Part shown: positions 1 through 64,000 of the stretch, one piece after another
Layout: every line of letters begins with the position of its first letter
How positions within the stretch are numbered: position 1 is the first letter of the stretch
Assembly: GCA_002713215.1 (NCBI GenBank)
Contig: PAVO01000017.1
Coordinates: 1-64,000 of the forward strand
DNA length: 64,000 bases
Origin: Crocinitomicaceae bacterium
GTDB taxonomy: Bacteria > Bacteroidota > Bacteroidia > Flavobacteriales_G > Salibacteraceae
Direction: 5' to 3'
Position numbers and translations under genes: made by a program
Notes under the pieces: model-generated
Told to the model about the DNA's origin: nothing
The model's input: only the letters and a program-made list of their open reading frames with translations
Databases searched by the model: none

Positions 1-20
1 CTACGGTCAAAAGGAGGACA

Positions 21-37
21 ATCAGCTAGTAGCTGAT
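21..37. repeat. short palindrome, left edge
   Basis: A perfect 8-bp inverted repeat (ATCAGCTA and TAGCTGAT) around a single base. With the hairpin at 57-98 it makes the left edge of the window rich in inverted repeats. The role is unknown; it could belong to a transcript end or an intergenic repeat left of the window. Confidence 0.5.
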
Positions 38-56
38 TGAGCCAGATTGTGCGTTT

Positions 57-98
57 GCCTAGCGGCTTCGCCTTCGCGTAGCTTCAGCGGAGCTAGGC
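57..98. repeat. intergenic inverted repeat / hairpin
   Basis: GCCTAGC (57-63) and GCTAGGC (92-98) are perfect inverted arms around a GC-rich core containing further short inverted pieces (GGCTTCGCC, AGCTTC). It is more GC-rich than its surroundings and resembles dispersed intergenic hairpin repeats. There is no T-run after it, so a classical terminator is less likely. No second copy was found in the window. Confidence 0.45.
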
Positions 99-246
99 TT
101 GAGCGAAAAGGGCATTATAGAGTGTAAGCAAATGAAAAATTAGAAATGAGGTCTCATTTGTCGAATTGATTCGTTTCCCCATTTATCACAATTCAAAACG
201 CTCATTCAAAACCGATTTTATACTTTCACCCTCCAATTCACAATTT

Positions 247-3200
247 ATGATTCGATTCAGTTTAATTCTCGCTATTTTATTTTCTCTATTCTCTGCTTTT
301 TCGCAACAATTGGACATGAAAACCATGAAAGGGTTTCAGCCCCGATCCATTGGTCCTGCCGGTATGAGTGGTAGGGTTACGTCGGTTGATGTTGAGTTAA
401 AGAATAACGATCACATCCTTATTGGAACCGCATCCGGTGGAGTTTGGGAAAGTTTTAGCGGAGGAATTAACTGGAAACCCATATTCGATGATGCTCCTGT
501 ACAATCCGTTGGAGCGGTTGCCCTGGATCAATTAAACCCGGGGGTTATTTGGGTAGGTACCGGTGAAGGAAATCCTCGAAACAGCCACAACAGTGGGAAG
601 GGGATTTACAAGTCGATTGATGGCGGAAAAAACTGGAAATTAATGGGTTTGGAGAATACCAAAACCATTCATCGCATCATTCTAAACCCAAGAAATTCAA
701 ATGAAATTTATGTGGCAATCCTGGGTTCTGCCTGGGGACCAAACAAAGAAAGGGGAGTCTTTAAATCGATGAATGGGGGAGAAACCTGGGAACATATTTT
801 GTCTGTAAACGATACCACCGGCTGTGCCGATTTGGTTATGGACCCTTCAAATCCAAACAAGCTGATTGCCGCCATGTGGCAATACGGAAGAAAGCCCTGG
901 TTTTTTAATTCGGGAGGTAAAGGTTCCGGAATGTATATCACTTTTGATGGAGGTAAAACCTGGGAAAAAAGGACAGAGAAAGATGGTTTACCCAAAGGTA
1001 ACCTGGGAAGAATGGGCCTAACCATTTCCAAAAACAAACCCAACGTGATCTATTCGCTTATTGAGAGTAAGAAAACGGCATTGTACCGAAGCGACGATGG
1101 TGGATTTAAATGGCGAAAGATTAATGATAAAACCATAGGAAACCGCCCCTTCTATTATGCCGATATTTATGTAGACCCGAATAATGAGAACCGGGTTTAT
1201 AATCTTTTTTCTGTAGTAACCAAAAGCGAAGACGGCGGTAAATCATTTCAGACCTTAACACCCTATTTTAAGGTTCACCCCGATCATCATGCGTTTTGGA
1301 TCAATCCTGACAATTCAGATCATATAATCGACGGTAACGATGGTGGCCTGACCATTTCCAAGGATGGGGGTAAGAGCTGGAGGTATGTTACTAATTTACC
1401 CCTGGGCCAGTTCTATCACATCAATATTGATGATGATATGCCCTACAACGTTTATGGGGGATTGCAGGACAATGGAAGTTGGAAGGGGCCAGCCTATTTG
1501 TTCGAACGAGGCGGAATTAGAAACCATCATTGGGAAGAGTTGTTATTCGGTGATGGCTTTGACGTGGTTCCCCAGGCCGGAAACCCCAACAAGGGATACG
1601 CTATGTACCAGGGTGGGAATGTAGCCCAGTACAATTTAGAGAATGGGAGATCAAGTATTGTCAAGCCCATCCACCCGGAGGGAATTGAACTTCGGTTCAA
1701 CTGGAATGCTGGAATAGCTCAGGATCCACACCAGGAATGTGGAGTATATTTTGGTAGTCAATTTGTACATTACAGCGAAGATTGTGGCAACAACTGGCAA
1801 ATTATTTCACCGGACTTAACCACCAACGATACCCTTAAACAAAAACAGGCAAAAAGTGGAGGGTTAACGATTGATGCAACCAAAGCGGAAAATTACACTT
1901 CCATACTTTGCATAGCGCCCAGTCCACATGATGACCAGATAATTTGGGTAGGAACGGATGACGGAAACGTACAGGTAACAAAAGACAAAGGACAATCCTG
2001 GAAAAACCTTTCAGGAAGCATTTCAGGCTTTCCCAAAGGCGCGTGGATTCCTCAAATACAAGTAAGCAAACATTCGGTTGATGAGGTGTACGTTGTGGTA
2101 AATGACTATAGAAGAAATAACTGGGAGCCTTACATTTTCAGGACGATTAATGGAGGAACAACCTGGAGTCGTATTGTTGATGGGAACAAAGTAAAAGGGC
2201 ATGTTTGGAGCATGGTTCAGGATCCGGTAGAGAAAGACCTGCTGTTTTGTGGGACAGACTTCGGACTGTACGTCAGTGTGAATGGTGGTAACGATTGGAC
2301 GCAATGGACGGAAGGGCTTCCATCGGTTCCTGTCTCTGATTTAAAAATTCAGGAAAGGGAGAAAGATCTGGTTATTGGAACCTTTGGACGGGCAGTATAT
2401 ATTCTTGATGACATTACTATACTACGTGAAATAACCCGTGAACAATTGGAATTGTCAAAGGAAGAATTTCAGGTATTTGAACCAAGAGCTTCATATCGAT
2501 CTCCCTGGAAAGTGGCCAAAGGAATTCATTTTACCGGAGATGCTGAATTTAAAGGTAGAAACAGGGGTTCTTCTCCTATGATTACTCTGTATATTTCTCC
2601 TGAATTAATCAAAACAAAAGGAAAGAAGGGTAAGGGGAAACAGGAGGAACAAGCGAAGAAGGATTCGACTAAGTTAAAGGGGCCAAAAGACAAGGTAGAA
2701 TATTTGGTTCTCAACGGGAATAATGACACGGTTCGCTTTGCAAGCTTTAAACCAGATTCCAACATTAATCGGTTTTATTGGAACGAAAGAGAAGACGGAG
2801 TTGATCGGCTTAGGAGAACCCCTCCTAAAAAGAAGAAAGATGATAAATACAAGCCAGCGGGGCTAAATGTACTTCCCGGTCAATACACCATGGTGTTCTT
2901 TTATCAAAAGTTTTCAGATACATGCACCATTGAGATAAAACAAAACCCCAAAACAGCTATACCAGAGTCCGAACTGACCCAGGTTTATGAAAAGAAGAAG
3001 GCACAGCAACAGGAATATCAAAACGTAGTAAAGCAGGTGGACAAATTAAAAGCAATAAAAAAATCGATTGGGGAGATCAATGGAATGCTGAAGTTCTTAC
3101 CCGATAGCCTTGCCGATAGTTTGCGGAAAGATGGTAAAGCCATTAACGACACCATTAACGTTTTGCTCGATGAGTTTTTCCTTCCTGAAGGATTCAAGGG

Positions 3201-3438
3201 CTACGACCACGTAAGTGTAAAACTATCGAATCGCATTGGCCGAATTTATGGTTATCTGAATTCGGAGAATGCGCTGGAAAGTGGAACACTCGACCTTGCG
3301 GTTAAGGATTTTAACAGATACTACGAACCAGTTAATGCCAGGATGGAAAACCTGTTTACCGGTCCCTGGGAAGATTACCAAAGGCAAGTGGAATCCTTGC
3401 AGTTTGAATATTTCAAGGCGTTTAGAGAATTGGAATAG
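247..3438 (+). CDS. exported BNR/VPS10-like beta-propeller protein
   Basis: A large exported protein of the WD40/YVTN/BNR-like (sortilin/VPS10-type) propeller group. The ATG at 247 starts a signal peptide (hydrophobic stretch, then SAFSQ|Q). The frame stays open to a TTG at 166, but that would bury the signal peptide behind 27 polar residues. At least eight Asp-box-like motifs (S-x-D/N-GG-x-x-W) lie between about residues 80 and 740, as expected for stacked propeller blades. The last 250 residues are Lys/Glu-rich and probably coiled-coil, and there is no T9SS sorting domain. These proteins are often auto-annotated as glycosyl hydrolases, but no catalytic residues could be assigned. The last codons reappear, decayed, at 4444-4503. 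Substrate unknown. Confidence 0.85.
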   Translation: MIRFSLILAILFSLFSAFSQQLDMKTMKGFQPRSIGPAGMSGRVTSVDVELKNNDHILIGTASGGVWESFSGGINWKPIFDDAPVQSVGAVALDQLNPGVIWVGTGEGNPRNSHNSGKGIYKSIDGGKNWKLMGLENTKTIHRIILNPRNSNEIYVAILGSAWGPNKERGVFKSMNGGETWEHILSVNDTTGCADLVMDPSNPNKLIAAMWQYGRKPWFFNSGGKGSGMYITFDGGKTWEKRTEKDGLPKGNLGRMGLTISKNKPNVIYSLIESKKTALYRSDDGGFKWRKINDKTIGNRPFYYADIYVDPNNENRVYNLFSVVTKSEDGGKSFQTLTPYFKVHPDHHAFWINPDNSDHIIDGNDGGLTISKDGGKSWRYVTNLPLGQFYHINIDDDMPYNVYGGLQDNGSWKGPAYLFERGGIRNHHWEELLFGDGFDVVPQAGNPNKGYAMYQGGNVAQYNLENGRSSIVKPIHPEGIELRFNWNAGIAQDPHQECGVYFGSQFVHYSEDCGNNWQIISPDLTTNDTLKQKQAKSGGLTIDATKAENYTSILCIAPSPHDDQIIWVGTDDGNVQVTKDKGQSWKNLSGSISGFPKGAWIPQIQVSKHSVDEVYVVVNDYRRNNWEPYIFRTINGGTTWSRIVDGNKVKGHVWSMVQDPVEKDLLFCGTDFGLYVSVNGGNDWTQWTEGLPSVPVSDLKIQEREKDLVIGTFGRAVYILDDITILREITREQLELSKEEFQVFEPRASYRSPWKVAKGIHFTGDAEFKGRNRGSSPMITLYISPELIKTKGKKGKGKQEEQAKKDSTKLKGPKDKVEYLVLNGNNDTVRFASFKPDSNINRFYWNEREDGVDRLRRTPPKKKKDDKYKPAGLNVLPGQYTMVFFYQKFSDTCTIEIKQNPKTAIPESELTQVYEKKKAQQQEYQNVVKQVDKLKAIKKSIGEINGMLKFLPDSLADSLRKDGKAINDTINVLLDEFFLPEGFKGYDHVSVKLSNRIGRIYGYLNSENALESGTLDLAVKDFNRYYEPVNARMENLFTGPWEDYQRQVESLQFEYFKAFRELE

Positions 3439-3492
3439 TCCATACTTTTCTATAAAGTAGGTTACCCTAAAAAATAAGTTACATAAAAATAG

Positions 3493-3503
3493 TTACCATG
3501 TAA
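3493..3503. promoter_or_regulatory. candidate MarR operator upstream of marR 1
   Basis: TTACCATGTAA, a near-palindrome (TTAC-n-ATGTAA) 13 bp upstream of the -7 element of the first marR gene. A related GTTACATAA lies at 3478-3486, and a perfect TTACATGTAA sits before the next gene at 4011-4020. The same short sequence on both sides of a MarR gene is the usual picture of autoregulation. This is an inference from spacing and symmetry. Confidence 0.5.
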
Positions 3504-3515
3504 AATAAATTATTT

Positions 3516-3523
3516 TATATTTG
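3516..3523 (+). promoter_or_regulatory. promoter -7 element of marR 1
   Basis: TATATTTG is a perfect match to the Bacteroidota -7 consensus TAnnTTTG. It overlaps the TTG at 3521 that would give the longest reading frame, so the real start must be downstream, at ATG 3539. The implied leader is only about 10 nt. Confidence 0.6.
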
Positions 3524-3538
3524 CCTGCTCAAAACAAA

Positions 3539-3991
3539 ATGGTGGGTAAAATTGACTCGGAAATAAAATCAAAATTTGTAAACGATCAGCATCGTTTCGT
3601 AACCAACCTGGTATTCACTGCCAACTGGGTTAATAATTACTTTGTTGATCACATTAAGCCTTTTGGTATATCCCCTCAGCAGTTTAATATTCTTCGGATT
3701 CTGAAAGCTTCGGGAGACTGGATTCCCATGTCTGATGTCAAGGACGGACTATTGGATAAGGCACCTAATGCCACTCGCCTCGCGGATAAGCTGCTGAGTA
3801 AGAAGTTGATCGATCGAAATAGAAGTGATTTGGATAGAAGAAAGGTTTATGTACGAATAACCAAGAAGGGCTTAGAATTAATGGAAGAGATTAATAAAAA
3901 AGAGAGCCTTATTCAAGAAGCATTGGATACACGGATAACGGCAAAAGATGCCAAATACGTAAGCGAGGTATTGGACAAATTTAGAGGGTAA
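3539..3991 (+). CDS. MarR-family transcriptional regulator (copy 1)
   Basis: A winged-helix regulator of the MarR/SlyA group, about 150 residues, the normal family length. The DNA-binding region is visible: GISPQQFNILRIL, then a helix-turn-helix and a wing ending DRRKVYVRITKKGLELM. It contains no cysteine, so a thiol-oxidation switch like OhrR is unlikely. The ATG at 3539 is chosen because the -7 promoter box covers the upstream TTG. It is followed after 68 bp by a DoxX-like membrane protein, and both genes carry TTAC/GTAA palindromes. A homologous regulator-DoxX pair lies at 32556-33439. The ligand is unknown; its likely role is repression of itself and the DoxX gene. Confidence 0.85.
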   Translation: MVGKIDSEIKSKFVNDQHRFVTNLVFTANWVNNYFVDHIKPFGISPQQFNILRILKASGDWIPMSDVKDGLLDKAPNATRLADKLLSKKLIDRNRSDLDRRKVYVRITKKGLELMEEINKKESLIQEALDTRITAKDAKYVSEVLDKFRG

Positions 3992-4010
3992 AAAAATTTG
4001 TCACAAAATA

Positions 4011-4020
4011 TTACATGTAA
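4011..4020. promoter_or_regulatory. candidate MarR operator upstream of doxX-like gene 1
   Basis: TTACATGTAA is a perfect 10-bp palindrome between marR and the DoxX-like gene. A half-site-like AAGTAAAATAA follows at 4030-4040. It resembles the near-palindrome at 3493-3503, so both promoters could be bound by the same regulator. Confidence 0.5.
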
Positions 4021-4047
4021 AATAATAACAAGTAAAATAAACAATTA

Positions 4048-4055
4048 TAAATTTG
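4048..4055 (+). promoter_or_regulatory. promoter -7 element, probably leaderless transcript
   Basis: TAAATTTG matches TAnnTTTG exactly and is followed by only AATT before the ATG at 4060. Transcription would begin at or beside the start codon, giving a leaderless mRNA. The ccoG promoter (40845-40852, minus strand) has the same TAnnTTTGAATTATG layout. Confidence 0.5.
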
Positions 4056-4059
4056 AATT

Positions 4060-4437
4060 ATGAATAAGAAAAACAAAATCATTTATTACGCGGTTACCGG
4101 TCTGTTTTCTGCACATATGCTAATGACAGTAGGCATGTATATTTTTAGAACTGAAATGGTAGCTGAAGTTTTTTCTACTTTAGGTGTGTCTGCATCAGTA
4201 ATATATCCTTTGGCTGCTGCGAAGGTTCTGGGCATAATTGCCATTTTGACCAATAAATCACAATTACTTAAGGAAATGGCTTATGCAGGGTTTGCCCTGG
4301 ATTTCATCCTGGCTTCGGGAGCACATTTCATAGCCGGAGACGGGAGCGGGTTCTATCCATTAGTAGCTCTTGTTATAATGGGAATTTCCTATATCTATCA
4401 TAGGAAGTTATTCGTTACGGCGGAAAAAGTCGGATGA
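4060..4437 (+). CDS. DoxX-like membrane protein (copy 1)
   Basis: A small integral membrane protein of the DoxX-like family, 125 residues with four predicted membrane helices (about 8-28, 46-63, 70-88 and 95-112). DoxX-type proteins often accompany MarR regulators and redox-stress genes, but their biochemical activity is poorly defined. It follows the marR gene on the same strand, with its own palindrome and -7 box. It is the shorter of two such cassettes in the window; the other also has a YceI gene. Family assignment is fairly secure, function is not. Confidence 0.75.
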   Translation: MNKKNKIIYYAVTGLFSAHMLMTVGMYIFRTEMVAEVFSTLGVSASVIYPLAAAKVLGIIAILTNKSQLLKEMAYAGFALDFILASGAHFIAGDGSGFYPLVALVIMGISYIYHRKLFVTAEKVG

Positions 4438-4442
4438 CAAAT

Positions 4443-4531
4443 ACGAACCAGGCAGAAACCTTTGCAATTTGAATATTTTAGGGCATTTAAGAAGTTGGAA
4501 TAATTAAGTGCCGATGGCTTGCCTGGTTCGT
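4443..4531. repeat. 12-bp inverted repeat pair around a pseudogene scrap
   Basis: ACGAACCAGGCA (4443-4454) and TGCCTGGTTCGT (4520-4531) are perfect inverted copies flanking the decayed gene tail. They could form a long-loop hairpin acting as a 3' end for the DoxX transcript, or be traces of the rearrangement that left the fragment. No target-site duplication or transposase is visible. Confidence 0.5.
4444..4503 (+). pseudogene. decayed 3' tail of a BNR-propeller gene paralogue
   Basis: Read in frame from 4444, this stretch encodes R-T-R-Q-K-P followed by LQFEYFRAFKKLE and a stop. The intact propeller gene ends RQVES-LQFEYFKAFRELE and a stop at 3438. The match covers the last 17-18 codons including the stop position, with only a few conservative changes and one codon gap. 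It begins 6 nt after the stop of the DoxX-like gene and has no upstream coding sequence. It is a relic of a second copy of the gene now at 247-3438, either replaced by the marR-doxX cassette or lost by deletion. Confidence 0.8.
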
Positions 4532-4650
4532 GTAATAGCTACGGTTGTAGTACAATAGCGAATACCTTATTAATTGATTAATCACATATACCTGAATGTA
4601 TTACTTTCGCCAAAACATGTTGAAATCATGAAAAATTTATTAGTTGCACG

Positions 4651-5220
4651 TTGGCAGTTGTTGCCATTCCATTGTTCTCTTTTGCACCAGGAGAAAAGAC
4701 CAGAAAATTAAGTGGGAATACAAATTTCCTAAAAGAAAAAGTTTCAATTTTTGTCGAGTTCGATTATTCGAAAACTTCTGTCGATGGATTAGATTCTGAA
4801 GTTGATTACATTGAGTATAAGATGAAAAATGAAGAATCGCAGGAGGAAGCTGATAAATGGAAAAATGCTTGGGAAAATGATAAAAAGAGTTTCGTGGAGT
4901 ACTTCGGAAATACCATTTCAGGTAAAACAAAAAAGTATCCGGCAACATTTAACATTGACAATCTCGAGGCTGATTATAAACTGATTGTTCAACCTGTTCA
5001 TATTGGTACAGGCACCCCGGTAAAATCGTCTTCTTTTGAATGTAAATTCATTTTTATTAATAGCAAGACCAAGGAAGAAGAGGCTGTAATTTATTGCCCT
5101 AAAACTTCTGGTTCTCAGGCAGGACCAATGAGTAGCTCTATGGCAGGTCGTGTTAATCTTGCAATGTTATACACGATTAACAATTTCTCTAAGTATTATA
5201 AGGGATTAATGAAGTCGTGA
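4651..5220 (+). CDS. unknown exported protein, signal peptide apparently frameshifted
   Basis: I do not recognise this protein. The long frame begins at TTG 4651 with a hydrophobic segment (LAVVAIPLFSFA) followed by about 175 mostly charged residues. An ATG at 4628 in another frame encodes MKNLLVA, a typical signal-peptide beginning. Joining the two frames near 4648-4651 gives an ordinary signal peptide, so one base seems to be missing there. The result is either a frameshifted gene, a sequencing error, or a start at TTG with a shortened signal. The stop overlaps the GTG start of the next gene by 4 nt, so the two are translated together. Confidence 0.6.
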   Translation: MAVVAIPLFSFAPGEKTRKLSGNTNFLKEKVSIFVEFDYSKTSVDGLDSEVDYIEYKMKNEESQEEADKWKNAWENDKKSFVEYFGNTISGKTKKYPATFNIDNLEADYKLIVQPVHIGTGTPVKSSSFECKFIFINSKTKEEEAVIYCPKTSGSQAGPMSSSMAGRVNLAMLYTINNFSKYYKGLMKS

Positions 5221-5879
5221 GAACGGTTGTAAGTCTTACACTAGCAAGCCTTATTCTTATTTCATTTAAGCCAATTGGTACAAGTTCCGTATTGGCGAAG
5301 GATGGAGAAGTTAAGGCTTTATCTGCAAAAAAAGTTACATTTTTAGGGGTTAATTTTTCCAAGTTTAAGTTGGTAAACCAAATGGGCTTTATTGACAAAA
5401 ACGGAAGAACCAAATGCAAAGCGCTAAGCTTTAAGTATTTTGAAAGTTGGAATGATGTTTTTTTAACAGAGTCCGGGAAATCCAATATGAATAATTTGCT
5501 TAGGGTTGAAAAAGCAAAAGTTTCCCTGAAAAAATCCCTGGAATTAAATACTGAAATTGATACCGAAGGCTGTTTAATTGAGGATGGTCAGTACTCGATT
5601 AGTAAAAGCGATATTCAGGATGTTGTTGATGACTATGACCTGGAATTAGAAGGGATCTCAGTGCTTATGGTGGCAGAGAGTATTAGTAAAAAGCTTGAGT
5701 ATGGTGTTTACTATATAGTCTATTTCGATTCAGAAAGAAACATATTGTATAGTAGAAAATATCAGGGCGAACCTTCAGGCGGTGGTTTTGATAATTACTG
5801 GGTGAATACAATTTTTGATTCCCTGGAAAAACATGCTAAAAGCGTTAAAAAAGAACGTAAATCATTGGGCATAGATTGA
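5217..5879 (+). CDS. unknown exported protein
   Basis: This protein is not recognised. It starts with GTG at 5217, overlapping the previous stop (GTGA), and has a signal peptide (MRTVVSLTLASLILISF). The mature part of about 190 residues is mixed alpha/beta with no cysteine cluster or repeat. It shares size class and context with the preceding exported protein and is probably its operon partner. No enzyme motif could be identified. Confidence 0.6.
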   Translation: MRTVVSLTLASLILISFKPIGTSSVLAKDGEVKALSAKKVTFLGVNFSKFKLVNQMGFIDKNGRTKCKALSFKYFESWNDVFLTESGKSNMNNLLRVEKAKVSLKKSLELNTEIDTEGCLIEDGQYSISKSDIQDVVDDYDLELEGISVLMVAESISKKLEYGVYYIVYFDSERNILYSRKYQGEPSGGGFDNYWVNTIFDSLEKHAKSVKKERKSLGID

Positions 5880-5989
5880 TGCTTCTAATACAGCGTAAAC
5901 CTATTTTTTATTCCTTTCTATTCAAGTGGAATAGTTCCAGGCACTTGTAAGTTGATTTGTCTGTTACGGGTTATGGCGGGATAGTTTTG

Positions 5990-6017
5990 TTGAAAGTTAT
6001 AAATAGTTGTACATTTA
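5990..6017 (+). promoter_or_regulatory. promoter of the HYC_CC_PP gene
   Basis: TTG (5990-5992), a 17-bp spacer, then TACATTTA (6010-6017). This matches the Bacteroidota -33/-7 pattern TTG-N17-23-TAnnTTTG with one mismatch in the last base. The ATG lies 26 nt further on. Confidence 0.45.
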
Positions 6018-6042
6018 ACGCGTTGAATTTCAATACTAATTC

Positions 6043-6471
6043 ATGATCAAAACTATGCTTCTAAAATCACTGGCCGTTATTGTTTCCGTGTTGACCATAG
6101 TGGCATCTGTTGATTGGTCGATCAATGCTCATTTTTGTGGTGATCAATTGATTAACTTGGCTTTTATTGGTGAAGCCGAAGGTTGTGGAATGGATGAAGC
6201 CAGATCAACCTGTGAACCCAATCCTCTTACGGAATCCTATAAGGGGATTTGTTGCTCCAATAGAGATATCGTCTTTACACCCGAAGATGTTCTATCTCAA
6301 CTAACTGCTAAAAAAGGGCTTAAGAAGAACCAAAATACAGTTGAACTGTTTGACCATTCATTACCCTTAGTTGGATTACTGAAAACAACCAAAACCTTGT
6401 GTTGGGGAAATTCTTCACCCCCTTGGTTTTTCAAGGACCTCTTTATTCTTCACAAGGTTTTTAGACTATAG
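6043..6471 (+). CDS. HYC_CC_PP family protein
   Basis: A small exported or membrane-anchored protein of 142 residues. It carries the signature of the Bacteroidota HYC_CC_PP family: an N-terminal hydrophobic segment, HFC near residue 35, a CC pair (GICCSN) near residue 70, and a late PP (SSPPW). The conserved His and Cys residues suggest metal binding. The family's role is not established, though members are often found near copper or metal genes. ATG 6043 and ATG 6055 both leave the hydrophobic segment intact. It stands 171 bp upstream of the MbnP/multicopper operon on the same strand, which fits a copper connection. That link is inference. Confidence 0.7.
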   Translation: MIKTMLLKSLAVIVSVLTIVASVDWSINAHFCGDQLINLAFIGEAEGCGMDEARSTCEPNPLTESYKGICCSNRDIVFTPEDVLSQLTAKKGLKKNQNTVELFDHSLPLVGLLKTTKTLCWGNSSPPWFFKDLFILHKVFRL

Positions 6472-6642
6472 ATTACAGTTTTCATTAAAAAACACTTCAT
6501 GATTCAGGTTGATATTTCTATAACCGAATCATAACTCCTAACTATTTATTAAGATTTTAATTTCCTAAGAATCCAAATTAAAAGCGTGCAGGTCTTTGAG
6601 TTGAGCAAAAGTTTTATTAATGCAGTATATAAAAATATAAGT

Positions 6643-7659
6643 ATGAAAAAATATTTAATCCTATTGATAACATTATCGTTTGTTACTACCACAATTCAGG
6701 CGCAGGTTGATGTTAAGTTAAGAATCAATCATAAATCAGGAAGTCAGGATTTTAAATTTAACGATGTTGTTACAGCAAAAGACGGGTACAACATTAGGTT
6801 TACGCGGCTTCAATATTATATTTCAAAAATTAAATTAATTCATGATAACGGAAAAGAAACTGTTCTGGAGGACGTTTACCTATTGGAAAATGCTGGTATG
6901 AAACTGACTCATGATCTAGGGAATTTCGATATTAAGTATTTGGAGGGCATTAAGTTTAGTATCGGCGTGGACAATGGCCCAAACCCAAACCCCAATGATC
7001 CTTCAAACAACACAACCAATCACGCAGATCCAAATCTATGGCCTAATAGCCACGCTCTCGCATTAAAAAGTCCGAGAATGCACTGGGGATGGTCTGCAGG
7101 GTATCGATTTGTTTGCATGGAAGGGTTTTCAGGACCTTCTACGAATTTTTCGTGTGAAATGCATGCACTAGGAGATGCCAATTATCATGAAGTTGACCTG
7201 GTGGCTGGAGCAGAAATCATTAACAACGAAATGGTAATCGAAATTAATGCCGACTACTTGGAATCATTGTACAATGTTAATATGTCAAGTGGTTTTTACT
7301 TGCATAGTGTAGGGGGCAAGGCAGTAACATTTTTGAAGAACTTTCAACAACGAGTGTTCAGCGCTTCAATGGAACCCATTAAGAATACTACCGGTGTAGG
7401 AAGCATAAAAGGACACGATTATCAAATGAAATTCCAACCAAACCCTTCAGACGGTCCCATTAAGGTGACTTTCAAACCGAAAGGCAATAGCACCTATTTG
7501 TTTCAGGTATTTAACCTTCAGGGTAAGTTGATAGAAAAGTATGAACTGAACGGTTCAAATGCTTTTGAGATTGAAGGACTATCTGTAGGAATTTACCATG
7601 GAGTCTTATTGGAAAATAATGAGGCTATTGATATTCAAAAAATGGTAATCATAAGGTAG
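6643..7659 (+). CDS. mbnP: MbnP family copper protein with T9SS sorting domain
   Basis: A 338-residue exported protein. Start ATG 6643 gives a clean signal peptide ending IQAQ; upstream codons in frame are not signal-like. Residues 21-245 match the MbnP family: the LQYYISKIKL strand near 56-65 and the conserved MHWGWSAGYRFV at 146-157. Residues from about 264 form a T9SS C-terminal domain (FQPNPSDGPIKV ... LSVGIYHG). In methanotrophs MbnP binds copper and is oxidised on tryptophan to kynurenine by the di-heme partner MbnH. Trp133, Trp148 and Trp150 are candidates here. The MbnH-like gene follows after 4 nt. The T9SS tail implies surface display, unlike periplasmic methanotroph MbnP. Confidence 0.85.
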   Translation: MKKYLILLITLSFVTTTIQAQVDVKLRINHKSGSQDFKFNDVVTAKDGYNIRFTRLQYYISKIKLIHDNGKETVLEDVYLLENAGMKLTHDLGNFDIKYLEGIKFSIGVDNGPNPNPNDPSNNTTNHADPNLWPNSHALALKSPRMHWGWSAGYRFVCMEGFSGPSTNFSCEMHALGDANYHEVDLVAGAEIINNEMVIEINADYLESLYNVNMSSGFYLHSVGGKAVTFLKNFQQRVFSASMEPIKNTTGVGSIKGHDYQMKFQPNPSDGPIKVTFKPKGNSTYLFQVFNLQGKLIEKYELNGSNAFEIEGLSVGIYHGVLLENNEAIDIQKMVIIR

Positions 7660-7663
7660 ACAA

Positions 7664-8668
7664 GTGCGTATTTCGTTCTTAATTCTGTTGGGGGTATTAT
7701 CGGTTGTCTTACTGGGGAATAAAGGCCAGGAAGATTTGCTTGACGTACTTAAGGCTGAACCAAAACATTTTCCGCAAATTGATTATCCAACGGATAATGA
7801 TATTACAGTGGAAAGATGGAAGTTGGGGAAAAGACTCTTTTACGATCCGACGCTCTCACGGGATAGTTCAATTAGTTGTGCTTCTTGTCACTTACCTGGT
7901 TTTGCATTTTCAGATACCCTGGCATTTAGTTTAGGAGTGGAAAAGAGGGTAGGAGTGAGAAATGCCCCTTCATTGGCAAATGTTGCCTACCATCCTTATC
8001 TCTCTCGGGATGGCGGAGTTCCAAGTTTGGAAATGCAAATTCTTGTACCGGTTCAGGAACATCTCGAAATGGATTTTAGTACCCTGGAAATAGCCGATCG
8101 TATGATGAAGGATAGTAGCTACTACAATGAAAGTATGGTTGCATATAATCGTTATCCTGATCCCTATGTAATAACGCGTGCATTAGCGTGTTTCGAAAGG
8201 ACACTAATAAGTAGTAACAGTAAGTATGATCGAGTTCAATTGGGTAAAGAGGAATTTACGGTTGAGGAAGAACGAGGCCATCAACTGTTCACAAGTGAAA
8301 GAACTCAATGTTCAACTTGTCACTCGGGATTCAATTTTACTAATTACAAATTTGAGAACAACGGATTGAGAATTCATTATTCGGATTCTGGAAGAATGAG
8401 AGTAACAAAATCGGAAATTGATCGCGATAAGTTTAAGGTGCCTTCACTGAGAAACGTAGAACTCACGGGGCCCTACATGCACGATGGGTCCATTAAAAGA
8501 CTAGAAGAAGTTGTTGGTCATTATTCAGAAGGAATTATAGAACATAAAAATTTAAGCACTGGAATTAAAAATCTTTATTTAACAGAAAACGAAAGAAAGG
8601 ATTTGGTATCGTTTTTAAAAACATTGACAGATCCTGGATTTTGTAAAAACAATTTATACACACAATAA
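7664..8668 (+). CDS. mbnH: MbnH/MauG-type di-heme c peroxidase
   Basis: A 334-residue protein of the bacterial di-heme cytochrome c peroxidase/MauG superfamily. Two haem c sites are present: CASCH (72-76) and CSTCH (216-220). The late GPYMHDGS motif is typical of the second haem domain. The GTG start at 7664, 4 nt after the mbnP stop, begins a signal peptide (MRISFLILLGVLSVVLLG). Adjacent to MbnP it is best read as MbnH, which in methanotrophs uses peroxide to oxidise a tryptophan of MbnP. A general H2O2-scavenging peroxidase is the alternative. It has no T9SS tail, so it is expected in the periplasm. Confidence 0.82.
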   Translation: MRISFLILLGVLSVVLLGNKGQEDLLDVLKAEPKHFPQIDYPTDNDITVERWKLGKRLFYDPTLSRDSSISCASCHLPGFAFSDTLAFSLGVEKRVGVRNAPSLANVAYHPYLSRDGGVPSLEMQILVPVQEHLEMDFSTLEIADRMMKDSSYYNESMVAYNRYPDPYVITRALACFERTLISSNSKYDRVQLGKEEFTVEEERGHQLFTSERTQCSTCHSGFNFTNYKFENNGLRIHYSDSGRMRVTKSEIDRDKFKVPSLRNVELTGPYMHDGSIKRLEEVVGHYSEGIIEHKNLSTGIKNLYLTENERKDLVSFLKTLTDPGFCKNNLYTQ

Positions 8669-8677
8669 AACAAAGTC

Positions 8678-9382
8678 ATGAAATTGAATAGGTTATATAT
8701 TTTAATGTTGTTATTTGTATCAACCCAGATTCAGGCACAAAAATTTAGCCTGTCTACTAACCAGATAACTGATAGTTTATACATCAATGGAACATTTGAA
8801 GACGGTATTGACCTAACCAACAATTCTCCTAACCGCATTCTGGTTAAATGGCGTGTACTCGAAAACACAATTGACACAGCCAATTGGGAGATTTTATACT
8901 GCTCTTATCCTTCTTGTCGGGCAGAAATATTATCAGAGGAGGTATGTGATACAATAGAAAAATTGCAGAAAGTTCGGGTTAGCAACTTAAATATCATTAC
9001 CGAAAAGAATCCCAAAAATTGCCAGTTGAAAATTGAGCTTTTCGATATTCTGGATTCTTCTTACAGGGATACCCTTACCTATGCACTTTATGCAAGCTCT
9101 ACGGATAAAATTACGGGGATAGATAATCCTGCAATTGCAGGTAATGGGATGAAGAATATAGAAATATTCCCGAACCCTGCATCAAATTCAGTTGGTATAA
9201 AAGTTCCAATAGAAATTGAAACAATTAGACTCATTGATTTCCATGGACGTGAAGTTCTTTCACAACCTGTGGGTGAAGAAGAGTTTTCTTTAGATGTTTC
9301 CTCCTTGCAACGAGGTGTTTATTGGGTATTAGGAATGAGTGCAAAAGGAGGAACTTATCATTCAAAATTAATCTTAGAATAG
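8678..9382 (+). CDS. T9SS-sorted protein with Cys motif, unknown function
   Basis: A 234-residue exported protein. The signal peptide ends IQAQ. Residues 20-145 form a beta-rich domain with NWEILYC and YPSC close together plus a later EEVCD. Trp-then-paired-Cys arrangements of this kind recur in uncharacterised Bacteroidota secreted proteins. From about residue 160 there is a T9SS sorting domain (IEIFPNPASNS ... LQRGVYWV). It sits in the middle of the MbnP/multicopper operon, 9 nt after mbnH and 7 nt before the cupredoxin gene, so a role in the same copper process is likely. The cysteines could bind copper or form disulphides; this is inference. Confidence 0.7.
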   Translation: MKLNRLYILMLLFVSTQIQAQKFSLSTNQITDSLYINGTFEDGIDLTNNSPNRILVKWRVLENTIDTANWEILYCSYPSCRAEILSEEVCDTIEKLQKVRVSNLNIITEKNPKNCQLKIELFDILDSSYRDTLTYALYASSTDKITGIDNPAIAGNGMKNIEIFPNPASNSVGIKVPIEIETIRLIDFHGREVLSQPVGEEEFSLDVSSLQRGVYWVLGMSAKGGTYHSKLILE

Positions 9383-9389
9383 AATCTAT

Positions 9390-10259
9390 ATGGTAACCAA
9401 AAACACGTTGATTGTTGTTAGTCTTCTGTTGATTTCTACAACCTTGTTTGGAGCAAGTAGCTCCAAACAGATAAATTTGAATAAGGGTACGTTGGTTACA
9501 GCTGATTCTACCAAGGTTCCTTATTACGCATTCAATAAGGATACAGTATTTTCCCAGGAAAATGAAAGGCTGCTGCTTACGCTGGGCGATACCTTATTGC
9601 TCACCGTTTACAACCGGACATCATCGGCACAACGATTTGTGGTACAGGAATTGGCGATTGATGTTTCAATTTCGGGAGGAGCCAGTCAATTGATCAAATT
9701 GACTCCCGCAAAGGCAGGAGTGTTTGTCTATTCTGCTGTAAATACAGGTAACGAAATAAACCATTACGGGGCTGCGGGAATGTTGGTTGTAACCGCTCCC
9801 AAATACAGTAAGCTGGTTACTTTCTATTGGAACATCAAGGATTTCGAGTATGCTAAGGTGTTGGATCTGGATTCTGGCAAGACAGTAGATTGGAAAACGT
9901 ACTACCCCGATTACTTTCTGGTTAATGGAAAAGGAAAGGATCAGTTGGTTGGTGATCTGGTTTCTAACCCGGTTGGCAAGGTTGGAGATTCACTTTTAAT
10001 TATGATGGCTAATACAGGAAAAGCAGTACACTCCATTCATTTTCATGGATATCATGCGATTGTGTTAGAATCCAATACGAAGAGGGTTCAAAAAGGGAGT
10101 AACAAGGACACTTTTCCTCTAGCTACAGGAGATGGCCTTATGGTATTAATGGTGCCGGATAAACCCGGGATTTATCCCGTTCATGATCATAATCTAATTG
10201 CCGTATCGGGTGGAGGCAAATATCCCAATGGAGTATTCATGATTCTTGATATTAAGTAA
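9390..10259 (+). CDS. two-domain cupredoxin protein, half of a multicopper oxidase site
   Basis: A 289-residue exported protein with two cupredoxin folds (about 30-137 and 175-289). The second carries HSIHFHG (His214, 217, 219) and VHDHN (His265, 267), the spacing of trinuclear-copper ligands in multicopper oxidases. There is no Cys-His-Met type 1 site; the usual HCH is HDH. The first domain has no HxH pairs. It is the exact complement of the next gene, which has a type 1 site and the other two HxH motifs but nothing in its second domain. It has no T9SS tail. The two may form one enzyme, or this protein may bind copper alone. Confidence 0.8.
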   Translation: MVTKNTLIVVSLLLISTTLFGASSSKQINLNKGTLVTADSTKVPYYAFNKDTVFSQENERLLLTLGDTLLLTVYNRTSSAQRFVVQELAIDVSISGGASQLIKLTPAKAGVFVYSAVNTGNEINHYGAAGMLVVTAPKYSKLVTFYWNIKDFEYAKVLDLDSGKTVDWKTYYPDYFLVNGKGKDQLVGDLVSNPVGKVGDSLLIMMANTGKAVHSIHFHGYHAIVLESNTKRVQKGSNKDTFPLATGDGLMVLMVPDKPGIYPVHDHNLIAVSGGGKYPNGVFMILDIK

Positions 10260-10262
10260 GTT

Positions 10263-11462
10263 ATGAAAAAGATTTTATTACTACAGATAACAATGCTTGG
10301 GTTTGTATATTCAATTTATGCTCAAGCAGATACCTCATTTAATATTTGGATGTGGACCACCGGATCACACGTATTACACGATGGTAAAAGATTAGAAAAT
10401 TATGGTTTTACGTTGGGTAGAGGTACTCCTAATATCCCGGGACCCGTGCTTCGGGTAAAGGAAGGGCAAAAAGTAAAGCTGGAAGTACGAAATCAATCGC
10501 AGGGAGCCCCGCACACGATTCATTTGCACGGGTTGGACGTAGACCAGGCCAACGATGGCGTTCCATTAACCAGTTGGGACATTAAGCATAAGGAAACCAA
10601 GGATTACAATTTTGTTGCTACACATCCCGGTACTTACCTTTATCACTGCCATGTGGCATCAGTTTTGCATGTGCAACTTGGAATGTACGGAAGCTTAATT
10701 GTCGAGCCAAAAAGCAAGGAAGCAGCTCCTGGTTATCCCTATCAACGTGATTTTAATTTGTTGCTTAGCGAAGCAGATAAATCCTGGTTCGATAATAAAC
10801 CCAAACACGCAACTGGTGATTCAGTACATGCCCAGTTTTACATTCCTAAGTACGAACCCGATTACTTCTTTGTAAATGGGCAGAGTCAGCACTTAATTGA
10901 TTCCCTTATTATGGGGGTTAGTGAATCTGTGCTCCTTCGCTTATCTAATGTAGGTTATTATGAAAATCAGGTACGGTTTCCGCAAGGGTTGACTGCTAAA
11001 TTGATGAGTTCGGATGGAAGGCCACTTCCCCAAAAAGATGTAATTGATACATTATTAATTTCTCCCGGAGAACGATACGGCGTGTTGCTTTCTCCGATTG
11101 GTAAAACCCGGGGAGTTATTGAAATTGATTATTTGCATTTGTTTACCAGAGAAGTGATTCAAACGGAGAAAGTACCTTATGGATTCGATACTACCTTATC
11201 TATACAGGCGGTTCAAAACTTCAAGGATATAAAGATTTTTCCAAATCCTGCTAAGGACTTTATTCGCATCAATTATCCAGTTTCTGAAAACGTTGTTGTG
11301 ACTTTGGTATCTGCCTCAGGGCAGCAGTATGAAACGAAGGGAACAAAGATGGATGACAGCATGGAATTCGATATTAGGCATTTGCCTGCTGGAAATTATG
11401 TAATGCAGCTTTGGGTTGACAATAAATTACAAGGGACGAGGAACGTTGTAAAGGTAGAATAG
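10263..11462 (+). CDS. multicopper-oxidase-like protein with type 1 site and T9SS tail
   Basis: A 399-residue exported protein; the signal peptide ends YAQ. Cupredoxin domain 1 (about 25-148) contains HTIHLHG (His84, 87, 89) and YHCHVASVLHVQLGM. The latter gives a type 1 copper site (His84, Cys129, His136, Met141) and half of a trinuclear cluster (His87, 89, 128, 130). Domain 2 (about 180-300) has no HxH motifs. From about residue 325 there is a T9SS sorting domain (IKIFPNPAKDF). It begins 3 nt after the previous cupredoxin gene and closes the operon. It is probably a copper or phenol oxidase, or an electron-transfer copper protein needing a partner. Confidence 0.83.
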   Translation: MKKILLLQITMLGFVYSIYAQADTSFNIWMWTTGSHVLHDGKRLENYGFTLGRGTPNIPGPVLRVKEGQKVKLEVRNQSQGAPHTIHLHGLDVDQANDGVPLTSWDIKHKETKDYNFVATHPGTYLYHCHVASVLHVQLGMYGSLIVEPKSKEAAPGYPYQRDFNLLLSEADKSWFDNKPKHATGDSVHAQFYIPKYEPDYFFVNGQSQHLIDSLIMGVSESVLLRLSNVGYYENQVRFPQGLTAKLMSSDGRPLPQKDVIDTLLISPGERYGVLLSPIGKTRGVIEIDYLHLFTREVIQTEKVPYGFDTTLSIQAVQNFKDIKIFPNPAKDFIRINYPVSENVVVTLVSASGQQYETKGTKMDDSMEFDIRHLPAGNYVMQLWVDNKLQGTRNVVKVE

Positions 11463-11623
11463 CGGCGTTTAAGAGTTTGACTTTAGAGTATGTATTAATT
11501 GAACGTAATTTTACCAGTAGTCATCAATATTCTGGAAAATAGGTTTACGATTTTTATGATTTTTTGGAAACAATAAAATGGGGTAACCTTTTGTTTTGAG
11601 AGGAATAAATTTCAATAACTAAG

Positions 11624-12259
11624 GTGATTCGTAGATACTTAAAAATTGGCCTTTTAGCCGCAGTTTTAGTATGCATTGGAATTGTTGTTACCAATGAATT
11701 GGTAGAACAAAGCGCTAAGGATAGAGTATTCAATTCAACCCGCGAAATTCCTTCTAACAAGGTAGGTTTACTTTTAGGGACCGCTAAATACCTGGGCAAC
11801 GGACATAAGAATTTGTATTACCTCTATCGAATTGATGCTGCGGTTCGACTCTATAAAGCAGGTAAAATAAAGTACATTTTGGTGAGTGGAGACAATGGCA
11901 ACAAAAACTACGACGAACCTACCGACATTAAAAACGATTTGATGGCTAAAGGTGTTCCTGAAGACAGAATTTACCTCGATTACGCCGGATTTCGAACCTT
12001 AGATTCGGTGGTTAGAAGCAAGGAAATTTTTGGCCAAAAAAAGGTGACCGTTATTTCCCAGCAATTTCATAACGAAAGAGCCATTTTTATAGCCAATATG
12101 AAGGGAGTTGAGGCGGTTGGTTACAACGCCAAGGATGTTGGAGGAAAATTTGGATTAAGGGTGAAAATCAGGGAGCGATTGGCCCGTGTCAAAATGATGC
12201 TGGATTTGATTTTTGGTAAGGAGCCTAAGTTTTTAGGAGAAAAAATTCAAATTTCCTAA
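11624..12259 (+). CDS. SanA/YdcF-like (DUF218) envelope protein
   Basis: A 211-residue protein with one N-terminal membrane anchor (about 6-24) and a DUF218 domain. The family pattern is visible: GLLLGTAKYLGNG, RIDAAVRLYKAGK, ILVSGDN near residue 90, then TLDSVVRSKEIF and QQFHNERA. In Escherichia coli SanA affects envelope integrity (vancomycin exclusion); the reaction is not known. The start is GTG 11624, preceded by AACTAAG. It stands alone between the copper operon and a convergent gene. Family confidence is high, precise function unknown. Confidence 0.82.
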   Translation: MIRRYLKIGLLAAVLVCIGIVVTNELVEQSAKDRVFNSTREIPSNKVGLLLGTAKYLGNGHKNLYYLYRIDAAVRLYKAGKIKYILVSGDNGNKNYDEPTDIKNDLMAKGVPEDRIYLDYAGFRTLDSVVRSKEIFGQKKVTVISQQFHNERAIFIANMKGVEAVGYNAKDVGGKFGLRVKIRERLARVKMMLDLIFGKEPKFLGEKIQIS

Positions 12260-12285
12260 ATTCTTCGCGGACATTAAGAAAAGGG

Positions 12286-15200
12286 TTACTGTTTATACAC
12301 CTTATACGTAATGGTCTTTGTTTTAACGTAATAGATTCCATTGGTCAAATGGGACAGATCAATAACCAATTTTGAGTCGTCTCTGTATTTAAGATGGGTT
12401 TGTGAGCTTACTTCCTCCCCAAACAGATCATATATTTTTAATTCTTCCAGGTCAGCTTTATCTCCCTCAATGGTAATTTGTTTTTCAGTTGGATTTGGAT
12501 AGAGTCGTAAAGGTGTATGCTTGGAAGCATTAATGTTGACGCTTTTTACGGCACTGTATTCATAATGTCCATCAAAGTCGGTTTGCTTTAAACGATAGTA
12601 TGAAATACCTTGATGAGGTGAATTATCCGTTTCCATATATTTTATAACAACCGATGAGTTTCCGGCACCTCTAATTCTTTGAATTCCCTCCCATTCCGTT
12701 CCGTTTTTTGATCGTTCAATGATGAAATAATCATTGTTGAGTTCAGAGGCTGTTTGCCATTCTAATTTCACCCCATTTGCATGTGTTTTAGCCACATTAA
12801 ATTCGATTAATTCTACACCAAGTGGTGGAGCGGCTGTCACGGTTACCAAAGATTCCGTCACAGAATCGGAACCCCAGGAATTGATAACTTTAAGTTTAAT
12901 TGATTTAGCACCCGTTGATGAGTAGGTAACCACAATTGAATCCGATGTTCCCGAAGTTGGTGTTCCTCCGGTTACGGTCCATTCATAAGTAGAAGGATTA
13001 ACCTTAGAAGTACTTCTGTAAACTACTGAATCACCAGTATAAATCACGGTTTTATCTACAGACAATGATGCATCTGGTGCAGATTCAGACATAAACCTTC
13101 CAGTGAACATACCTCTGCCGTAGGTAGCTGCCAAAATCAAAGAGTCTGATTCACGATATTGAAACATCCTTACCCTGGTATTTGCCATTCCCAAATTTGC
13201 TGATGACCAGGTTGGCGTGGTTGCCGTAATATCACTGGTATACCAAATACCGACTTCTGTTGCAAGAATTACTTCCTTCCTGTTCTTAGGATTAAACAGT
13301 GCCCATCGAATGGGCATATCTCCTAGGTTTCCTGATTTATCAGACCAGGTACTCCCACCGTCATCGGTATAATAAAGTTCGTCACCACCGTAGGAAGAGA
13401 AGGTTACCAGAAGCTCATTTTCGTTTGCTCCAATTTCAATACAGCTTATGGCCTCTGATGGAAATGTAGCATCGGTGAGCGTAGTAACCGTTGGAGATGA
13501 ACTATCGGCATAAGTAATTTTGTGAACGTCATATCCTGCACCAACAAAAAGGGTTGTGCTTCCTGTGGTGTAAGAAGAAACCCTAATGTGTGTTGGGGTT
13601 CCCCCCAAATTACTAACCGTAACATCTGATGCGCTGTAACTTCCGGTTACATTGGTGATTTTCTTAATCGAGGTACTGGTTTTTGCCGCATACAAAATGT
13701 TTAGGCTATCGTCGTAATCAGCCGGGTTAATGAATTTCCCTGTATTATCAGTAGACAAATAGCTAAAAGTCCCTCCTCCGTTCTTGCTTATTCTCCAATT
13801 GTTATAAATAAACGAAGTAATAAACACATCGGGGTCGCTTTGGTCAATAAAGCAATAAGCTCCATCACCACCTGTTAACTCTGTTGAGGAACCTACCCCC
13901 GCAGAGATGCTTCTATGTGTACCATTATCCTGACTTCCTCCCATAATTGTATCGGATCCCACTCCCGGATGCATGGCAGCGGTATAGAATTGAGTAACAT
14001 TATAGTTTTTAACCATGTGCGTAAAGAAGGGGTAGGTTACGCCTGTATCACCAGCGTTTGAGGAATAATAAACCCCACCGTCATTTCCAACAACAATTTC
14101 ATTGGTGGTTCCAGGTCGTGTGACAATCATGTGCTGGTCGGCATGAATTACCGGGTAGCTGCCATACGTCCAATTATTGGTGATATTCTCCCAGGTACTA
14201 CCTCCATCTTTGGTTCTGTGAAGATTAATTCCTCCAGCAATAACTACGTCCTTGTTGGTTGGATGTACCCAAAGAATAAGATTGTACCAGGCTTGCGAAC
14301 GTGTAAAATGTTCCGACGTATCGGTCAGCCACCGAGGTATCTCTACGTCAGACCAATTTGCTCCGCCATCGGTACTTTTCTTAAACCATTCTACATCATC
14401 AAGAACATTAGAACCACTATTGCTGGCTACAGCATACAATGTATTGGAATCTGAAGGGGCACAGGCAATATCTACCCGGTCGGAAGTGCTGGTTCCTGTG
14501 GGTGTTACCAGTGACCAGGTGAGTCCGTTATTGGTAGATTTGATCACTTTGCCAGAATAACGCGCGCCACCATATAGATCTCCATTGGCTGCCATCTCTA
14601 AATCTGCACAGTTTACCGTACTCCTTCGAACAAAGCTTGCTCCATCATCACCTGAAGTAAACACTCCATCGCTTGAGGCTACTACAAGCCTGCCGTTTTG
14701 AGCAAATTGCAAATCCAGTGTGTATCGAAAAGAATAAATATTAGTATTCGTTAGCTGAGTCCAGCTGGTTCCGGCATTGGTCGATTTCCAAATTCCCGCT
14801 CCTCTCATGGCATCACCATTGCCCATTCCTTCACCCGTTCCAACATACCAGATATTTGAATCCGTTGGGTCAGAAACGATTGCTGAAATGGCCAGGTTCG
14901 ACCAAAAATCATCAACAGAAGTCCAGGTAGAAGAGGAGTTGGTAATATCATTATTGTACCAAAGGCCACCACTCACTCCACCACAGTATACTTTTTTATT
15001 GGTGGTGTCAGTTGGATCGAACATTATGGCTCGAGTTCTTCCTCCAACATTATCAGGGCCTCTCTCTGTCCATGTGGTAGCCACATGTCCACCTGGAGCA
15101 ACGGCTTGCATTTGTTTTTCTTCGTGTATTTTTTCAATGATTGGAATCAACCGTTGCCATTCAACTTTTCCGGTTTTAGGGTCATGGGTCATCAGCCATT

Positions 15201-15441
15201 CCAGCTCATAAGCTAAGTCTGGTCGACTTTTTTTGTTCATCTTATCGTATTCCTCTTTAGTTGGTGGTATTCTTGTCAAAAAAGGATGATTATTGATGTA
15301 TTCCCGATAAAGCTCCTTATCAACCTTAACTTCTCCATCAACTTTTTTTAAATAGGGGAGTTGTGCAAGGCCGTTACCCGTTATACTAAGAAATAGAATT
15401 GAAAACCATAAACTTGTTACTTTTTTAAAGAATTCCTTCAT
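12286..15441 (-). CDS. T9SS-secreted BNR propeller protein with PKD domain
   Basis: A 1051-residue secreted protein. A signal peptide (ending GLAQ) is followed by a roughly 90-residue lead with DPKTGKVEWQRL. Repeated Asp-box blades of a VPS10/BNR propeller follow (GIWKSTNAGTSWTQL, KSTNNGLTWSLV, KSTDGGANWSDV, YYTDDGGSTWSDK). Then come a PKD-like domain near 780-860, the LGVELIEFNVAKTHANGVKL linker module common in Bacteroidota exoproteins, and a C-terminal T9SS sorting domain (LRLYPNPTEKQ). Related in fold to the propeller protein at 247-3438 but surface-secreted. Such proteins are suspected adhesins or polymer-binding proteins; no catalytic residues can be assigned. Confidence 0.85.
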   Translation of the reverse strand: MKEFFKKVTSLWFSILFLSITGNGLAQLPYLKKVDGEVKVDKELYREYINNHPFLTRIPPTKEEYDKMNKKSRPDLAYELEWLMTHDPKTGKVEWQRLIPIIEKIHEEKQMQAVAPGGHVATTWTERGPDNVGGRTRAIMFDPTDTTNKKVYCGGVSGGLWYNNDITNSSSTWTSVDDFWSNLAISAIVSDPTDSNIWYVGTGEGMGNGDAMRGAGIWKSTNAGTSWTQLTNTNIYSFRYTLDLQFAQNGRLVVASSDGVFTSGDDGASFVRRSTVNCADLEMAANGDLYGGARYSGKVIKSTNNGLTWSLVTPTGTSTSDRVDIACAPSDSNTLYAVASNSGSNVLDDVEWFKKSTDGGANWSDVEIPRWLTDTSEHFTRSQAWYNLILWVHPTNKDVVIAGGINLHRTKDGGSTWENITNNWTYGSYPVIHADQHMIVTRPGTTNEIVVGNDGGVYYSSNAGDTGVTYPFFTHMVKNYNVTQFYTAAMHPGVGSDTIMGGSQDNGTHRSISAGVGSSTELTGGDGAYCFIDQSDPDVFITSFIYNNWRISKNGGGTFSYLSTDNTGKFINPADYDDSLNILYAAKTSTSIKKITNVTGSYSASDVTVSNLGGTPTHIRVSSYTTGSTTLFVGAGYDVHKITYADSSSPTVTTLTDATFPSEAISCIEIGANENELLVTFSSYGGDELYYTDDGGSTWSDKSGNLGDMPIRWALFNPKNRKEVILATEVGIWYTSDITATTPTWSSANLGMANTRVRMFQYRESDSLILAATYGRGMFTGRFMSESAPDASLSVDKTVIYTGDSVVYRSTSKVNPSTYEWTVTGGTPTSGTSDSIVVTYSSTGAKSIKLKVINSWGSDSVTESLVTVTAAPPLGVELIEFNVAKTHANGVKLEWQTASELNNDYFIIERSKNGTEWEGIQRIRGAGNSSVVIKYMETDNSPHQGISYYRLKQTDFDGHYEYSAVKSVNINASKHTPLRLYPNPTEKQITIEGDKADLEELKIYDLFGEEVSSQTHLKYRDDSKLVIDLSHLTNGIYYVKTKTITYKVYKQ

Positions 15442-15603
15442 GTGTGTCCTTGTGATAAAATTTAGTTTTTAGTAAAACTAAAAGCCTAAAATGTTAGAAA
15501 AACAGATGATGATTCAATTGGGTGAAATAGGGCATGAAACAAGCAATTTATGGCATGAATGATTTTCTGCACCGGTTACTTAAATCCCCTTTGACTAATT
15601 TGT

Positions 15604-15634
15604 TTGGCGACCGAAACAGATAACAATAATTTTG
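15604..15634 (+). promoter_or_regulatory. promoter of the GH11 xylanase gene
   Basis: TTG (15604-15606), a 20-bp spacer and TAATTTTG (15627-15634) fit TTG-N17-23-TAnnTTTG exactly. The TTG that opens the longest reading frame is therefore the -33 element, not a start codon. This supports initiation at GTG 15646. Confidence 0.6.
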
Positions 15635-15645
15635 CTTGCTTATTA

Positions 15646-16632
15646 GTGTTTAAACCGAATTTAAATATCCCTGTTATCGCAACGGTTATGTTGCTTATCG
15701 TTTTCCAGCACGCTTATGGACAGCAAATCTGTATTCAGAGTGGATCAGATCAGAAGAGAGGAGTTAAGGATGGATATCGATACGAGTTGTGGAATCAATA
15801 TTCGAAGGGAACTGCTTGTATGACTTTGGGTACAGGTGCCTTGTTCAAGGGTGAATGGAGCGGTGTGGAGAATTATTTAGCTAGGAGAGGGTTGGAGTAT
15901 AATCAAACTCAGGAACATAAGGATATCGGCAACTTCGTTTCGGAGTACAAATGCGACTATAACCCGCAATTCGGTTTTACAGGTAATTCATATTTGTCGG
16001 TTTACGGTTGGACCGTTAACCCCCTGGTGGAGTATTATATCATTGAGGATTGGAGAAACTGGATTCCTTCTATGGCTGCCGGGGCTAAGCTCAAAGGTTC
16101 CATAACAGTTTACGGTAGTATTTATGATATTTACGAAAATACTCGGGTCAATCAACCTTCAATAATCGGTACAGCCACTTTTAAGCAGTATTTCAGTATA
16201 CGTCGAAACACTCGAAACTCTGGAGTAGTCCACATTTCAACTCATTTCAAAAAATGGGAGTCTTTGGGGATGAATTTAGGAAAACTGCACGAAGTATCTA
16301 TGGTAGTTGAAGGCTATCAAAGCTCTGGGAAGTTTGGATTTAAGGAATTGGATATTTTTACTTCTGCCGATACTACATTGGAAGTCACTCCTGTATTAAC
16401 TGAAAACTCCATTGGTGTCTACCCCAATCCAAGTAACGGCAGTTTCACCATTGATATCAACCCAGAATTTATTGGAGCCGAATTAAAGCTTTTTGATTCA
16501 TCCGGAAAGTTGATTTTAAGAAGAAATCTAAGGGCTATAAGTAATAAAATCAATGGTTTAGAGTGTGGGAATTATGTTGCTGTAATCATTAAACAAAATA
16601 GAATTCAGCGGCTTAATCTAGTGGTTCGATAG
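15646..16632 (+). CDS. GH11 endo-1,4-beta-xylanase with T9SS tail
   Basis: A secreted xylanase of glycoside hydrolase family 11. Diagnostic motifs are YGWT..NPLVEYY, TFKQYFSIRRNTR and HEVSMVVEGYQSSG. Counting from GTG 15646, the nucleophile is Glu129 and the acid/base is Glu222. GTG is chosen because the promoter covers the upstream TTG and because the resulting N-terminus (MFKPNLNIPVIATVMLLIVF..AYGQ) is a good signal peptide. After the catalytic domain, a T9SS sorting domain starts near residue 256 (IGVYPNPSNGS). It cleaves internal xylan bonds outside the cell. The stop is 7 nt from the convergent neighbour. No other xylan gene is nearby, so it is not part of a visible utilisation locus. 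Confidence 0.9.
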   Translation: MFKPNLNIPVIATVMLLIVFQHAYGQQICIQSGSDQKRGVKDGYRYELWNQYSKGTACMTLGTGALFKGEWSGVENYLARRGLEYNQTQEHKDIGNFVSEYKCDYNPQFGFTGNSYLSVYGWTVNPLVEYYIIEDWRNWIPSMAAGAKLKGSITVYGSIYDIYENTRVNQPSIIGTATFKQYFSIRRNTRNSGVVHISTHFKKWESLGMNLGKLHEVSMVVEGYQSSGKFGFKELDIFTSADTTLEVTPVLTENSIGVYPNPSNGSFTIDINPEFIGAELKLFDSSGKLILRRNLRAISNKINGLECGNYVAVIIKQNRIQRLNLVVR

Positions 16633-16639
16633 AGTTGAG

Positions 16640-17887
16640 CTATTCTTTGACCAGCTTAAAGTGATACACCTGATGCCCGGAAAAGATTTTCATGATGTAA
16701 ACTCCACAGGGAAGTTCACCCAGGTTGAGTGCAACCGCTTTCTGTTCTTTGAGAGTTTCCATTACCATATTCCCCGAAAGACTGAAAAGCCGAATTTTTC
16801 GCTTACCAGCTGATTCAAAATCAATACGAATCACATCGCTTACCGGGTTAGGATATACCTCGTAAGTTTCAAGCTGATTCACAGGATTTATAAAAGAAGG
16901 GGAACAGGAAAAGGTTTTGATTAGTGCATTGGCCACTTTGTTCCAGGTGTCTTTGTTTTTCCGAAGTTTTTCTTTCTCTTGCTCCATATGAAAAAAACGC
17001 CCATTGCTTTGTGTAGCATTGGCATTGCAAGGATCAGAACCCGAATTGATCAATCTTCCCTGGGTATTTGAAAACCCCCTTAACCTGGTCCACGAAAGAT
17101 CGAGGTGGGCCACCTTAAAGGTTAGGGAAGTATCTTCATTGTACAAATTGGATTTAAAATCGGCCATATAATCCGGGGTAGGAGTAACCTGTGTTCCGTT
17201 GCTAAGGATTACATAAGGGTCGGTACTTTTCTTAGAAAATCCATGCAGCTGAATGAAGTGCGTATTGCTGAATTTGGTAAACAATACTTCGGTTGATTTT
17301 TGAAAAATAGAAGAGGTATGGTGGGCGAGGTCAGAAATTCGAAAGGGTGCTGATGTTGACGAACAGGCGGTAGTTGTTCCAGTGCACGACGAATTTACAG
17401 AACTGTTGCAACGATGAGTTCCGTTGAGAAAAAAGAAGAGAGCCTGGGTTTCTATAAACACATGAATACCCTGGTGCCCGGTATTGGCATCTTTTTTCGA
17501 ATGGGGTGATTGAATAACCAATGGACGGCAGTAGTTCGGATTGTAGATATAGGTTCCCCAGTGATTGGTGTCCCTTGCTTCCAGAACATAGTAATTATTT
17601 GAAGGTGATGTTGTAGTGTCTGTAAAGTTTACCAACCGATAACCAAGTTTAGACACCGAGTCGGAAGCCGCTGAATACTTGGCGGATAATAGAAGGTCTA
17701 ACGTATTGGTCCAGGTTGTCATTTGAGTTGAACTTGGTAAATGATACTTATCACCAGAACTTCCAGGCAGGTTTGAGATTGTCGAACTAATCTCTTTAAA
17801 CAGATCACCCGATTTGGTGGTTTGAGCAATAGCAAACTCATTAATTATGATGCTGAAAATGACTAATACTATAAACCAGAGTTTCAT
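16640..17887 (-). CDS. T9SS-secreted protein of unknown function
   Basis: A 415-residue exported protein; the signal peptide ends FAIAQ. The central region (about 100-310) contains possible metal-ligand segments: VIQSPHSKKDANTGHQGIHV, then a small Cys cluster (HRCN, SSCTG, TACSS), HHTS, and HFIQLHGFSKK. Their order (SPHS..D..TG, later QLHGF) recalls zinc-dependent amidohydrolase or peptidase folds, but I cannot assign a family. The C-terminal 75 residues are a T9SS sorting domain (YEVYPNPVSDV). It is convergent with the xylanase gene. Probably a secreted enzyme; treat as unknown. Confidence 0.65.
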   Translation of the reverse strand: MKLWFIVLVIFSIIINEFAIAQTTKSGDLFKEISSTISNLPGSSGDKYHLPSSTQMTTWTNTLDLLLSAKYSAASDSVSKLGYRLVNFTDTTTSPSNNYYVLEARDTNHWGTYIYNPNYCRPLVIQSPHSKKDANTGHQGIHVFIETQALFFFLNGTHRCNSSVNSSCTGTTTACSSTSAPFRISDLAHHTSSIFQKSTEVLFTKFSNTHFIQLHGFSKKSTDPYVILSNGTQVTPTPDYMADFKSNLYNEDTSLTFKVAHLDLSWTRLRGFSNTQGRLINSGSDPCNANATQSNGRFFHMEQEKEKLRKNKDTWNKVANALIKTFSCSPSFINPVNQLETYEVYPNPVSDVIRIDFESAGKRKIRLFSLSGNMVMETLKEQKAVALNLGELPCGVYIMKIFSGHQVYHFKLVKE

Positions 17888-18092
17888 TCTTACTTAGAAA
17901 TATATAATGGACCAAAATAATGAGTTTTCCATAATTATAAGCTTAATAAAGAAGGGTTGAAAGTTTTACTGCCCCGTATCAATCGATTCAAATCTACAAC
18001 AAACAGCATTTACCTAGTTGCAGTTGATTAGCCTTTCGTTTTATTATTCTTCGTAAACTACAGTTAGCGACTGGCCGATTCTTCAGGTGCAC

Positions 18093-18890
18093 TCATAGTT
18101 TGTCAAGTTTGGCTTTTTCTTCGTAGTCAATTCCAAGTTTAATTGCTTCTTTTCGCAGATATGCCCTTAGCGATCGATAGAACAAATTCAGGCCAGTTTC
18201 ATAATCATTTGGTTGGAGTTTTTTGCTAGATATTTTATTGTATTCCTCAGTCATTTGATCTAAAAAGGAGATAACCTCCTCTCGTCTTCGCAAATTATCC
18301 GCCTGCTTTTCTGATATTACCTTTGAAAAGGAGGATGCTTGAATTGGTGCCAGGTACAAGCTAAATATGACTTTGTCAGAAAACCATGCTGCACCCAATT
18401 CAGCATGACACATTTCACTTAGATGGTAATTTGGAGTGAATAGCCCAACAAAAATTTCACACTCTTTTAAATTTTTTTTAATCTGTTCTTTCCAAGTTTT
18501 ACCCGATTTAATTCCAGTTGAACGAGTCGAAGTAAAGAAGATTTCTTCTTTCGAAATTCCCAATGTATCGACGAGCAATTTGTCAATTATTCTTTCCGCA
18601 ATTTTTCCGTCTTTATATGCATGACTAATAAAGATTCTTTTTTCATCTTTTTTAGAGCTTCCCTTTCTATACCCTTCAAATTCATATCCATCTGGAGTAA
18701 TAATTACATAGGTTTTACCAAGTTTATCGACATATCCATCTCGGACCAATTTTTCAATTGAGAGACGTGCAGTTTTAAATGTCTCTTTATGAGTGCCTAA
18801 TTTTTTTTCAAAGAAAAGTTTACTGTCAACTGAAGTGTTTGTTCTCTTCAATTCTTCAAGCAACTCATTCAAAACTTTATAGTTAATCAT
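18093..18890 (-). CDS. winged-helix TIR-domain protein
   Basis: A 265-residue protein with two parts. Residues 1-74 look like a winged helix (three helices, then a two-strand wing ending YVIITPDGYEF). Residues 84-210 are a TIR domain: KRIFISHAY, EIFFTSTRSTG.KSG, CEIFVGLFTPNY and CHAELGAAW. Glu164 is in the place of the catalytic glutamate of NAD-cleaving TIR domains. Bacterial TIR proteins are frequent effectors of anti-phage systems that deplete NAD or make cyclic ADP-ribose signals. Its ATG overlaps the stop of an upstream membrane-protein gene (ATGA), so the two form a translationally coupled unit. It could be defence or a host-interaction protein. Confidence 0.8.
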   Translation of the reverse strand: MINYKVLNELLEELKRTNTSVDSKLFFEKKLGTHKETFKTARLSIEKLVRDGYVDKLGKTYVIITPDGYEFEGYRKGSSKKDEKRIFISHAYKDGKIAERIIDKLLVDTLGISKEEIFFTSTRSTGIKSGKTWKEQIKKNLKECEIFVGLFTPNYHLSEMCHAELGAAWFSDKVIFSLYLAPIQASSFSKVISEKQADNLRRREEVISFLDQMTEEYNKISSKKLQPNDYETGLNLFYRSLRAYLRKEAIKLGIDYEEKAKLDKL

Positions 18891-19273
18891 GTAACCTCAT
18901 GTTTCTTATTGTCAAAATCGTAAAATTTGGTGGCTATTATAAGTATACTTCCAGTTATAAAAATTACTGCTCTTATTACTGAAACGATTTCAGATTGCCA
19001 TTTTAGATTGCTCTTCTCAGCCTCCATTTGTGACCAAATTTTCCATGAGCCATTTATGTGCTTAAAATTTGCAGATGACCTTATTGGTGTATCGTTATAA
19101 TCACTATTCGAATACATATCGGAAAGTAACATGTATATGGCATCAAACTTTTTATAAAATTGATAATTTTCGGCAGATCTTGTAGAATTTGCTAATTCTG
19201 TATCCAACATTTGCCAGCCAAATGATATTAGCAATAAAACCAACCCCCAACCTTCAATTTTTTTGGACTTCAT
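18887..19273 (-). CDS. small two-helix membrane protein partnered with TIR gene
   Basis: A 128-residue protein with two predicted membrane helices (about 8-24 and 94-112) separated by a 70-residue polar, non-cytoplasmic or loop region rich in Ser, Asn and Tyr. I recognise no family. The last 4 nt overlap the start of the TIR gene, implying coordinated expression at a fixed ratio. Membrane partners of TIR or other effectors can act as sensors or as pore-forming arms; either is possible here. The region is AT-rich and has no paralogue in the window. Confidence 0.6.
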   Translation of the reverse strand: MKSKKIEGWGLVLLLISFGWQMLDTELANSTRSAENYQFYKKFDAIYMLLSDMYSNSDYNDTPIRSSANFKHINGSWKIWSQMEAEKSNLKWQSEIVSVIRAVIFITGSILIIATKFYDFDNKKHEVT

Positions 19274-19529
19274 GATTTTTCTATGTTCTTTGATTAACTA
19301 GGATTTGAACCTTTTTGTAATTTACGAATAGCATACAACAATTAGATAAACACAATATGCGTTTATTATATCATAGTGCTTTGGTTCTGGAACCTACAAT
19401 ACATTGCTATTTCATTACATTTAATTAAAAGTTATGTGCACGGAAATATTTAGGCATTTGTTCTGGAATTCCAGATGGCACCTTCCCAAAAGTATCTTTT
19501 TTTCTTAGTAAGAAGAAAAGGAAACTTGC
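19274..19529. other. 256-bp gap with no recognised feature
   Basis: AT-rich spacer between the helicase gene and the TIR module, both on the minus strand and with the helicase upstream. I see no open frame with a plausible start, no clear TAnnTTTG box before the membrane-protein gene, and no strong terminator hairpin. Confidence 0.5.
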
Positions 19530-20642
19530 TTACCGGATCTGCTTAAACGCTATGGCCAAGCTCTTTTCGAAGTAACGGATTTGTTTTAGCTCCTTAGTGG
19601 TAACTAAACTCAGTGAGATCCCATGTTTCCCTGCACGGGCCGTTCGTCCACTGCGGTGGGTATAATATTCTTCTTTATCGGGCAATTGGTAATGTACCAC
19701 ATAGGCCAACCCTTCCACATCAATTCCTCGTGCGGCAAGGTCTGTTGCAATTAAGATTTGAAGGCTCTCGTTCTTAAACGCGCGCATAACCTTGTCCCTT
19801 TCTTTCTGGAGCAAATCACCATGAATGGCATCAGCCGATATGTTTTTGGCAATAAGCTGCTTGGCCAATTTCTGTGTTGCCGATTTGGTTTTGCAAAAGA
19901 TCAATCCTCGACTATTGTACTGGGATTTAAGGAATTGAGTAAGAATATGAAGCTTCTCATTTTCCTCACAGATTAGAAATTGATGTTCAATATTCTTGTT
20001 TACCGCATTTTGCCTGCTTACCTCAATTCGATATGCTTCTGGTGCCAGGTATTGATTTACAATTTCCTTAATTCCATGAGGCATGGTTGCCGAAAAGAGC
20101 CATTTGTTCTCTGCGGTACTTAAAAAGCTAAGGATTTCGTGCAATTCCTTTTTGAAACCCATACTTAGCATCTCATCGGCTTCGTCGAGTACAACGGTTT
20201 TTACATGTTGTAGATCAACGGCCTTTCTTCTTACCAGGTCAATTAATCTTCCTGGGGTAGCTACAACTATATGCGTGGGGCGCTTCAAATTGGCAATTTG
20301 CCGGTCTATTTTTTCTCCACCGTAAACGGCTTCGGTAAATATCTTATCGCTGTATTTGGTAAACTTAAAAAGCTGCTTGGCTACTTGCTGTCCCAGTTCT
20401 CTTGTTGGACAAAGAATTAATCCCTGAACCACTTTGTGTTTTGGGTCAATTTGATGCAACAGGGGAAGTCCGTAAGCAGCCGTTTTACCGGTTCCCGTTT
20501 GGGCCTGTCCGACTAAATCTGTATCTCCCTGCAACAGAAGGGGGATTACTTCGGTTTGAATAGGGGTAGGAGAAACAATATTGAGTTCCTTGAGTCCCTT
20601 AACAAATTCTTTTCTTATGCCTAAGGCTTCAAAATTTTCCAA
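19530..20642 (-). CDS. DEAD-box ATP-dependent RNA helicase
   Basis: A two-domain RNA helicase core of 370 residues. Motifs are a Q-motif near Gln29, Walker A AQTGTGKT (47-54), PTRELG (79-84), ATPGR (128-132), DEAD (153-156), SAT (184-186) and HRSGRTARAGK near the end. It lacks the basic or RNA-binding C-terminal extension of RhlE, DeaD or DbpA, so it is a minimal member of the RhlE-like group. It unwinds short RNA duplexes during ribosome assembly, RNA decay or cold adaptation. It begins 12 nt after the hemN stop and is probably co-transcribed with it. Confidence 0.9.
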   Translation of the reverse strand: MENFEALGIRKEFVKGLKELNIVSPTPIQTEVIPLLLQGDTDLVGQAQTGTGKTAAYGLPLLHQIDPKHKVVQGLILCPTRELGQQVAKQLFKFTKYSDKIFTEAVYGGEKIDRQIANLKRPTHIVVATPGRLIDLVRRKAVDLQHVKTVVLDEADEMLSMGFKKELHEILSFLSTAENKWLFSATMPHGIKEIVNQYLAPEAYRIEVSRQNAVNKNIEHQFLICEENEKLHILTQFLKSQYNSRGLIFCKTKSATQKLAKQLIAKNISADAIHGDLLQKERDKVMRAFKNESLQILIATDLAARGIDVEGLAYVVHYQLPDKEEYYTHRSGRTARAGKHGISLSLVTTKELKQIRYFEKSLAIAFKQIR

Positions 20643-20654
20643 ATCGTTTCTTTA

Positions 20655-22019
20655 TTAAATCGTTTGTGAGAAAAGTTCAGTAGAGGGAGCTTTGCGATAC
20701 ATTCTCAGATCGAAGGCCATACAAATGTTCCTTACGAAGCCTTGTCCCTTTTCGGTTACCGTCAACCCATTTGGTTCAATAGTACAAAGCCCGTCTTCCT
20801 CCATTTCCACCAGCCTGCTGCAAATTTCCTGAAAATCAATTGTATTATTTTCTTCCTCCGTCCAGCTGGTTTTAAAATGACACATCAGGTTAAGGATATG
20901 CCTGCGGAGTACCAGATCCTCCTCATTCAAAAAGTGTCCCCGGAATAAGGGAAGTTCACCACGATCGATAATTCTTTCGTATTCCTTAAGAGCCTTTACA
21001 TTTTGTCCGAATGCTCCCCAACTATCACCGATGGAACTTACTCCAAGTCCAATCATTAATTCGGTGTGAACTGTTGTATAACCCATGAAGTTTCGATGCA
21101 TGAGTTTGTTTTTCATGGCCAGTGACAAGTCTTCTTCTGGTAATGCGAAATGATCCATTCCAATTTCCAGGTAGCCTTCTTTTTCCAGGAGTTCTTTACC
21201 TAATTCGTATAACGACCGTTTGAACTCATTGCTTGGCAAATCCTCATCGGAATAGAGGCGCTGTGCCCGACTCAGCCAGGGAACATGAGCATAACTGTAA
21301 TAAGCAATTCGATCGGGTTTAAGTTCTATGGTTTTTTTAATGGTGTACTCAATACTCTCCTGAGTTTGCTTGGGTAATCCAAAAATGAGGTCGTAGTTAA
21401 TTGAAGTGTAGCCTATTTCCCGGGCTTCGTCACTTACCTTTTTTACTTCCTCGAAACTCTGGTATCGATTAATGACCCGCTGAACTTCAATATCAAAATC
21501 CTGCACGCCCAAACTCAGTCGTTTAAAACCAAGCTTATAAAGCGCTAGCATTTTATCATAAGTAGTACTATTGGGGTGGGCTTCAAAGCTAAATTCGGGC
21601 GAATCCACCGGATCGCATTTCGATAGAATTCCACTGATTAGAATATGCAGGTTTTCCGCACTCAAAAATGTGGGAGTACCGCCACCCAGGTGCATTTCTT
21701 TCAGCCGTGGTTTTTGAGGCAGGAATTCGCAATACAAATCCCATTCTTTTAAAACGCGGGATACGTAAGGTTCTTCAACGGAGTGTTGCCTAGTTATTTT
21801 TTTGTTACAACCGCAGAAATGGCAAAGTCGTTCACAGAAAGGCAAATGAATGTATAAGCTTATTCCTTCTTCTGCGTTGGTTGCCTCAAAGGTTTTGGTA
21901 ACCGATGATTTCCAATCTGAGATATCAAACCCTTCTTCACCATCCCAGTAAGGAACCGTAGGGTAAGAGGTGTACCTTGGACCTGCTACATTGTATTTTC
22001 TGATGAGGGATTTGTTCAT
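20655..22019 (-). CDS. hemN: oxygen-independent coproporphyrinogen III oxidase
   Basis: A radical-SAM enzyme of 454 residues that converts coproporphyrinogen III to protoporphyrinogen IX without oxygen. The iron-sulphur motif CERLCHFCGC places cluster cysteines at 62, 66 and 69, with the extra Cys71 typical of true HemN. The N-terminal YNVAGPRYTSYPTVPYW and the LGGGTPTFLS motif are also HemN-specific, which separates it from HemW. Haem supply under low oxygen fits the cbb3 oxidase in the same window. It lies in a minus-strand run with the helicase downstream. Its promoter region shares a 17-bp block with that of the upstream PLP decarboxylase gene. Confidence 0.93.
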   Translation of the reverse strand: MNKSLIRKYNVAGPRYTSYPTVPYWDGEEGFDISDWKSSVTKTFEATNAEEGISLYIHLPFCERLCHFCGCNKKITRQHSVEEPYVSRVLKEWDLYCEFLPQKPRLKEMHLGGGTPTFLSAENLHILISGILSKCDPVDSPEFSFEAHPNSTTYDKMLALYKLGFKRLSLGVQDFDIEVQRVINRYQSFEEVKKVSDEAREIGYTSINYDLIFGLPKQTQESIEYTIKKTIELKPDRIAYYSYAHVPWLSRAQRLYSDEDLPSNEFKRSLYELGKELLEKEGYLEIGMDHFALPEEDLSLAMKNKLMHRNFMGYTTVHTELMIGLGVSSIGDSWGAFGQNVKALKEYERIIDRGELPLFRGHFLNEEDLVLRRHILNLMCHFKTSWTEEENNTIDFQEICSRLVEMEEDGLCTIEPNGLTVTEKGQGFVRNICMAFDLRMYRKAPSTELFSQTI

Positions 22020-22055
22020 GGAAATTAAAGTCCTTTTGTTTGCAATTTAAACGCC

Positions 22056-22072
22056 GCAAATTTCGTCATTTC
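22056..22072 (-). promoter_or_regulatory. hemN promoter block shared with the PLP decarboxylase gene
   Basis: On the minus strand, GAAATGACGAAATTTGC lies 37 bp before the hemN start. GAAATGACGACTTTTGC lies 25 bp before the neighbouring decarboxylase gene. Fifteen of 17 positions agree. The right part (GAnnTTTGC) resembles a -7 box TAnnTTTG with T changed to G, so this may be a promoter with an extended upstream element. Confidence 0.45.
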
Positions 22073-22077
22073 AGGCC

Positions 22078-23325
22078 TTACTCGTTCACCCAAACTTCCA
22101 GACGAAGTTTATTAATAAATCGATCTAAAATTTCAAGGGTTACATGGGGCATTACCACCACTTTATACCAGCTAGGATTCTCTTTGTCGTCTCCAACCAA
22201 ATGAAACTTATCGGCCAAATGAACAGGAAAGTTTTCTGCGCTAATGGTTACAATGTTCATGTGTTTTTCCCTGCAATACAATAATCCCAGGTCATCGAGG
22301 GCTTTGCACAGGTGATCGGTTCTGGCTATAAGTTCGTTGCAGTAATTGGTCCAACCTTCGCTCCCGTAACCCTTTAAGATCATCCACATGGCAATGGCAT
22401 TGGCTCCTGATCTGCTACCACAAAGGGTGGAATCCAGGCCGGATACATATTTAGCAGCATTGCTGGTTGTATAATTCATCCAACCTTTACGAATGAGGAA
22501 AATACCCGTTCCATATGGTGCCTGTAACATTTTATGACCATCAATGGTAATTGAATTTACACTTGGATGCGCAAAGTTGAGTGTATTGTTTGGGTTGGTG
22601 AAGGGATAAATAAAGCCACCAAAGGCAGCATCAATGTGAATTTTATATTCAAATAGAAACTCGTTTAAAATTGAATCTACCGGATCAATTTCATCTACTG
22701 AGCCAAATATGGTAGTGGCCATATTAAGTGTAACAGCCAAATATTTTATTCCTTTTTCAGCAGCCCTGGTCAATTGAATCCTTAAATCTTCAAGATCAAT
22801 TTTATGATCTTCGGCCTTGGTTTTAATTACTATAGCTGGCAAACCCAACAAGTTGGCACCTTTGGGCATGGAATAATGAGCATCTTCGGTATATAACACA
22901 CCAATTTCATGGGGAAGTGCTCCGTGCTTTTCCTGAAAGTAGTTTCGGTAGATCCATTGAGCCTGAATATTTGCCTCTGTTCCGCCAGGAGCAATGTAAC
23001 CATCCGTTGAGTCAGGCTGAGCTTTGAAAACCTGCGTTGCCAGTAATTCAATCAACTCTATTTCAAGTTGCTGAGTTCCCTGAAAATATTCTTCCGATTT
23101 GTCTTTGGTTAAGGTATGGCAACCAATATGGTTGGGATTATTGATCATGGTAAGCAAGTAAGGCGCTTCCTTAAGAATAGGTAAATCAGTATAAAAGTGC
23201 ATCCGGTCGAGGTAGGAAGCAGGAACTCCAATAAGGGTTTCCTGGTCATAGTTGATGTTGCTGTTAAGGGCTTTAAAAACCCGCCTTTTAATTTCCTTCT
23301 TCGATAATTCTTTCCAATACATCAC
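22078..23325 (-). CDS. PLP-dependent amino-acid decarboxylase family protein
   Basis: A 415-residue fold-type I pyridoxal-phosphate enzyme of the group II decarboxylase (glutamate/histidine/tyrosine decarboxylase-like) family. The cofactor lysine is Lys265 in DGHKMLQAPYGTG. The aspartate that holds the pyridine nitrogen is Asp232 (HIDAAFGG), and His150 in EDAHYS stacks on the ring. Substrate cannot be read from the sequence. The APGGTEANIQAQ loop is typical of histidine decarboxylase and related enzymes, but bacterial homologues also act on aspartate or sulphinoalanine. ATGs at 23325 and 23322 both fit. It is monocistronic or leads into hemN (58-bp gap). Confidence 0.83.
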   Translation of the reverse strand: MMYWKELSKKEIKRRVFKALNSNINYDQETLIGVPASYLDRMHFYTDLPILKEAPYLLTMINNPNHIGCHTLTKDKSEEYFQGTQQLEIELIELLATQVFKAQPDSTDGYIAPGGTEANIQAQWIYRNYFQEKHGALPHEIGVLYTEDAHYSMPKGANLLGLPAIVIKTKAEDHKIDLEDLRIQLTRAAEKGIKYLAVTLNMATTIFGSVDEIDPVDSILNEFLFEYKIHIDAAFGGFIYPFTNPNNTLNFAHPSVNSITIDGHKMLQAPYGTGIFLIRKGWMNYTTSNAAKYVSGLDSTLCGSRSGANAIAMWMILKGYGSEGWTNYCNELIARTDHLCKALDDLGLLYCREKHMNIVTISAENFPVHLADKFHLVGDDKENPSWYKVVVMPHVTLEILDRFINKLRLEVWVNE

Positions 23326-23349
23326 AATCTTATCTTGCTGTTTTCGGCT

Positions 23350-23366
23350 GCAAAAGTCGTCATTTC
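23350..23366 (-). promoter_or_regulatory. promoter block upstream of the PLP decarboxylase gene
   Basis: Minus-strand GAAATGACGACTTTTGC, matching the block before hemN at 15 of 17 positions and placed at a similar distance from the start codon. The rest of the 23326-23598 gap, between this gene and the divergent T9SS gene, is AT-rich with no other clear signal. Confidence 0.45.
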
Positions 23367-23598
23367 TTCCTGCTTAATTCTATGATATTGGTCAAGGAAG
23401 TGAGATTAAGTTTAATAATAATGCGTAAATGAAATAGTATCTTAATTTATTGTTTTATAATGGGTTGTGTGTGTTTTTTAGTTGAAAAATTATGCTCAAT
23501 TTTATGCTCTGAAAGCAAAAACCCAACCATCGAAAAATTTGCAGTCATTCAAGTGAAGACTTCAAACAATTAAAAAATTAAATAACTCAAAATTGAAA

Positions 23599-24849
23599 AT
23601 GATGAAAACAATTAAACTTTTATTACTCATACCCATTTTAGGATTGGCTGGGTTCGCTTATTCAGCTAACTTAACCATTACCGGTAAGGTTACTGATAAC
23701 GGTGTTGCCAAGGCAAACGTTCAGGTTATATATGTTGACAGTAACACCAATAACATGGATACGGCTCTTACGAACAGTGCTGGAAACTATACAATTACGC
23801 TAAATGTTGGGTCAGCGACCCAAGGAATTGCTGTTGGTTATATTACTGATTGTAAACGAAAATATAAGTACAATCACATATTCTATACACCAAGGACCAC
23901 TACTTATTCTAATTATAACTTCGTTTATTGTACTGGAACTCCTGGTGGAGGAAATAAACTGTCTACAGTTTCAGGAATGGTGTACAACGATAGCAATTTA
24001 GCTGGTAATGGTATTGTGATATTAATTGAAAAGAACGGATTAATATTAAAATCGGTGGATACTATGAAAATTACCAGAGGTTGGTACTCGTTTACTTTAC
24101 CTGATAGTACACTAGCTTATTATGTGAAAGCGATACTCGATAAGGCAGATTCCAGATACAGGAGATTTTTGCCTACTTATAGTGACAAAGCTCTTAAATG
24201 GTCTAAAGCTAAGTTAATTGGTAGTGGTAATAATATGACCCACACCAGAGACATTCGAATGGTGAGAGGTAGAAATACTGGAGGCCCTGGATTTGTTGGT
24301 GGAAATGTAAGACGCGGAGCAAATAAATCTTCTGCAACTGGTGATCCAATAGAAGGAGCTCAAATAATGCTTCTTCAGGGAGGCGATGCTGTTGCCTATA
24401 CTTATTCAGATGCTCAAGGCAATTTTTCGATTGATGATTTGGCTTATGGAACGTATACCGTATATACAGAAGAAGCTGGATTGCCAACCGTTACTGCGGA
24501 TGTAACTGTATCTGCTGCGGCTCCTAAGGAAGAAGGGGTTCGAGTAACAATCAATTCTTCAGGGGTTACTACTTCGGTTGAGGTTGTTGGAATTGAATCT
24601 ACTGGAGTTTTTACTCAATTAAGAGCATTTCCAAACCCGGTTCAGGATAACTTTACCATTGAGTTTGGTACACAATTGAACAATGTGAATATTTCAATAT
24701 TGGATTTGACTGGAAAGGTGATTGATAATCAGGAATTGGTTAATTCTTCGGAAGTTAACCTTTCTTTTAGTGATCTTCCTAAAGGAAGTTACCTAATTCG
24801 AGTAAATGCATTGGAAGAAAATAGCGTTATTCGTGTTGTTAAACATTAA
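23599..24849 (+). CDS. T9SS-sorted protein with carboxypeptidase-regulatory-like domains
   Basis: A secreted protein of 416 residues counted from ATG 23599; ATG 23602 is equally plausible and the TTG at 23593 is unlikely. The signal peptide ends GFAYSA. Residues about 25-100 and 230-310 are Ig-like beta-sandwich modules of the CarboxypepD_reg/Cna-B type (LTITGKVTDNGVAKANVQV; GDPIEGAQIMLLQGGDAVAY). A T9SS sorting domain follows (LRAFPNPVQDNF). It lies 2 nt upstream of the first surface-protein/sigma/anti-sigma triad and probably heads that operon. It shares the opening module with the triad surface proteins but is otherwise shorter. Likely a surface structural or adhesive protein. Confidence 0.75.
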   Translation: MMKTIKLLLLIPILGLAGFAYSANLTITGKVTDNGVAKANVQVIYVDSNTNNMDTALTNSAGNYTITLNVGSATQGIAVGYITDCKRKYKYNHIFYTPRTTTYSNYNFVYCTGTPGGGNKLSTVSGMVYNDSNLAGNGIVILIEKNGLILKSVDTMKITRGWYSFTLPDSTLAYYVKAILDKADSRYRRFLPTYSDKALKWSKAKLIGSGNNMTHTRDIRMVRGRNTGGPGFVGGNVRRGANKSSATGDPIEGAQIMLLQGGDAVAYTYSDAQGNFSIDDLAYGTYTVYTEEAGLPTVTADVTVSAAAPKEEGVRVTINSSGVTTSVEVVGIESTGVFTQLRAFPNPVQDNFTIEFGTQLNNVNISILDLTGKVIDNQELVNSSEVNLSFSDLPKGSYLIRVNALEENSVIRVVKH

Positions 24850-24851
24850 GC

Positions 24852-26315
24852 TTGAACCTTAAACAAATCATACTTTTAATTTTACTGTCACTTAGTGGGA
24901 GCTGCGTTATAGCAGCTCCCATTATTGTTTCAGGACTAATAACTGACAATGGAGTTCCTGTACGCAATCAATGGGTACATATAAACGCTCCGGGAGCCGA
25001 TACGAGTTTTATGACCGGACCAGGCGGCAATTATAATGTTGTGGTCAATCCGTCTACTGCTATTGGAACAATGCGTGTTTTCTTTTTATGTAAAAATGAT
25101 ACAACAGATTCAATTGTAGGTTTTGACTCAAGTACTCGTGTTTTAACTGTAAACCTAAACGGATGTGTACCGGTGACCGGATCGGTAACAGTTACAGGCA
25201 ATATTTCCAACAGCCATCTATCTTCTTCACTCATTCGGGTCTATTTCTCCCAGAATAATTTTCGTTCGCTTTTTGATTCTACCCTGGCGGATAGCACAGG
25301 CTTTTTTTCTCATCAGTTCACCAGTTCCGGACCAGGAACGCTGTACACCCGAATTGTAGACTGTGATGGGCAAACGTCCGCCGATTCCACCTGGTTTAAT
25401 TTAAACGATTCCATATCCCAATCCCTGGATTATTGTCCTGTCAAAATGCATGTTGGTATGATTTACAACAGCGGCAGGTTGGTGTCACCAACGGATGCCA
25501 TTTTGCTAAACTACAAATACTTACCAGAAAAGGAGGGTTTTCAGTTTGATGATACGTTAAAGATTCTTTCAAACGGTACATTTCAATTTGTGAATGATAA
25601 GAAAACCGACTACTTATTAAAAGTGATTCCAAAGGATACTGCTATTGGTTTTGCACCAACTTATTACCCCAATGGAATTCAATGGGATAACTCCAATTCT
25701 AAGGCGGTAGGCCCGCATACGCAAGGTGTTTTGAGGATAGATCTTAATCTATTTACTAGAAAGTTGGGAGCGTACTCAATTCGTGGAACGGTAAAAATTG
25801 ATCCTGATTTAATTAAAGATGGATATTCTGCTGTTGGAATTCATTTGTTGGATACCAATAATCAGGTTATTGATTTCACGTTTGCGGATCGGTTTAATGA
25901 TTTTTATTTCAATAACCTTAATGAGGGTCAGTATAAAATTTGGATCGATCAATGTGGAATTCCCACTAACCCTAAGGTTGTAAACCTTTCGAGGACTAAT
26001 CCAACAGTTTCTGATGTTGTATTAACTGCCAATCCTTTAGGTATATCATACGATGAGTTTGTTGGAGTTGAACCAGTTGTAACAGATACTGAACCGGCCC
26101 TATTTCCCAATCCATTTGATGAAATATTGAACCTGAAAATAAAAGAATCAAGCATGATTTCGGTGCATAACATGCAGGGCAAATTAATTCGCGAAGAGGA
26201 ATTTACCGAAGGAGAACTACATAGAATAGAAACTAAAGAATGGCAATCAGGGGTATATGTGATTACAATACAAAACAAAAAGGAGTTGTATAGAAAAAAG
26301 GTGATAAAAAGATAG
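24852..26315 (+). CDS. T9SS surface protein of triad 1
   Basis: A 487-residue secreted protein. It starts with TTG 24852 (TTGAACCTTAAAC), and the paralogue at 28741 begins with the same 13 bases, which supports the unusual start. The signal peptide contains a conserved GSC before the AA-P cleavage region; the residues before the Cys do not make a lipobox. Several Ig/CarboxypepD_reg-like modules follow (IIVSGLITDNGVPV; GSVTVTGNISNS; YSIRGTVKIDPDLIKDGYSAVGIHLLD). A T9SS sorting domain closes it (PALFPNPFDEIL). An ECF sigma gene follows after 14 nt. It may be the surface cargo or the signal source for that sigma/anti-sigma pair. Confidence 0.78.
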   Translation: MNLKQIILLILLSLSGSCVIAAPIIVSGLITDNGVPVRNQWVHINAPGADTSFMTGPGGNYNVVVNPSTAIGTMRVFFLCKNDTTDSIVGFDSSTRVLTVNLNGCVPVTGSVTVTGNISNSHLSSSLIRVYFSQNNFRSLFDSTLADSTGFFSHQFTSSGPGTLYTRIVDCDGQTSADSTWFNLNDSISQSLDYCPVKMHVGMIYNSGRLVSPTDAILLNYKYLPEKEGFQFDDTLKILSNGTFQFVNDKKTDYLLKVIPKDTAIGFAPTYYPNGIQWDNSNSKAVGPHTQGVLRIDLNLFTRKLGAYSIRGTVKIDPDLIKDGYSAVGIHLLDTNNQVIDFTFADRFNDFYFNNLNEGQYKIWIDQCGIPTNPKVVNLSRTNPTVSDVVLTANPLGISYDEFVGVEPVVTDTEPALFPNPFDEILNLKIKESSMISVHNMQGKLIREEEFTEGELHRIETKEWQSGVYVITIQNKKELYRKKVIKR

Positions 26316-26329
26316 GCAGTAAGCCATAC

Positions 26330-26908
26330 ATGGAGGTTGATCGAAAATTAATCGAAGCCTGTATTAAGGGTGATAGAAAGGCTCAACACAAGCTTTATAA
26401 GGATTGCTTTGCTCAACTTCTTAGCATATGTTACCGCTTTGCCAACAATAAGGATGATGCCTGCATCTTGTTAAATGGGGCCTTCTTTAAGGTGCTTAAC
26501 AACTTACATAAGCAGAATGAAGAGATTCCGTTTATGTCGTGGGCCATTCGAATTACTGTAAATCACTGCATAAGTGAATACAGAAAAGAGAATACGAGGA
26601 AAAAACATTTAACCCCTGTTGATCCGGAAGACCTTGAGCATCATGCCGAATTACGTGTTCTGGATGAGGGAGAAAAGGAATATAACCCGGAAGTACTAAA
26701 AAGGGTCCAGGAAGAGGTGCTCAATTTGCCTCCAACTACTCAGGAAGTATTTCAATTATATGTATTTCAGGGGTTTACTCATAATGAGGTAGCTCAACAA
26801 CTGGATATGAAAGAAGGAACTTCTAAATGGCATCTTAATAATGCCAGGAAGATTTTAAAATCGGTGTTGAGTAGTTCATTAAAATTAATGTCAAGCATAG
26901 TGTTATGA
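26330..26908 (+). CDS. ECF-type RNA polymerase sigma factor, triad 1
   Basis: A sigma-70-family extracytoplasmic-function factor of 192 residues with regions 2 and 4 only. Region 2 spans about 10-80 (ACIKGDRKAQHKLY, FMSWAIRITVNHCISEYRK). Region 4 spans about 120-178 (LPPTTQEVFQLYVFQGFTHNEVAQQL, EGTSKWHLNNARKIL). Its ATGA overlap with the next gene, a membrane-spanning putative anti-sigma, fits co-synthesis and control by sequestration. A close paralogue lies at 30216-30794. The target promoters are unknown; autoregulation of the triad is plausible. Confidence 0.88.
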   Translation: MEVDRKLIEACIKGDRKAQHKLYKDCFAQLLSICYRFANNKDDACILLNGAFFKVLNNLHKQNEEIPFMSWAIRITVNHCISEYRKENTRKKHLTPVDPEDLEHHAELRVLDEGEKEYNPEVLKRVQEEVLNLPPTTQEVFQLYVFQGFTHNEVAQQLDMKEGTSKWHLNNARKILKSVLSSSLKLMSSIVL

Positions 26909-28551
26909 TAGACGAAGAAATTGATAAAATTACTAGGGCTGCGTTTCCAGGCGGAGATACTTCTTATGAAGAGAAGTATTGGAAGGACATGGAAAGTGTG
27001 CTGGGTAACTCAGGAAGAAAAAGAGGTTTTATTTTTTGGTGGGGAGCAGGTGCGGTTGCATTGCTGATTTCTGCTGTGGCGGTTATCAATCTGTCAAATT
27101 CACCAAATGAGATATCCGATGATCTTAAGACTAACGCAGCTTTAACTCAGGTCGAACCAAATGATAAAGAGCAAGTAGAAAAGCAAGAAACTACCCCTGA
27201 GCAAAGTGAAAAGATTGAAACGAACGAAACGAATGAAAAATTAAAATCGGTTGAGAAGAACACTGCAGATTACGATAGTAAAAAGGAGAGTATTCAAACT
27301 CATAATGGCCAACAGACAGGTATCACAGAATCTGCTACCATTCAACCAGTACCCACTTCTGGAAAGAAAAAATTGAAAGAATCAAATCAACAATTAGGTA
27401 AAGGTACAGGTGCTTCAATGAAAACCCTGGTTGCAGTTTCGTCGACTCTTGACCAATCTAAGGAAACCTTACCTTCTACTGTCAAAAATGAAAATAAGAC
27501 AGAACAGAATGCCTCACCGGAAGTCAAAACAGTTGAGCTAGCTGAAACGGTCCAAAAAGGGGAAGAAACTTCAGAAGTTTCGGAACCCGAAGTAACCGTC
27601 TATGATAAAAATGATCTGGAAGTGGTAGCTGAAGATAATTCGGAAGAAAAAGATCAAACTATGGCAACAGAAGAACCTGAGGAGGATTCGGACCTTGCGG
27701 AATCAGTTGATGCCACCGCTGAAAAAACTGAATTTGGTGAAAAAGTTAAATCGGGTAATAAGTTTAAGTGGTTCATACAGCCTTCACTGTCCATTTCTAC
27801 TTCTCAAAAGGGTGAAGTGAGCCTAGTAGAAACCAAATCTTCAAGCTCTCATATAAGTCCAAGTGCTATTCGCGAGTGGAATGGTGGAATTGAAGCAGGT
27901 GTACGTTATGGCTCTTTTTACTTGCTAAGCGGACTCCGTTTTCAGGAGTTTAATCAATCGTTTTCCATTAGAACGGTTACGACAGACATAAAGGATGAAT
28001 ATCAATACAATCAGCGTGATAAGATTGAAAGTATTGATCGTACGCTGATTCGTAACATTATTGTTAAGGTTCCCGATGGGAATGATTTCATTTTTAAAGT
28101 AGCCGGAAGCGAATATTCTACAGATACTAACTGGACAACAGTAACTGATACCGTGGTTAATAGTAAGGAGATAGTAAGCGAAGAGGAATTGAGCATTAAT
28201 TACAAATTGCAGTACTTAAGCGTGCCGTTAAGGGTAGGGTTTGAACATGTACTTGGAGAAAAATGGTTGGTTGAAACTTCTATCGGCGCCAACTTTGGTT
28301 TCCTGATCAGTCAGTCGGGAAGCGTATTTAACTCAAATACGAATGACGTCGTTGTGGTCGGGCAATCAGCTTCAATTGCTAAATCTACCATTAGCAGTTC
28401 ATTCGGAGTAGGAGTCGGGTACTTATTAACCCCTGACCTTTCGCTACGACTGAATCCTACTTATCGATACATGATTAAAGGGCCTAATAAGGACCTCATT
28501 AACCAGTCTAATTTCTTTGGGGTGGGTATGCAAATTCGATATGTGTTTTAG
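26905..28551 (+). CDS. dual-membrane-spanning anti-sigma/beta-barrel protein, triad 1
   Basis: A 548-residue protein with an unusual layout. A short cytoplasmic N-terminus (MIDEEIDKITRAAF ... YWKDMESVL, 1-40) could bind the sigma factor. One inner-membrane helix follows at 42-63. Then comes a long acidic low-complexity linker (64-285, rich in Glu, Lys, Thr, Ser). The C-terminal PorT-like outer-membrane beta-barrel runs from about 286 to 548, ending in an aromatic residue (QIRYVF). This matches the dual membrane-spanning anti-sigma (Dma) class described in Bacteroides, in which one chain links barrel and sigma factor. It overlaps the sigma gene by 4 nt. No zinc-finger anti-sigma motif is present. 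Confidence 0.82.
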   Translation: MIDEEIDKITRAAFPGGDTSYEEKYWKDMESVLGNSGRKRGFIFWWGAGAVALLISAVAVINLSNSPNEISDDLKTNAALTQVEPNDKEQVEKQETTPEQSEKIETNETNEKLKSVEKNTADYDSKKESIQTHNGQQTGITESATIQPVPTSGKKKLKESNQQLGKGTGASMKTLVAVSSTLDQSKETLPSTVKNENKTEQNASPEVKTVELAETVQKGEETSEVSEPEVTVYDKNDLEVVAEDNSEEKDQTMATEEPEEDSDLAESVDATAEKTEFGEKVKSGNKFKWFIQPSLSISTSQKGEVSLVETKSSSSHISPSAIREWNGGIEAGVRYGSFYLLSGLRFQEFNQSFSIRTVTTDIKDEYQYNQRDKIESIDRTLIRNIIVKVPDGNDFIFKVAGSEYSTDTNWTTVTDTVVNSKEIVSEEELSINYKLQYLSVPLRVGFEHVLGEKWLVETSIGANFGFLISQSGSVFNSNTNDVVVVGQSASIAKSTISSSFGVGVGYLLTPDLSLRLNPTYRYMIKGPNKDLINQSNFFGVGMQIRYVF

Positions 28552-28658
28552 AATTTGTATAAACCTCAACCGGCTGAATTAAAGAGGGGTAAGACATCTT
28601 AATATATTTTCTTAATACAACCAAACCTTTTTAATTTTACGAGTCTATATACTGAATC

Positions 28659-28666
28659 TAGATTTG
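28659..28666 (+). promoter_or_regulatory. candidate promoter -7 element of triad 2
   Basis: TAGATTTG matches TAnnTTTG, about 75 bp before the TTG start at 28741. No convincing TTG -33 element is at the right distance. A sigma-specific promoter could lie elsewhere in the 189-bp gap: ATCTTAATATATTTTCTTAAT near 28599 resembles ATCTTAATTTATTGTTTTAT upstream of the first triad's operon near 23441. Confidence 0.35.
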
Positions 28667-28740
28667 TGAGTTCGCTCAAGGGATTATGCAGAATTTTACA
28701 TTTCCAGTAGCAGTATTTAATAGATTAATGCATTAAGAAT

Positions 28741-30201
28741 TTGAACCTTAAACTTTTAATACTATCATTTTTACTGTTTATAAAAGGAAGCTGCCTAATG
28801 GCGGCTTCCTTTAATGTTTTTGGCCAGGTTACCAACAATGGCCTTCCTGCTCCTAACCAGGTGGTTTATGTTCAGGCCACTGGTGCAGATACCAATTTTA
28901 GAACCGATACACTCGGAAATTATTTCGCTTCCATAAAATCAACCATTCAAAATGGAATCGTAAGAATTTTCTTTGTCGATTGTAAGGGGGATACTGTAGA
29001 AGCTAACAGGACCTTTACTAATCTAACCCGTTCCATATATTCAAGGTTACAAGGTTGTCCGCCTGCCGGAAAAGTACTGGTATCAGGTACTGTTAAAACC
29101 TATATGCAAGCTTCTCGCTTTATCAGTGTTTATTTTTCTAAGGATAATTTTCGCACCTATTTCGATTCTACAAAAACCGGCCTTCTTGGAAAATTCTTTG
29201 AACAATACTATACCAAAGGAGCAGGTAAATTGTATGTAAGAATCAGAGATTGTGAGGATAATTGGATTTTTGATTCACTGCCCTATAATGCTTCGGATAC
29301 CTTAAGTTTTACGCTCAACTTTTGTAAAAACACAGATAAGGTTTATCATGGAACGATAAACCTAAATTCTAAGGCAATAAAACCTGATGAAGCATTTATG
29401 TTGCGTTACAAATTCAATCCGGTTAGGAAAAATTTTGAATTTGTAGATTCTATTTCCGTTAATAAGCACGGTTCCTTCCACTTTCCAAAAGACAGTGTTA
29501 ATGAGTATTTATTAAAGGTGCTTCCAACGGATGCATCTCGGTTTTCCGCTACTTACTACCCAAACGGGATTAAATGGAATCATAGCAATGCGCGTTCAAT
29601 AGGAATTCATTTGAATAACCCGCTAAGGGTTTATTTAAAAGATTATCCATCACCATCAGGAACTTATAGAATAAGTGGTGTAGTGGAAGTCGATAATGGG
29701 TTTAAACGAGCAGGTTACGGAGCGGTGGGAATTCATTTGCTGGATAATTCGGATAAGGTTATTGGTTTTACTTATGCTAACAGAGCCGGTAGTTTTTCGT
29801 TTGATAATTTGGATGCCGGAAGCTATCGGGTATGGATTGATCAATGTGGTCTTCCCACTGAAAACAAGATTATTTCGCTGAATGCAAATAACCCGGTTGA
29901 AGATAATCTGGTTATAACGGCAAACAATAACGGGGTTTACTTCGATGAATTCCTAGGCTTAAATGAAGCATACTCCGAATCTGAAACCCAGGTTTACCCC
30001 AATCCTTTTGCCGATGTTATCAATTTGGTTTCGAAGGATTATGGGACGGTTACCGTTCAGGATATGATGGGTAGAATTGTATATTCAAATAATTATGTAA
30101 AAAATGAAGAAATCCGAACGGATAATTGGGAGGAAGGAGTTTACCTGATCACCGTTCAAAATAAAAAGGGATTGTATAGAAGGAAGCTTGTAAAAAAATA
30201 A
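28741..30201 (+). CDS. T9SS surface protein of triad 2
   Basis: A 486-residue paralogue of the protein at 24852-26315. It has the same TTG start sequence, GSC-containing signal peptide, CarboxypepD_reg-like modules (FNVFGQVTNNGLPAPNQVV; YRISGVVEVDNGFKRAGYGAVG) and T9SS sorting domain (TQVYPNPFADVI ... EEGVYLITVQNKKGLYRRK). Shared segments include RVYFSQNNFRS / SVYFSKDNFRT and the WIDQCG motif. It precedes the second ECF sigma gene by 14 nt, the same spacing as in triad 1. Enough divergence has built up that the two may recognise different partners. Confidence 0.78.
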   Translation: MNLKLLILSFLLFIKGSCLMAASFNVFGQVTNNGLPAPNQVVYVQATGADTNFRTDTLGNYFASIKSTIQNGIVRIFFVDCKGDTVEANRTFTNLTRSIYSRLQGCPPAGKVLVSGTVKTYMQASRFISVYFSKDNFRTYFDSTKTGLLGKFFEQYYTKGAGKLYVRIRDCEDNWIFDSLPYNASDTLSFTLNFCKNTDKVYHGTINLNSKAIKPDEAFMLRYKFNPVRKNFEFVDSISVNKHGSFHFPKDSVNEYLLKVLPTDASRFSATYYPNGIKWNHSNARSIGIHLNNPLRVYLKDYPSPSGTYRISGVVEVDNGFKRAGYGAVGIHLLDNSDKVIGFTYANRAGSFSFDNLDAGSYRVWIDQCGLPTENKIISLNANNPVEDNLVITANNNGVYFDEFLGLNEAYSESETQVYPNPFADVINLVSKDYGTVTVQDMMGRIVYSNNYVKNEEIRTDNWEEGVYLITVQNKKGLYRRKLVKK

Positions 30202-30215
30202 AGTACTGCCGTGAT

Positions 30216-30794
30216 ATGAAGGTGGATCGGAAGCTAATTGGAGCCTGTATTAAAGGCGATCGAAGGGCTCAGCGCGAGCTCTATGGGCTATGCCTTGATC
30301 AATTGTTAGGTGTTTGCTTCCGGTTTGCGAACAACGAAGACGATGCTTCTATCCTTCTGAACGAGGCATTTTTCAAGATTTTAGAGAATCTGGAAAATCA
30401 AAATAAAGAGGTTCCCTTTATGGCCTGGGCAACCCGAATAACGGTAAATCACTGCATAAGTGAATATCGGAAAGACAGAACCAGAAAGCGGGTAATTACC
30501 GCAATGGAACCGGAAGACCTGGACCAGTCTTCTCAATTGAGAATATTGGATGATGAGAAATTTGAATATGATCCAAGACTTTTAAAGAAGGTACGAAAGG
30601 AAATTTTAAACCTACCACCCATGACCCAGGAGGTTTTCCAGTTGTATGTTTTTCAAAATTGTTCTCATTACGAGGTGGCGGAGTTGTTGGGAATTAAAGA
30701 GGGAACATCAAAATGGCATTTGTTTAATGCGCGCAGTATATTGAGAGAAGCATTAATTGATGACATGAAAGAAGTAACAAGTATAGCCTTATGA
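30216..30794 (+). CDS. ECF-type RNA polymerase sigma factor, triad 2
   Basis: A 192-residue ECF sigma factor, the same length as its paralogue at 26330 and clearly homologous throughout (DRKLIGACIKGDRRAQREL; ITVNHCISEYRKDRTRKR; LPPMTQEVFQLYVFQNCSHYEVAELL). The region 4 recognition segment differs in places, so promoter specificity may have shifted. It overlaps the following anti-sigma gene by 4 nt. It would be released when the associated envelope-spanning protein senses its signal; this follows from the Dma model, not from the sequence directly. Confidence 0.87.
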   Translation: MKVDRKLIGACIKGDRRAQRELYGLCLDQLLGVCFRFANNEDDASILLNEAFFKILENLENQNKEVPFMAWATRITVNHCISEYRKDRTRKRVITAMEPEDLDQSSQLRILDDEKFEYDPRLLKKVRKEILNLPPMTQEVFQLYVFQNCSHYEVAELLGIKEGTSKWHLFNARSILREALIDDMKEVTSIAL

Positions 30795-32449
30795 CAGACG
30801 AGGAAATCGATAAGTTGTCAAGAGCGTCATTTCGCAACTCCCGCGCTGCTAATGAAGCAAAGCTTTGGAGTGACATGGAAAAGATTCTCGACGAAAGGGG
30901 AAGCAAGGGGGGCGGTTTCTATTGGCCGGCACTTGGAGCTGTGGTTCTGGTTGTTGCGACTGCATTGGGGTGGTTTGTTATTAGCGACACATCAAAAAGC
31001 ATTATAACACCAACAGAAGATCAAATTGTAGAAAATCAAAAGACTATCAATCCTGAGTCCAATGCCAACGATATCGATTCGAAAAGCGATCAGCCTATAC
31101 GAACTGAGGAATTACAGGGCAATGATGCTAAACCTTTGACCAAGTCAATAAGTAAAACTGCGATTAAACAAGAAAAGCCAATTGAAGCAACGAGTAAGAC
31201 TAACGTAGAAAAGGCTAGCATCCTAAATGAAGAAAGTACTCCTCAAAACGGGGAAGCTTTGTTAGTTGCATCTGTTACTCAACCAGTGGACACTAAACCT
31301 GAAGAGGAAAACAACCTAAGTCTGATTACTGAAATGAGTGCAGGACAAACCATAAACAAGGTTTCCAAAGTCAATGAGGCGAATGAAAATAGTGTTGGGC
31401 TGGAAACATCGCAATCAATAGAAGAAGAAACTCCTGAATCGGTAGAAATCACAAATTCGGAGCAGGGAGCGAATCAAGAAGATAATTCTATAGCATTAGT
31501 GGACGTTTCGGCCATTGAAAACCCTCAGGAGAATTCAGAACAGAAAGTTGATGTACAGGAAGATTCACAGGAAACGATGGCGATTGCAGAAGGAGAAATC
31601 AAAGCAGATGAACCAATCAATACAGAAACCGAATTCGGGGAAGAGCTAAACTCAAACTCTAGGATTCGATTTTTTGTTCAACCCCGATTTAGTTATTTTA
31701 ATTCGGAGAAGGAAAAGGAGTATTATATAGAAACCACATCGTCTAATTCTCATATTAACACTTCAAGAATGAAGGACTGGAGTGCTGGAATTGATGCTGG
31801 GGTTCAGTTTAATAAATTCTATATCAAAACCGGATTACACTATCAGGAACTAAACCAGTCGTTCTCTATACGTACCCAAACCACAGAAATAATAGATAAT
31901 TACGAATATGAGGATCGACTCATTGGAACTGAAATAGTACAGTCAGGTACAAGGTACGAAGTGTTTAAAGTTCCGGTAGGTAGTGGGTTTTCTTACCGGG
32001 GTCAATCCATTGCGATTTACGACACCAACGACGTTTTTGTCACTGATACCATTATCAATAAAACGGAATTAGTCGTTGAAACCCAATCTACGCTTAGCTA
32101 TACATTGAAATATTTTCAAGTGCCTTTGATGGTTGGTTATGAACATGTATTAGGGGCAAGATGGTTGATCGATGTATCCGGAGGTATAAATCTTGGTATT
32201 CTTGCTGGTCAGTCGGGAAGTACGTTTAACAACAATTCTGAAGAGGTGGTTTCATTACTGGGATCTTCTCACCCCTCTAAGACCACAGTTTCCTATTTAG
32301 TTAATGTTGGAGTAGGGTATATGTTAGGCCCTGATATGTCAATTAATTTAACCCCAAGCTACAAATACCTGGGGAATGGGCCATTTAATTACAGTGAAAG
32401 TCAACGAAGCTTTTATGGGGTTGATCTTGGTCTTCGATATAAGTTTTAA
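30791..32449 (+). CDS. dual-membrane-spanning anti-sigma/beta-barrel protein, triad 2
   Basis: A 552-residue paralogue of the protein at 26905. The cytoplasmic N-terminus (MTDEEIDKLSRASF ... LWSDMEKIL) is similar. One membrane helix lies at about 44-64, followed by a long Glu/Ser/Asn/Gln-rich linker (about 65-290). A C-terminal outer-membrane barrel runs from about 291 to 552 and ends LGLRYKF. The linker sequences hardly align although both are acidic and about 220 residues long, while the two ends are conserved. That is what a length-constrained tether across the periplasm would show. Sigma partner: the gene it overlaps at 30791-30794. Confidence 0.82.
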   Translation: MTDEEIDKLSRASFRNSRAANEAKLWSDMEKILDERGSKGGGFYWPALGAVVLVVATALGWFVISDTSKSIITPTEDQIVENQKTINPESNANDIDSKSDQPIRTEELQGNDAKPLTKSISKTAIKQEKPIEATSKTNVEKASILNEESTPQNGEALLVASVTQPVDTKPEEENNLSLITEMSAGQTINKVSKVNEANENSVGLETSQSIEEETPESVEITNSEQGANQEDNSIALVDVSAIENPQENSEQKVDVQEDSQETMAIAEGEIKADEPINTETEFGEELNSNSRIRFFVQPRFSYFNSEKEKEYYIETTSSNSHINTSRMKDWSAGIDAGVQFNKFYIKTGLHYQELNQSFSIRTQTTEIIDNYEYEDRLIGTEIVQSGTRYEVFKVPVGSGFSYRGQSIAIYDTNDVFVTDTIINKTELVVETQSTLSYTLKYFQVPLMVGYEHVLGARWLIDVSGGINLGILAGQSGSTFNNNSEEVVSLLGSSHPSKTTVSYLVNVGVGYMLGPDMSINLTPSYKYLGNGPFNYSESQRSFYGVDLGLRYKF

Positions 32450-32515
32450 TTAATAAAAGTCATGAAATCAATAGCTTACAATTGATTTAATAATTTTAAC
32501 ATAAATATATACACT

Positions 32516-32528
32516 TACATTAAATGTA
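32516..32528. promoter_or_regulatory. candidate MarR operator upstream of marR 2
   Basis: TACATT-A-AATGTA is a perfect 6-bp inverted repeat around one base. The core ACATTAAATGT recurs exactly at 33030-33040 between this marR and the DoxX gene. It lies just upstream of the marR -7 box, so a bound repressor would block it. Confidence 0.6.
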
Positions 32529-32534
32529 GTTACA

Positions 32535-32542
32535 TACATTTG
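32535..32542 (+). promoter_or_regulatory. promoter -7 element of marR 2
   Basis: TACATTTG matches TAnnTTTG exactly, 13 bp before the ATG at 32556 and 6 bp after the palindrome at 32516-32528. Confidence 0.55.
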
Positions 32543-32555
32543 TTGCCTGAATGAT

Positions 32556-33002
32556 ATGAGAATAGAGGAAGAAATAAAACAGGCTAAGTTTAAAACCAAT
32601 AAAGAGAAGGCGTTGGTAAACTTGTTGTATACCTACCATTGGCTGAAAAATGCTCATAATAAGCAATATAAGTCCTATGGTATTTCGTCTCAACAATACA
32701 ATGTACTCCGGATATTGCGGGGCCAACATCCAAAACCTGCATCCATAAAATTGATAACTGAGCGAATGTTAGATAAATCCAGCAACGCTTCCAGGTTGGT
32801 TGATAAACTTCTTCTAAAAGGTTTAGTTGAACGGCACAACTGTCCTGACGACAGAAGGCAGGTTGATGTTTTGATTAGTAAAAAGGGACTGGAGTTGGTT
32901 GAAAAAAGTATTGAGGAGAACAATAAGAGTATGGAAGTGATAAACCTGTCGGAAGAAGAAAGTGATGTAATCAGCAATTTGTTAGACAAAATGAGAGGAT
33001 AA
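32556..33002 (+). CDS. MarR-family transcriptional regulator (copy 2)
   Basis: A 148-residue winged-helix regulator homologous to the one at 3539-3991. Shared landmarks are YGISSQQYNVLRIL, ASRLVDKLL and DDRRQVDVLISKKGLELV. It has one cysteine in the wing (HNCPDD), absent from copy 1, which could confer thiol sensitivity. It is followed by DoxX and YceI genes on the same strand. The ACATTAAATGT palindromes both before it and between it and doxX strongly suggest that it represses the whole cassette. ATG 32556 is preferred to the out-of-frame ATG at 32551. Confidence 0.85.
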   Translation: MRIEEEIKQAKFKTNKEKALVNLLYTYHWLKNAHNKQYKSYGISSQQYNVLRILRGQHPKPASIKLITERMLDKSSNASRLVDKLLLKGLVERHNCPDDRRQVDVLISKKGLELVEKSIEENNKSMEVINLSEEESDVISNLLDKMRG

Positions 33003-33018
33003 AAAATTTTGAAATAAT

Positions 33019-33040
33019 ACATGTATATACATTAAATGTC
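33019..33040. promoter_or_regulatory. operator-like palindromes upstream of doxX 2
   Basis: TACATGTA (33019-33026) followed by TACATTAAATGT (33029-33040). The second repeats the core of the site upstream of marR 2; the first resembles the TTACATGTAA site of the other cassette at 4011-4020. Confidence 0.55.
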
Positions 33041-33061
33041 ATAACAATTAAAACTGGAAGA

Positions 33062-33439
33062 ATGAAAAAGAAAGGAAAATTAATAGCAAGAGTATTGGTT
33101 GGTTTAATGATGGTTATTTTTGGGTTAAACGGATTTCTAAATTTTATCCCTATGTCACCATCACCTGAACCAGCGTGGAATTTTATGGGAGCAATGGCAG
33201 AGGCCGGCTATTTTTTGCCCATGGTGAAAGGGCTTGAAATTGTTGCGGGAGTATTACTACTTACCGGAAAGTATATAAGAGCGGCTTTGGTTATTCTTAC
33301 ACCTATCATGTTGAACGCATTTTTATTTCACCTGTTTCTTAACATAGCTGGAATTGGCGGTGCCCTGGTTGCATTCTCATTAACCATTTACCTCATTACA
33401 ACGGAGTGGAACGGATTTAAACAATTAGTTAAAGCATAA
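33062..33439 (+). CDS. DoxX family membrane protein (copy 2)
   Basis: A 125-residue integral membrane protein of the DoxX family with four predicted helices. It contains FGLNGFLNFIPMSP near the N-terminus, a common DoxX signature, then VKGLEIVAGVLLLTGKY. It has the same length as the DoxX-like protein at 4060-4437 but low similarity, consistent with a different subfamily. It lies in the MarR-controlled cassette, 60 bp after marR and 30 bp before yceI. DoxX-family proteins are linked to redox or sulphur stress and membrane electron transfer; the exact activity is unknown. Confidence 0.8.
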   Translation: MKKKGKLIARVLVGLMMVIFGLNGFLNFIPMSPSPEPAWNFMGAMAEAGYFLPMVKGLEIVAGVLLLTGKYIRAALVILTPIMLNAFLFHLFLNIAGIGGALVAFSLTIYLITTEWNGFKQLVKA

Positions 33440-33469
33440 AAACAATAAATAATAAACAAAAACAGAATT

Positions 33470-34063
33470 ATGAAAGCAATTAAATTATTTACAGTAGTAG
33501 CTGCAATAGGGGCAGCGATGAGTATTTCACTTCACACTTTCGCTGGTGAAAAATACAAGGTAGCAGATAACACAACCGTAAATTGGGTCGGTAAAAAAGT
33601 AACCGGAGAACACACCGGAAACATTGTGTTAAAGTCGGGAACATTGGAAATGAACAAAGGCAAACTTGCTGGAGGAACGTTTGAAATGGATATGGCCTCG
33701 TTAACCTGTACCGACATGCAAGGCGAATACGGCGACAAATTGGTTGGACATCTTAAAAGCGATGATTTTTTTGGTGTGGCAAAATACAAAACAGCAGTTC
33801 TAAAAATCACCAAAGTGAGTTTTACTTCTGATGGGAAGGCCAATGTAACAGCTGACTTGACGATCAAGGGAATTACTCAAAAAGTAAGCTTTCCGGTTAC
33901 CATTAAGAAAGATGGTGAAACAGTTATGGCTTCCGGTCAAATAACTATTGATCGAACCAAATACGATATTAAATACGGCTCAGGAAGCTTTTTTGATGAT
34001 TTAGGCGACAAAATGATTGAAGATAATTTCATACTAAATTTTGACATTAAAGCAGTTTCGTAA
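33470..34063 (+). CDS. YceI family exported lipid-binding protein
   Basis: A 197-residue protein with a signal peptide (ending LHTFAGE) and a YceI beta-barrel domain. Typical segments are VNWVGKKVTGEHTGNIVLKSGTLEM, VGHLKSDDFFGVAKYKTA and DRTKYDIKYGSGSFF. YceI proteins bind isoprenoid-type lipids in a lipocalin-like pocket in the periplasm. The last gene of the marR-doxX-yceI cassette, it ends just before a strong terminator at 34083. MarR control of a quinone- or lipid-related pair of proteins is the natural reading. Confidence 0.88.
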   Translation: MKAIKLFTVVAAIGAAMSISLHTFAGEKYKVADNTTVNWVGKKVTGEHTGNIVLKSGTLEMNKGKLAGGTFEMDMASLTCTDMQGEYGDKLVGHLKSDDFFGVAKYKTAVLKITKVSFTSDGKANVTADLTIKGITQKVSFPVTIKKDGETVMASGQITIDRTKYDIKYGSGSFFDDLGDKMIEDNFILNFDIKAVS

Positions 34064-34082
34064 ATAGATTATTACCTAATTT

Positions 34083-34118
34083 AAAAAGCCCCTATTCCAT
34101 TGGAATAGGGGCTTTTTT
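34083..34118 (+). terminator. rho-independent terminator after yceI
   Basis: GCCCCTATTCC (34088-34098), loop ATT, then GGAATAGGGGC (34102-34112) form a perfect 11-bp stem, extended by A-U pairs and followed by six T's. It closes the marR-doxX-yceI unit. Confidence 0.85.
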
Positions 34119-34152
34119 GTTTTCATTGTTTTAGACCTCATCGTATAACGTC

Positions 34153-34180
34153 ATTCCCGAGAACGCAGTGAGTCGGGAAT
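34153..34180. repeat. intergenic hairpin repeat
   Basis: ATTCCCGA (34153-34160) and TCGGGAAT (34173-34180) are perfect arms around GAACGCAGTGAG. The sequence resembles the short dispersed palindromic units found in many bacterial intergenic regions. No second copy is visible in the window. Confidence 0.5.
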
Positions 34181-34264
34181 CTCCTATTGGGATGAGTAAC
34201 TTCCTTAACGGTATTGGAAATAATGATCCTATTTGATCCGCGAAAACCAGTTTCTATTTTTAGG

Positions 34265-36217
34265 TCAATTTCTAACCACCTTGTAGCGAAGCGTTTGATT
34301 TTCAACCGTCATTTCCAGAATGTATATTCCTTTCTCGTTCAGCAAAAATTTCAGAGAACGTTTATTGGCTTCTTTAAATGTATCAACGGTCTTACCCTCC
34401 ATGGAATATACCTTTCCTGATACATTGGTCAGCGAATTGGGAAAATCAACTTTTATATAATCGTTGGTTGGATTAGGATATACCCGAATGTTTTTTAGGA
34501 GATAATCTTCGATTCCAATTCCGGTAACATTAGCGCAGCTACTGGTATCAGAACATCCGCCCGTACTCACAATTACGGCAAACGATCCATTGTAGGTCGC
34601 GGTATATTGGCTTTGATTGGCTCCGGAAATTAGAGTTTTCGATGTACAATCCATCCACTGATAAGTTACCCCAGTAGCGTTTGATACGAGTGTCTTGCCC
34701 TCAACCGCGATGGAAGTATCTACCGGTACAATGGTTAATCTTATGTCCAATGCACTATCGCATCCGGCCTGGTTAAAAACGGTATCAGCATAAGTTCCGG
34801 AACTGGTCCAGGTATATTTACCACTCGGACTTGTGTAACTATTACAACCGGTTGTAGTTAAGGTACTAGCCGGGTACATCGCAGAGCGATCCGGAAATCC
34901 GTAAGAAAATAAAGTAGTTCCTACCGTTCCGCTTTTGGCTCCGTTGGTGTTGCCCACAGAACAACCGGATTGCGTTGAAGTCGCAATTTTCCCGGATGCG
35001 CCTCCCAGGGTAATATTGGTTGCTCCTGATGGTACTGAAGGATTGGAGTAGAAGATAACACCTCCGCCACCACCGCCTCCTGGCCCGCTACAGTTTGTTG
35101 AGGGAAAATTGTCAACGCTGGTTCCATTGGCACCATTTGCTTCTGCTCGAAATGTTCCTGAGAATTGGTTAACCATTAGCAATATACTTCCTCCGGCACC
35201 ACCTCCGCCTCCACCTTCGTTTTCTGAGTTTATGGTACTGGTGTCTCCGTTCGCCTGAATGTAGTTTCCGTTTCCTATTAGGGTGTCCATCATTAGGATA
35301 ATAATTCCACCGCCATTTCTTCCTTTTTCGCCATCAAAACCTGCATTGTTACCATGTCCGGCGCCTCCACCACCGCCCATGAATACTTTGGGTTGAGCAA
35401 AACCGCTGGAAAGTGGTTTGGAATTGAGTCCAACAACCGAACCGCAGGCCAGGGTAGTGTGTTTAACCCGTTGCCCTCCTGCACCTCCAGTTCCATAATT
35501 GGAGCCACCACCTCCACCACCGTTATGATTATTTCCGCCACCACCACCGTTGGCCTGCGGTCCACGACTGGCTTCTTTTTTCGAAATAAAGGCAGCAATT
35601 CCTTCTCCTTTAAGCGCTCTGTCATTTGCAGAGTTTTTGTCGCTGTATTCTGTATTTAGGTTAACAAATAAACAGCCGCCACCGGAAAGCAATGCATCAC
35701 CACCCCTATAGCCATTCCCGGTCATAATTACATTGTATGTATCGAGGTTTAAAGTACCGCGTGTCTTTAGTACCAACACTCCTCCAGAATTTCCATCCCA
35801 TGGTTTTCCAGTTAAATCTCCATTCAGTATAGCTCCATTATCATACTCAGGAACTCGTATTACTTGGACTGACCCGGTTGCCTCATATTCATTTAATAAG
35901 GGGTTTTGAAAAAAGAGCTCCTTTCCCGAAATTCTACAAATTCTATGCATTTCATAGTTTCCTGCGCCGTTATACGACTGTATTGTTCCAAAACTGGTAC
36001 TTAGGGATTCATCAATTTTGGCACCCTTCATCTGTATTATTAAAGCTAAATCACCCGTTGTAAATGCACTGGCATCAGATACTTCTACGGATTGAGTTCC
36101 ACGATTTATTTTAGCAACTTGGGTGTAATTATTTATTGTGCCGGATATACTCTGTTGAGCTTTTAATGAATAGGAGAGTAGGAGAACACCTGTGACCAGG
36201 TGAATTAAGTTTTTCAT
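34265..36217 (-). CDS. glycine-rich T9SS-secreted protein
   Basis: A secreted protein of 650 residues counted from ATG 36217. That start is chosen because it begins the signal peptide (MKNLIHLVTGVLLLSYSLKAQ); the frame is open 32 codons further upstream. Residues about 40-200 form a beta-rich domain. Residues 215-400 contain glycine tracts with runs such as GGGGGNNHNGGGGGG and GGGGGAGG, alternating with Asn/Asp. An adhesin-like region follows, with SGKYTWTSSGTYADT and a Cys pair. The T9SS sorting domain closes it (IRVYPNPTNDY). Gly-rich stretches of this kind form flexible or helical-bundle surface structures. Its function is probably adhesion or gliding; no enzyme motif was seen. Confidence 0.78.
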   Translation of the reverse strand: MKNLIHLVTGVLLLSYSLKAQQSISGTINNYTQVAKINRGTQSVEVSDASAFTTGDLALIIQMKGAKIDESLSTSFGTIQSYNGAGNYEMHRICRISGKELFFQNPLLNEYEATGSVQVIRVPEYDNGAILNGDLTGKPWDGNSGGVLVLKTRGTLNLDTYNVIMTGNGYRGGDALLSGGGCLFVNLNTEYSDKNSANDRALKGEGIAAFISKKEASRGPQANGGGGGNNHNGGGGGGSNYGTGGAGGQRVKHTTLACGSVVGLNSKPLSSGFAQPKVFMGGGGGAGHGNNAGFDGEKGRNGGGIIILMMDTLIGNGNYIQANGDTSTINSENEGGGGGGAGGSILLMVNQFSGTFRAEANGANGTSVDNFPSTNCSGPGGGGGGGVIFYSNPSVPSGATNITLGGASGKIATSTQSGCSVGNTNGAKSGTVGTTLFSYGFPDRSAMYPASTLTTTGCNSYTSPSGKYTWTSSGTYADTVFNQAGCDSALDIRLTIVPVDTSIAVEGKTLVSNATGVTYQWMDCTSKTLISGANQSQYTATYNGSFAVIVSTGGCSDTSSCANVTGIGIEDYLLKNIRVYPNPTNDYIKVDFPNSLTNVSGKVYSMEGKTVDTFKEANKRSLKFLLNEKGIYILEMTVENQTLRYKVVRN

Positions 36218-36315
36218 AAGGGTTTGATTTGAACGTATGAAGTTAGTGAAAAGTAAAATACCCTCAATAGAGCAGGGTTGATATTGTTTATTTTGTACGG
36301 GAGTAGAATACAACT

Positions 36316-36831
36316 ATGAGTAAGCGTGCTTTAAAAAAATACCTCTCAGAATTAGATAAAGAACAGCTTGAAGACCAAGTGCTTGACTTGTACCATCGGT
36401 TCAAGGAAGTAAAACGTTATTATGATTTTGTTTTCAATCCCAAGGAAGATAAGCTGATTGAAGAAGCCAAAACAAAAATTTCGCTCGAGTATTTTCCAAC
36501 CGGTAAAAGGCGAAAGGCAAAAATGAGACGGTCTGTCGCGCAGAAATACATCAAACATTTTGTTCAGTTGGGAGTAGATTCAACGCTGATTTTGGACCTA
36601 ATGCTCTTCAATATTGAAATTGCCCAGACTAGAAACCGAGAAAAATATAATTCGCAGGAGTCCTTTTACAGAAGTATGTTAAAGTCGTTTCAGGAGGTGG
36701 CTTCTTTTGCAGAACTCAACGGAATATTGAATGAAGCAATTCCCCGCATGGAAGCCATTGTGGCGGAGGCAATTGATCAACATTGGTTTAATCGGGTTGG
36801 GTTCGATCTGGTACTTGAAAAACTAAATTGA
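36316..36831 (+). CDS. DUF6155 family protein
   Basis: A 171-residue cytoplasmic, helix-rich, strongly basic protein. The start MSKRALKKYLSELDKEQLE, the YYDFVFNPKEDKLIEEAK segment and YFPTGKRRKAKMRRSVAQKYI match the DUF6155 family, common in Bacteroidota and of unknown function. It stands alone, convergent with an AraC-type gene and divergent from the glycine-rich gene. The charge suggests nucleic-acid contact, but this is only a guess. Confidence 0.75.
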   Translation: MSKRALKKYLSELDKEQLEDQVLDLYHRFKEVKRYYDFVFNPKEDKLIEEAKTKISLEYFPTGKRRKAKMRRSVAQKYIKHFVQLGVDSTLILDLMLFNIEIAQTRNREKYNSQESFYRSMLKSFQEVASFAELNGILNEAIPRMEAIVAEAIDQHWFNRVGFDLVLEKLN

Positions 36832-36841
36832 TTCAATTGGT

Positions 36842-37717
36842 TCATGGCGTGTATTGCTTTCTCTTTTTCGATCGAAATACGCCAGGAGGGCAGTTCTCCA
36901 ATTTCTTAAACCAGCGATTGAAATAAGCATTGTCGTGAAAATTTAATTCATAAGCTATTTCCTTGATCGATTTATTGGAGTGTAGTAATAATCTTTTGGC
37001 TTCCAACAGCAATCGGTTTGATATCATTTCGCTAGGTGTTTTACCGTGAACCATTTTAACTGCCGCGTTCAGCTTGTTATCACTAACGTTTAGCATTTCG
37101 CAGTAATATCCGATTCTATTTTCTACCAGGTATTTCTCCTGTAACAGCGTATTAAATGCATCGCAAAGAATATTATCAGGAGAACTCACATTGGGCACAG
37201 AATAGTCATATAACCGGTGGCATTTAACCAAAATAAGGTTGAGGTAATTCCGAATCATGTTTTGGTAACCAATAGATTTACCTTCGTCTTCGGACTTTAT
37301 AAAATTCACAATTTGGAGCAGAGAATCAAACTCTTCCTGAGCCGGCTGAATGAGTGGTTTAGAGACCTTATTGTTGAGAAAAGGAATGCGCTGCAACATA
37401 TCCTTATCGCTTAGCGTGCTTAGGAAAAATTCTGAAGTAAACTTCAATACCCAACCCGTAGTTTCGGGAGTTCGGTGCATGTAATGCACCTGACCAGGAG
37501 AAAGAATATGAACCTCATTTCTATCTATGTGCAATTCATTGAAGTCAATCATATGAATGCCGCCCCCTTTTTCAAAAAAGAATATTTCGTAATAATTGTG
37601 ACGATGCGGAGCCCTGGGATTGTAACCTACATTGGCTTCTATTAACTCCAGTTTAAAAGGGAAATCCTCCTGGCTCGATTTTGATAATTTAAATTCCGGA
37701 ATTACTTCTTTCGACAT
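36842..37717 (-). CDS. AraC-family transcriptional regulator
   Basis: An AraC/XylS regulator of about 291 residues from ATG 37717; the frame extends 10 codons upstream. The N-terminal half is a cupin-like sensor (PHRHNYYEIFFFEKGGGIHMIDF, HILSPGQVHYM). The C-terminal 100 residues carry two helix-turn-helix motifs (NRLLLEAKRLLLHSNKSIKEIAYEL; FHDNAYFNRWFKK). The cupin histidines suggest binding of a small aromatic or sugar ligand. The gene next to it on the same strand encodes a CHMI-type isomerase; the gap of 65 bp leaves open whether they are co-transcribed. Confidence 0.85.
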   Translation of the reverse strand: MSKEVIPEFKLSKSSQEDFPFKLELIEANVGYNPRAPHRHNYYEIFFFEKGGGIHMIDFNELHIDRNEVHILSPGQVHYMHRTPETTGWVLKFTSEFFLSTLSDKDMLQRIPFLNNKVSKPLIQPAQEEFDSLLQIVNFIKSEDEGKSIGYQNMIRNYLNLILVKCHRLYDYSVPNVSSPDNILCDAFNTLLQEKYLVENRIGYYCEMLNVSDNKLNAAVKMVHGKTPSEMISNRLLLEAKRLLLHSNKSIKEIAYELNFHDNAYFNRWFKKLENCPPGVFRSKKRKQYTP

Positions 37718-37782
37718 GTGATAAAAGTAACATGAAACATTTAGCAAGGTTGGTACACTGCAATGTGACTTACTAGTTATAG

Positions 37783-38127
37783 CTAAACCATGGACTTGTT
37801 ACAGTAGGTAACTTTTTCAAAATCTCGAATATTAATGGAAATAATTGGAGTGGAAGGAAACATGCACTTAAGGACTTTGATTATTTTTCTAGATAGGTCT
37901 GCTTTTTGAGTTTGATTCCTCCCTTCCATGATGTTGGCAAACACATGAATGAAATCGCTTTTTGAGTTTCCAACATTGTAATACTTATACGGATTTATTC
38001 TAACCTTAATATCACCTTTCCCAAAAAGTTGCGTAGAATCAGCAGCGTCGTGCACCTTTTGCATAATTTCTTCCGGAGAATGAACATCCAGTAGGGTTTC
38101 GGAGCAGTCAATTACAAAATGAGGCAT
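37783..38127 (-). CDS. 5-carboxymethyl-2-hydroxymuconate isomerase-like tautomerase
   Basis: A 114-residue protein of the CHMI (HpaF) branch of the tautomerase superfamily. The catalytic N-terminal proline is Pro2 after Met removal (MPHFVIDCSE), and the length is normal. In homoprotocatechuate breakdown CHMI isomerises 5-carboxymethyl-2-hydroxymuconate. No other gene of that pathway is in the window, so the physiological substrate may differ. It lies upstream of the araC gene on the same strand. Confidence 0.8.
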   Translation of the reverse strand: MPHFVIDCSETLLDVHSPEEIMQKVHDAADSTQLFGKGDIKVRINPYKYYNVGNSKSDFIHVFANIMEGRNQTQKADLSRKIIKVLKCMFPSTPIISINIRDFEKVTYCNKSMV

Positions 38128-38198
38128 AGTAGTTTTTGCGACTAAGCTAAGGCAATCCTGTTTTAGAATCTTGTTCTACCAACTAGAAAAGCCAATCC

Positions 38199-38903
38199 CT
38201 AATCGTGGCATTCAACAGCAGTATCTGTCTCAGGGTTTAATTGCGGACTTACGTAAGGAATTCCCAGGTTTAATCCCCGAAGGATAAATAGGGTTCCAAT
38301 TAATATGGCGAAAAAGGGAAGAATTCGTCTCACCCGGTTACGCCATTGAATTCCAATGAAACCAGGGGAAAGGGCTGCGGTTATCATCATGGGTAAAGTA
38401 CCCAGACCAAATACAAACATAAAGAGTCCACCAGAGAGGGTATCGTAACTTGTAATGGCACCAATAACCGCAAAATAAACCAAACCGCATGGGAGCAATC
38501 CATTCAAAACACCAATCAACAGCAATGAGGTCATTGATTTAGATTTTAGGTGGAGCCCCATGTTTGTTTTAATTCGGGTTAGAAATTTTGACATGAATGG
38601 GGTTAAGCTAACCAACCTATCAAAAGAGTAGGGGAGTACAGCTCCAAGGATAATAGCTGCTCCCATAATGATTGAGAATATTTGCTGATAACCAAAAAAA
38701 GCAACTCCTTTTCCAAGAATACCGAGTATTATTCCGATGACGGAGTAGGTAAGCAGACGCCCTGAGTTATAAATGAAAGTTCCGGAAAGTTGAGCGGCAA
38801 GGCTGGATCGGTCAAGTGGAAGTGCAAGTGCAATAGGTCCGCACATGCCAATGCAATGCAAACTGCCCATTAAACCAATCATAAATGCTGTTACAAAATC
38901 CAT
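38199..38903 (-). CDS. TauE/SafE-type membrane protein of the cbb3 locus
   Basis: A 234-residue protein with about six membrane helices, of the sulphite-exporter TauE/SafE (DsbD_2/UreH-like) group. The opening motif GSLHCIGMCGPIALALP, with two cysteines and a histidine in the first helix, is characteristic of the version that follows ccoG-ccoH in many cbb3 clusters. It is thought to help copper delivery or assembly of the oxidase, although its activity is not proven. It lies 37 bp after ccoH on the same strand. Confidence 0.8.
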   Translation of the reverse strand: MDFVTAFMIGLMGSLHCIGMCGPIALALPLDRSSLAAQLSGTFIYNSGRLLTYSVIGIILGILGKGVAFFGYQQIFSIIMGAAIILGAVLPYSFDRLVSLTPFMSKFLTRIKTNMGLHLKSKSMTSLLLIGVLNGLLPCGLVYFAVIGAITSYDTLSGGLFMFVFGLGTLPMMITAALSPGFIGIQWRNRVRRILPFFAILIGTLFILRGLNLGIPYVSPQLNPETDTAVECHD

Positions 38904-38940
38904 TATTCAATAAATGAATACCGATTCAATTTCCTTAAAA

Positions 38941-39372
38941 CTACAGGTCAATGTTTTTCTTAACGAAGTAACCAGTGCCATTAACCATCCAGTCTACCTC
39001 CAAAACGTATCTACCACCAGGTTTCTCGGCTATGTCAAACAAGGCTGATCCATTTTGAATGCTACTAACTACGAACTTTGAATCCAATTTTTTATCAGAA
39101 GGTCGATAAAGATTTACCGAAGCAGAATCAATTATTTCCTGTGGAAATAAAACCGTCAATTGATCACCGCTTATGGAATATTCCAACTCCTTGCCGAGAT
39201 CGAGGTAGTTTTTGTTTTTATCAATGGTTTGCTGAAAAAGCAACTCTTTGGCGTAGTAATCTTCCGTCTCCAAATCGTGATCCGTTCGAATAGCCTGTAT
39301 AACCATGGACATGATGTACACAATAAAGACGATCATTCCCAGTGTTAATCCATGTCCCCAATTAAACTTCAT
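38941..39372 (-). CDS. ccoH: FixH/CcoH family assembly protein
   Basis: A 143-residue protein with one N-terminal membrane helix (about 6-26: GHGLTLGMIVFIVYIMSMVI) and a periplasmic domain. TDHDLETEDYYAKELLFQ matches the FixH/CcoH family pattern. It helps assemble the cbb3 oxidase and is found directly after ccoG in most clusters, as here (49-bp gap). Confidence 0.85.
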   Translation of the reverse strand: MKFNWGHGLTLGMIVFIVYIMSMVIQAIRTDHDLETEDYYAKELLFQQTIDKNKNYLDLGKELEYSISGDQLTVLFPQEIIDSASVNLYRPSDKKLDSKFVVSSIQNGSALFDIAEKPGGRYVLEVDWMVNGTGYFVKKNIDL

Positions 39373-39421
39373 TTCAGGTGTTTTGAAATTCGAATTTAGC
39401 TACTTCGTTTGGTCCTTTGTA

Positions 39422-40840
39422 TCAAGGACCTAAGAAATTGGCTTTTACTGTTTCCAGTTTTCTTCCTTCTGACCAAACTTCAAATTCAATTTTAGTTTTT
39501 CTTCCGTCTAAACTTTCCCTTGGAATGATAACAAACATGGCTCCTTCGGTCACCTTTCTTGCATCGACATGCAATTTCTGCCCTACCATGTTTACACTTC
39601 CTTCCCTTTCAACCAATCGAATCTCGAAGTCGAAATCATTATTGGTTTTATTTACAACCTTGTAATTATACAGGTTTTTAATTTGCCCGTCCTCGGTTTT
39701 CATATAGAGCATACCCGGCGTTCTTAAAATTGAAGTCTCAACATCAGTTCGTCCAAATATTAGTCCTCCCATGGTAATGGTAAGAATAATGAGTACTGCA
39801 GTATAAGCCTTTATTCGAGCACTGAATTTGAATTTCTTACCCTCGGCCAGGTCGTTTTCAGAATAATAACCAATAAGGTTAGGGCTTAATCCTACCCCTT
39901 CCATCATACTATCACAAGCGTCTATACAGGCTGTACAATTTACACACTCCAACTGAGTTCCGTTTCGAATATCGATTCCCGTAGGACAAACATCCACACA
40001 AGCACCACAATCGATACAATCTCCTTTTCCAACCTCAGAGCGAACCTCTTTCTTACCCTTCCATCTACCACGTCCTTCGCCCCGAACATAGTTGTAGGCT
40101 ACTACTACTGAGTTCCGATCCAACATAACACCTTGAAGTCTTCCATAGGGACAAACCGCAATACATACCTGCTCTCGAAAACGAGCAAACACACCGTAAA
40201 ATACTCCCGAAAACACAATGAGCAGTGACAGGCCAGCGAGATGGTCCATTGGATTTGAGGTTTGGATTTTAACCAATTCATCACTTCCAATAATGTAGGC
40301 TAAAAATGTATTGGAGATAGCCACCGAAATCATGAAAAAGATTCCATGTTTGAGTACTCGTTTTCTTATTTTTTCAGCATTCCAGGGTTGTTTGTCCAGT
40401 TTACGTTGGTGTTTAAAATCTCCGTCAATGAAGTATTCAATTTTTCGGAAAACCATTTCCATAAAAATAGTTTGAGGACACAACCAACCGCAAAACACAC
40501 GACCAAAAACTACGGTAAACAGAACAATAAAGACAACCCCTGTAATCATTGCAAAAGCAAAGAGGTGAATGTCTTGCGGCCAAAAGACCTGGCCGAATAT
40601 GGAAAACTTACTTTCAGTAATGTTCAGTAAAAGGAAGGGTTCTCCATCAATTCTGATCCAGGGGCCAGCGAATAGTAGTGTCAATAAAAGAATTGAGACT
40701 ATAGAACGGTAGTTGTAGAGTTTACCTTTTGGTTTTTTGGCGAAAATCCAATGACGTTTTCCGTCGTCATCAATAGTACCAATTGAGTCTCTAAACGAGT
40801 CGTCTGGTTTAAATTGACGTTCGGTATTTACATCACTCAT
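39422..40840 (-). CDS. ccoG: CcoG/FixG iron-sulphur membrane protein
   Basis: A 472-residue assembly factor for cbb3 oxidase with about five membrane helices (about 44-62, 90-112, 160-180, 195-212 and 340-360). Two ferredoxin-type 4Fe-4S motifs are CIDCGACVDVCP and CVNCTACIDACD, and a further CGWLCPQ lies near residue 118. The last 120 residues are an Ig-like periplasmic domain. CcoG reduces copper on the way to the oxidase. A perfect -7 box (CAAAGTTA on the plus strand, 40845-40852) lies 4 bp before the ATG, so its mRNA may be leaderless. Confidence 0.93.
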   Translation of the reverse strand: MSDVNTERQFKPDDSFRDSIGTIDDDGKRHWIFAKKPKGKLYNYRSIVSILLLTLLFAGPWIRIDGEPFLLLNITESKFSIFGQVFWPQDIHLFAFAMITGVVFIVLFTVVFGRVFCGWLCPQTIFMEMVFRKIEYFIDGDFKHQRKLDKQPWNAEKIRKRVLKHGIFFMISVAISNTFLAYIIGSDELVKIQTSNPMDHLAGLSLLIVFSGVFYGVFARFREQVCIAVCPYGRLQGVMLDRNSVVVAYNYVRGEGRGRWKGKKEVRSEVGKGDCIDCGACVDVCPTGIDIRNGTQLECVNCTACIDACDSMMEGVGLSPNLIGYYSENDLAEGKKFKFSARIKAYTAVLIILTITMGGLIFGRTDVETSILRTPGMLYMKTEDGQIKNLYNYKVVNKTNNDFDFEIRLVEREGSVNMVGQKLHVDARKVTEGAMFVIIPRESLDGRKTKIEFEVWSEGRKLETVKANFLGP

Positions 40841-40844
40841 AATT

Positions 40845-40852
40845 CAAAGTTA
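40845..40852 (-). promoter_or_regulatory. ccoG promoter -7 element, probably leaderless
   Basis: Reads TAACTTTG on the minus strand, a perfect TAnnTTTG, then AATT and the ATG. Because the upstream ccoP terminator lies at 40890-40915, ccoG seems to have its own promoter. No TTG -33 element at the standard distance was found. Confidence 0.5.
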
Positions 40853-40889
40853 GGGGAAAAGTTATGTGATAAAAGTTACATTAAACTTC

Positions 40890-40915
40890 AAAAAAAATCC
40901 TCCCGAAGGAGGATT
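40890..40915 (-). terminator. rho-independent terminator after ccoP
   Basis: On the minus strand, an 8-bp stem AATCCTCC / GGAGGATT (arms 40908-40915 and 40896-40903) with a TTCG loop is followed by a run of eight T's. It starts 4 nt beyond the ccoP stop and separates ccoSNOQP from ccoGH. Confidence 0.85.
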
Positions 40916-40919
40916 CTAA

Positions 40920-42095
40920 TTAATCTTCAGAGGTGTTATCCTGTTTGGGGTCAGGTTCCGTTGCTTCTTCTGATTCTGTTTCTTCAGAAGCAGGTGTTTC
41001 TTCGGTTGGAGCAGCTGGTTCAGCTTCAGCACCTTCGTCCACCCAAATTTCTCCCTGAGCTTCCTTCTGATTTGGAGGGTTTGTTCCTTCCAGGCTCATG
41101 ATATAAGAAGTAACACTTTTCATTTGACCAGGACTCATTTGACTTTCCCATGGAATCATACCCTTGGTTGGAACACCATATTTAATGGTTTTAAATATGT
41201 TTTTTGCTCCACCACCATGAATCCAGTTTTTGTCAGTGAAATTTGGTCCAACTCCACCTTCACCTTTGTCACCATGACATGCAACACAGTTGGCAACATA
41301 TATTTCACGACCTTCTGCAAGAGTTGCCTCATCCATAGATGCCTCAATATTGCTTTCATCGATCAAATTGGACATGCCGGCTAAATAAGCTTGTTTTGCT
41401 TCTTCCGCTTCCTGCATGGCAATTTCATATTCTACATTTTGCAGGTTTCCATTTCCAAAATGATAATAAGGTACGTAGAAGACGGAGAAAATGATCGTTG
41501 CATAAAATCCCCATAACCACCAAGGTGGAAGGTTATTATCCAATTCCCGAATTCCATCGTGTTCATGTTCGAACATAATTTCTTCTTCACGCTCAATTGG
41601 AACCACATCAGTAAGTGCGGCAGCCCATGTATCGGTTACACCCTCTTCCGTGTCTTCACTGTCCTTCATAAGACTCATTAAATTCCTCAATACTCCAATT
41701 TGATAGAAGAGGAGGAGAAGAAGTACGATCATCATTATGAGCAATGCATAGAACAAATCAGAACCCATCACAAACTGGTTTGCTCCCCCTGTTTGTGCGA
41801 AAGCATTGGTAGATCCGAAAACACCAATTAGGAGGATTACCACCCCCACTTTCGATTTATCCATTTTATCTTTTACAATGGCCCAAAGGTCATGATCCGA
41901 GGAAATGGATTTAATGGTTGCTACCAACACTAGATTAACTATAATGAGCAAAGCGATTACTCCAACCAAGGCCCATAACAAAACGTCGTCAGGAACCAAT
42001 CCTGATCTTCCTTCTGCGTTCTGTGCGAATAACTGTGTGGTTAATAGAACGAGCAAAGTGGTAAGGACTTTTGGTGTAACTTTTTTAATATTCAT
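40920..42095 (-). CDS. ccoP: cbb3 cytochrome oxidase subunit III (CcoP), single haem
   Basis: A 391-residue subunit from ATG 42095; the frame is open 23 codons further upstream but the hydrophobic start fits here. Order: an N-terminal membrane segment, a second pair of membrane helices near 55-140, a FixP N-domain (LDNNLPPWWLWGFYATIIFSV), a cytochrome c domain with only one CxxCH (CVACH), and a Glu/Ala/Pro-rich tail of about 50 residues. Classical proteobacterial CcoP has two haem sites, so this is a mono-haem form. The protein feeds electrons to CcoO/CcoN. It follows ccoQ by 28 nt and ends at a terminator. Confidence 0.88.
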   Translation of the reverse strand: MNIKKVTPKVLTTLLVLLTTQLFAQNAEGRSGLVPDDVLLWALVGVIALLIIVNLVLVATIKSISSDHDLWAIVKDKMDKSKVGVVILLIGVFGSTNAFAQTGGANQFVMGSDLFYALLIMMIVLLLLLFYQIGVLRNLMSLMKDSEDTEEGVTDTWAAALTDVVPIEREEEIMFEHEHDGIRELDNNLPPWWLWGFYATIIFSVFYVPYYHFGNGNLQNVEYEIAMQEAEEAKQAYLAGMSNLIDESNIEASMDEATLAEGREIYVANCVACHGDKGEGGVGPNFTDKNWIHGGGAKNIFKTIKYGVPTKGMIPWESQMSPGQMKSVTSYIMSLEGTNPPNQKEAQGEIWVDEGAEAEPAAPTEETPASEETESEEATEPDPKQDNTSED

Positions 42096-42123
42096 TTTTC
42101 TCGATTTTTCTATTGTCAAATTT

Positions 42124-42297
42124 TTATTTGTCATTTCCATCCAGGGGAATGCTTGAAACCTCATCGATGGTTTCTTTTTTCATTGAAAACACCCAGGCGA
42201 GTACCAGAGCAAACATGGCCGTAAAAAGTACCAACGTAATAATTGGGAAAATTTCAATTCCATCAATGGAGGCCATATGTCCCTTTATAAATTTCAT
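42124..42297 (-). CDS. ccoQ: CcoQ/FixQ-like small subunit
   Basis: A 57-residue frame with one membrane helix (about 17-38: FPIITLVLFTAMFALVLAWVF) followed by a charged MKKETIDE tail. Size, topology and position between ccoNO (12 nt upstream) and ccoP (28 nt downstream) identify it as CcoQ. It is thought to stabilise the assembled oxidase. Confidence 0.8.
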   Translation of the reverse strand: MKFIKGHMASIDGIEIFPIITLVLFTAMFALVLAWVFSMKKETIDEVSSIPLDGNDK

Positions 42298-42309
42298 CTT
42301 AAAGTAGAA

Positions 42310-44451
42310 TTACTCATTACTAATATCTGTTCCCAATCGTTGCAGATAAGCAATCAGTGCTATAACCTCTTTGTCCTTATCTACCTGTACATCCGGATAC
42401 ACTTCAAGAATGTTGTCTACTATTTTTTGACCTTGTTCATCCATATCCTGGAATGCCTGGTCTTCGTAGCCTTCTTCATAGGGTACTCCCAGGGTACGCA
42501 TGGCTGCAATTTTCTTTAATGTTAAACTTCGATCCAGGTTGTCTTCTGTAATCCATGTATATGCCGGCATAATTGATCCGGAAGATGTAGACCTTGGGTC
42601 GTAAATGTGGTTGTAATGCCACGCATCAGATTTTCTCAACTTAGGTGTTCCTTCACGAGCCAAATCCGGTCCGGTACGCTTAGATCCCCATTGGAATGGG
42701 TGGTCGTAAACAAATTCACCGGCTTTAGAGTATTCTCCGTATCTCTCTGTTTCATGACGGAAAGGACGAATCATTTGAGAGTGGCAGGTGTAACAACCTT
42801 CCCGAATGTAAATGTCTCTTCCCTCTAATTCCAACGGTGTATAGGGTTGGACGCTTGCAATGGTGGGAACATTTGATTTTACTAGGAAGGTTGGGATTAA
42901 TTCGAATAATCCACCAACTGCAACAACTACCAAACTAACCACCAACATTTGAACTGGTTTCCTTTCTATCCAACGATGCCAGTGCTCGCCTTTTTTAGCA
43001 GCATAAACTTTCTGTAAGGCAGGAGCCTCATCAGCTTCTGAAGGCATAAATGATCCTTGATAGGCAGTTTTAATTAAGTTATAAACTCCAATAGCTGCAC
43101 CGGTAAAATACAATGTACCTCCAAGCACTCTTAGTTGATACATGCCGCTTATTTGCGTAACTGTTTCAAGGAAGTTTGGATAAGCCAAGTAACCTTCAGC
43201 AGTAAATTCTTTCCACATGAAGTATTGTGCAAATCCCGCCCAGTAAAGTGGAAGAGCGTAGAATATAATACCCAGTGTACCTAGCCAAAAATGTGTATTC
43301 GCCAGGGTGTCAGAGTAGATTTTCGTTTTCCACATTTTAGGAATCATGTAGTAAAGCATGCCAAATACCATGAATCCGTTCCACCCTAATCCACCAATGT
43401 GAACATGACCAACAATCCAGTCGGTATAATGTGCAATGGCATTAACTGATTTAAGTGAAAGCATTGGTCCTTCAAAGGTTGCCATACCGTAACAGGTAAT
43501 AGCCACAACCATAAATTTGAGAACAGCATTGTCACGAACCCTATCCCAGGCACCTCTCAACGTAAGCAATCCGTTAAGCATACCTCCCCAGGATGGAGCA
43601 ATAAGCATTACACTAAATACAACTCCCAGGCTTTGAGCCCAATCGGGTAGTGCGGTGTACAGTAAGTGGTGAGGTCCAGCCCATATATATAAGAAGATCA
43701 ATGCCCAAAAGTGAACGATTGAAAGTCGGTATGAGTAAACCGGACGATTGGCTGCTTTAGGAATGAAGTAATACATCAATCCTAAAAATGGTGTAGTTAA
43801 GAAAAAGGCTACCGCATTATGACCATACCACCATTGAACCAGTGCATCCTGAACTCCTGCATACCAGCTGTAAGATTTCATAAGGCTTACAGGCAGTTCA
43901 AAGCTATTTACTATGTGCAGCATAGCTACAGTAACGAAGGTGGCGATATAAAACCAGATGGCTACATATAAATGTCGCTCCCTCCGTTTAATAATGGTCA
44001 TAAACATATTGACACCAAAAACTACCCAAATAAGTGCGATTAAAATGTCAATCCACCATTCCAGTTCGGCATATTCCTTACCTGTGGTAATTCCCAGAGG
44101 AAGGGTTGCAACAGCACATACAATAATGAACTGCCAGCCCCAGAAATTAATATTCGAAAAGGCTTTGGACCACATTGGTGTTTTAAGCAAACGCGGTAAC
44201 GAGTAATAAACCCCTGCAAAAAGGGCATTACCAACAAATGCAAATATTACCGCATTGGTATGGAGTGGTCGAATTCTACCATACGATATATACCTGATTA
44301 ACAGGTTGTCATTAAAAAAATCTGCAAATGCAAGCTGACAAGCCGCAATCAGGCCCACTAACATTCCTACTAAACCGAATAGAGCAGTTACGATAATGAA
44401 TTTTTTCACTATCGAATTGTCATATTCAAACTTTTCCAGTTCCATCGACAT
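42310..44451 (-). CDS. ccoNO: fused cbb3 oxidase subunits I and II (CcoN-CcoO)
   Basis: A 713-residue fusion. Residues 1-465 are the CcoN haem-copper core with about 12 membrane helices. The low-spin haem ligand candidate is His64; CuB ligands are His211 (WWYGHNAV), His261 and His262 (AGPHH); haem ligands are His349 and His351 (GHVHIGGLGWNG). Residues about 490-713 are CcoO, with one helix and a haem c site CYTCH (553-557). It reduces oxygen at high affinity and pumps protons. Fusion of N and O is the usual arrangement in Bacteroidota. It overlaps ccoS by 26 nt. Confidence 0.93.
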   Translation of the reverse strand: MSMELEKFEYDNSIVKKFIIVTALFGLVGMLVGLIAACQLAFADFFNDNLLIRYISYGRIRPLHTNAVIFAFVGNALFAGVYYSLPRLLKTPMWSKAFSNINFWGWQFIIVCAVATLPLGITTGKEYAELEWWIDILIALIWVVFGVNMFMTIIKRRERHLYVAIWFYIATFVTVAMLHIVNSFELPVSLMKSYSWYAGVQDALVQWWYGHNAVAFFLTTPFLGLMYYFIPKAANRPVYSYRLSIVHFWALIFLYIWAGPHHLLYTALPDWAQSLGVVFSVMLIAPSWGGMLNGLLTLRGAWDRVRDNAVLKFMVVAITCYGMATFEGPMLSLKSVNAIAHYTDWIVGHVHIGGLGWNGFMVFGMLYYMIPKMWKTKIYSDTLANTHFWLGTLGIIFYALPLYWAGFAQYFMWKEFTAEGYLAYPNFLETVTQISGMYQLRVLGGTLYFTGAAIGVYNLIKTAYQGSFMPSEADEAPALQKVYAAKKGEHWHRWIERKPVQMLVVSLVVVAVGGLFELIPTFLVKSNVPTIASVQPYTPLELEGRDIYIREGCYTCHSQMIRPFRHETERYGEYSKAGEFVYDHPFQWGSKRTGPDLAREGTPKLRKSDAWHYNHIYDPRSTSSGSIMPAYTWITEDNLDRSLTLKKIAAMRTLGVPYEEGYEDQAFQDMDEQGQKIVDNILEVYPDVQVDKDKEVIALIAYLQRLGTDISNE

Positions 44452-44626
44452 TTGTTTTTATTTGAGAATTAGATTTATTTTCTGTTGAATTGTTTTCGAA
44501 TAACATTCGAATAGACGGTGTGTAATCGTCTTCATATTGTCCGGATCGGATAGACCAGATAAATGCGCCTAGGAAAAAAAGAGCAACCAATAAACTAGCT
44601 CCAATTAATATAACAATTACGCTCAT
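44426..44626 (-). CDS. ccoS: CcoS cbb3 oxidase maturation protein
   Basis: A 66-residue protein with one membrane helix (about 3-25) and the CcoS pattern GAFIWSIRSGQYEDDYTPSIRML. It is needed for cofactor insertion into cbb3 oxidases. It is the first gene of the operon, its 3' end overlapping ccoNO by 26 nt. The copper ATPase CcoI that often accompanies it is not in this window. Confidence 0.9.
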   Translation of the reverse strand: MSVIVILIGASLLVALFFLGAFIWSIRSGQYEDDYTPSIRMLFENNSTENKSNSQIKTNVDGTGKV

Positions 44627-44649
44627 TATAGACTCCTAGATTTATGCAC

Positions 44650-44678
44650 CAAAAGTATTTTCTAGACGCAGCATACAA
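44650..44678 (-). promoter_or_regulatory. promoter of the ccoSNOQP operon
   Basis: On the minus strand, TTG (44678-44676), an 18-bp spacer and TACTTTTG (44657-44650) fit TTG-N17-23-TAnnTTTG exactly. It lies 23 bp before ccoS. A perfect palindrome AGTAATTACT (44694-44703) is about 40 bp further upstream and could bind an activator. No TTGAT-N4-ATCAA FNR box is visible. Confidence 0.55.
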
Positions 44679-44827
44679 CATGACCTTTAATGTAGTAATT
44701 ACTGACTTATATCATTTAAAGTTAACGTCTGTTAATTCGCAATCGAAAATAGTACATGAAATTGGGAAGGCAATGGGCTGTTGAAAAGATAACCTGAATT
44801 TAAAATATAGAATTATCAATAAGTGGA

Positions 44828-45961
44828 TCAATAGAGATCATAGAGAAAAAGTCTGCCTTCCAATGGACCGTTCCAAAGTGGAATTCTTCTACGAGGTTTT
44901 AGTCCAAGGCCTTTTAAAGCAGGAATGTTGGCACTAAAAACGCCGGCAGTCCAACCTGAGAATTGTTGTTTGAACTGGTCTCCCATATTCTTATAAAAGT
45001 CTCTGGCTTCTGATAATTCCAGGCGTTCACCATAAGGTGGATTTGTTAATAAAAGTCCTGATTCAACATTGAAATGATTAGCAGATTCAAAAAAATCGGC
45101 TTTCTCAATGCGCCCACTTGAATAACCAACGTTACCCAAGTTTGATTTTGTTAATCCAACATTATTTCCTACCAGATCCGTTCCGTATATCGATCCCGAA
45201 AATTTGGTGATATTAGCATTACAGCTGTCAATCAGATTCAAAAATTCTCCTTTATCGTAATTTTTCCATTCCTGAAAAGCCCAATGCCTTCGAAATTTTC
45301 CCGCAGGAGTATTGGTTGCCAGCAGGTATCCTTCGCAAAGAATGGTTCCGGATCCGCACATGGGATCGAAGAGGTTCATTTTTGAATTAAATCCTGCCTG
45401 TTTCAGCATGGCAGCTGCAAGTACTTCACTAATTGGGGCTCTGAAAATGCCCGATTTATAACCTCTTTTGTGCAAAGATTCACCTGAACTATCTATGGAT
45501 AGAGTGGTAGTGTTTCCACTTATGAGAACATGGATTTTAACATCCGGATAATCAAAATCCACAGAGGGACGTTTGCCCTCATTATCTCTAAAATTATCTA
45601 CAATGGCATCCTTGACTAACCTTGCCGCATAGAGCGAGTTTCTGAAAAACTCGGAATTATTGGCTATGGCATCGATTTTAAACGACTGTCTTACTGAAAA
45701 CCATTCACTCCAGTCAATGTTTCTGGCGGCATCGTATAAATCATTGGCACTATTGATACGAAGGTGGTCCAGGTTAATAAGTACCCGAAGTGCAGTTCTA
45801 AGCAGATAGTTGAAAGTATAAATGTCCTTTAAGTCACAACCTGAGACAGAAACACCTCTTCGGCTTACTTTTAACCGGGAAGGAGAAATTCCAAGTTCCT
45901 TTAGCTCTTCAATAAGAATATCTTCAAGCCCCTGATAGGTAGATATAAAAACCTGATACAT
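44828..45961 (-). CDS. THUMP-domain RNA methyltransferase (RlmL-like)
   Basis: A 377-residue class I methyltransferase with an N-terminal THUMP domain (about 50-155). The AdoMet loop is DPMCGSGTILCEGYL and the catalytic motif is TNPPYGERL, typical of guanine-N2 methyltransferases of the RlmL (23S rRNA m2G2445) group. It lacks the second, RlmK-like domain of the fused E. coli enzyme. Its first base overlaps the last base of the preceding stop codon (TAATG). rRNA target by family, not proven. Confidence 0.88.
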   Translation of the reverse strand: MYQVFISTYQGLEDILIEELKELGISPSRLKVSRRGVSVSGCDLKDIYTFNYLLRTALRVLINLDHLRINSANDLYDAARNIDWSEWFSVRQSFKIDAIANNSEFFRNSLYAARLVKDAIVDNFRDNEGKRPSVDFDYPDVKIHVLISGNTTTLSIDSSGESLHKRGYKSGIFRAPISEVLAAAMLKQAGFNSKMNLFDPMCGSGTILCEGYLLATNTPAGKFRRHWAFQEWKNYDKGEFLNLIDSCNANITKFSGSIYGTDLVGNNVGLTKSNLGNVGYSSGRIEKADFFESANHFNVESGLLLTNPPYGERLELSEARDFYKNMGDQFKQQFSGWTAGVFSANIPALKGLGLKPRRRIPLWNGPLEGRLFLYDLY

Positions 45962-46572
45962 TAAAGAATTTTAAAGCCTAAATTGAGTTGAACACCGCTA
46001 TTATTTATTTCAGCAGCAGCAATATTGCTCCAGTCAGAAATGGAATAAGCATATCGAATGTCTATGGTAACAAACACTATATCCATTCCAAGCCCGCCGG
46101 CTACGGACCATTGAGTTCCACCTTTAAATTGCCAGTTGGTATTGGTTTCAAGTGCTCCGCCGTTGTAACTGGTCTTAACCTTGTCAAAGAAGTTATATCG
46201 CATAGCAGGACCTCCGAATAATCGGAGATTAAAAACCTTGGAATCAATCATTTTCCATCCAAAGGCAACGGGAACATCAATTCCATACACACTGATTTCT
46301 CCTGTAGTATTACCAGTTGTGCTACTAAATTTTCCAGGGTTTGATACAAAAAGTGCATCTACGCCTACATAGACTTTTTTGATTTTAACGCGAGCAAAAA
46401 CTCCACCTTGCCACGAAGTGACCGCTTCTGTATTAATAGAATCGAGGCCTATATTGTATTCCGACTGAGAGATTCCTCCCGTAAACCCAAAATTAAATGG
46501 GATCTGTGCGTTAGAAATGGAACAATATCCAAGAATTAGCGTAAGGGAAAAAAGATTTAACCAGGCTTTCAT
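45961..46572 (-). CDS. PorT-like outer-membrane beta-barrel protein
   Basis: A 203-residue exported protein. The signal peptide ends ISNAQ, and the body has the alternating pattern of an eight-stranded barrel (FNFGFTGGISQSEYNIGL; GGVFARVKIKKVYVGVDALF; VQLNLGFKIL at the end). A perfect -7 box TAATTTTG on the minus strand (46602-46595) lies 23 bp upstream. It is the first gene of a pair with the RNA methyltransferase, probably by chance of location. Function unknown. Confidence 0.75.
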   Translation of the reverse strand: MKAWLNLFSLTLILGYCSISNAQIPFNFGFTGGISQSEYNIGLDSINTEAVTSWQGGVFARVKIKKVYVGVDALFVSNPGKFSSTTGNTTGEISVYGIDVPVAFGWKMIDSKVFNLRLFGGPAMRYNFFDKVKTSYNGGALETNTNWQFKGGTQWSVAGGLGMDIVFVTIDIRYAYSISDWSNIAAAEINNSGVQLNLGFKIL

Positions 46573-46594
46573 TTGTTTGGGAAAAATTAATCGT

Positions 46595-46602
46595 CAAAAT
46601 TA
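46595..46602 (-). promoter_or_regulatory. promoter -7 element of the PorT-like gene
   Basis: TAATTTTG on the minus strand matches TAnnTTTG. The divergent gene at 46709 has its own box at 46683-46690, so the 136-bp gap carries back-to-back promoters. Confidence 0.5.
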
Positions 46603-46682
46603 TAATTAATAGTTACGGTGTTATCTCGAATCCAAGTAATTTCAACCCTTACTCAAATGGTTTCCCCAGTAACGTTTTGTAC

Positions 46683-46690
46683 TATTTTTG
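46683..46690 (+). promoter_or_regulatory. promoter -7 element of the Lys/Glu/Ala-rich protein gene
   Basis: TATTTTTG, a perfect TAnnTTTG. It covers the TTG at 46688 that opens the longest frame, so translation should start at ATG 46709, which also begins the signal peptide. Confidence 0.55.
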
Positions 46691-46708
46691 ACCCCGCTTA
46701 AACTTGAC

Positions 46709-48793
46709 ATGCGTAAAGTACTGATTGCATTCTTTTCCGTTGTTTTTATTTCCTTTTCGGCATTCGCACAAATGGAAAAATACCATGTGAAGGTAAACAT
46801 GGATGACGACTTTGCAAGTATGAACGGTGCATTTGCACTGGTTAAAGTGAATGGTAAGTCAATCAAACGAATTGCAGCTTCAGCCAACGGCAAAATTGAA
46901 TTCGATCTTGAATTTGGACAAGATTATGTGGTTGAGTTTCACAAACAGTTCTACGCTACAAAAAAAATTGATGTATTTCTTCGTCAGGTTACACCTGAAA
47001 TGATAGATATAGGTTGTCGTGGAAACACCTGGCATGTGGGTATGATTCAGAAGGTTGAGGGAATAGATTATTCGGTTTTGGATAAACCCGTGGGTAAAAT
47101 ATTCTACGAACCAGATGAAAAATGTTTTGGTTGGGATGCTGATTATTCCCTAAGGGTGATGGAGCAATTAGAGAAGTTGGAAGAGGAAATGGAAGCCAAG
47201 AAAAGAGAATATGAAAAATCTTTGGCCGATGCCGATAAGTCTATTTCTAAGAAAGAATTTGATGCAGCGAAGGGGAGTGTCGCAAGAGCCAAGGAACTTT
47301 TCCCCAATGATAAAAAGACCGAGGATATACAAAATAAACTGGACAAGGCTATGGCTGCTGCTAAAGATGAGGAAACTGCCGCTGCTGCCGCTGCAGAACA
47401 GGCAAAGAAAGAAGAGGAAGAAAAGCGTAAAAAAGAAGAATTTGACAACCATATGGATGCCGGAGATAAAGCACTCAAAGCTGGAACGCTGGATCAGGCG
47501 ATCAAGCACTATCAAGATGCCGGTACGGTAGATCCAAGTTCAACTGCAGTAAAAACCAAGATACAGGTAGTTGAAGATACCAAAGCAAAACGAGCTGCGG
47601 AAGAAGAGGCTAAGAAAAAGGAAGAGGAAGAGAAGAAGAGACTGGAGGAGGAAGAGGCTAAAAAAGCTGCCGCTGCTGCGGCTACAGCATTAGCTGCCAA
47701 GGAGGCAGATCAAAAAGCAAAAGAAGAGGCCGCTGCCGCTGAACAAAAAGCAAAGGAAGAAGCAGAAGCTGCTGAAAAATTAGCGAAAGAGGAAGAAGCC
47801 AAAAAGACTGCTGAGGCCAAGGAAGCAGAGGCTAAGGAAAAGGAAGCTTCTGCCGCCGCGGCATTAGCGGCTAAGAAACTAGCCGATGAGGAAAAGGCCA
47901 AAGAAAAGGAAGCGGCAGAGTTAGCCAGCAAGAATGAAAAGGAAGCCAAGGAGGCCGCCAAGGAACAAGAAAAAGAGGATAAACAGAAACAAGAAGAGGA
48001 GGAGGCAAAAAAGACCGCCGAAGCTTCTGCTGCAGCCAAGTTGGCTAAAGAAGAAGAACAGAAAGCAAAGGCATCTGCGGCTGAGGCTGAGAAAAAAGCA
48101 AAGGAAGAAGCCAAGCAGAAAGAAGAGGAACAAAAAGCAAAAGCTGCTTTAGCCGCTGCCCCGAAAAAGACCGAACCAAAAAAGGAGGAACCAAAGAAAG
48201 AAGAGGTGAAGGAGAAACCAAAAGAGGACCCGAAACCAAAGGAAAAGAAGGAAGAGCCGAAGAAAAAGCCGGTAGAAAAGAAAAAAGAACCGGTAAAACC
48301 CAAAGTGGAAGTTAAGTCGCCAACCGTTGCCGCGGTTTCAGTTAAACATCAAAACGAGAAGAAAAAGGCTGCCATGCATGGAAGTGCTAAGAAGACCTCA
48401 AAATCAGAGGACAAACAGGCCGATATCCATGCCAAACTAGACCAGGCTGCCATGAAACAAAACCCCAAGTCAACCAGTATTGGAGAGCATCACGACTGGG
48501 ATATGCACGAGCCCGGAGTTAGCAAGGCCATTGCACAGGAGTATCCGGAAGGAGTTACCGAAGAGATATACATGAAGGGCAATAAGGAGATTACCGAACG
48601 TGTGGTGGTTAAGGATGGTAGGGGAGATATCTATTGGAAAGTAAAGCATCCCTGGGGTGGCATATACTATTTTAAAAACAACACCATTAACATTTCCGCA
48701 GTTGAATTCGACCTTTTTACAGTTCTCAAAGATGAAGATGGTAATATAATTGAACCTTATCACATTGATCGGGTGCAGGACCACGATCATTAA
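46709..48793 (+). CDS. exported Lys/Glu/Ala-rich coiled-coil protein
   Basis: A 694-residue exported protein (signal peptide MRKVLIAFFSVVFISFSAFAQ). Residues about 22-145 are a beta-rich domain common at the N-terminus of Bacteroidota periplasmic proteins (KYHVKVNMDDDFASMNG). Residues 150-300 hold two TPR-like helical hairpins (AKGSVARAKELFPNDKKTEDI; LKAGTLDQAIKHYQDAG). Then about 230 residues of EAKKKEEE/KAKEEAAAAE repeats form a long charged helix, with a Pro/Lys tail. The final 80 residues are a conserved beta domain (EIYMKGNKEITERVVVKDG). It resembles TolA in composition only. It is probably a periplasm-spanning or peptidoglycan-linked structural protein. Confidence 0.72.
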   Translation: MRKVLIAFFSVVFISFSAFAQMEKYHVKVNMDDDFASMNGAFALVKVNGKSIKRIAASANGKIEFDLEFGQDYVVEFHKQFYATKKIDVFLRQVTPEMIDIGCRGNTWHVGMIQKVEGIDYSVLDKPVGKIFYEPDEKCFGWDADYSLRVMEQLEKLEEEMEAKKREYEKSLADADKSISKKEFDAAKGSVARAKELFPNDKKTEDIQNKLDKAMAAAKDEETAAAAAAEQAKKEEEEKRKKEEFDNHMDAGDKALKAGTLDQAIKHYQDAGTVDPSSTAVKTKIQVVEDTKAKRAAEEEAKKKEEEEKKRLEEEEAKKAAAAAATALAAKEADQKAKEEAAAAEQKAKEEAEAAEKLAKEEEAKKTAEAKEAEAKEKEASAAAALAAKKLADEEKAKEKEAAELASKNEKEAKEAAKEQEKEDKQKQEEEEAKKTAEASAAAKLAKEEEQKAKASAAEAEKKAKEEAKQKEEEQKAKAALAAAPKKTEPKKEEPKKEEVKEKPKEDPKPKEKKEEPKKKPVEKKKEPVKPKVEVKSPTVAAVSVKHQNEKKKAAMHGSAKKTSKSEDKQADIHAKLDQAAMKQNPKSTSIGEHHDWDMHEPGVSKAIAQEYPEGVTEEIYMKGNKEITERVVVKDGRGDIYWKVKHPWGGIYYFKNNTINISAVEFDLFTVLKDEDGNIIEPYHIDRVQDHDH

Positions 48794-48820
48794 CAGTAGA
48801 TCAGCACCAATTTATTATAA

Positions 48821-49078
48821 TTATTTTTTTGGAGGTACCGGATCGTTACCGCTCGTTCCCCAGGGATGGCATTTAATAATCCGTAGAAAACCTAACCAGG
48901 TACCTTTTAGCGGCCCATGAACTCTTATAGCCTCTGCCGCATAATTGCTACAGGTGGGGTAGTGACGGCAATTTGAGCCCAAATAGGGAGAAATGGCAAA
49001 TTGATAGAACTTGATCAACATAAGCAATGGAAACGCTACTATTTTCTCAAGTGTTTTCAACGATGAAATATTTTTCAC
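48821..49078 (-). CDS. yidD: YidD membrane-protein insertion efficiency factor
   Basis: An 85-residue protein with the full YidD pattern: [25 protein letters not shown] and [25 protein letters not shown]. It associates with the inner membrane and supports YidC-dependent insertion. It is last in a minus-strand run folE-cysS-unknown-dcd-yidD, 31 bp after dcd. Confidence 0.93.
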
Positions 49079-49109
49079 ATAGAATTTATTCTATGCGTGA
49101 TGCTCTGAA

Positions 49110-49628
49110 CTATTCAAAATCTTTGTACAACATACTGGGCTGTACTTCATGATTGTCCTGGTATTTACCGCTCACATACTTATCAAAATCACCTTCGATA
49201 CTGTGATAATAAATTTGGCAAATTTCAACACCAGCATGAATTCTTATGGGTTCTACGCAATGAATTTCCAGTGTCCAAAAACCTGAAAAACCAACGTCTC
49301 CAAAGCCAGCGGTTACATGAATGTACAAACCCAATCGCCCAATGCTACTGCGGCCTTCCAGCATAGGAACATAACTTTCTGTTCTGGTGTGCTCCGCCGT
49401 TCTGCCCAGGTATAGTTTTCCAGGTTGCAGAACCAATCCTTCTTCGGGAATGAATAACTCCTTGGTTGGGTTTGGCTTTTTCATTTCCAACACAGGAGTA
49501 TCGTAAACCAATAATCGATCATGAAGGCTTAAATTGTATGAATTGGGATTGAGTCTACTTTCCTGGTATGGTTCAATGAAAATATTCTTCCCAAGTTGTT
49601 TTTTTATTTCGTTGCCGGATAGAATCAT
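49110..49628 (-). CDS. dcd: dCTP deaminase
   Basis: A 172-residue enzyme that deaminates dCTP to dUTP for thymidylate synthesis. Family markers are RLNPNSYNLSLHDRLLVY, YLGRTAEHT, MLEGRSSIGRLGL and HVTAGFGDVGFSGFWTLE, in which the last glutamate is catalytic. The length is slightly short of the enterobacterial enzyme but normal for Bacteroidota. Its ATG immediately abuts the stop of the upstream small gene. Confidence 0.92.
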   Translation of the reverse strand: MILSGNEIKKQLGKNIFIEPYQESRLNPNSYNLSLHDRLLVYDTPVLEMKKPNPTKELFIPEEGLVLQPGKLYLGRTAEHTRTESYVPMLEGRSSIGRLGLYIHVTAGFGDVGFSGFWTLEIHCVEPIRIHAGVEICQIYYHSIEGDFDKYVSGKYQDNHEVQPSMLYKDFE

Positions 49629-49925
49629 TTATTCTTTTTCTCTTCTTAATAAGTAAATAAGCCTGGTATTAATTCCAGCTGGTACCGCTTCCATATCAAC
49701 TACAACCCAGCCATGATTGTTTGTTAAATCATTGATGGCCTGAAGAATATCTGAAGTCTGAACCCTGCTTTCTTTTGGTTGCAGTATTTTGGACTCCTGT
49801 GCAGTATGGAACGTGATCGATTTGGTTGCCATTATCGCCATCAGGTTAGCATATTTGTAGTTTTCTTGAGCAAATGTAGCAAGAGTAAAGAATGAAAGAG
49901 TGAGAATAAAAATTAGCCTTTTCAT
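49629..49925 (-). CDS. small exported protein of unknown function
   Basis: A 98-residue exported protein with a clear signal peptide (MKRLIFILTLSFFTLATFAQ). The mature 78 residues contain YKYANLMAIMATKSITFHT and end LLRREKE. Not a family I recognise. It is enclosed between cysS (14 nt) and dcd (0 nt), so it is surely translated as part of that operon. Confidence 0.65.
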   Translation of the reverse strand: MKRLIFILTLSFFTLATFAQENYKYANLMAIMATKSITFHTAQESKILQPKESRVQTSDILQAINDLTNNHGWVVVDMEAVPAGINTRLIYLLRREKE

Positions 49926-49939
49926 AAGATTTTAATCAT

Positions 49940-51445
49940 TTAGTTAATAGAAAACGAACTTCCATCTTTTCCGTCATTCAGCGTGATACCCAGTTCACTT
50001 AAGTCATCCCTAATTTTATCAGACAATTCCCAGTTTTTATTGGCCCTAGCTTCATCCCTCATATTGATTAAAAAGTTCATTACCTCCTGAAGCTTATTGC
50101 TTTCTCCGTCCGATTCGTCCATTAATCCAAGAACATCCGTTACCATTGAATTAAACACCTTTTTTAAAGTGTCGAAGGTGCTTTCCTTGATCGATGACAA
50201 ATTGAGTTGATTGTTTTCAAATGCATTGATCTTATTAACCAGCTCAAACAAAACAGCTATTGCTTTTGGTGTATTGAAATCATCACTCATTTCGACGTAC
50301 ACCTGTTCGCATTGTTTGTTGATTTCATCGTCCAGGCCGTAGTCCGTTTTTCCCTGGTTTTCAAAGCTAAGACCATTTAATGATTTCAATGCGTTCATTA
50401 ATCGTTTATAGCCTTTTTCAGCCGCTTTTAGTGCCTCATTACTAAAATCCAGGGTACTTCTGTAGTTGGCCTGAAGCATAAAGAATCGAGCTGTCATGGG
50501 TGAATACCCCTGATCCAATAGGGGATGATCTCCTGCGACGAGTTCCAATGGGAGAAACGAATTTCCAAGGGACTTACTCATTTTGGTACCATTCACCGTA
50601 AGCATGTTCCCGTGCATCCAGTACCTCACCGGTTCTGTTCCATCGGCTCCTACACTTTGGGCTATTTCACACTCATGGTGCGGAAATTTCAAATCCATTC
50701 CGCCTCCGTGTATGTCAAATTGTTCGCCGAGGTACTTGGTACTCATAACGGAACATTCCAAATGCCAGCCGGGTACTCCCTGCCCCCAGGGAGAATTCCA
50801 CTTCATTAGTGTGTTTTCTGACGCCCCTTTCCAAATGGCAAAATCGGCAAAGAACTGCTTTTCATTACCCCCTTCCAGGTTGTCGCGGGTTTGCTCCAGT
50901 AATTCATCTACCTTTCTTCCCGAGAGCTTTCCGTAGTCATATTTTTCAGAGAACTTCTTCACATCAAAGTAGACCGACCCATTGACTTCGTAGCCATAGC
51001 CATTGTCAATGATACGTTTTACCATTTCAATTTGCTCCTGAATATGACCAGTAGCAGTTGGTTCTATACTGGGATCCTTGAGATTAAAAAGATGGGTCAC
51101 ATAATGGAAACCGTTGGTATATTTCTGAACAATCTCCATGGGTTCCAGTTCCTCCAAACGGGCTCGCTTTTCAATTTTATCTTCCCCCTCGTCAGCGTCG
51201 CTTACCAAATGCCCTACATCGGTTATGTTTCGGACGTACCGAACTTTATATCCTAAATGTTCGAGGTATCTCCATACCACATCAAAAGTGAGGAATGATC
51301 GTACGTTTCCAAGGTGCGCTTCGTTGTATACGGTTGGCCCACAAACATAGAGACCTACTCGCGGAGCATTTATTGGTTCAAATTTTTCTTTCTTTTTTCC
51401 TAGTGAATTGAATATCGCAACTGGATATTTATCGTACAGCGCCAT
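49940..51445 (-). CDS. cysS: cysteinyl-tRNA synthetase
   Basis: A 501-residue class I aminoacyl-tRNA synthetase. Markers are VCGPTVYNEAHLGNVR (HIGH-type HLGN), the zinc-ligand HGGGMDLKFPHHECEIAQ and the signature MSKSLGNS (KMSKS). It charges tRNA-Cys. It follows folE by 13 nt in the same operon. It is a few dozen residues longer than E. coli CysS, mostly in the C-terminal helical part. Confidence 0.96.
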   Translation of the reverse strand: MALYDKYPVAIFNSLGKKKEKFEPINAPRVGLYVCGPTVYNEAHLGNVRSFLTFDVVWRYLEHLGYKVRYVRNITDVGHLVSDADEGEDKIEKRARLEELEPMEIVQKYTNGFHYVTHLFNLKDPSIEPTATGHIQEQIEMVKRIIDNGYGYEVNGSVYFDVKKFSEKYDYGKLSGRKVDELLEQTRDNLEGGNEKQFFADFAIWKGASENTLMKWNSPWGQGVPGWHLECSVMSTKYLGEQFDIHGGGMDLKFPHHECEIAQSVGADGTEPVRYWMHGNMLTVNGTKMSKSLGNSFLPLELVAGDHPLLDQGYSPMTARFFMLQANYRSTLDFSNEALKAAEKGYKRLMNALKSLNGLSFENQGKTDYGLDDEINKQCEQVYVEMSDDFNTPKAIAVLFELVNKINAFENNQLNLSSIKESTFDTLKKVFNSMVTDVLGLMDESDGESNKLQEVMNFLINMRDEARANKNWELSDKIRDDLSELGITLNDGKDGSSFSIN

Positions 51446-51458
51446 AGGTTGCTGGAAA

Positions 51459-52169
51459 TTATTGCTTGAGTTCCATTTGGATATAATCCAATAACTCGCG
51501 TTTTACATCCTTTTCTTTAAATCGACCGCCATATTCTGCGGTTACTGTGCTGGAGTCAATGTCTTTGATTCCCCTGGAATTAACACAAAGGTGTTTGGCA
51601 TCAATGATACAAGCTACATCTTCAGTCTTTAACTCTCGCTGAATATGTTTAACAACCTGCATGGTCAATCGTTCCTGCACTTGTGGGCGTTTCGCATAAT
51701 ACTCGACAATACGATTCAGTTTCGATAAACCAATGACTCTTCCATTAGAAATATAGGCGACGTGTGCTTTACCCACAATGGGTAAAAAATGATGCTCGCA
51801 GGTAGAGTATAGCACAATGTTTTTCTCTACCAACATTTCGTTGTATTGGTATTTATTTTCAAAGGTCGAAGCCTTTGGTTTATTCATAGGTTGAATTCCG
51901 CCAAAAATTTCATTGACAAACATTTTTGCAACACGTCTGGGAGTTCCCTTAAGGCTATCGTCGGTCATATCCAGACCCATGGTGTACATAATATTCGCAA
52001 AGTCTTTTTCGATGCTTTTTATCTTTTCATCGTTCGATAATTCAAAAGCATCTTCTCGGAGTGGAGTATCTACACTTGTAGATATATGGTTGTCACCAAT
52101 GGTGTCCAATTCAATATCATGATCTGCCATTCCGTTAACGATTCCGTTCTTTAAATCCTTGTGTCTCAT
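51459..52169 (-). CDS. folE: GTP cyclohydrolase I
   Basis: A 236-residue enzyme that makes dihydroneopterin triphosphate from GTP, the first step to folate and tetrahydrobiopterin. Zinc ligands are the Cys and His of YSTCEHHFLP and the Cys of AKHLCVNSRG. The N-terminal extension of about 50 residues is poorly conserved, so ATG 52127 (residue 15) is an alternative start. A perfect -7 box (TATATTTG, minus strand 52222-52215) lies about 45 bp upstream. Confidence 0.95.
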   Translation of the reverse strand: MRHKDLKNGIVNGMADHDIELDTIGDNHISTSVDTPLREDAFELSNDEKIKSIEKDFANIMYTMGLDMTDDSLKGTPRRVAKMFVNEIFGGIQPMNKPKASTFENKYQYNEMLVEKNIVLYSTCEHHFLPIVGKAHVAYISNGRVIGLSKLNRIVEYYAKRPQVQERLTMQVVKHIQRELKTEDVACIIDAKHLCVNSRGIKDIDSSTVTAEYGGRFKEKDVKRELLDYIQMELKQ

Positions 52170-52214
52170 TTAGTATCAATTTCCATCCGCCATTCAGCAG
52201 CGTGAAATTCGATG

Positions 52215-52222
52215 CAAATATA
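52215..52222 (-). promoter_or_regulatory. promoter -7 element of the folE operon
   Basis: TATATTTG followed by C on the minus strand, a perfect TAnnTTTGC, about 45 bp before the folE start. No TTG at the usual distance was found. Confidence 0.45.
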
Positions 52223-52318
52223 CTTTGAAGCATCGAGATGTGTTGTTGTATTTTATTAAATGCCTAATGCCTTACAATACAATCGAAAAAATGAATTGTT
52301 TTAGATCGTTGGAAATGC

Positions 52319-53794
52319 CTAGAGATTGCTAATGATGGCTCTATGATTTTCTACACCGTTGGTTCGTACAATATGGATAGTATAAACGCCTGTTTTAAAA
52401 TTTGAAACGTCTATGGTAGCTTCGGTTTCATACTTGCTCCAGTTATTGGGCATTACCCGACCGGTTTCATCCAGGATCATTATTTCTTCAACCTCAGAAA
52501 TTTCGCCGGAAATATGAAGTTGTTCGTTTGCCGGATTTGGAAAAAGAGCGTATTGGAATGTACTTGCTGTAGCATTAATTTCTATGCTCCTTAGAGGGAA
52601 ATAGGTTTTATTACCATCAAAATCAGTCTGGGACAACCGATAATACATGATGTTGGGAAAATCGATGCGGTCGGTAGCAGAATATGTTTGGGTTGTATTG
52701 GAGTTTCCGGCCCCTTTAAGTTCGCTAACAAATGACCAAATCTGTCCGTTATGACTTCTTTCCAGGGTAAAGAAATCGTTGTTCAATTCCGATTGAGTCT
52801 TCCACGTCAGGACAATATGATTACCTTCCTTGTACGCTGTAAACGAAGTTAATTCCACAGGAAGTGGATCAGACCCTAAACCACCCCAGGTTGCACCGGT
52901 TAGAGAGGTACCACAGCTATAGGTATTGTTGGAGTCAATGGAAAAGTCGGTATCCGTGTGAAAACCTCCACTACCTGAACCTTCATTGTCCGTGAAATTG
53001 ACCAGAGATGACCTGGAAGTACCATCTTTGACTTCATAAGTTGGTTCAGTAGAACTACCTGAAGTCGTACAAATATTAATGCAGCCCAAAGTTCCAGGTC
53101 GGTCCTTATTTATATCAAACTCTACCAATGGTGTATATATTGCACCACAACATAAAACGGATGAACCATGTACTTTGAACTTGGTCTCCGCTTCAATAAT
53201 TCCACAGTTTTCTAATTCCCCATCAACGTGTAATTCTCCTTTGGCATCTCCCAGCGTACTGGATATTAAAATGTAACCTGTAGTTGCATTGGTTGTTTTT
53301 CCGGAAGAACTAGTTCCTGCTTCACTATTCGTTCCGCTATGCATTTTACCAGTAACAATTGTATCGGCATTATACAGGTAGGGTATACCAGAAACGTAAG
53401 TTTTATCCAATCCCTTAACCTCTACTTTTTTTGCATTAATAACTCCGCTGTTGTATAGTTCCCCACTGTTGGACCCATTTCCAACTTTAATAGTTTTCGT
53501 ATATCCTTTAAGTGATCCTGCGGAGCTAATAACCACTACACCATTTATTTTTAAATCCGAGACATAAGTAACCGAAGAGACAATAAACACAGAGTCTCCC
53601 GAGGATAAAGTCGTTCCTGGAGCGGATCCACCAACCCAGGTTCCGTTTGTTTCCCAGTCTCCCCCACTTGCCTCTGAGGTATAATTCGTGGCATTGGCAT
53701 TAAAATGGAATACCAGAATAAAGGTCAATAATATGCCTAGTAGTCTTGTTAAGATGATAGTATAGTTATAGTAAAACTTTGAAAAGTAATGCAA
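52319..53794 (-). CDS. T9SS-secreted beta-rich protein
   Basis: A 491-residue secreted protein. The start is TTG 53794, the only usable start before the signal peptide (LLGILLTFILVFHFNANA). Residues 40-260 are a repetitive beta-helix-like domain of Ser/Gly/Thr-rich short strands (GDWETNGTWVGGSAPG, a G8/cell-surface-like opening). Then comes the LPVELTSFTAYKEGNHIVL module shared with the propeller protein at 12286-15441, and a T9SS sorting domain (YALFPNPANEQ). Probably a surface adhesin or polysaccharide-binding protein; no catalytic site seen. Confidence 0.75.
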   Translation of the reverse strand: MHYFSKFYYNYTIILTRLLGILLTFILVFHFNANATNYTSEASGGDWETNGTWVGGSAPGTTLSSGDSVFIVSSVTYVSDLKINGVVVISSAGSLKGYTKTIKVGNGSNSGELYNSGVINAKKVEVKGLDKTYVSGIPYLYNADTIVTGKMHSGTNSEAGTSSSGKTTNATTGYILISSTLGDAKGELHVDGELENCGIIEAETKFKVHGSSVLCCGAIYTPLVEFDINKDRPGTLGCINICTTSGSSTEPTYEVKDGTSRSSLVNFTDNEGSGSGGFHTDTDFSIDSNNTYSCGTSLTGATWGGLGSDPLPVELTSFTAYKEGNHIVLTWKTQSELNNDFFTLERSHNGQIWSFVSELKGAGNSNTTQTYSATDRIDFPNIMYYRLSQTDFDGNKTYFPLRSIEINATASTFQYALFPNPANEQLHISGEISEVEEIMILDETGRVMPNNWSKYETEATIDVSNFKTGVYTIHIVRTNGVENHRAIISNL

Positions 53795-53913
53795 CTTTCA
53801 ATAATAGGTTTGGATAGAGAGCTAAAAAGGTGTTTTTTTCGATGTCTCCGATTAATTCAAGAACAAAGCCAGTTCTATTCTCATTTTTATTTAATCGCAG
53901 TAAAGCCTAAGAA

Positions 53914-55284
53914 TTAACAAATGTAATCCTTGTTTTCCTCGGCAATTTCACAAATGATTCCCAGTTCATCCTGAATTTTTACTCGTAACGAATCAGCCGA
54001 TACAGGTTCTCCATGATTAATAAAAATTCGTTTTGGTTTTTTTGACATTCGCTTAATCCAAAGCAGCAATTCTTTTTGGTCAGCGTGGGCACTCATGTTT
54101 TTTAATAGGTGAATGTTAGCAAATACACGATGGTATTTCCCAAAGAACTTCAGTTCAGGCATGCCATTAAGCAACTGGCGCCCCCTGGTTCCTTCGGCCT
54201 GAAACCCAGTGAGAACAATGGAGCATGAAGAATCTCCAACGTGTCGTTCCAGGTAATTTAGAATTCTACCCCCGCTTAACATTCCACTACCAGCGATAAC
54301 AATTTTTTGCTCATCGCTTTCCACATTTCTTTTGGAAGCTCCTCCATCCCGAATACCATGAACCAATTTGGAAAGTATCTCCAATATTTCTTTTTCAATA
54401 GGTCGGCGAAAATCAAAATCCATAAAGATTTCGGTTGCCGAAATAGCCATAGGGCTGTCGATGTAGATTTTCTTTTTTGGAATTTTACCTTCTACCAGCA
54501 ATTCACCCAGATAATGTAAGATTTCTTGAGTTCGTTCAACAGCAAACGCGGGGATTAATACATTGCCCCCATTTTGAAAAGTCGTGTTGATTATTTTCTC
54601 TAACTCAGCTTTTGGGTCTTCCTTTTCATGTTCTCTACGCCCATAGGTACTCTCAATTACAAGATAATCCGCTTCCTCACACCGATGAGCAGGGAGCAAC
54701 AATTGAGGTTTACTTCGGCCCAAATCTCCGGAGAAGACAATTTTCCTACCATAAGATCGAATTTCGGTCCAGGCACTTCCCGCGATATGGCCAGCATTGT
54801 GCAATACGAATTTGAAATCCTTGTTGAGAATAATCCATTCTCCATAATTGTGTACTTCGAATAGTCCTAAACAGGCCTCAACATCATTGGTAGTGTATAG
54901 AGGTTTGGCAGGTTTATGAGCAGTGTAGTGTAGCCGGTTTGCTTTTTCCGCGTCTTCTTCCTGAATGTGTGCACTATCGAACAAAATGAGTTCAGCTAAT
55001 TTTTTGGTTGCCTGAGTACAGTGGATTTTTCCGGAAAACCCGTTTCTAACCAGAAGTGGTAAGTAACCTGAATGATCGAGATGTGCATGGGTAAGAATGA
55101 CGTCATTAACCGAAGATTCCTCAATGGGAAGTTCCGACCAGTTTTTAAGCCTTAGGTTTTTTAATCCCTGAAACAAACCACAATCAACCATTAGGGAATG
55201 TTGGTCAGTCGTAAGAAGCGTTTTCGATCCGGTTACGGTTCCTGCTCCCCCTAAAAACTGGATTTTAATCTGATTGTCATTCAT
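53914..55284 (-). CDS. beta-CASP metallo-beta-lactamase RNase
   Basis: A 456-residue metallo-hydrolase of the beta-CASP group (YSH1/CPSF73-like RNA nucleases). The metal motif THAHLDHSGYLP, the AGHIAGSA histidine, the SGDLG aspartate, ESTYGRREHE, GSGMLSGGR and the C-terminal HADQKEL are all present. It is the bacterial stand-alone form with a beta-CASP insert and no KH domain. It likely processes or degrades RNA. It begins 15 nt after the V-ATPase K gene and may be read from that operon. Confidence 0.88.
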   Translation of the reverse strand: MNDNQIKIQFLGGAGTVTGSKTLLTTDQHSLMVDCGLFQGLKNLRLKNWSELPIEESSVNDVILTHAHLDHSGYLPLLVRNGFSGKIHCTQATKKLAELILFDSAHIQEEDAEKANRLHYTAHKPAKPLYTTNDVEACLGLFEVHNYGEWIILNKDFKFVLHNAGHIAGSAWTEIRSYGRKIVFSGDLGRSKPQLLLPAHRCEEADYLVIESTYGRREHEKEDPKAELEKIINTTFQNGGNVLIPAFAVERTQEILHYLGELLVEGKIPKKKIYIDSPMAISATEIFMDFDFRRPIEKEILEILSKLVHGIRDGGASKRNVESDEQKIVIAGSGMLSGGRILNYLERHVGDSSCSIVLTGFQAEGTRGRQLLNGMPELKFFGKYHRVFANIHLLKNMSAHADQKELLLWIKRMSKKPKRIFINHGEPVSADSLRVKIQDELGIICEIAEENKDYIC

Positions 55285-55299
55285 ACCTTACCTTTCATC

Positions 55300-57540
<2,241 letters not shown>

Positions 57541-57544
<4 letters not shown>

Positions 57545-58131
57545 GCTGCTGCATTTCGTGATTTAACCATTTTTTGAGCGGCCTTGCTTAGATTCTCTTC
57601 GTCTTCCAGGAAACGCTTTATTTTCTTAATGCCCGATTCAATTTCGGGAATTTGAACCTTCTCGTATAAGTTTACTTTTTGCGTTGTTCTTTTTCTTTCG
57701 TGTTCAAGTGTGTTGAGTTGAAGTTGCAATACCCGGGTTTCAATTTGCAATCGGGTAAGTTTTCTCAAGTCTAAAACAGCTTCCGAAACCCAAACCCATT
57801 GATTGAACCAAAAGGTTTCGGGTGTTTTAAAAATGACTTCCTCCAAAATAGGAATTCGGACCCCCGCAATTTTTCTGTTGCTCAGCTTAGTTTCCTCAAC
57901 CTTTACCAAATTGAAATTGAACTGACTCCAGAGCTTTTTGTACTTATCCAATACTGCTTGTTGTTCTTTTTCCAGTTCAAGACTTGCCGTGTGAGCTCCC
58001 TTGGTTCGTTTTACCTCCAGGCGCAATGCACTTTCTTTGTTCTTGATTATGGGAAGTGCCATATTCCTCATTTTCAGGGACTTGTTTAGTGTCTGAAGAC
58101 TAGTTTTATTGTATTGAAATTTTATGGCCAA
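57541..58131 (-). CDS. ntpD: V-type ATPase subunit D (central shaft)
   Basis: A 196-residue, almost wholly helical protein. FQYNKTSLQTLNKSLKMR at the start and the terminal KIKRFLEDEENL match the D family, the rotating shaft linking catalytic head and membrane ring. It is translationally coupled to subunit I by an ATGA overlap and follows subunit B by 18 nt. Confidence 0.88.
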
Positions 58132-58149
58132 CTTATTTCCTATAGAATT

Positions 58150-59469
58150 TTACTTCCAGTATTTATCTATTAATTCCTGTTTAAGCCCCAACTCTTCCTT
58201 TTGAAAGTGTCTGGAAAATAATTCCCAGGCCTTGTTTAACATGGTTTCTACCACCACATTTACATCAATGGCCAATAACTCATTCGAATATTCTTTAGCG
58301 AACGCCAATGTTCTGGAATCGTAATCAGTCAAATCAAACCCATTCTCCAGTTTGGTTCTTGCATTTGCTGCATCAGCGTATAAGCGAACGGCCGCATTCA
58401 TTACCTGTGGGTGATCTTCCCGGGTTTGCTTACCAATAACCAATTGTTTTAATCGCGAGAGACTTCTGAACGGATCTACGATTACCTTACCAATTTCCGA
58501 ATCCTTACGCAAAAACAATTGCCCTTCGGTTATATATCCGGTATTATCGGGAATCGCATGCGTGATATCTCCTTCTGATAGGGTAGTTACTGCAATAATG
58601 GTAATGGAACCTCCGTTTGGAAATTGAACAGCCTTTTCATAAATCCTGGCTAAATCACTGTATAGCGAACCAGGCATGCTGTCCTTGGAAGGAATTTGAT
58701 CCATCCGGTTACTCACTATACTCAGGGCATCGGCAAAAAGGGTCATGTCGGTTAACAGCACCAGTACGCTTTCGTTTTTATCTACCGCAAAATACTCGGC
58801 TGCGGTTAACGCCATATCTGGAATTAGCAGTCGTTCTACCGGTGGGTTTTGAGTAGTATTTACAAAAGAGATTATTCTATCGAGTGCACCCTGATTTTGA
58901 AACACACTTTTGAAATACAGGTAATCATCGTTGGTTAATCCCATACCACCCAAAATAATCTTATCGGCCTTGGCTCGCATAGCCACATTAGCCATAACCT
59001 CATTGTAGGGTTGATCCGGATCGGCGAAAAATGGAATTTTCTGTCCGGCAACCAGGGTGTTGTTTAAGTCGATTCCTGCAATTCCGGTAGCAATTAATTT
59101 ATTGGGTTGAAGCCTTCTTACGGGATTTACCGAAGGGCCACCAATTTCTCTTACTTCGCCATCAATGGAAGGCCCTCCATCAATGGGATCTCCCATCGCA
59201 TTGAAAAATCGTCCTGCCAGGTCTTCGCTCACTTTCATGGTAGGCGCTTTGCCTAGAAAAACAACTTCAGAATCAGTAAATATTCCTTCTGTTCCTGAGA
59301 AAACCTGGAGCGTTACTTTGTCTCCAATAATCTTAACAACCTGCGATAGTTTGTTACCTACCAGAGCCAGTTCTTCATTTCCTACTCCAGTGGCTCTTAA
59401 CGTACAAGTCGCTTTATTGATGTCTTCAATTTGAGTGTACTTCTTTTGAAATGTTGCTGTTATTTCCAT
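58150..59469 (-). CDS. ntpB: V-type ATPase subunit B (non-catalytic)
   Basis: A 439-residue regulatory head subunit from ATG 59469, 1 nt after the stop of subunit A; a GTG three codons upstream would overlap it. It contains AMGDPIDGGPSIDGE, GIDLNNTLVAGQKIPFFAD where a degenerate P-loop lies, and NRMDQIPSKDSMPGSLYSDLA. It lacks a Walker A lysine, as expected for V/A-type B subunits. Confidence 0.93.
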   Translation of the reverse strand: MEITATFQKKYTQIEDINKATCTLRATGVGNEELALVGNKLSQVVKIIGDKVTLQVFSGTEGIFTDSEVVFLGKAPTMKVSEDLAGRFFNAMGDPIDGGPSIDGEVREIGGPSVNPVRRLQPNKLIATGIAGIDLNNTLVAGQKIPFFADPDQPYNEVMANVAMRAKADKIILGGMGLTNDDYLYFKSVFQNQGALDRIISFVNTTQNPPVERLLIPDMALTAAEYFAVDKNESVLVLLTDMTLFADALSIVSNRMDQIPSKDSMPGSLYSDLARIYEKAVQFPNGGSITIIAVTTLSEGDITHAIPDNTGYITEGQLFLRKDSEIGKVIVDPFRSLSRLKQLVIGKQTREDHPQVMNAAVRLYADAANARTKLENGFDLTDYDSRTLAFAKEYSNELLAIDVNVVVETMLNKAWELFSRHFQKEELGLKQELIDKYWK

Positions 59470-59470
59470 A

Positions 59471-61246
59471 CTATACACTTGCTTGGGTTAGGGTTGAACC
59501 TTGAAATTCGGAAACCAGTATATCAACTTCTCCTTCGTATTTCCTAAAATCTTCTGACAGGTACTCCGAATAGTTCATCTGTTTCATGGCGTTAATGAGC
59601 TTTTTAAACAATTCACCAACCTTTTCAAAATGATTAAAGTCGAATTCTGCCGAGCATATATCGAGCACCTTTTCAACCATGTATTTTTGGCGTTTTAGCG
59701 GACACATCTGATCTATTTGGTCAAATGCATCTTGCTGCAGAACCACAAAATCAATTAGTTCGGCACGCCAATGGTGAACGTGGTAACCAACCGGTACACC
59801 GTCGTCGCCCAATATGTTTATTTGGTCACTTGCTTCCTTACCGCGTTGAAGGTAGTTCGTCATTAGGTTCGCATTATCTACCCAAGATTCTAATTCCTGA
59901 CTTTTCATGAATTCCTGAAATTCGGGATATTCATTGTATTTGGAATAGCTTAATCCCGGATCAATGGCCGGATACCTTTTACTATCAGCCCTTTGTTGAG
60001 ACAGAGCATAAAAACAACGGGTTGCCTTCTTGGTCGATTCGGTTACCGGTTCTTTTAAGTTACCTCCCGCTGGAGAAACGGTTCCAATGAAGGTAATTGA
60101 ACCGGGTTTTCCATTGTTGAGTTCAACAATTCCGGCCCGGGCATAAAAGTTAGCGATAATGGCTGATAGATCCATTGGAAATGCATCTGGTCCGGGTAAA
60201 TCTTCCAGGCGATTACTCATCTCCCTAAGTGCCTGTGCCCATCTGGATGTTGAATCAGCGAGCAATAGAACTCGTAATCCCATGGCTCGGTAATATTCTC
60301 CCAAAGTCATGGCAGTGTATACGGAAGCTTCCCTTGCTGCTACAGGCATGTTCGATGTGTTAGCGATAATGGTAGTTCTTTCCATTAACTTCCTTCCGGT
60401 TCGGTAGTCGACAAGCGTAGGAAATTCCCAAAATATTTCTACCACTTCGTTGGCCCGTTCTCCACAAGCCGCAACTATTACCACATCGGCATCGGCCTGC
60501 TTTGATAAAGCGTGCTGTAATACCGTTTTTCCACATCCAAATGGCCCGGGAATAAATCCGGTTCCTCCTTCCAGCATGGGGTTCAAAGAATCGATAACCC
60601 GCACTCCGGTTTCCAATAATTTACTTGGCCGAGGCTTGTTGTTATATGCTTTTATGGCCAACTTTACGGGCCATTTTTGAGACATGGTTATGTTGTGATC
60701 GGTTCCATTGTTGTCGGTAATAACAGCAATGGTATCATAAATCTGGTATTCGTCTTCCGGTTTAACTTCCTTTACCGTGTAGCTTCCTTCCATTTTAAAT
60801 GGAACCATTATTTTATGAGGTAGTCGATTTTCACCCACTTCTCCCAACCAAGAAGCCGCCTCCACGGTATCGCCAGATTTGGCAATGGGTTTGAAGTTCC
60901 ATTTTTTATCCGCATCCAGCGGCGAGCTCGAAACACCCCGTTGAAGGAAAATCCCATCCAGTTTATTTAGGTCGTTTTGGAGACCATCGTAGTTTTTAGA
61001 AAGAATACCTGGTCCAAGCTCAACCTCAAGCAGATCGCCTGAGAATTCTACGTTTGTTCCAGTCTGAACTCCTCGTGTACTGTCAAATACCTGTACATAG
61101 GTAGTGCTTCCTACAATTTTTATTACCTCAGCCATCAGCTTTAGTTCTCCGAGGACGAGGTAGCATATTTCGTTCTGAGCAACAGGGCCATTTACTTCCA
61201 CCATTACCAAGTTTGCTATTATTCCAGTAACTTTTCCTGTTGTCAT
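59471..61246 (-). CDS. ntpA: V-type ATPase subunit A (catalytic)
   Basis: A 591-residue ATP-hydrolysing head subunit. The P-loop GPFGCGKT lies at 234-241, and the long V-type non-homologous insert precedes it. VAACGERANEVVEIFWEFP and DSTSRWAQALREMSNRLEDLP mark the catalytic site and arginine finger region. Subunits A and B form the alternating hexamer. Its ATG overlaps the DUF2764 stop by 4 nt. Confidence 0.95.
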   Translation of the reverse strand: MTTGKVTGIIANLVMVEVNGPVAQNEICYLVLGELKLMAEVIKIVGSTTYVQVFDSTRGVQTGTNVEFSGDLLEVELGPGILSKNYDGLQNDLNKLDGIFLQRGVSSSPLDADKKWNFKPIAKSGDTVEAASWLGEVGENRLPHKIMVPFKMEGSYTVKEVKPEDEYQIYDTIAVITDNNGTDHNITMSQKWPVKLAIKAYNNKPRPSKLLETGVRVIDSLNPMLEGGTGFIPGPFGCGKTVLQHALSKQADADVVIVAACGERANEVVEIFWEFPTLVDYRTGRKLMERTTIIANTSNMPVAAREASVYTAMTLGEYYRAMGLRVLLLADSTSRWAQALREMSNRLEDLPGPDAFPMDLSAIIANFYARAGIVELNNGKPGSITFIGTVSPAGGNLKEPVTESTKKATRCFYALSQQRADSKRYPAIDPGLSYSKYNEYPEFQEFMKSQELESWVDNANLMTNYLQRGKEASDQINILGDDGVPVGYHVHHWRAELIDFVVLQQDAFDQIDQMCPLKRQKYMVEKVLDICSAEFDFNHFEKVGELFKKLINAMKQMNYSEYLSEDFRKYEGEVDILVSEFQGSTLTQASV

Positions 61247-62049
61247 TGAATTAAGGTTTCCAGTTCATTGTTTACTTGCTGTACGTAATTATCGAGCAAA
61301 ATACTTCCTTCATTATTGTCTATTTCCTTCCAAACCTCCAGGTGGTTTAGTTTGATGGTGTATGCCAGGATTTTTTCAATAGTAAAATATTGGAAGAAAG
61401 AGTTTTCGTCCAAAAAATCCCATTTGATTTGATCTACCTTTAGTTTTCGCTGGATCGGATCAGTTATTTCAAGGGCCTCGTATTTTCTTTTTAAGTGTGG
61501 GTATTGCCTGTCCAGGTCAGCTACATTTATTCTCTTAAGTTCCAATCCACTGAAATAGCCACCCTTAATGAATTGGTTGTCATCGTCAATTTTCAAATTT
61601 CGCAGTGCATATACTACAGTCAGGTTTTGCAGGGTTAGCTCAAATTCGGACCATCGAACTAAAAAATCAATTCCATTTTCAGCTACAAAGTCGTAATAGT
61701 GTTGGGTTAAAATGTGCTCTAATTCGAAGCGGGTTAAGTTGTTTTGCTCCAGGTCAATTTTATCCAACAGGACTGAAAAATAGATGTCTTCTGAATATTT
61801 GTTTTTAAAAATTCCACCCAGCTCTTCTTCACTCAAATTCCCATTTGAATTGAACTCATTGGTTTTGAAATAGGCTTCAGTAAAATTCTGATTATCGTAT
61901 TTGTAATAGAGCAGGAGGAGTTGATAATAGTCTTCGGGTAAAAGTTGGGCCGAGAGAAAATCGCGGAAGTCAGCAGGAGACAGGTCATCCTTTTTGCCCA
62001 CAACTAAGTTTTGTAAGCCACTCACCAATCCGTAATAGTTCTTAGTCAT
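61243..62049 (-). CDS. DUF2764 protein of the V-ATPase operon
   Basis: A 268-residue helical soluble protein of the DUF2764 group, found only in V-ATPase operons of Bacteroidota, spirochaetes and relatives, between subunits E and A. It contains YYGLVSGLQNLVVGKKDDLSP and DFLSAQLLPEDYYQLLLLYYKYDN. It occupies the operon position of, and is probably the functional replacement for, subunit C (the link between shaft and ring or stalk). It is coupled to subunit A by an ATGA overlap. Confidence 0.82.
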   Translation of the reverse strand: MTKNYYGLVSGLQNLVVGKKDDLSPADFRDFLSAQLLPEDYYQLLLLYYKYDNQNFTEAYFKTNEFNSNGNLSEEELGGIFKNKYSEDIYFSVLLDKIDLEQNNLTRFELEHILTQHYYDFVAENGIDFLVRWSEFELTLQNLTVVYALRNLKIDDDNQFIKGGYFSGLELKRINVADLDRQYPHLKRKYEALEITDPIQRKLKVDQIKWDFLDENSFFQYFTIEKILAYTIKLNHLEVWKEIDNNEGSILLDNYVQQVNNELETLIQ

Positions 62050-62054
62050 TAAGT

Positions 62055-62660
62055 TTATCCGTGAATGATTTCATGTGTTTCTTTTCTCAAGAACTGTCCA
62101 AACAGATTATTGAAATCTTCGTCTGTAAAACTGATTAAGTAGTTACCGTTTTCGGGTCCAATTTTAAATCCTTGTTTGATTGTTTTATCCTGGGTGATTA
62201 GAACACCTGAGTTAAATTGTTTGCGGATATCGTTTTTAATTGACTCACCAATTTTTTCATTGTCTTTGTCGCTCAATGCAATTCGTACATTTCCATCTTC
62301 TGTAATTTTAACCGATTCGATGGACTTGCTTATCAGTTTCTTCAGTGTCTCAGGATCAGAAAAAGTATTGGAGATCGGAGATTCAATAATTTTTCCATGA
62401 AGCATTTCCCGAATATCCTGTCTGAGTTTTTCGGCTAGCTGCCGTGCACTTAGTTGTACCTCAGAGGTAATATTCTTTTTGAAACTATTGGCTTCTTCTT
62501 CCGCATTGATAAGAATAGATTCGCGCTTTTTTTCCGCTTCACTTATTATCTTTTTAGCCTCAGCCTTGGCATTAGCTAATATAGTTTCCGATTCTTGCTG
62601 TGCTTTCTCAATCCCCTCACGATAAATCTTGTCTGCGAGCTCCTGTAGTTTAGTGTTCAT
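62055..62660 (-). CDS. ntpE: V-type ATPase subunit E (peripheral stalk)
   Basis: A 201-residue stalk protein. The N-terminal 95 residues are a long charged helix (ADKIYREGIEKAQQESETIL; AKAEAKKIISEAEKKRESI) and the rest is a globular head. It is the first gene of the operon, preceded by a plausible promoter (62680-62710). Confidence 0.85.
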   Translation of the reverse strand: MNTKLQELADKIYREGIEKAQQESETILANAKAEAKKIISEAEKKRESILINAEEEANSFKKNITSEVQLSARQLAEKLRQDIREMLHGKIIESPISNTFSDPETLKKLISKSIESVKITEDGNVRIALSDKDNEKIGESIKNDIRKQFNSGVLITQDKTIKQGFKIGPENGNYLISFTDEDFNNLFGQFLRKETHEIIHG

Positions 62661-62679
62661 AGGCTGAAAAATATGTGTT

Positions 62680-62710
62680 GCAATTTAGTCGTTAATGGTC
62701 AAATAACCAA
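62680..62710 (-). promoter_or_regulatory. promoter of the V-ATPase operon
   Basis: On the minus strand, TTG (62710-62708), a 20-bp spacer and TAAATTGC (62687-62680). The -33 and spacer fit; the -7 element differs from TAnnTTTG at two bases. It lies 20 bp before the subunit E start. Confidence 0.4.
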
Positions 62711-62837
62711 TGATATTGATAGGAAAAATGGAGTGAAAATTAACAATGGGTAAGATCATTTTATAAACACCAATAATTAGAACACGAAATGGCATTTTAT
62801 TCTTTAGATCTTTAAAGAATTAACCATGAAACCCCGA

Positions 62838-63704
62838 TCAATTTTTTTGGAAAGGGTATTTCAATTGACCAATGAAAGAAACGGGAACCTTTTCATCTTT
62901 TATTCCCACTTCTTGCACTTCTTTGTTATTGGGCAAATAGTATGTACCGAAAATAAGATCCCAGACAATAAGTACCTTACCAAAGTTTTTATTCGATTCA
63001 TCAAGAACCTCGGAATGATGCCAACGATGGTGCTCAGCGGTATTAAAAAGGTAGTTTAAAATCCCAGTCCGAAAGTCGATATTGGTATGTTCCATAAAGC
63101 CGGTAATGGCCAAAATGCTAATAACCACAATACTTACTTCCATGGGTACGCCTAAAATGAAAATGGGAAGCATGTATGCAAAAGCTCCTAAAAGTGCATC
63201 CAAAAAATGAAAACGGCCTGAGTTGGCCCAATACACTCTTGGAGCTCCGTGGTGTACCGAATGTAATTTCCATAGAGTAGGTATGGTATGGCTTAAGCGA
63301 TGAACCCAGTAGTAAAAAAACTCGCATACGATCAGTACCATTGCTGCATTGAGAAGCAGATCGTTTGCAGCAAAAAAAGATTCAGAATTAAAAACCCTGG
63401 TATACTCAGTCGAAAAATATAGAATCAATACAGGGATGGATACTTCGGTTAATCGGTAAGCTAAGGGAAGGGTTACGAAGGTTTGAAGAATGTCCGCAAG
63501 GAAATCACCTTGTGTTTCTTTCCAAACCAGTCTGTATGGCATGCTATGTTCACAGAAAATGAATAGTAGCGAAAATGCTATAGATAGTATTCCTGGAATA
63601 AAGGTTAAATAAATCCGATCAACCGAGTGAATGGCTAGTACAGTTAATCCTACGGCTGTGAGAACAATAAATGGATAAAATGTATACTGAACTATCTTAT
63701 ACAT
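62838..63704 (-). CDS. sterol desaturase/fatty-acid hydroxylase family protein
   Basis: A 288-residue membrane di-iron enzyme. Four or five membrane helices surround the histidine boxes HRLSHT, HSVHH and, near the end, HHRWHHS. The family inserts oxygen into lipids or carotenoids; the substrate cannot be read. It lies upstream of the V-ATPase operon on the same strand with a 177-bp gap. Confidence 0.88.
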   Translation of the reverse strand: MYKIVQYTFYPFIVLTAVGLTVLAIHSVDRIYLTFIPGILSIAFSLLFIFCEHSMPYRLVWKETQGDFLADILQTFVTLPLAYRLTEVSIPVLILYFSTEYTRVFNSESFFAANDLLLNAAMVLIVCEFFYYWVHRLSHTIPTLWKLHSVHHGAPRVYWANSGRFHFLDALLGAFAYMLPIFILGVPMEVSIVVISILAITGFMEHTNIDFRTGILNYLFNTAEHHRWHHSEVLDESNKNFGKVLIVWDLIFGTYYLPNNKEVQEVGIKDEKVPVSFIGQLKYPFQKN

Positions 63705-63763
63705 AGCATATTAGTCACTACCACTATGGTTAGTTAAAAGAAAGCAACAGAACAACGAATGTC

Positions 63764-64000
63764 CTAATCAAAGTAACCTTCTTTCCTCATTTTTTCTGCA
63801 ACCCGTCTTCCAATTTTCTCACCCCATGCTCTTCCGGCTTCCATGGAATCACTGCTGATCTTTGGATTCATTCTTACCATCTTTCTTCCCAATGAAGATT
63901 TGTAAAACTCAATTAATCCATCTACATCTTCTTCGGTATAATACTTTTCATAGATTGGAATTACCAGATCAATCAATTCATCGGCATCGATTTCAGCCAA
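63764..64000 (-). CDS. DUF2059 domain protein, 5' end outside window
   Basis: Seventy-eight C-terminal residues of a protein that runs past the right edge; the TTG at 64000 is not a credible start. LIDLVIPIYEKYYTEEDVDGLIEFYKSSLGRKMV matches the DUF2059 domain, usually found in exported bacterial proteins. The function is unknown. Confidence 0.75.
   Translation of the reverse strand: MAEIDADELIDLVIPIYEKYYTEEDVDGLIEFYKSSLGRKMVRMNPKISSDSMEAGRAWGEKIGRRVAEKMRKEGYFD

Follow-up and report, generated by a model that had tools for sequence, protein, structure and literature searches.

CupA and CupB of a Crocinitomicaceae bacterium as the probable halves of a surface-exported multicopper oxidase that sometimes joins an MbnP/MbnH copper module

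The window analysed here is the whole 64,000-nucleotide stretch at the start of contig PAVO01000017.1 from a Crocinitomicaceae bacterium (GCA_002713215.1). Within it, five open reading frames follow one another on the + strand at positions 6643-7659, 7664-8668, 8678-9382, 9390-10259 and 10263-11462; the first, MbnP, is counted from an internal ATG. The ORF call reproduces the single-strand arrangement of the original prediction, with intergenic gaps of 4, 9, 7 and 3 nt. The genes encode an MbnP-family copper-binding protein, an MbnH/MauG-like di-haem protein, the small protein CysT9, and two proteins of two cupredoxin domains each, CupA and CupB. As had been claimed, three of the five (MbnP, CysT9 and CupB) carry a T9SS tail matching PF18962; this sorting domain is absent from the MbnH-like protein and CupA. 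Scans for consensus promoters and terminators gave promoter-like sites no commoner than those in shuffled sequence. A further + strand gene, overlooked earlier, lies directly upstream at 6043..6471 and encodes a 142-aa HYC_CC_PP family protein (NF047658, 45.5 bits against a cut-off of 28). Such a gene precedes MbnP in six of 20 sampled MbnP loci, and is also present in loci L036 and L041, discussed below.

MbnP (6643..7659) matches PF20243 (5.2e-24), passing the gathering cut-off at 85.6 versus 27 bits, and bears its T9SS tail at residues 266-336 (Por_Secre_tail, 2e-7). It falls far under the stricter equivalog TIGR04052 (MbnP_like_WxW; 31.2 versus 140 bits), although the WxW motif itself is present. 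The two tryptophans of that motif, W148 and W150 (7084..7092), occur in 36 and 35 of 37 MbnP sequences and are a candidate kynurenine site; H174 (7162-7164) is found in all 37 and H221 (7303-7305) in 30. The di-haem protein (7664..8668) is of the CCP/MauG type; its best NCBIfam model is TIGR04039, the MbnH family, and its closest PDB entry is 6e1c (E 1.6e-46). The score of 248.5 bits is nonetheless under the model's cut-off of 362.85, which no genome among 42 of the order passes, so "MbnH-like" is the correct label. Two CXXCH haem motifs are present, CASCH (7877-7891) and CSTCH (8309-8323), as is a tyrosine within VGHYSEG, which we take to be the MauG-type ligand position. At the inter-haem tryptophan position, as we assign it from MauG, the residue is replaced, as it is throughout the clade of this protein.

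No methanobactin precursor was found beside MbnB/MbnC genes, and its reported absence from the locus is borne out: the genome's one methanobactin-family MNIO is elsewhere, on another contig (C55), where it is accompanied by DUF2063 and a precursor of EGKCG type. That cluster is of the oxazolin/bufferin type (EGKCG), not a methanobactin locus. The idea of a methanobactin-independent MbnP/MbnH is not new: passages of a 2013 paper already describe such pairs outside methanobactin loci (PMC3621798).

In profile searches, CupA matches cupredoxin/Cu-oxidase_2, and CupB matches Cu-oxidase_3, Cu-oxidase and the T9SS tail (11235-11428). Ligands, tails and spacing were counted over 27 intact CupA-CupB pairs, one of 28 loci (L040, genome G034) having been excluded. 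In CupB (10263..11462), D1 keeps the type-1 site and four trinuclear histidines in all 27 alignments; H84, H87 and H89 (HTIHLH, 10512..10529) are invariant, as are H128-C129-H130, H136 and M141 (HCH...H....M, 10644..10685), which comprise type-1 ligands and half of a trinuclear site. D2 of CupB is dead, with all trinuclear ligands gone in 27/27, bar one stray histidine in one sequence. CupA (9390..10259) is the reverse: D1 is dead, and D2 keeps the other four histidines in every pair. Here, H214, H217, H219 and H222 (HSIHFHGYH, 10029..10055) are invariant, as are both histidines of H265-D266-H267 (10182..10190), whose middle residue is Asp in 22 sequences, Asn in five and never Cys. CupA lacks the Cys for type-1 copper in 27/27, and in none of the 27 pairs are both HxH pairs kept in the opposite domain. 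The original prediction passed over this complementary loss in genes 4 and 5. Its domain identities stand, but what it called a cupredoxin plus a multicopper oxidase-like protein are, given the ligand split, better read as two halves of a single oxidase.

The top PDB relatives of both proteins are two-domain oxidases of type C, 2zwn (two-domain type laccase) and 3g5w (Multicopper oxidase type 1). Like CupA and CupB, these have two cupredoxin domains per chain and, like the two proteins combined, a type-1 site and HxH/HCH in D1 and HxH/HDH in D2. Aligned to them, CupB matches with full ligands through D1, and CupA with full ligands through D2. The type-1 ligands lie in D1 of CupB in 27/27, as in type C, and the eight trinuclear histidines are found in neither chain singly (27/27) but in CupA and CupB together. 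The known laccases have all ligands in one chain, whereas here they are split over two genes with one dead domain each. A single-chain relative (P0001) carries both half-sites, as do two Deinococcus proteins (P0004 and P0005) read from translations. In a domain tree, the live CupA domain groups with single-chain D2 and the live CupB domain with D1 (support 100/100). Distances among the CupA sequences follow those among the CupB sequences (r 0.87), but the two proteins share a nearest neighbour in only 13/27. AlphaFold2, run on a read-through CupA-CupB chain with a shallow alignment, gave pLDDT 45 and pTM 0.30.

CupB is located immediately 3' of CupA in all 28 loci, overlapping it by 1-8 nt in 20 of the 27 intact pairs and lying 1-12 nt away in six. 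Every strong CupB match adjoins a CupA, both in the order (21/21) and across 395 genomes of the class (16/16). No intact CupB without CupA was detected in the 42 order genomes or among the scored candidates of the 395 class genomes; as the class samples were scored for 6 or 4 candidates per genome, more divergent copies could have escaped notice. Genome G229 does have a solitary CupB remnant, in which the histidine and cysteine motifs are lost. In a sample aimed at the phylum, whose listed genomes belong to the same class, CupA was found in 1 of 395, its own genome alone. Outside Bacteroidota, three split pairs are present in the alphaproteobacterium Indioceanicola profundi. In an Arthrobacter, CupA and CupB are joined save for a frameshift, with no signal peptide between them, and this pair is probably fused. 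The 689-aa reading frame at L040 resembles a natural CupA-CupB fusion, but this reading was rejected in favour of a one-base indel: the signal peptide of CupB is still there inside the chain, and the C-terminus of CupA lies in a different frame.

Known two-domain oxidases are rings of three identical chains, the two-domain laccases being homotrimers, in which the trinuclear centre is located between D1 of one chain and D2 of the next. The division of ligands between CupA and CupB argues against a homomer of this kind. Judged from these ligand patterns, CupA and CupB are probably two subunits of one two-domain type-C multicopper oxidase. A trinuclear centre would arise solely at the contact between CupB D1 and CupA D2, in which case the enzyme would have to be an obligate heteromer. 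Substrate electrons would enter at the CupB type-1 copper, and oxygen would be reduced at the shared centre. It is improbable that the two proteins instead act separately, with CupB as a self-contained homomeric oxidase and CupA as a copper carrier or electron-transfer cupredoxin. Such independence would suit their own signal-peptide-like N-termini (25/27 for CupA and 27/27 for CupB in a simple hydrophobicity test) and the export tail on CupB only. However, since CupB D2 is without trinuclear ligands, a CupB homomer would offer only half a site; CupA has exactly the four missing histidines, and CupB was not seen intact on its own in the order genomes or among the scored candidates of the class genomes. 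Still further from likely is that CupB acts like a copper nitrite reductase and is not an oxidase that reduces oxygen. TIGR02376 does match CupB at 64 bits and CupA weakly at 26, but both are far under the 296-bit cut-off. Nitrite reductases have a single type-2 copper held by three histidines, whereas two HxH pairs per chain (27/27) are the trinuclear pattern and both chains find two-domain laccases as their top PDB hits.

The genome encodes the T9SS sortase PorU, and a T9SS tail is found in 26/27 CupB and 0/27 CupA sequences. Without such a tail, CupA might not reach the surface. As only CupB is tagged, CupA would either travel to the surface attached to it, or wait with it in the periplasm as a complex until export.

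MbnP and MbnH-like genes are present in 41 and 40 of the 42 order genomes, with or without CupA-CupB, and genome-level co-occurrence of MbnP with CupA is uninformative because MbnP is so widespread. MbnP/MbnH is contiguous with CupA-CupB in 4 of 28 loci and within about 8 kb in 5; in the other 23 MbnP is absent over that distance, and the oxidase can therefore do without MbnP. At order level, MbnP occurs within 8 kb of CupA in 4 of 21 loci, against 0.31 expected (P about 2e-4, with related genomes counted as independent). The full five-gene synteny recurs in L036, and rearranged but still contiguous versions are found in L041 and in L074, the latter from another family. The original prediction had named rare linkage of the cupredoxin genes to MbnP/MbnH as evidence against itself; linkage is above chance, but it is a minority state, and this partly weakens the claim.

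It is possible, but doubtful, that all five genes make up a single operon for copper acquisition without methanobactin, in which MbnP/MbnH are central and the cupredoxins accessory. The synteny and the linkage above chance speak for this, as does the precedent of MopE and CorA, which share the kynurenine chemistry of MbnP; passages on these two describe proteins that bind copper(I) at the cell surface and are produced when copper is scarce (PMC3423442, PMC3912023). However, most CupA-CupB loci lack MbnP, and MbnP/MbnH is found in the order regardless of CupA-CupB. The same scarcity, and the large number of T9SS genes in these genomes, would also suit an accident of T9SS gene clustering in which the two sets do not work together. 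This is rather unlikely given contiguous same-strand arrangements in four genomes, in more than one gene order and including another family, and given the linkage statistic. In addition, in a genome without CupA (G016), a CueO-like T9SS oxidase takes the corresponding position upstream of HYC-MbnP-MbnH-MbnH, an arrangement seen once among the 20 sampled MbnP loci. A surface copper-handling module thus remains plausible, with MbnP linkage that is not chance; the best reading is a surface-exported heteromeric CupA-CupB oxidase that sometimes joins this module.

The oxidation of a tryptophan has been proposed for MopE and CorA and demonstrated for MbnP with MbnH, and the MbnH-like protein here probably acts likewise on its MbnP. 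T9SS-tagged MbnP would then bind copper at the surface and supply it to, or share it with, the oxidase. A fuller history can be offered only tentatively: it may be that a homo-oligomeric ancestor was duplicated and opposite half-sites were lost to give the obligate heteromer, that the enzyme is exported by the T9SS copper-loaded and pre-assembled with CupA riding on CupB, and that MbnP/MbnH became dedicated copper loaders in some lineages.

The MbnP/MbnH pair (GenProp0940) and the MopE/SACCP and CorA/CorB pairs of methanotrophs resemble the present genes in joining a WxW-bearing MbnP domain to a di-haem partner of MauG/MbnH-like type; MopE and CorA bind copper at the surface and contain kynurenine. 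The pair here differs in the T9SS tail on MbnP, the sub-threshold MbnH-like protein with its replaced inter-haem tryptophan, and the CysT9-CupA-CupB neighbours. Ceruloplasmin-type six-domain oxidases form a ring with a single trinuclear centre, the other domain interfaces having lost theirs, but as one long chain rather than two. Heterodimeric fungal laccase-like enzymes (NLAC/POXA3) also comprise two different chains; passages of PMC10741624 describe their small subunit as stabilising and of unknown function, whereas CupA and CupB would each bring half of the copper ligands. A search at abstract and passage level found no report of a heteromeric or T9SS multicopper oxidase, or of MbnP in Bacteroidetes. 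If correct, the heteromer would represent a class of oxygen-reducing copper enzymes that has been overlooked, with an active site formed only at the junction of two unlike proteins, and a natural example of the passage from homo-oligomer to obligate heteromer. Such an intermediate is assumed in models of ceruloplasmin and laccase evolution. It would also be a clean test case for T9SS export of an untagged partner, and a possible client enzyme for the unexplained MbnP/MbnH pairs of Bacteroidota.

The T9SS tail (Por_Secre_tail, 2.1e-11) is the sole known domain of CysT9 (8678..9382), for which AlphaFold2 with a shallow alignment gave pLDDT 48. Its CxxxxC motif (C75, C80) was compared with the published "CxxxxC" family of MNIO precursors, and assignment to that family was rejected, the agreement with the passages describing it being in spacing only (PMC12452194). 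The motif is kept in 14 of 15 CysT9 homologues, and 12 of the 28 loci, the window included, have a homologue immediately 5' of CupA.

The five genes of the operon lie on the forward strand and are separated by gaps of 4, 9, 7 and 3 nt, an arrangement that the original prediction had described and that an ORF check confirms. They encode MbnP (6643-7659; identified by Pfam and NCBIfam), an MbnH-like di-heme protein (7664-8668; NCBIfam), CysT9, a small CxxxxC-motif protein with a T9SS tail (8678-9382), CupA (9390-10259) and CupB (10263-11462). An HYC_CC_PP-family gene (HYC, 6043-6471) is located directly upstream of MbnP. MbnP scores above the Pfam cut-off and below the stricter TIGR model, and MbnH falls under the NCBIfam cut-off for its family. 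Pfam and NCBIfam scans detect T9SS tails, the C-terminal sorting domains, in MbnP, CysT9 and CupB; PorU sortase is encoded in the same genome (5.03 Mb in 56 contigs). The nearest named relatives of CupA come from MAGs labelled Flavobacteriales.

In profile searches, the two-domain oxidases 2zwn and 3g5w are the top PDB matches of both CupA and CupB. Aligned with these, the first cupredoxin domain (D1) of CupB has every ligand (HTIHLHG, HCH, H and M) and its second domain (D2) has none; in CupA it is D2 that aligns with its ligands (HSIHFHG and HDH), and D1 has none. This division was compared in 27 pairs, comprising the pair in the window, 19 further pairs from the 42 order genomes and 7 from the 395-genome class sample; one order locus (L040) was excluded because of an indel. 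Residues H84, H87, H89, H128, C129, H130, H136 and M141 are kept in all 27 CupB sequences, and H214, H217, H219, H222, H265 and H267 in all 27 CupA sequences. Positions in the dead domains were read by alignment to P0001, a single-chain relative with both halves. In CupA D1, the first HxH pair is His in 0/27 and the Cys is found in 0/27; a lone His occupies one second-motif position in two of the 27, and the type-1 His position is His in 15. In CupB D2, none of the 27 has His at the first HxH, and one sequence shows a lone His in the second motif. Three single-chain controls (P0001, P0004 and P0005) carry both halves in one protein, as a motif scan also finds for P0001. A maximum-likelihood tree built from 62 single domains, in which the placement of long single rows is unsure, groups the live CupA domains with single-chain D2 and the live CupB domains with single-chain D1, with support of 100/100 for the split. 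Judged from their sequences, CupA and CupB appear to be complementary halves of one multicopper oxidase.

The two genes are consistently paired. CupA occurs in 20 of the 42 order genomes, at 21 places, and strong matches are present in 16 of the 395 class genomes, 7 of them new, for a total of 28 loci, and in every one CupB immediately follows CupA. Searches from the CupB side agree: all 21 strong matches in the order and all 16 in the class adjoin CupA. Two weak order matches (87 and 76 bits) are other proteins. Of the three other class matches, the one in G280 is a single-chain oxidase and the one in G174 a truncated remnant; the third, in G229, is a CupB-like gene without CupA in which the HTIHLHG and HCH motifs are lost and the CysT9 neighbor is kept. 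Of the 27 pairs, 20 have CupA and CupB genes that overlap by 1-8 nt, six have gaps of 1-12 nt and one has a gap of 230 nt. Across the 27 order and class pairs, a T9SS tail is present in 26 CupB and no CupA proteins, and CysT9 is immediately upstream of CupA in 12/28 loci. At one class locus (L075 8797-12075, minus strand, genome G394), a 1092-aa protein has CupA as its C-terminal portion, and the adjoining CupB has 680 aa.

Two-domain multicopper oxidases have been sorted into types A, B and C (PMC13151041). In the CupA-CupB pair, only one possible place for a trinuclear center is left, and this center would form between CupB domain 1 and CupA domain 2; we therefore infer that the pair would be an obligate heteromer. 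This putative split oxidase is the new, testable point, and a literature search of open-licence papers found no earlier report of a heteromeric or split oxidase of this kind. Candidate substrates are copper(I), iron(II), manganese(II) and organic donors. In this operon, copper would be the natural guess by analogy, because MopE and CorA, with which kynurenine chemistry would be shared, are surface copper binders. Both are described as being produced under copper shortage and as undergoing tryptophan-to-kynurenine chemistry beside a MauG-like partner (PMC3423442, PMC3912023).

MbnP and MbnH are widespread in the order, with PF20243 in 41 of 42 genomes and MbnH-like proteins in 40, and a common layout has HYC first, then MbnP and one or two MbnH genes (6/20 sampled MbnP loci). 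The pair is contiguous with CysT9-CupA-CupB in 4/28 loci, including the window. L036 has the same gene order including HYC, except that an additional gene separates HYC from MbnP; a radical-SAM protein is encoded there directly 3' of CupB (11393-12094). In L041, MbnP/MbnH flank the CupA-CupB block on both sides, with one T9SS gene intervening upstream, and in L074, from another family, the order is CysT9-CupA-CupB-MbnP-MbnH. A fifth locus, L035, has MbnP/MbnH some 4-5 kb away, giving 5/28 near loci; this count may be too low because some loci end early (L044, L051). MbnP lies within 8 kb of CupA in 4/21 order loci versus 0.31 expected by random placement (P ~2e-4, on the assumption that the genomes are independent). 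MbnP sequences conserve H174 and the tryptophans of the WxW motif. The MbnH clade of the window has no Trp in its YLSRDGG region, where paralogues have FFWDGR, the Trp of which we take to be the inter-heme Trp of MauG. At seven loci (L088, L089, L091, L092, L094, L095 and L099), one or two MbnP genes are accompanied by two MbnH paralogues from separate clades; one paralogue has FFWDGR, and the other lacks that Trp. In L091 (1604-4566), a TonB-dependent receptor and a joined HMA-MauE protein are encoded directly upstream of HYC-MbnP-MbnH. One genome without CupA (G016; L092 3196-5073) encodes a CueO-like oxidase with a T9SS tail just 5' of HYC-MbnP-MbnH-MbnH; this one example is consistent with an oxidase acting together with MbnP.

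Beyond Bacteroidota, a plasmid search with CupA found three adjacent CupA-like/CupB-like pairs on two plasmids of Indioceanicola profundi, and a search with the Indioceanicola CupA-like protein reached a plasmid of Arthrobacter sp. FW305-BF8. In the latter (L127 3689-6036), the two halves overlap in different frames and no signal peptide separates them; from the sequence this is probably one four-domain gene broken by a frameshift, whether real or a sequencing error. HCH replaces HDH in the CupA half of both species.

Other gene clusters were noted in the same genome. On contig C55 (~52600-54600; L121 5127-7134), an MNIO (PF05114) gene clusters with those for an EGKCG-repeat precursor and a DUF2063 partner. 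This arrangement matches the published Buf_EGKCG/oxazolin type; its RiPP is copper-related and is not methanobactin. The minus strand of the window has a cluster for a cbb3-type cytochrome oxidase, which also uses copper (38199-44451); its DsbD_2 protein (38199-38903) was identified by domain scan and the rest from translations. Also on the minus strand, at 55300-62660, the translations point to what appears to be a V/A-type ATP synthase operon.

Follow-up and report, generated by a model that had tools for sequence, protein, structure and literature searches.

Two-domain multicopper oxidases are trimers in which domain 1 of a protomer binds the trinuclear copper cluster together with domain 2 of its neighbor, and in the type C enzymes the type 1 copper lies in the N-terminal domain (PMC13151041, PMC3192119). 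We analyzed two adjacent forward-strand genes, here called A and B, in a 64,000-nt stretch of a Crocinitomicaceae bacterium genome (contig PAVO01000017.1, positions 1 to 64,000; hereafter the window). Gene A (9390–10259) encodes a protein of 289 aa and gene B (10263–11462) one of 399 aa, each with two cupredoxin domains. From the sequences we judge, with a probability of roughly 85%, that A and B, each needing the other, make up a single secreted multicopper oxidase with a shared cluster.

Copper motifs and ancestry of A and B

A begins with a signal-like stretch and has neither a type 1 copper site nor a T9SS tail. Its domain 1 (approximately residues 27–140, 9468–9809) has lost its ligands, as seen from profile–profile alignment and residue counts at the positions opposite the ligands of B. 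The whole chain contains seven His and no Cys, and five of these His (H214, H217, H219, H265, and H267) lie in the C-terminal half. Domain 2 carries the motif HSIHFHG (residues 214–220, 10029–10049), with H217 and H219 as predicted cluster ligands, and the motif HDH (residues 265–267, 10182–10190), with H265 and H267 as predicted cluster ligands and Asp or Asn where the type 1 Cys would be. B likewise begins with a signal-like sequence, from a start of its own, and its domain 1 carries HTIHLHG (residues 84–90, 10512–10532) and HCH...H....M (residues 128–141, 10644–10685). In B, H87, H89, H128, and H130 are predicted cluster ligands, and H84, C129, H136, and M141 would form a type 1 site in the N-terminal domain. 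Domain 2 of B (approximately residues 160–300, 10740–11162) is collinear with domain 2 of A and has no HxH motif; a T9SS tail follows it.

The two proteins are thus complementary, with HxH pairs only in domain 2 of A and only in domain 1 of B, where they stand beside the full type 1 site. Neither chain contains the four HxH regions of a single type C chain (two are in A and two in B) or the eight His of a trinuclear cluster; A and B together have exactly eight. The original prediction had proposed that only the pair supplies four HxH motifs, domain 2 of A against domain 1 of B, and we found this complementarity in all 29 pairs that we collected. Its gene coordinates, 3-nt gap, and motif residues were likewise exact at the residue level. 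Pfam placed Cu-oxidase_2 on A (residues 199–270) and Cu-oxidase_3 and Cu-oxidase, besides the T9SS tail, on B. Neither protein reached the cut-off of any NCBIfam model for multicopper oxidases or nitrite reductases; the copper nitrite reductase model TIGR02376 (cut-off 296 bits) gave 26 bits for A and 64 bits for B, which instead have the eight conserved cluster His.

Among solved structures, B matched 3G5W (E 3.8e-24, B residues 56–278) and 2ZWN (E 2.2e-21), and A alone matched the second domain of both. A profile of 19 A relatives matched 2ZWN with E 2e-18 (chain residues 79–273, reaching from late domain 1 across domain 2) and 3G5W with E 7.8e-18. Both proteins therefore combine two cupredoxin domains with a match to the type C structures. 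The A and B profiles aligned collinearly over both domains (probability 99.6%, E 4.6e-24, 224 columns), placing H84/H87/H89 of B opposite Q81/V84/Q86 of A and H128/C129/H130 of B opposite S115/A116/V117 of A. The A columns opposite B ligands are variable, with 13 different residues at position 84 among 29 sequences; position 81 is His in 16 of the 29, possibly a relic of the lost site. The domain 2 motif of A falls on B residues 233–240, where no His is conserved. The His of A are still spaced HxxHxH and HxH, as in domain 2 of an oxidase. In addition, a single-chain type C protein (L109) is closest to B through domain 1 and to A through domain 2. We conclude from these alignments that A and B are whole, collinear two-domain paralogues of type C ancestry that have lost opposite sites. 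Collinearity together with complementary ligand loss means that they are not two pieces of one broken gene, which refines the original description of an oxidase split across two genes: its complementary halves stand, but no single gene was cut in two.

Conservation and pairing of the genes

Our sample comprised 29 A/B pairs from 28 genomes of one class, one genome having two pairs (L080 and L082). H214, H217, H219, H222, H265, and H267 of A were invariant in all 29 sequences, as were H84, H87, H89, H128, C129, H130, H136, and M141 of B, although median pairwise identity was 33% for A and 35% for B and only 14 of 289 positions in A and 34 of 398 in B were fully invariant. The chance that all ligands would fall among invariant positions is about 4e-6 for the four cluster His of A and about 1e-9 for the eight ligands of B, figures that come from a simple draw ignoring relatedness and serve as a rough guide only. 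One B (L059) has the motif variant HTVHLHG. With an invariant axial Met (M141), the type 1 site would be expected to have an ordinary potential and not a very high one. The distance matrices of A and B were correlated (r 0.87, with 0 of 2000 permutations as high), a value to which shared ancestry contributes.

The two genes also occur together. Of 42 genomes in the order to which the window belongs, the same 20 contained A (at E ≤ 1e-10) and B (at E ≤ 1e-25), adjacent every time. In a class sample of 395 genomes, A was found in 16 and B (E < 1e-100) in the same 16, with only part of the first-look candidates scored in the class searches, so that weak cases could escape. A phylum-wide draw, in which the genomes listed were of the same class, added no further pairs, and a search of viral contigs gave no more relatives. 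At every A locus, B is the next gene on the same strand. The start of B overlaps the stop of A by 1, 4, 8, or 10 nt at 21 of 29 loci; gaps of 3–12 nt occur at five, larger ones at L100 and L110 (starts estimated), and L087 is a frameshift case. Such overlaps may couple synthesis of A and B. A promoter and terminator scan gave no signal clear enough to delimit the operon.

According to the original prediction, the pairing would fail if either gene commonly occurred alone. A was never found without B, and no ligand-intact B without A was found in the 42-genome order search or the 395-genome class sample. The class search returned three further B-like cases (E 1e-36 to 1e-56): a C-terminal remnant of B (L077), a single-chain type C oxidase of the ordinary kind, its four HxH motifs complete (L078/L109; 2ZWN E 2.5e-56), and a B homologue whose copper ligands are gone (L076/L107). 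A genus search added six more ligand-less homologues of the last kind. In these A-less proteins, VYKYSPNM or a similar string stands where the ligands of B read HHHHCHHM, a loss of six or seven out of eight, and the T9SS tail is gone. Thus, where A is missing, the copper sites of B are missing too, as seen in seven intact homologues from seven genomes of one genus, which count as one event. Together, the constant presence of B beside A and the loss of ligands in A-less, otherwise intact B homologues favor the pairing.

Located 3' of the A-less homologues are a small protein with EWDCSMCQHGAC and a tyrosinase gene (PF00264). The ligand-less, tail-less B homologue, the small WDCSMCQHGAC protein, and the tyrosinase gene form a conserved trio (L107:5278–8172 and L111–L117; 7 of 121 genomes of the genus), possibly a helper set for the tyrosinase. 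The small protein of the trio is a weak relative of the window ORF at 8678–9382. Another locus (L108:6591–11196) combines a C-terminal remnant of B with a nearby multicopper oxidase, which is a single chain with a T9SS tail and perhaps a replacement.

In the window, A and B close a tight forward-strand run with gaps of 3–9 nt. It opens with an MbnP-family protein (copper-binding family; 6586–7659, PF20243) with a T9SS tail, followed by an MbnH/MauG-type di-haem enzyme (7664–8668) and a small secreted protein (8678–9382) with the motif WEILYCSYPSC, a T9SS tail, and no other Pfam family. MbnP and MbnH genes lie beside A/B at only 3 of the 28 other loci (L082, L089, and L102), which makes them associates rather than constant parts; at L089, A/B is flanked on each side by an MbnP/MbnH-type pair. 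At 13 of the 28 other loci, a relative of the small protein that has a W....C....C type motif occurs near A, 12 of these upstream on the same strand, and the small protein is likely an accessory. A copper- or metal-related role for A/B is our leading guess from the MbnP/MbnH neighbors, although this context is a hint on function and no proof of substrate. The pair is not the only oxidase of the genome: our search found a single further multicopper oxidase, a three-domain protein that is complete in one chain and has its own T9SS tail. Elsewhere in the window, two successive three-gene sets (24852–28551 and 28741–32449), encoding proteins of very similar lengths (487/192/548 and 486/192/552 aa), resemble a duplicated cassette, judged by these lengths only.

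The proposed shared cluster and its alternatives

We propose that a type C two-domain oxidase gene underwent tandem duplication followed by reciprocal loss, A retaining the domain 2 half of the cluster site and B retaining the type 1 site and the domain 1 half. The trinuclear cluster would then form at the interface of A domain 2 and B domain 1, the equivalent of which lies between identical subunits in ordinary two-domain oxidases. If the arrangement of the homotrimers carries over, four HxH motifs meet only at this interface, whereas A–A, B–B, and A domain 1–B domain 2 contacts lack them; the last of these would be copper-free and structural. By analogy with known oxidases, B would take up substrate electrons at its type 1 copper and hand them over the H128–C129–H130 bridge to the cluster, where O2 would be reduced to water. 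A and B cannot alternate around a ring of three two-domain subunits, and such a trimer would have room for at most one full cluster; conceivable stoichiometries are a 1:1 heterodimer, a one-cluster A2B or AB2, and some larger assembly. We additionally ran AlphaFold2 on a read-through A–B chain (690 aa) and on A domain 2 with B domain 1 (282 aa), which gave a mean pLDDT of 47 and pTM of 0.36–0.37 from alignments of seven rows, values too low for the models to speak for or against the interface.

Secretion is the main difficulty for an enzyme shared between A and B. As the original prediction cautioned, only B has a T9SS tail, a type A sorting domain at residues 325–396 (11235–11450) that was recognized by PF18962 and by TIGR04183 (35.4 bits against a cut-off of 23), neither of which matched A. 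Across the sample, every one of the 29 B proteins has a PNP-type core of the tail and none of the A proteins does; an apparent tail on A of L087 is a frameshift artefact. A must therefore travel with B or remain periplasmic, and if A cannot follow B the exported enzyme would be incomplete. The tail of B may direct the enzyme to the cell surface, A presumably travelling with it as a folded partner, and we give even odds to such co-export of A. The full scenario, in which duplication and complementary loss of half-sites produced a cluster from two gene products and untagged A is carried folded through the T9SS by B, seems to us to be evenly balanced between true and false. We did not find a demonstration of T9SS co-export of an untagged partner in the literature; if A does leave the cell with B, the pair would provide a defined test case.

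The different fates implied by a tail on B only could also mean that the proteins act separately, B as a surface blue copper (type 1) electron-transfer protein and A as a periplasmic copper-binder, encoded in a common operon with no shared cluster. On this view, the MbnP/MbnH neighbors, present here and at a few other loci, would reflect copper biology in general. We consider this unlikely, since a lone type 1 site needs only H84, C129, H136, and M141, but H87, H89, H128, and H130 of B are equally invariant, A retains exactly the four His that match them, and the order and class searches found no ligand-intact B living without A.

It is still less probable that A is a maturation factor, lending its His in the periplasm to load copper into B or another oxidase and staying outside the exported enzyme. 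The lack of a T9SS tail on A at all 29 loci fits this idea, and the three-domain oxidase with its own tail could be a client, but B would then lack the second half of the cluster at every locus and could have no oxidase function after A departs, and A has kept the motif spacing of an oxidase domain 2.

The shared frame with a single TAA between A and B in the window, and one continuous 692-aa frame in a relative, might suggest one gene in decay or wrongly assembled, through a frameshift or a sequencing error. This reading can be dismissed, because B starts independently and with a signal-like sequence, the frames of A and B differ at nearly all other loci, the 692-aa frame stems from a run of eight G, and strong conservation over 29 pairs, including other intact two-gene loci, already contradicts a single gene.

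A search for single-chain A–B fusions in other genomes, suggested with the original prediction, gave none among the collected relatives, and the two long frames that it turned up have other explanations. The 692-aa frame (L010/L087) arises by frame shifts at the eight-G run, GCAGGGGGGGGTATATCC, and in L010 the alternative frame past this run restores a normal A ending (YPNGM...LIR) and a stop. At this run, near the end of A (L010:2300–2330), a sequencing error and a phase-variable switch are indistinguishable here. A 1093-aa frame (L062/L103) joins A, as its C-terminal part, to an unrelated upstream secreted protein, and B is a separate following gene. Both partners are enlarged at this locus (L103:3745–9078), B having an extra C-terminal domain (684 aa).

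Comparison with described oxidases

In sequence, B and the A profile come closest to the type C two-domain oxidases, including the metagenomic laccase 2ZWN and 3G5W of Nitrosomonas europaea, which share with A/B two cupredoxin domains, a type 1 site with an HCH bridge in domain 1 as in B, and HxxHxHG and HDH in domain 2 as in A. They also place the cluster between subunits, but each of their chains has all ligands and forms a homotrimer (PMC13151041, PMC3192119), whereas A and B are paralogues with half of the ligands each. Our searches of open-access literature for split, heterodimeric, or heteromeric multicopper oxidases found only fungal heterodimeric laccases and homotrimeric two-domain enzymes, with no precedent for A/B. 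Thus, the heteromeric two-gene form of the two-domain oxidase appears to be new, although the family itself is already known. To our knowledge, described multicopper oxidases are self-sufficient chains, monomeric or homotrimeric, and A/B, if our reading is true, would be the first with a trinuclear cluster built from two different gene products. An obligate heteromer arising by reciprocal loss would moreover be a natural record of a long-proposed step from homotrimers with three redundant clusters to enzymes with one.

Three-domain oxidases (laccase, CueO, CopA, and ascorbate oxidase) have an eight-His cluster between two cupredoxin domains, with one type 1 site and one cluster per enzyme. They differ from A/B in being single chains and in having the type 1 site in the last domain, which in the A/B pair is in the first. 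Ceruloplasmin and other six-domain oxidases have lost redundant sites and kept one cluster, and the A profile matches the last domain of ceruloplasmin; there six domains lie in one chain, whereas in A/B the loss of redundant sites is spread over two separate genes. Finally, two different polypeptides have been reported in one laccase in the heterodimeric fungal enzymes of the POXA3 type. As far as we know, their small subunit has no cupredoxin domain and no copper ligands, and their large subunit is a complete laccase, so that one chain is complete there and, in A/B, neither is.

Follow-up and report, generated by a model that had tools for sequence, protein, structure and literature searches.

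We analyzed the first 64,000 nt of contig PAVO01000017.1 from a Crocinitomicaceae bacterium (assembly GCA_002713215.1; hereafter, the window), in which the gene order surface protein, ECF sigma factor, and anti-sigma/barrel protein is present twice in succession (Table 1). Re-reading of all six open reading frames of the originally predicted pair of triads returned exactly the doubled order, the coordinates, and the protein lengths (487/486, 192/192, and 548/552 aa), together with the 14-nt gap between the surface and sigma genes, the 4-nt overlap (ATGA) of the sigma and anti-sigma genes, and the TTG start sequence common to s1 and s2, TTGAACCTTAAA. The three genes assigned to unit 1 from position 24852 onward were correct, but the extent of this unit was not: it is led by the additional surface gene A0, whose stop codon lies 2 nt ahead of the s1 start, and the array is therefore composed of a tetrad (unit 1) and a triad (unit 2). 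Orthologues of A0 occupy the matching place in four relatives.

Table 1. Genes and predicted promoters of the two-unit array in the window.
Feature	Position	Strand	Evidence
Predicted autoregulatory ECF promoter, unit 1	23523..23548	+	-35 CCAACC, 15 nt, -10 GTCAT; motif and genome scan
Surface gene A0, 418 aa, leads unit 1	23593..24849	+	T9SS type A sorting domain, CarboxypepD_reg domains
Surface gene s1, 487 aa, TTG start	24852..26315	+	Signal peptide, several Ig/transthyretin-like domains, type A sorting domain 417-487
ECF sigma factor 1, 192 aa	26330..26908	+	Sigma70_r4_2 5e-10, Sigma70_r2 2.3e-7, TIGR02937 1.3e-20
Dma-like anti-sigma 1, 548 aa	26905..28551	+	Model, hydropathy, OMP_b-brl 2.9e-5, fold likeness
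Predicted autoregulatory ECF promoter, unit 2	28622..28647	+	-35 CAAACC, 15 nt, -10 GTCTA; motif and genome scan
Surface gene s2, 486 aa, s1 paralogue	28741..30201	+	41% identity to s1 over the whole length; PF18962 6.7e-11
ECF sigma factor 2, 192 aa	30216..30794	+	64% identity to sigma 1; TIGR02937 3.7e-22
Dma-like anti-sigma 2, 552 aa	30791..32449	+	34% identity to anti-sigma 1; OMP_b-brl_2 2.3e-9; hydropathy

All three surface proteins have the traits of type A cargo of the type IX secretion system (T9SS), a signal peptide and a C-terminal type A sorting domain, with matches to both PF18962 and TIGR04183 above the cut-offs (8.9e-14 and 5.5e-11 for A0; 7.7e-13 and 4.3e-12 for s1). The genome encodes the T9SS translocon (SprA_N, 5.3e-156) and at least 150 genes with sorting domains. 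The structural model of s1 (pLDDT 80) is all beta, with a predicted N-terminal helix at residues 3-16. Foldseek matches of the surface protein were the Ig stalks of adhesins and pilins, at low TM-scores, and we therefore claim only a general Ig-like fold for these proteins.

The two sigma factors match general ECF models (Table 1), and each is followed by a protein predicted to span the whole envelope. The model of anti-sigma 1 contains two short cytoplasmic helices (residues 3-13 and 23-34), a membrane helix at 44-61 with pLDDT under 50, disorder to about residue 272, and an eight-stranded barrel at 287-548, mostly with pLDDT above 85. Hydropathy indicates a single membrane helix in each copy (best 19-residue values of 2.22 at 43-61 in anti-sigma 1 and 2.30 at 47-65 in anti-sigma 2), and anti-sigma 2 likewise has a disordered linker and a barrel. 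In the model the linker is long enough to cross the periplasm, and the barrel carries unusually long beta hairpins at residues 338-450. Among solved structures, the barrel most resembles NspA (Z 17.5), OprF (17.3), and OmpA (16.2), and weak matches to PorP/SprF-like barrels were obtained for just 2 of 26 relatives (1.6e-4). The N-terminal cytoplasmic segment, with conserved D7 and W26, gave no match to an anti-sigma domain in Pfam or NCBIfam, and cysteine is absent from both anti-sigma copies. The tetrapeptide TEFG at the linker/barrel junction (residues 278-281 of anti-sigma 1) recurs in the family described below, in the majority of its type A members and in many of type B.

The FecI-FecR-FecA type of signaling, in which an outer-membrane signal likewise reaches an ECF sigma factor, depends on a regulator with a FecR domain and on a TonB-dependent receptor. 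A domain search of the seven proteins of the array found no FecR domain or TonB receptor domain, and plain TonB/FecR-type signaling was thus rejected for the window units; a classical ECF sigma/FecR-like/TonB-receptor locus in the same genome (L033:1271-5491) provides a useful contrast. In both units the anti-sigma proteins instead combine the traits of the Dma proteins: a gene directly beside the ECF sigma gene, one inner-membrane helix near the N-terminus, and, according to the model, a periplasm-crossing segment with a C-terminal outer-membrane barrel. They share the layout of Dma1/Dma2 and of EcfO-Reo, a likeness of architecture that we drew from the published descriptions. The sigma partner of a Dma protein belongs to group ECF21; for the window sigmas, the matches are to general ECF models.

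Pairwise comparison by BLASTP left no room for chance likeness of the triads, with E-values of 6e-135 for the surface proteins, 2.5e-96 for the sigma factors, and 6e-95 for the anti-sigma proteins, and the trees led to the same conclusion. Genome-wide, the best match of each gene was its partner in the other unit. The window copies were recovered as sisters in the sigma tree (98/98), the anti-sigma tree (99/98), the surface protein tree (98/96), and the concatenation (100/99), so that the gene pairs are each other's closest relatives, as the original prediction had implied. Pairing of copy 1 or copy 2 with its nearest orthologue was rejected (AU p 0.0014 and 0.0015), as was forcing either copy together with G004, with genus g10, or outside the other four type A units (AU p <=0.0015); for sigma alone, the alternative topologies had AU p of 0.0025 to 0.039. 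It is accordingly highly improbable that the two units were gained separately from different relatives, even with identities as low as those in Table 1. Four-fold sites under identical residues were identical at 19/69, 6/26, and 19/57 positions, which is at or near random; synonymous sites are saturated, and the duplication is therefore old. The divergence between the copies is about that between orthologues of other genera, and recent duplication or gene conversion was excluded by the near-random four-fold sites together with a longest identical in-frame run of 23 nt. The matching spacing of the two units, originally offered as an argument for a functional unit, was inherited with the duplication and is thus not independent evidence; a conserved unit is supported by the occurrence of the matching triad or tetrad in single copy in related genera, and its retention by the intactness of both copies despite saturated synonymous sites. 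The unit 2 branch was longer in all trees (0.90 versus 0.59 in the concatenation), as might be expected of a redundant copy without a function of its own, but its three genes and promoter have stayed intact over the same long period, and we consider such redundancy improbable. Between the sigma copies, identity is 72% in region 2 and 69% in region 4; between the anti-sigma copies it is 48% in the cytoplasmic part, 30% in the membrane helix, 23% in the periplasmic linker, and 44% in the barrel; and between the surface proteins it is 39-46% in the domains and 40% in the sorting domain. Linker and barrel are thus more diverged than sigma, which makes the originally suggested divergence of the inputs of the two units plausible.

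A search for further copies in the genome, as the original prediction had proposed, revealed a full triad on contig C18 (L028), which belongs to a second type (type B), and a more distant triad of like make-up on contig C19 (L029). The C19 triad is followed in the same direction by a gene for a 370-aa lipoprotein-like PKD protein (L029:2373-3485). Two more sigma/Dma-like pairs adjoin T9SS-sorted genes in divergent and downstream positions (L031:3562-6884 and L032:2306-5304). Such pairs, on C51 and at C17:185 kb, were left uncounted as triads since the T9SS gene there is divergent or downstream. An unusual relative is encoded beside a malate-dehydrogenase-like gene on contig C55 (L030:5022-6939 in G000), where an ECF sigma gene overlaps that of an anti-sigma-like protein with a membrane helix and, apparently, PKD-like repeats in place of the barrel.

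The sigma, anti-sigma, and surface protein trees agree on two types, A (both window units and members in G004, G009, G017, G025, and G011) and B (C18 and members in G004, G009, G011, G017, G022, and G025), the named relatives being uncultured Flavobacteriales, including Crocinitomicaceae. The three trees are congruent through the duplication, showing that the unit was co-inherited; outside this subfamily, most sigma/Dma pairs are without an upstream surface gene. In other genera, almost every type A or type B unit shows the 4-nt overlap of the sigma and anti-sigma genes. Related genomes carry single copies or, in genus g10, a B-then-A tandem; the latter (G009, G017, G025) pairs type B with type A and was thus ruled out as the same event. 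Agreement of the trees on the types, together with the sisterhood of the window copies, indicates that the ancestor had both A and B and that the A triad was copied in the window lineage. The duplicated part is the A triad only, without the leading gene A0, placed downstream of itself. Several relatives show local peculiarities. At L065:10309-11946, on the record that also includes L080, a stop divides the type A anti-sigma gene into two frames (145 and 358 aa), by real loss or assembly error, and the sigma and surface genes look whole. At L073:3821-6550, a Dma-like gene lies between two ECF sigma genes. The GTG start listed for L070:8345-9976 (with L190) is too late, an upstream ATG with a signal peptide being present shortly after a GTC box.

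The first gene of every unit is preceded by a MAACC box resembling a -35 element and by GTC or CGT resembling a -10 element. The motif was first spotted by eye, after an enumerative 4+4-mer search of the regions ahead of the triads had returned only poly-T, and was then scored by leave-one-out against 136 control upstream regions. The type A units, and C18 and L068 among the type B units, scored above all 136 controls; not every remaining type B unit reached this level, which is explained by the scoring model, as it mixes two -10 classes and put the C19 site in the wrong place. In 50 of 73 sigma/Dma loci of Bacteroidota (L084-L158), compared to 0.75 expected from shuffles, AAC[CT]-N16-CGT stood no more than 150 nt ahead of the sigma gene or, where a surface gene leads, ahead of that gene. 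No neighboring spacing exceeded 6, and AAC[CT]-N16-CGT is likely the common autoregulatory promoter of Dma operons. Genome-wide, AACYN16CGTW showed no excess (519 versus 1063 in the control), so this motif is meaningful only near a start. Type B operons have the CGT class in most cases. Type A operons have CMAACC or MAACC, 15 nt, and GTC in all seven units, including the G011 operon, which was obtained after the rule was written and reads CAACC-N15-GTC. Region 2 of sigma is N[HY]CI...YRK..TRK in all six alignable type A members and instead NCCI..YRK in type B. Conservation and covariation thus point to a private predicted promoter class of type A, in step with a changed sigma region 2.

The strict pattern CMAACC-N14/15-GTCWW occurred at 34 sites in the genome, of which 32 lie inside open reading frames (frames of at least 90 codons, a limit that could hide a few intergenic sites); the only two others precede units 1 and 2. 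We rejected an extensive regulon of type A, as the strict pattern was not in excess (34 versus 57 in the reversed control) in addition to its mostly genic location. The intergenic occurrence of the private motif only before these two operons suggests a closed self-activating circuit, and the simplest reading is that the two sigmas would mainly drive their own operons. Since both operons share the private promoter class, each of the two sigmas can probably activate both, although such cross-activation is a guess from promoter likeness.

We consider it probable that the array encodes a paralogous pair of Dma-like circuits for surface proteins, each of them self-activating. The short cytoplasmic segment of the anti-sigma protein would hold sigma at the inner membrane. 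A change at the barrel, caused by outer-membrane stress or by binding of a surface ligand, would run along the linker and free sigma, which would then transcribe its own operon, so that surface protein, sigma, and inhibitor would rise together. The pair would represent two inputs (barrels 1 and 2) that converge on one small common output, and it would be insulated from the genome's type B triad.

Published systems offer precedents for such a circuit. Dma1 and Dma2 repress their sigma and, like the window proteins, follow an ECF sigma gene as one protein spanning from the outer membrane to the cytosol, known from Bacteroidota only; however, the study consulted describes no T9SS-sorted surface gene in their operons, whereas here a surface gene leads and the -10 element is GTC (PMC13088901). 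The EcfO-Reo pair of Bacteroides fragilis and the BcpT-induced pair of Phocaeicola vulgatus also have a periplasm-crossing anti-sigma factor with a C-terminal barrel, and pairs of this type are strongly self-induced, with a small regulon that includes surface lipoproteins (NigD) (PMC9308784, PMC13114119). The P. vulgatus pair acts in the manner proposed here: the sigma gene was upregulated 33-fold on toxin exposure and 15 genes were changed in the anti-sigma mutant (PMC9308784). The output of EcfO-Reo is NigD lipoproteins and O-antigen length, in contrast to the T9SS-sorted Ig-like proteins encoded inside the window operons. In Porphyromonas gingivalis, the T9SS-sorted surface protein PorA is tied to the ECF sigma factor SigP, but this occurs through the two-component system PorXY, controls the T9SS machinery, and involves no envelope-spanning anti-sigma factor (PMC7712824).

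These precedents bear on what the surface protein does in the favored circuit. It may be an output only, as NigD is for EcfO-Reo (PMC9308784, PMC13114119), with both barrels sensing the same general outer-membrane damage; we regard this as possible at slightly less than even chances. The position of the promoter before the surface gene is consistent with it, but the faster divergence of linker and barrel compared to sigma would be odd for identical inputs, although such parts diverge fast anyway. Alternatively, the surface protein could itself be the signal or sensor, docking on its own barrel after export and holding or freeing sigma, so that the cell would gauge export or surface occupancy, much as PorA feeds PorXY-SigP. 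Arguments for this role are that the surface gene was strictly inherited together with its own sigma and Dma genes through the duplication, that long hairpins are predicted in the barrel, and that PorA sets a precedent for action of T9SS-sorted proteins on an ECF sigma factor (PMC7712824). We nevertheless rate it as rather unlikely, and the lack of an upstream surface gene in most sigma/Dma pairs outside the subfamily indicates that the barrel needs none in general. A broader proposal, in which the protein exported by the T9SS serves as ligand for the envelope-spanning anti-sigma factor of its own unit, and promoter specificity split from the rest of the Dma family, preventing cross-talk between circuits in one genome, with two lines present after the duplication, is in our judgment rather unlikely.

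The kind of switch represented by these circuits is already known from Dma, whereas its pairing with a secreted surface protein and its private promoter appear to be new; a limited literature search found no description of a T9SS-sorted gene within a Dma operon or of a type-specific promoter switch. The locus bears on the question of what Dma-type proteins sense and control outside gut Bacteroides, and the question becomes testable here, as the operon itself encodes the likely output and perhaps also the ligand. AAC[CT]-N16-CGT offers a handle to find Dma regulons across Bacteroidota. The switch of type A to GTC, with a changed sigma region 2, would illustrate how paralogous sigma circuits become insulated in nature, and to this the window adds a later duplication in which the promoter class is still shared and the barrels and linkers have diverged.
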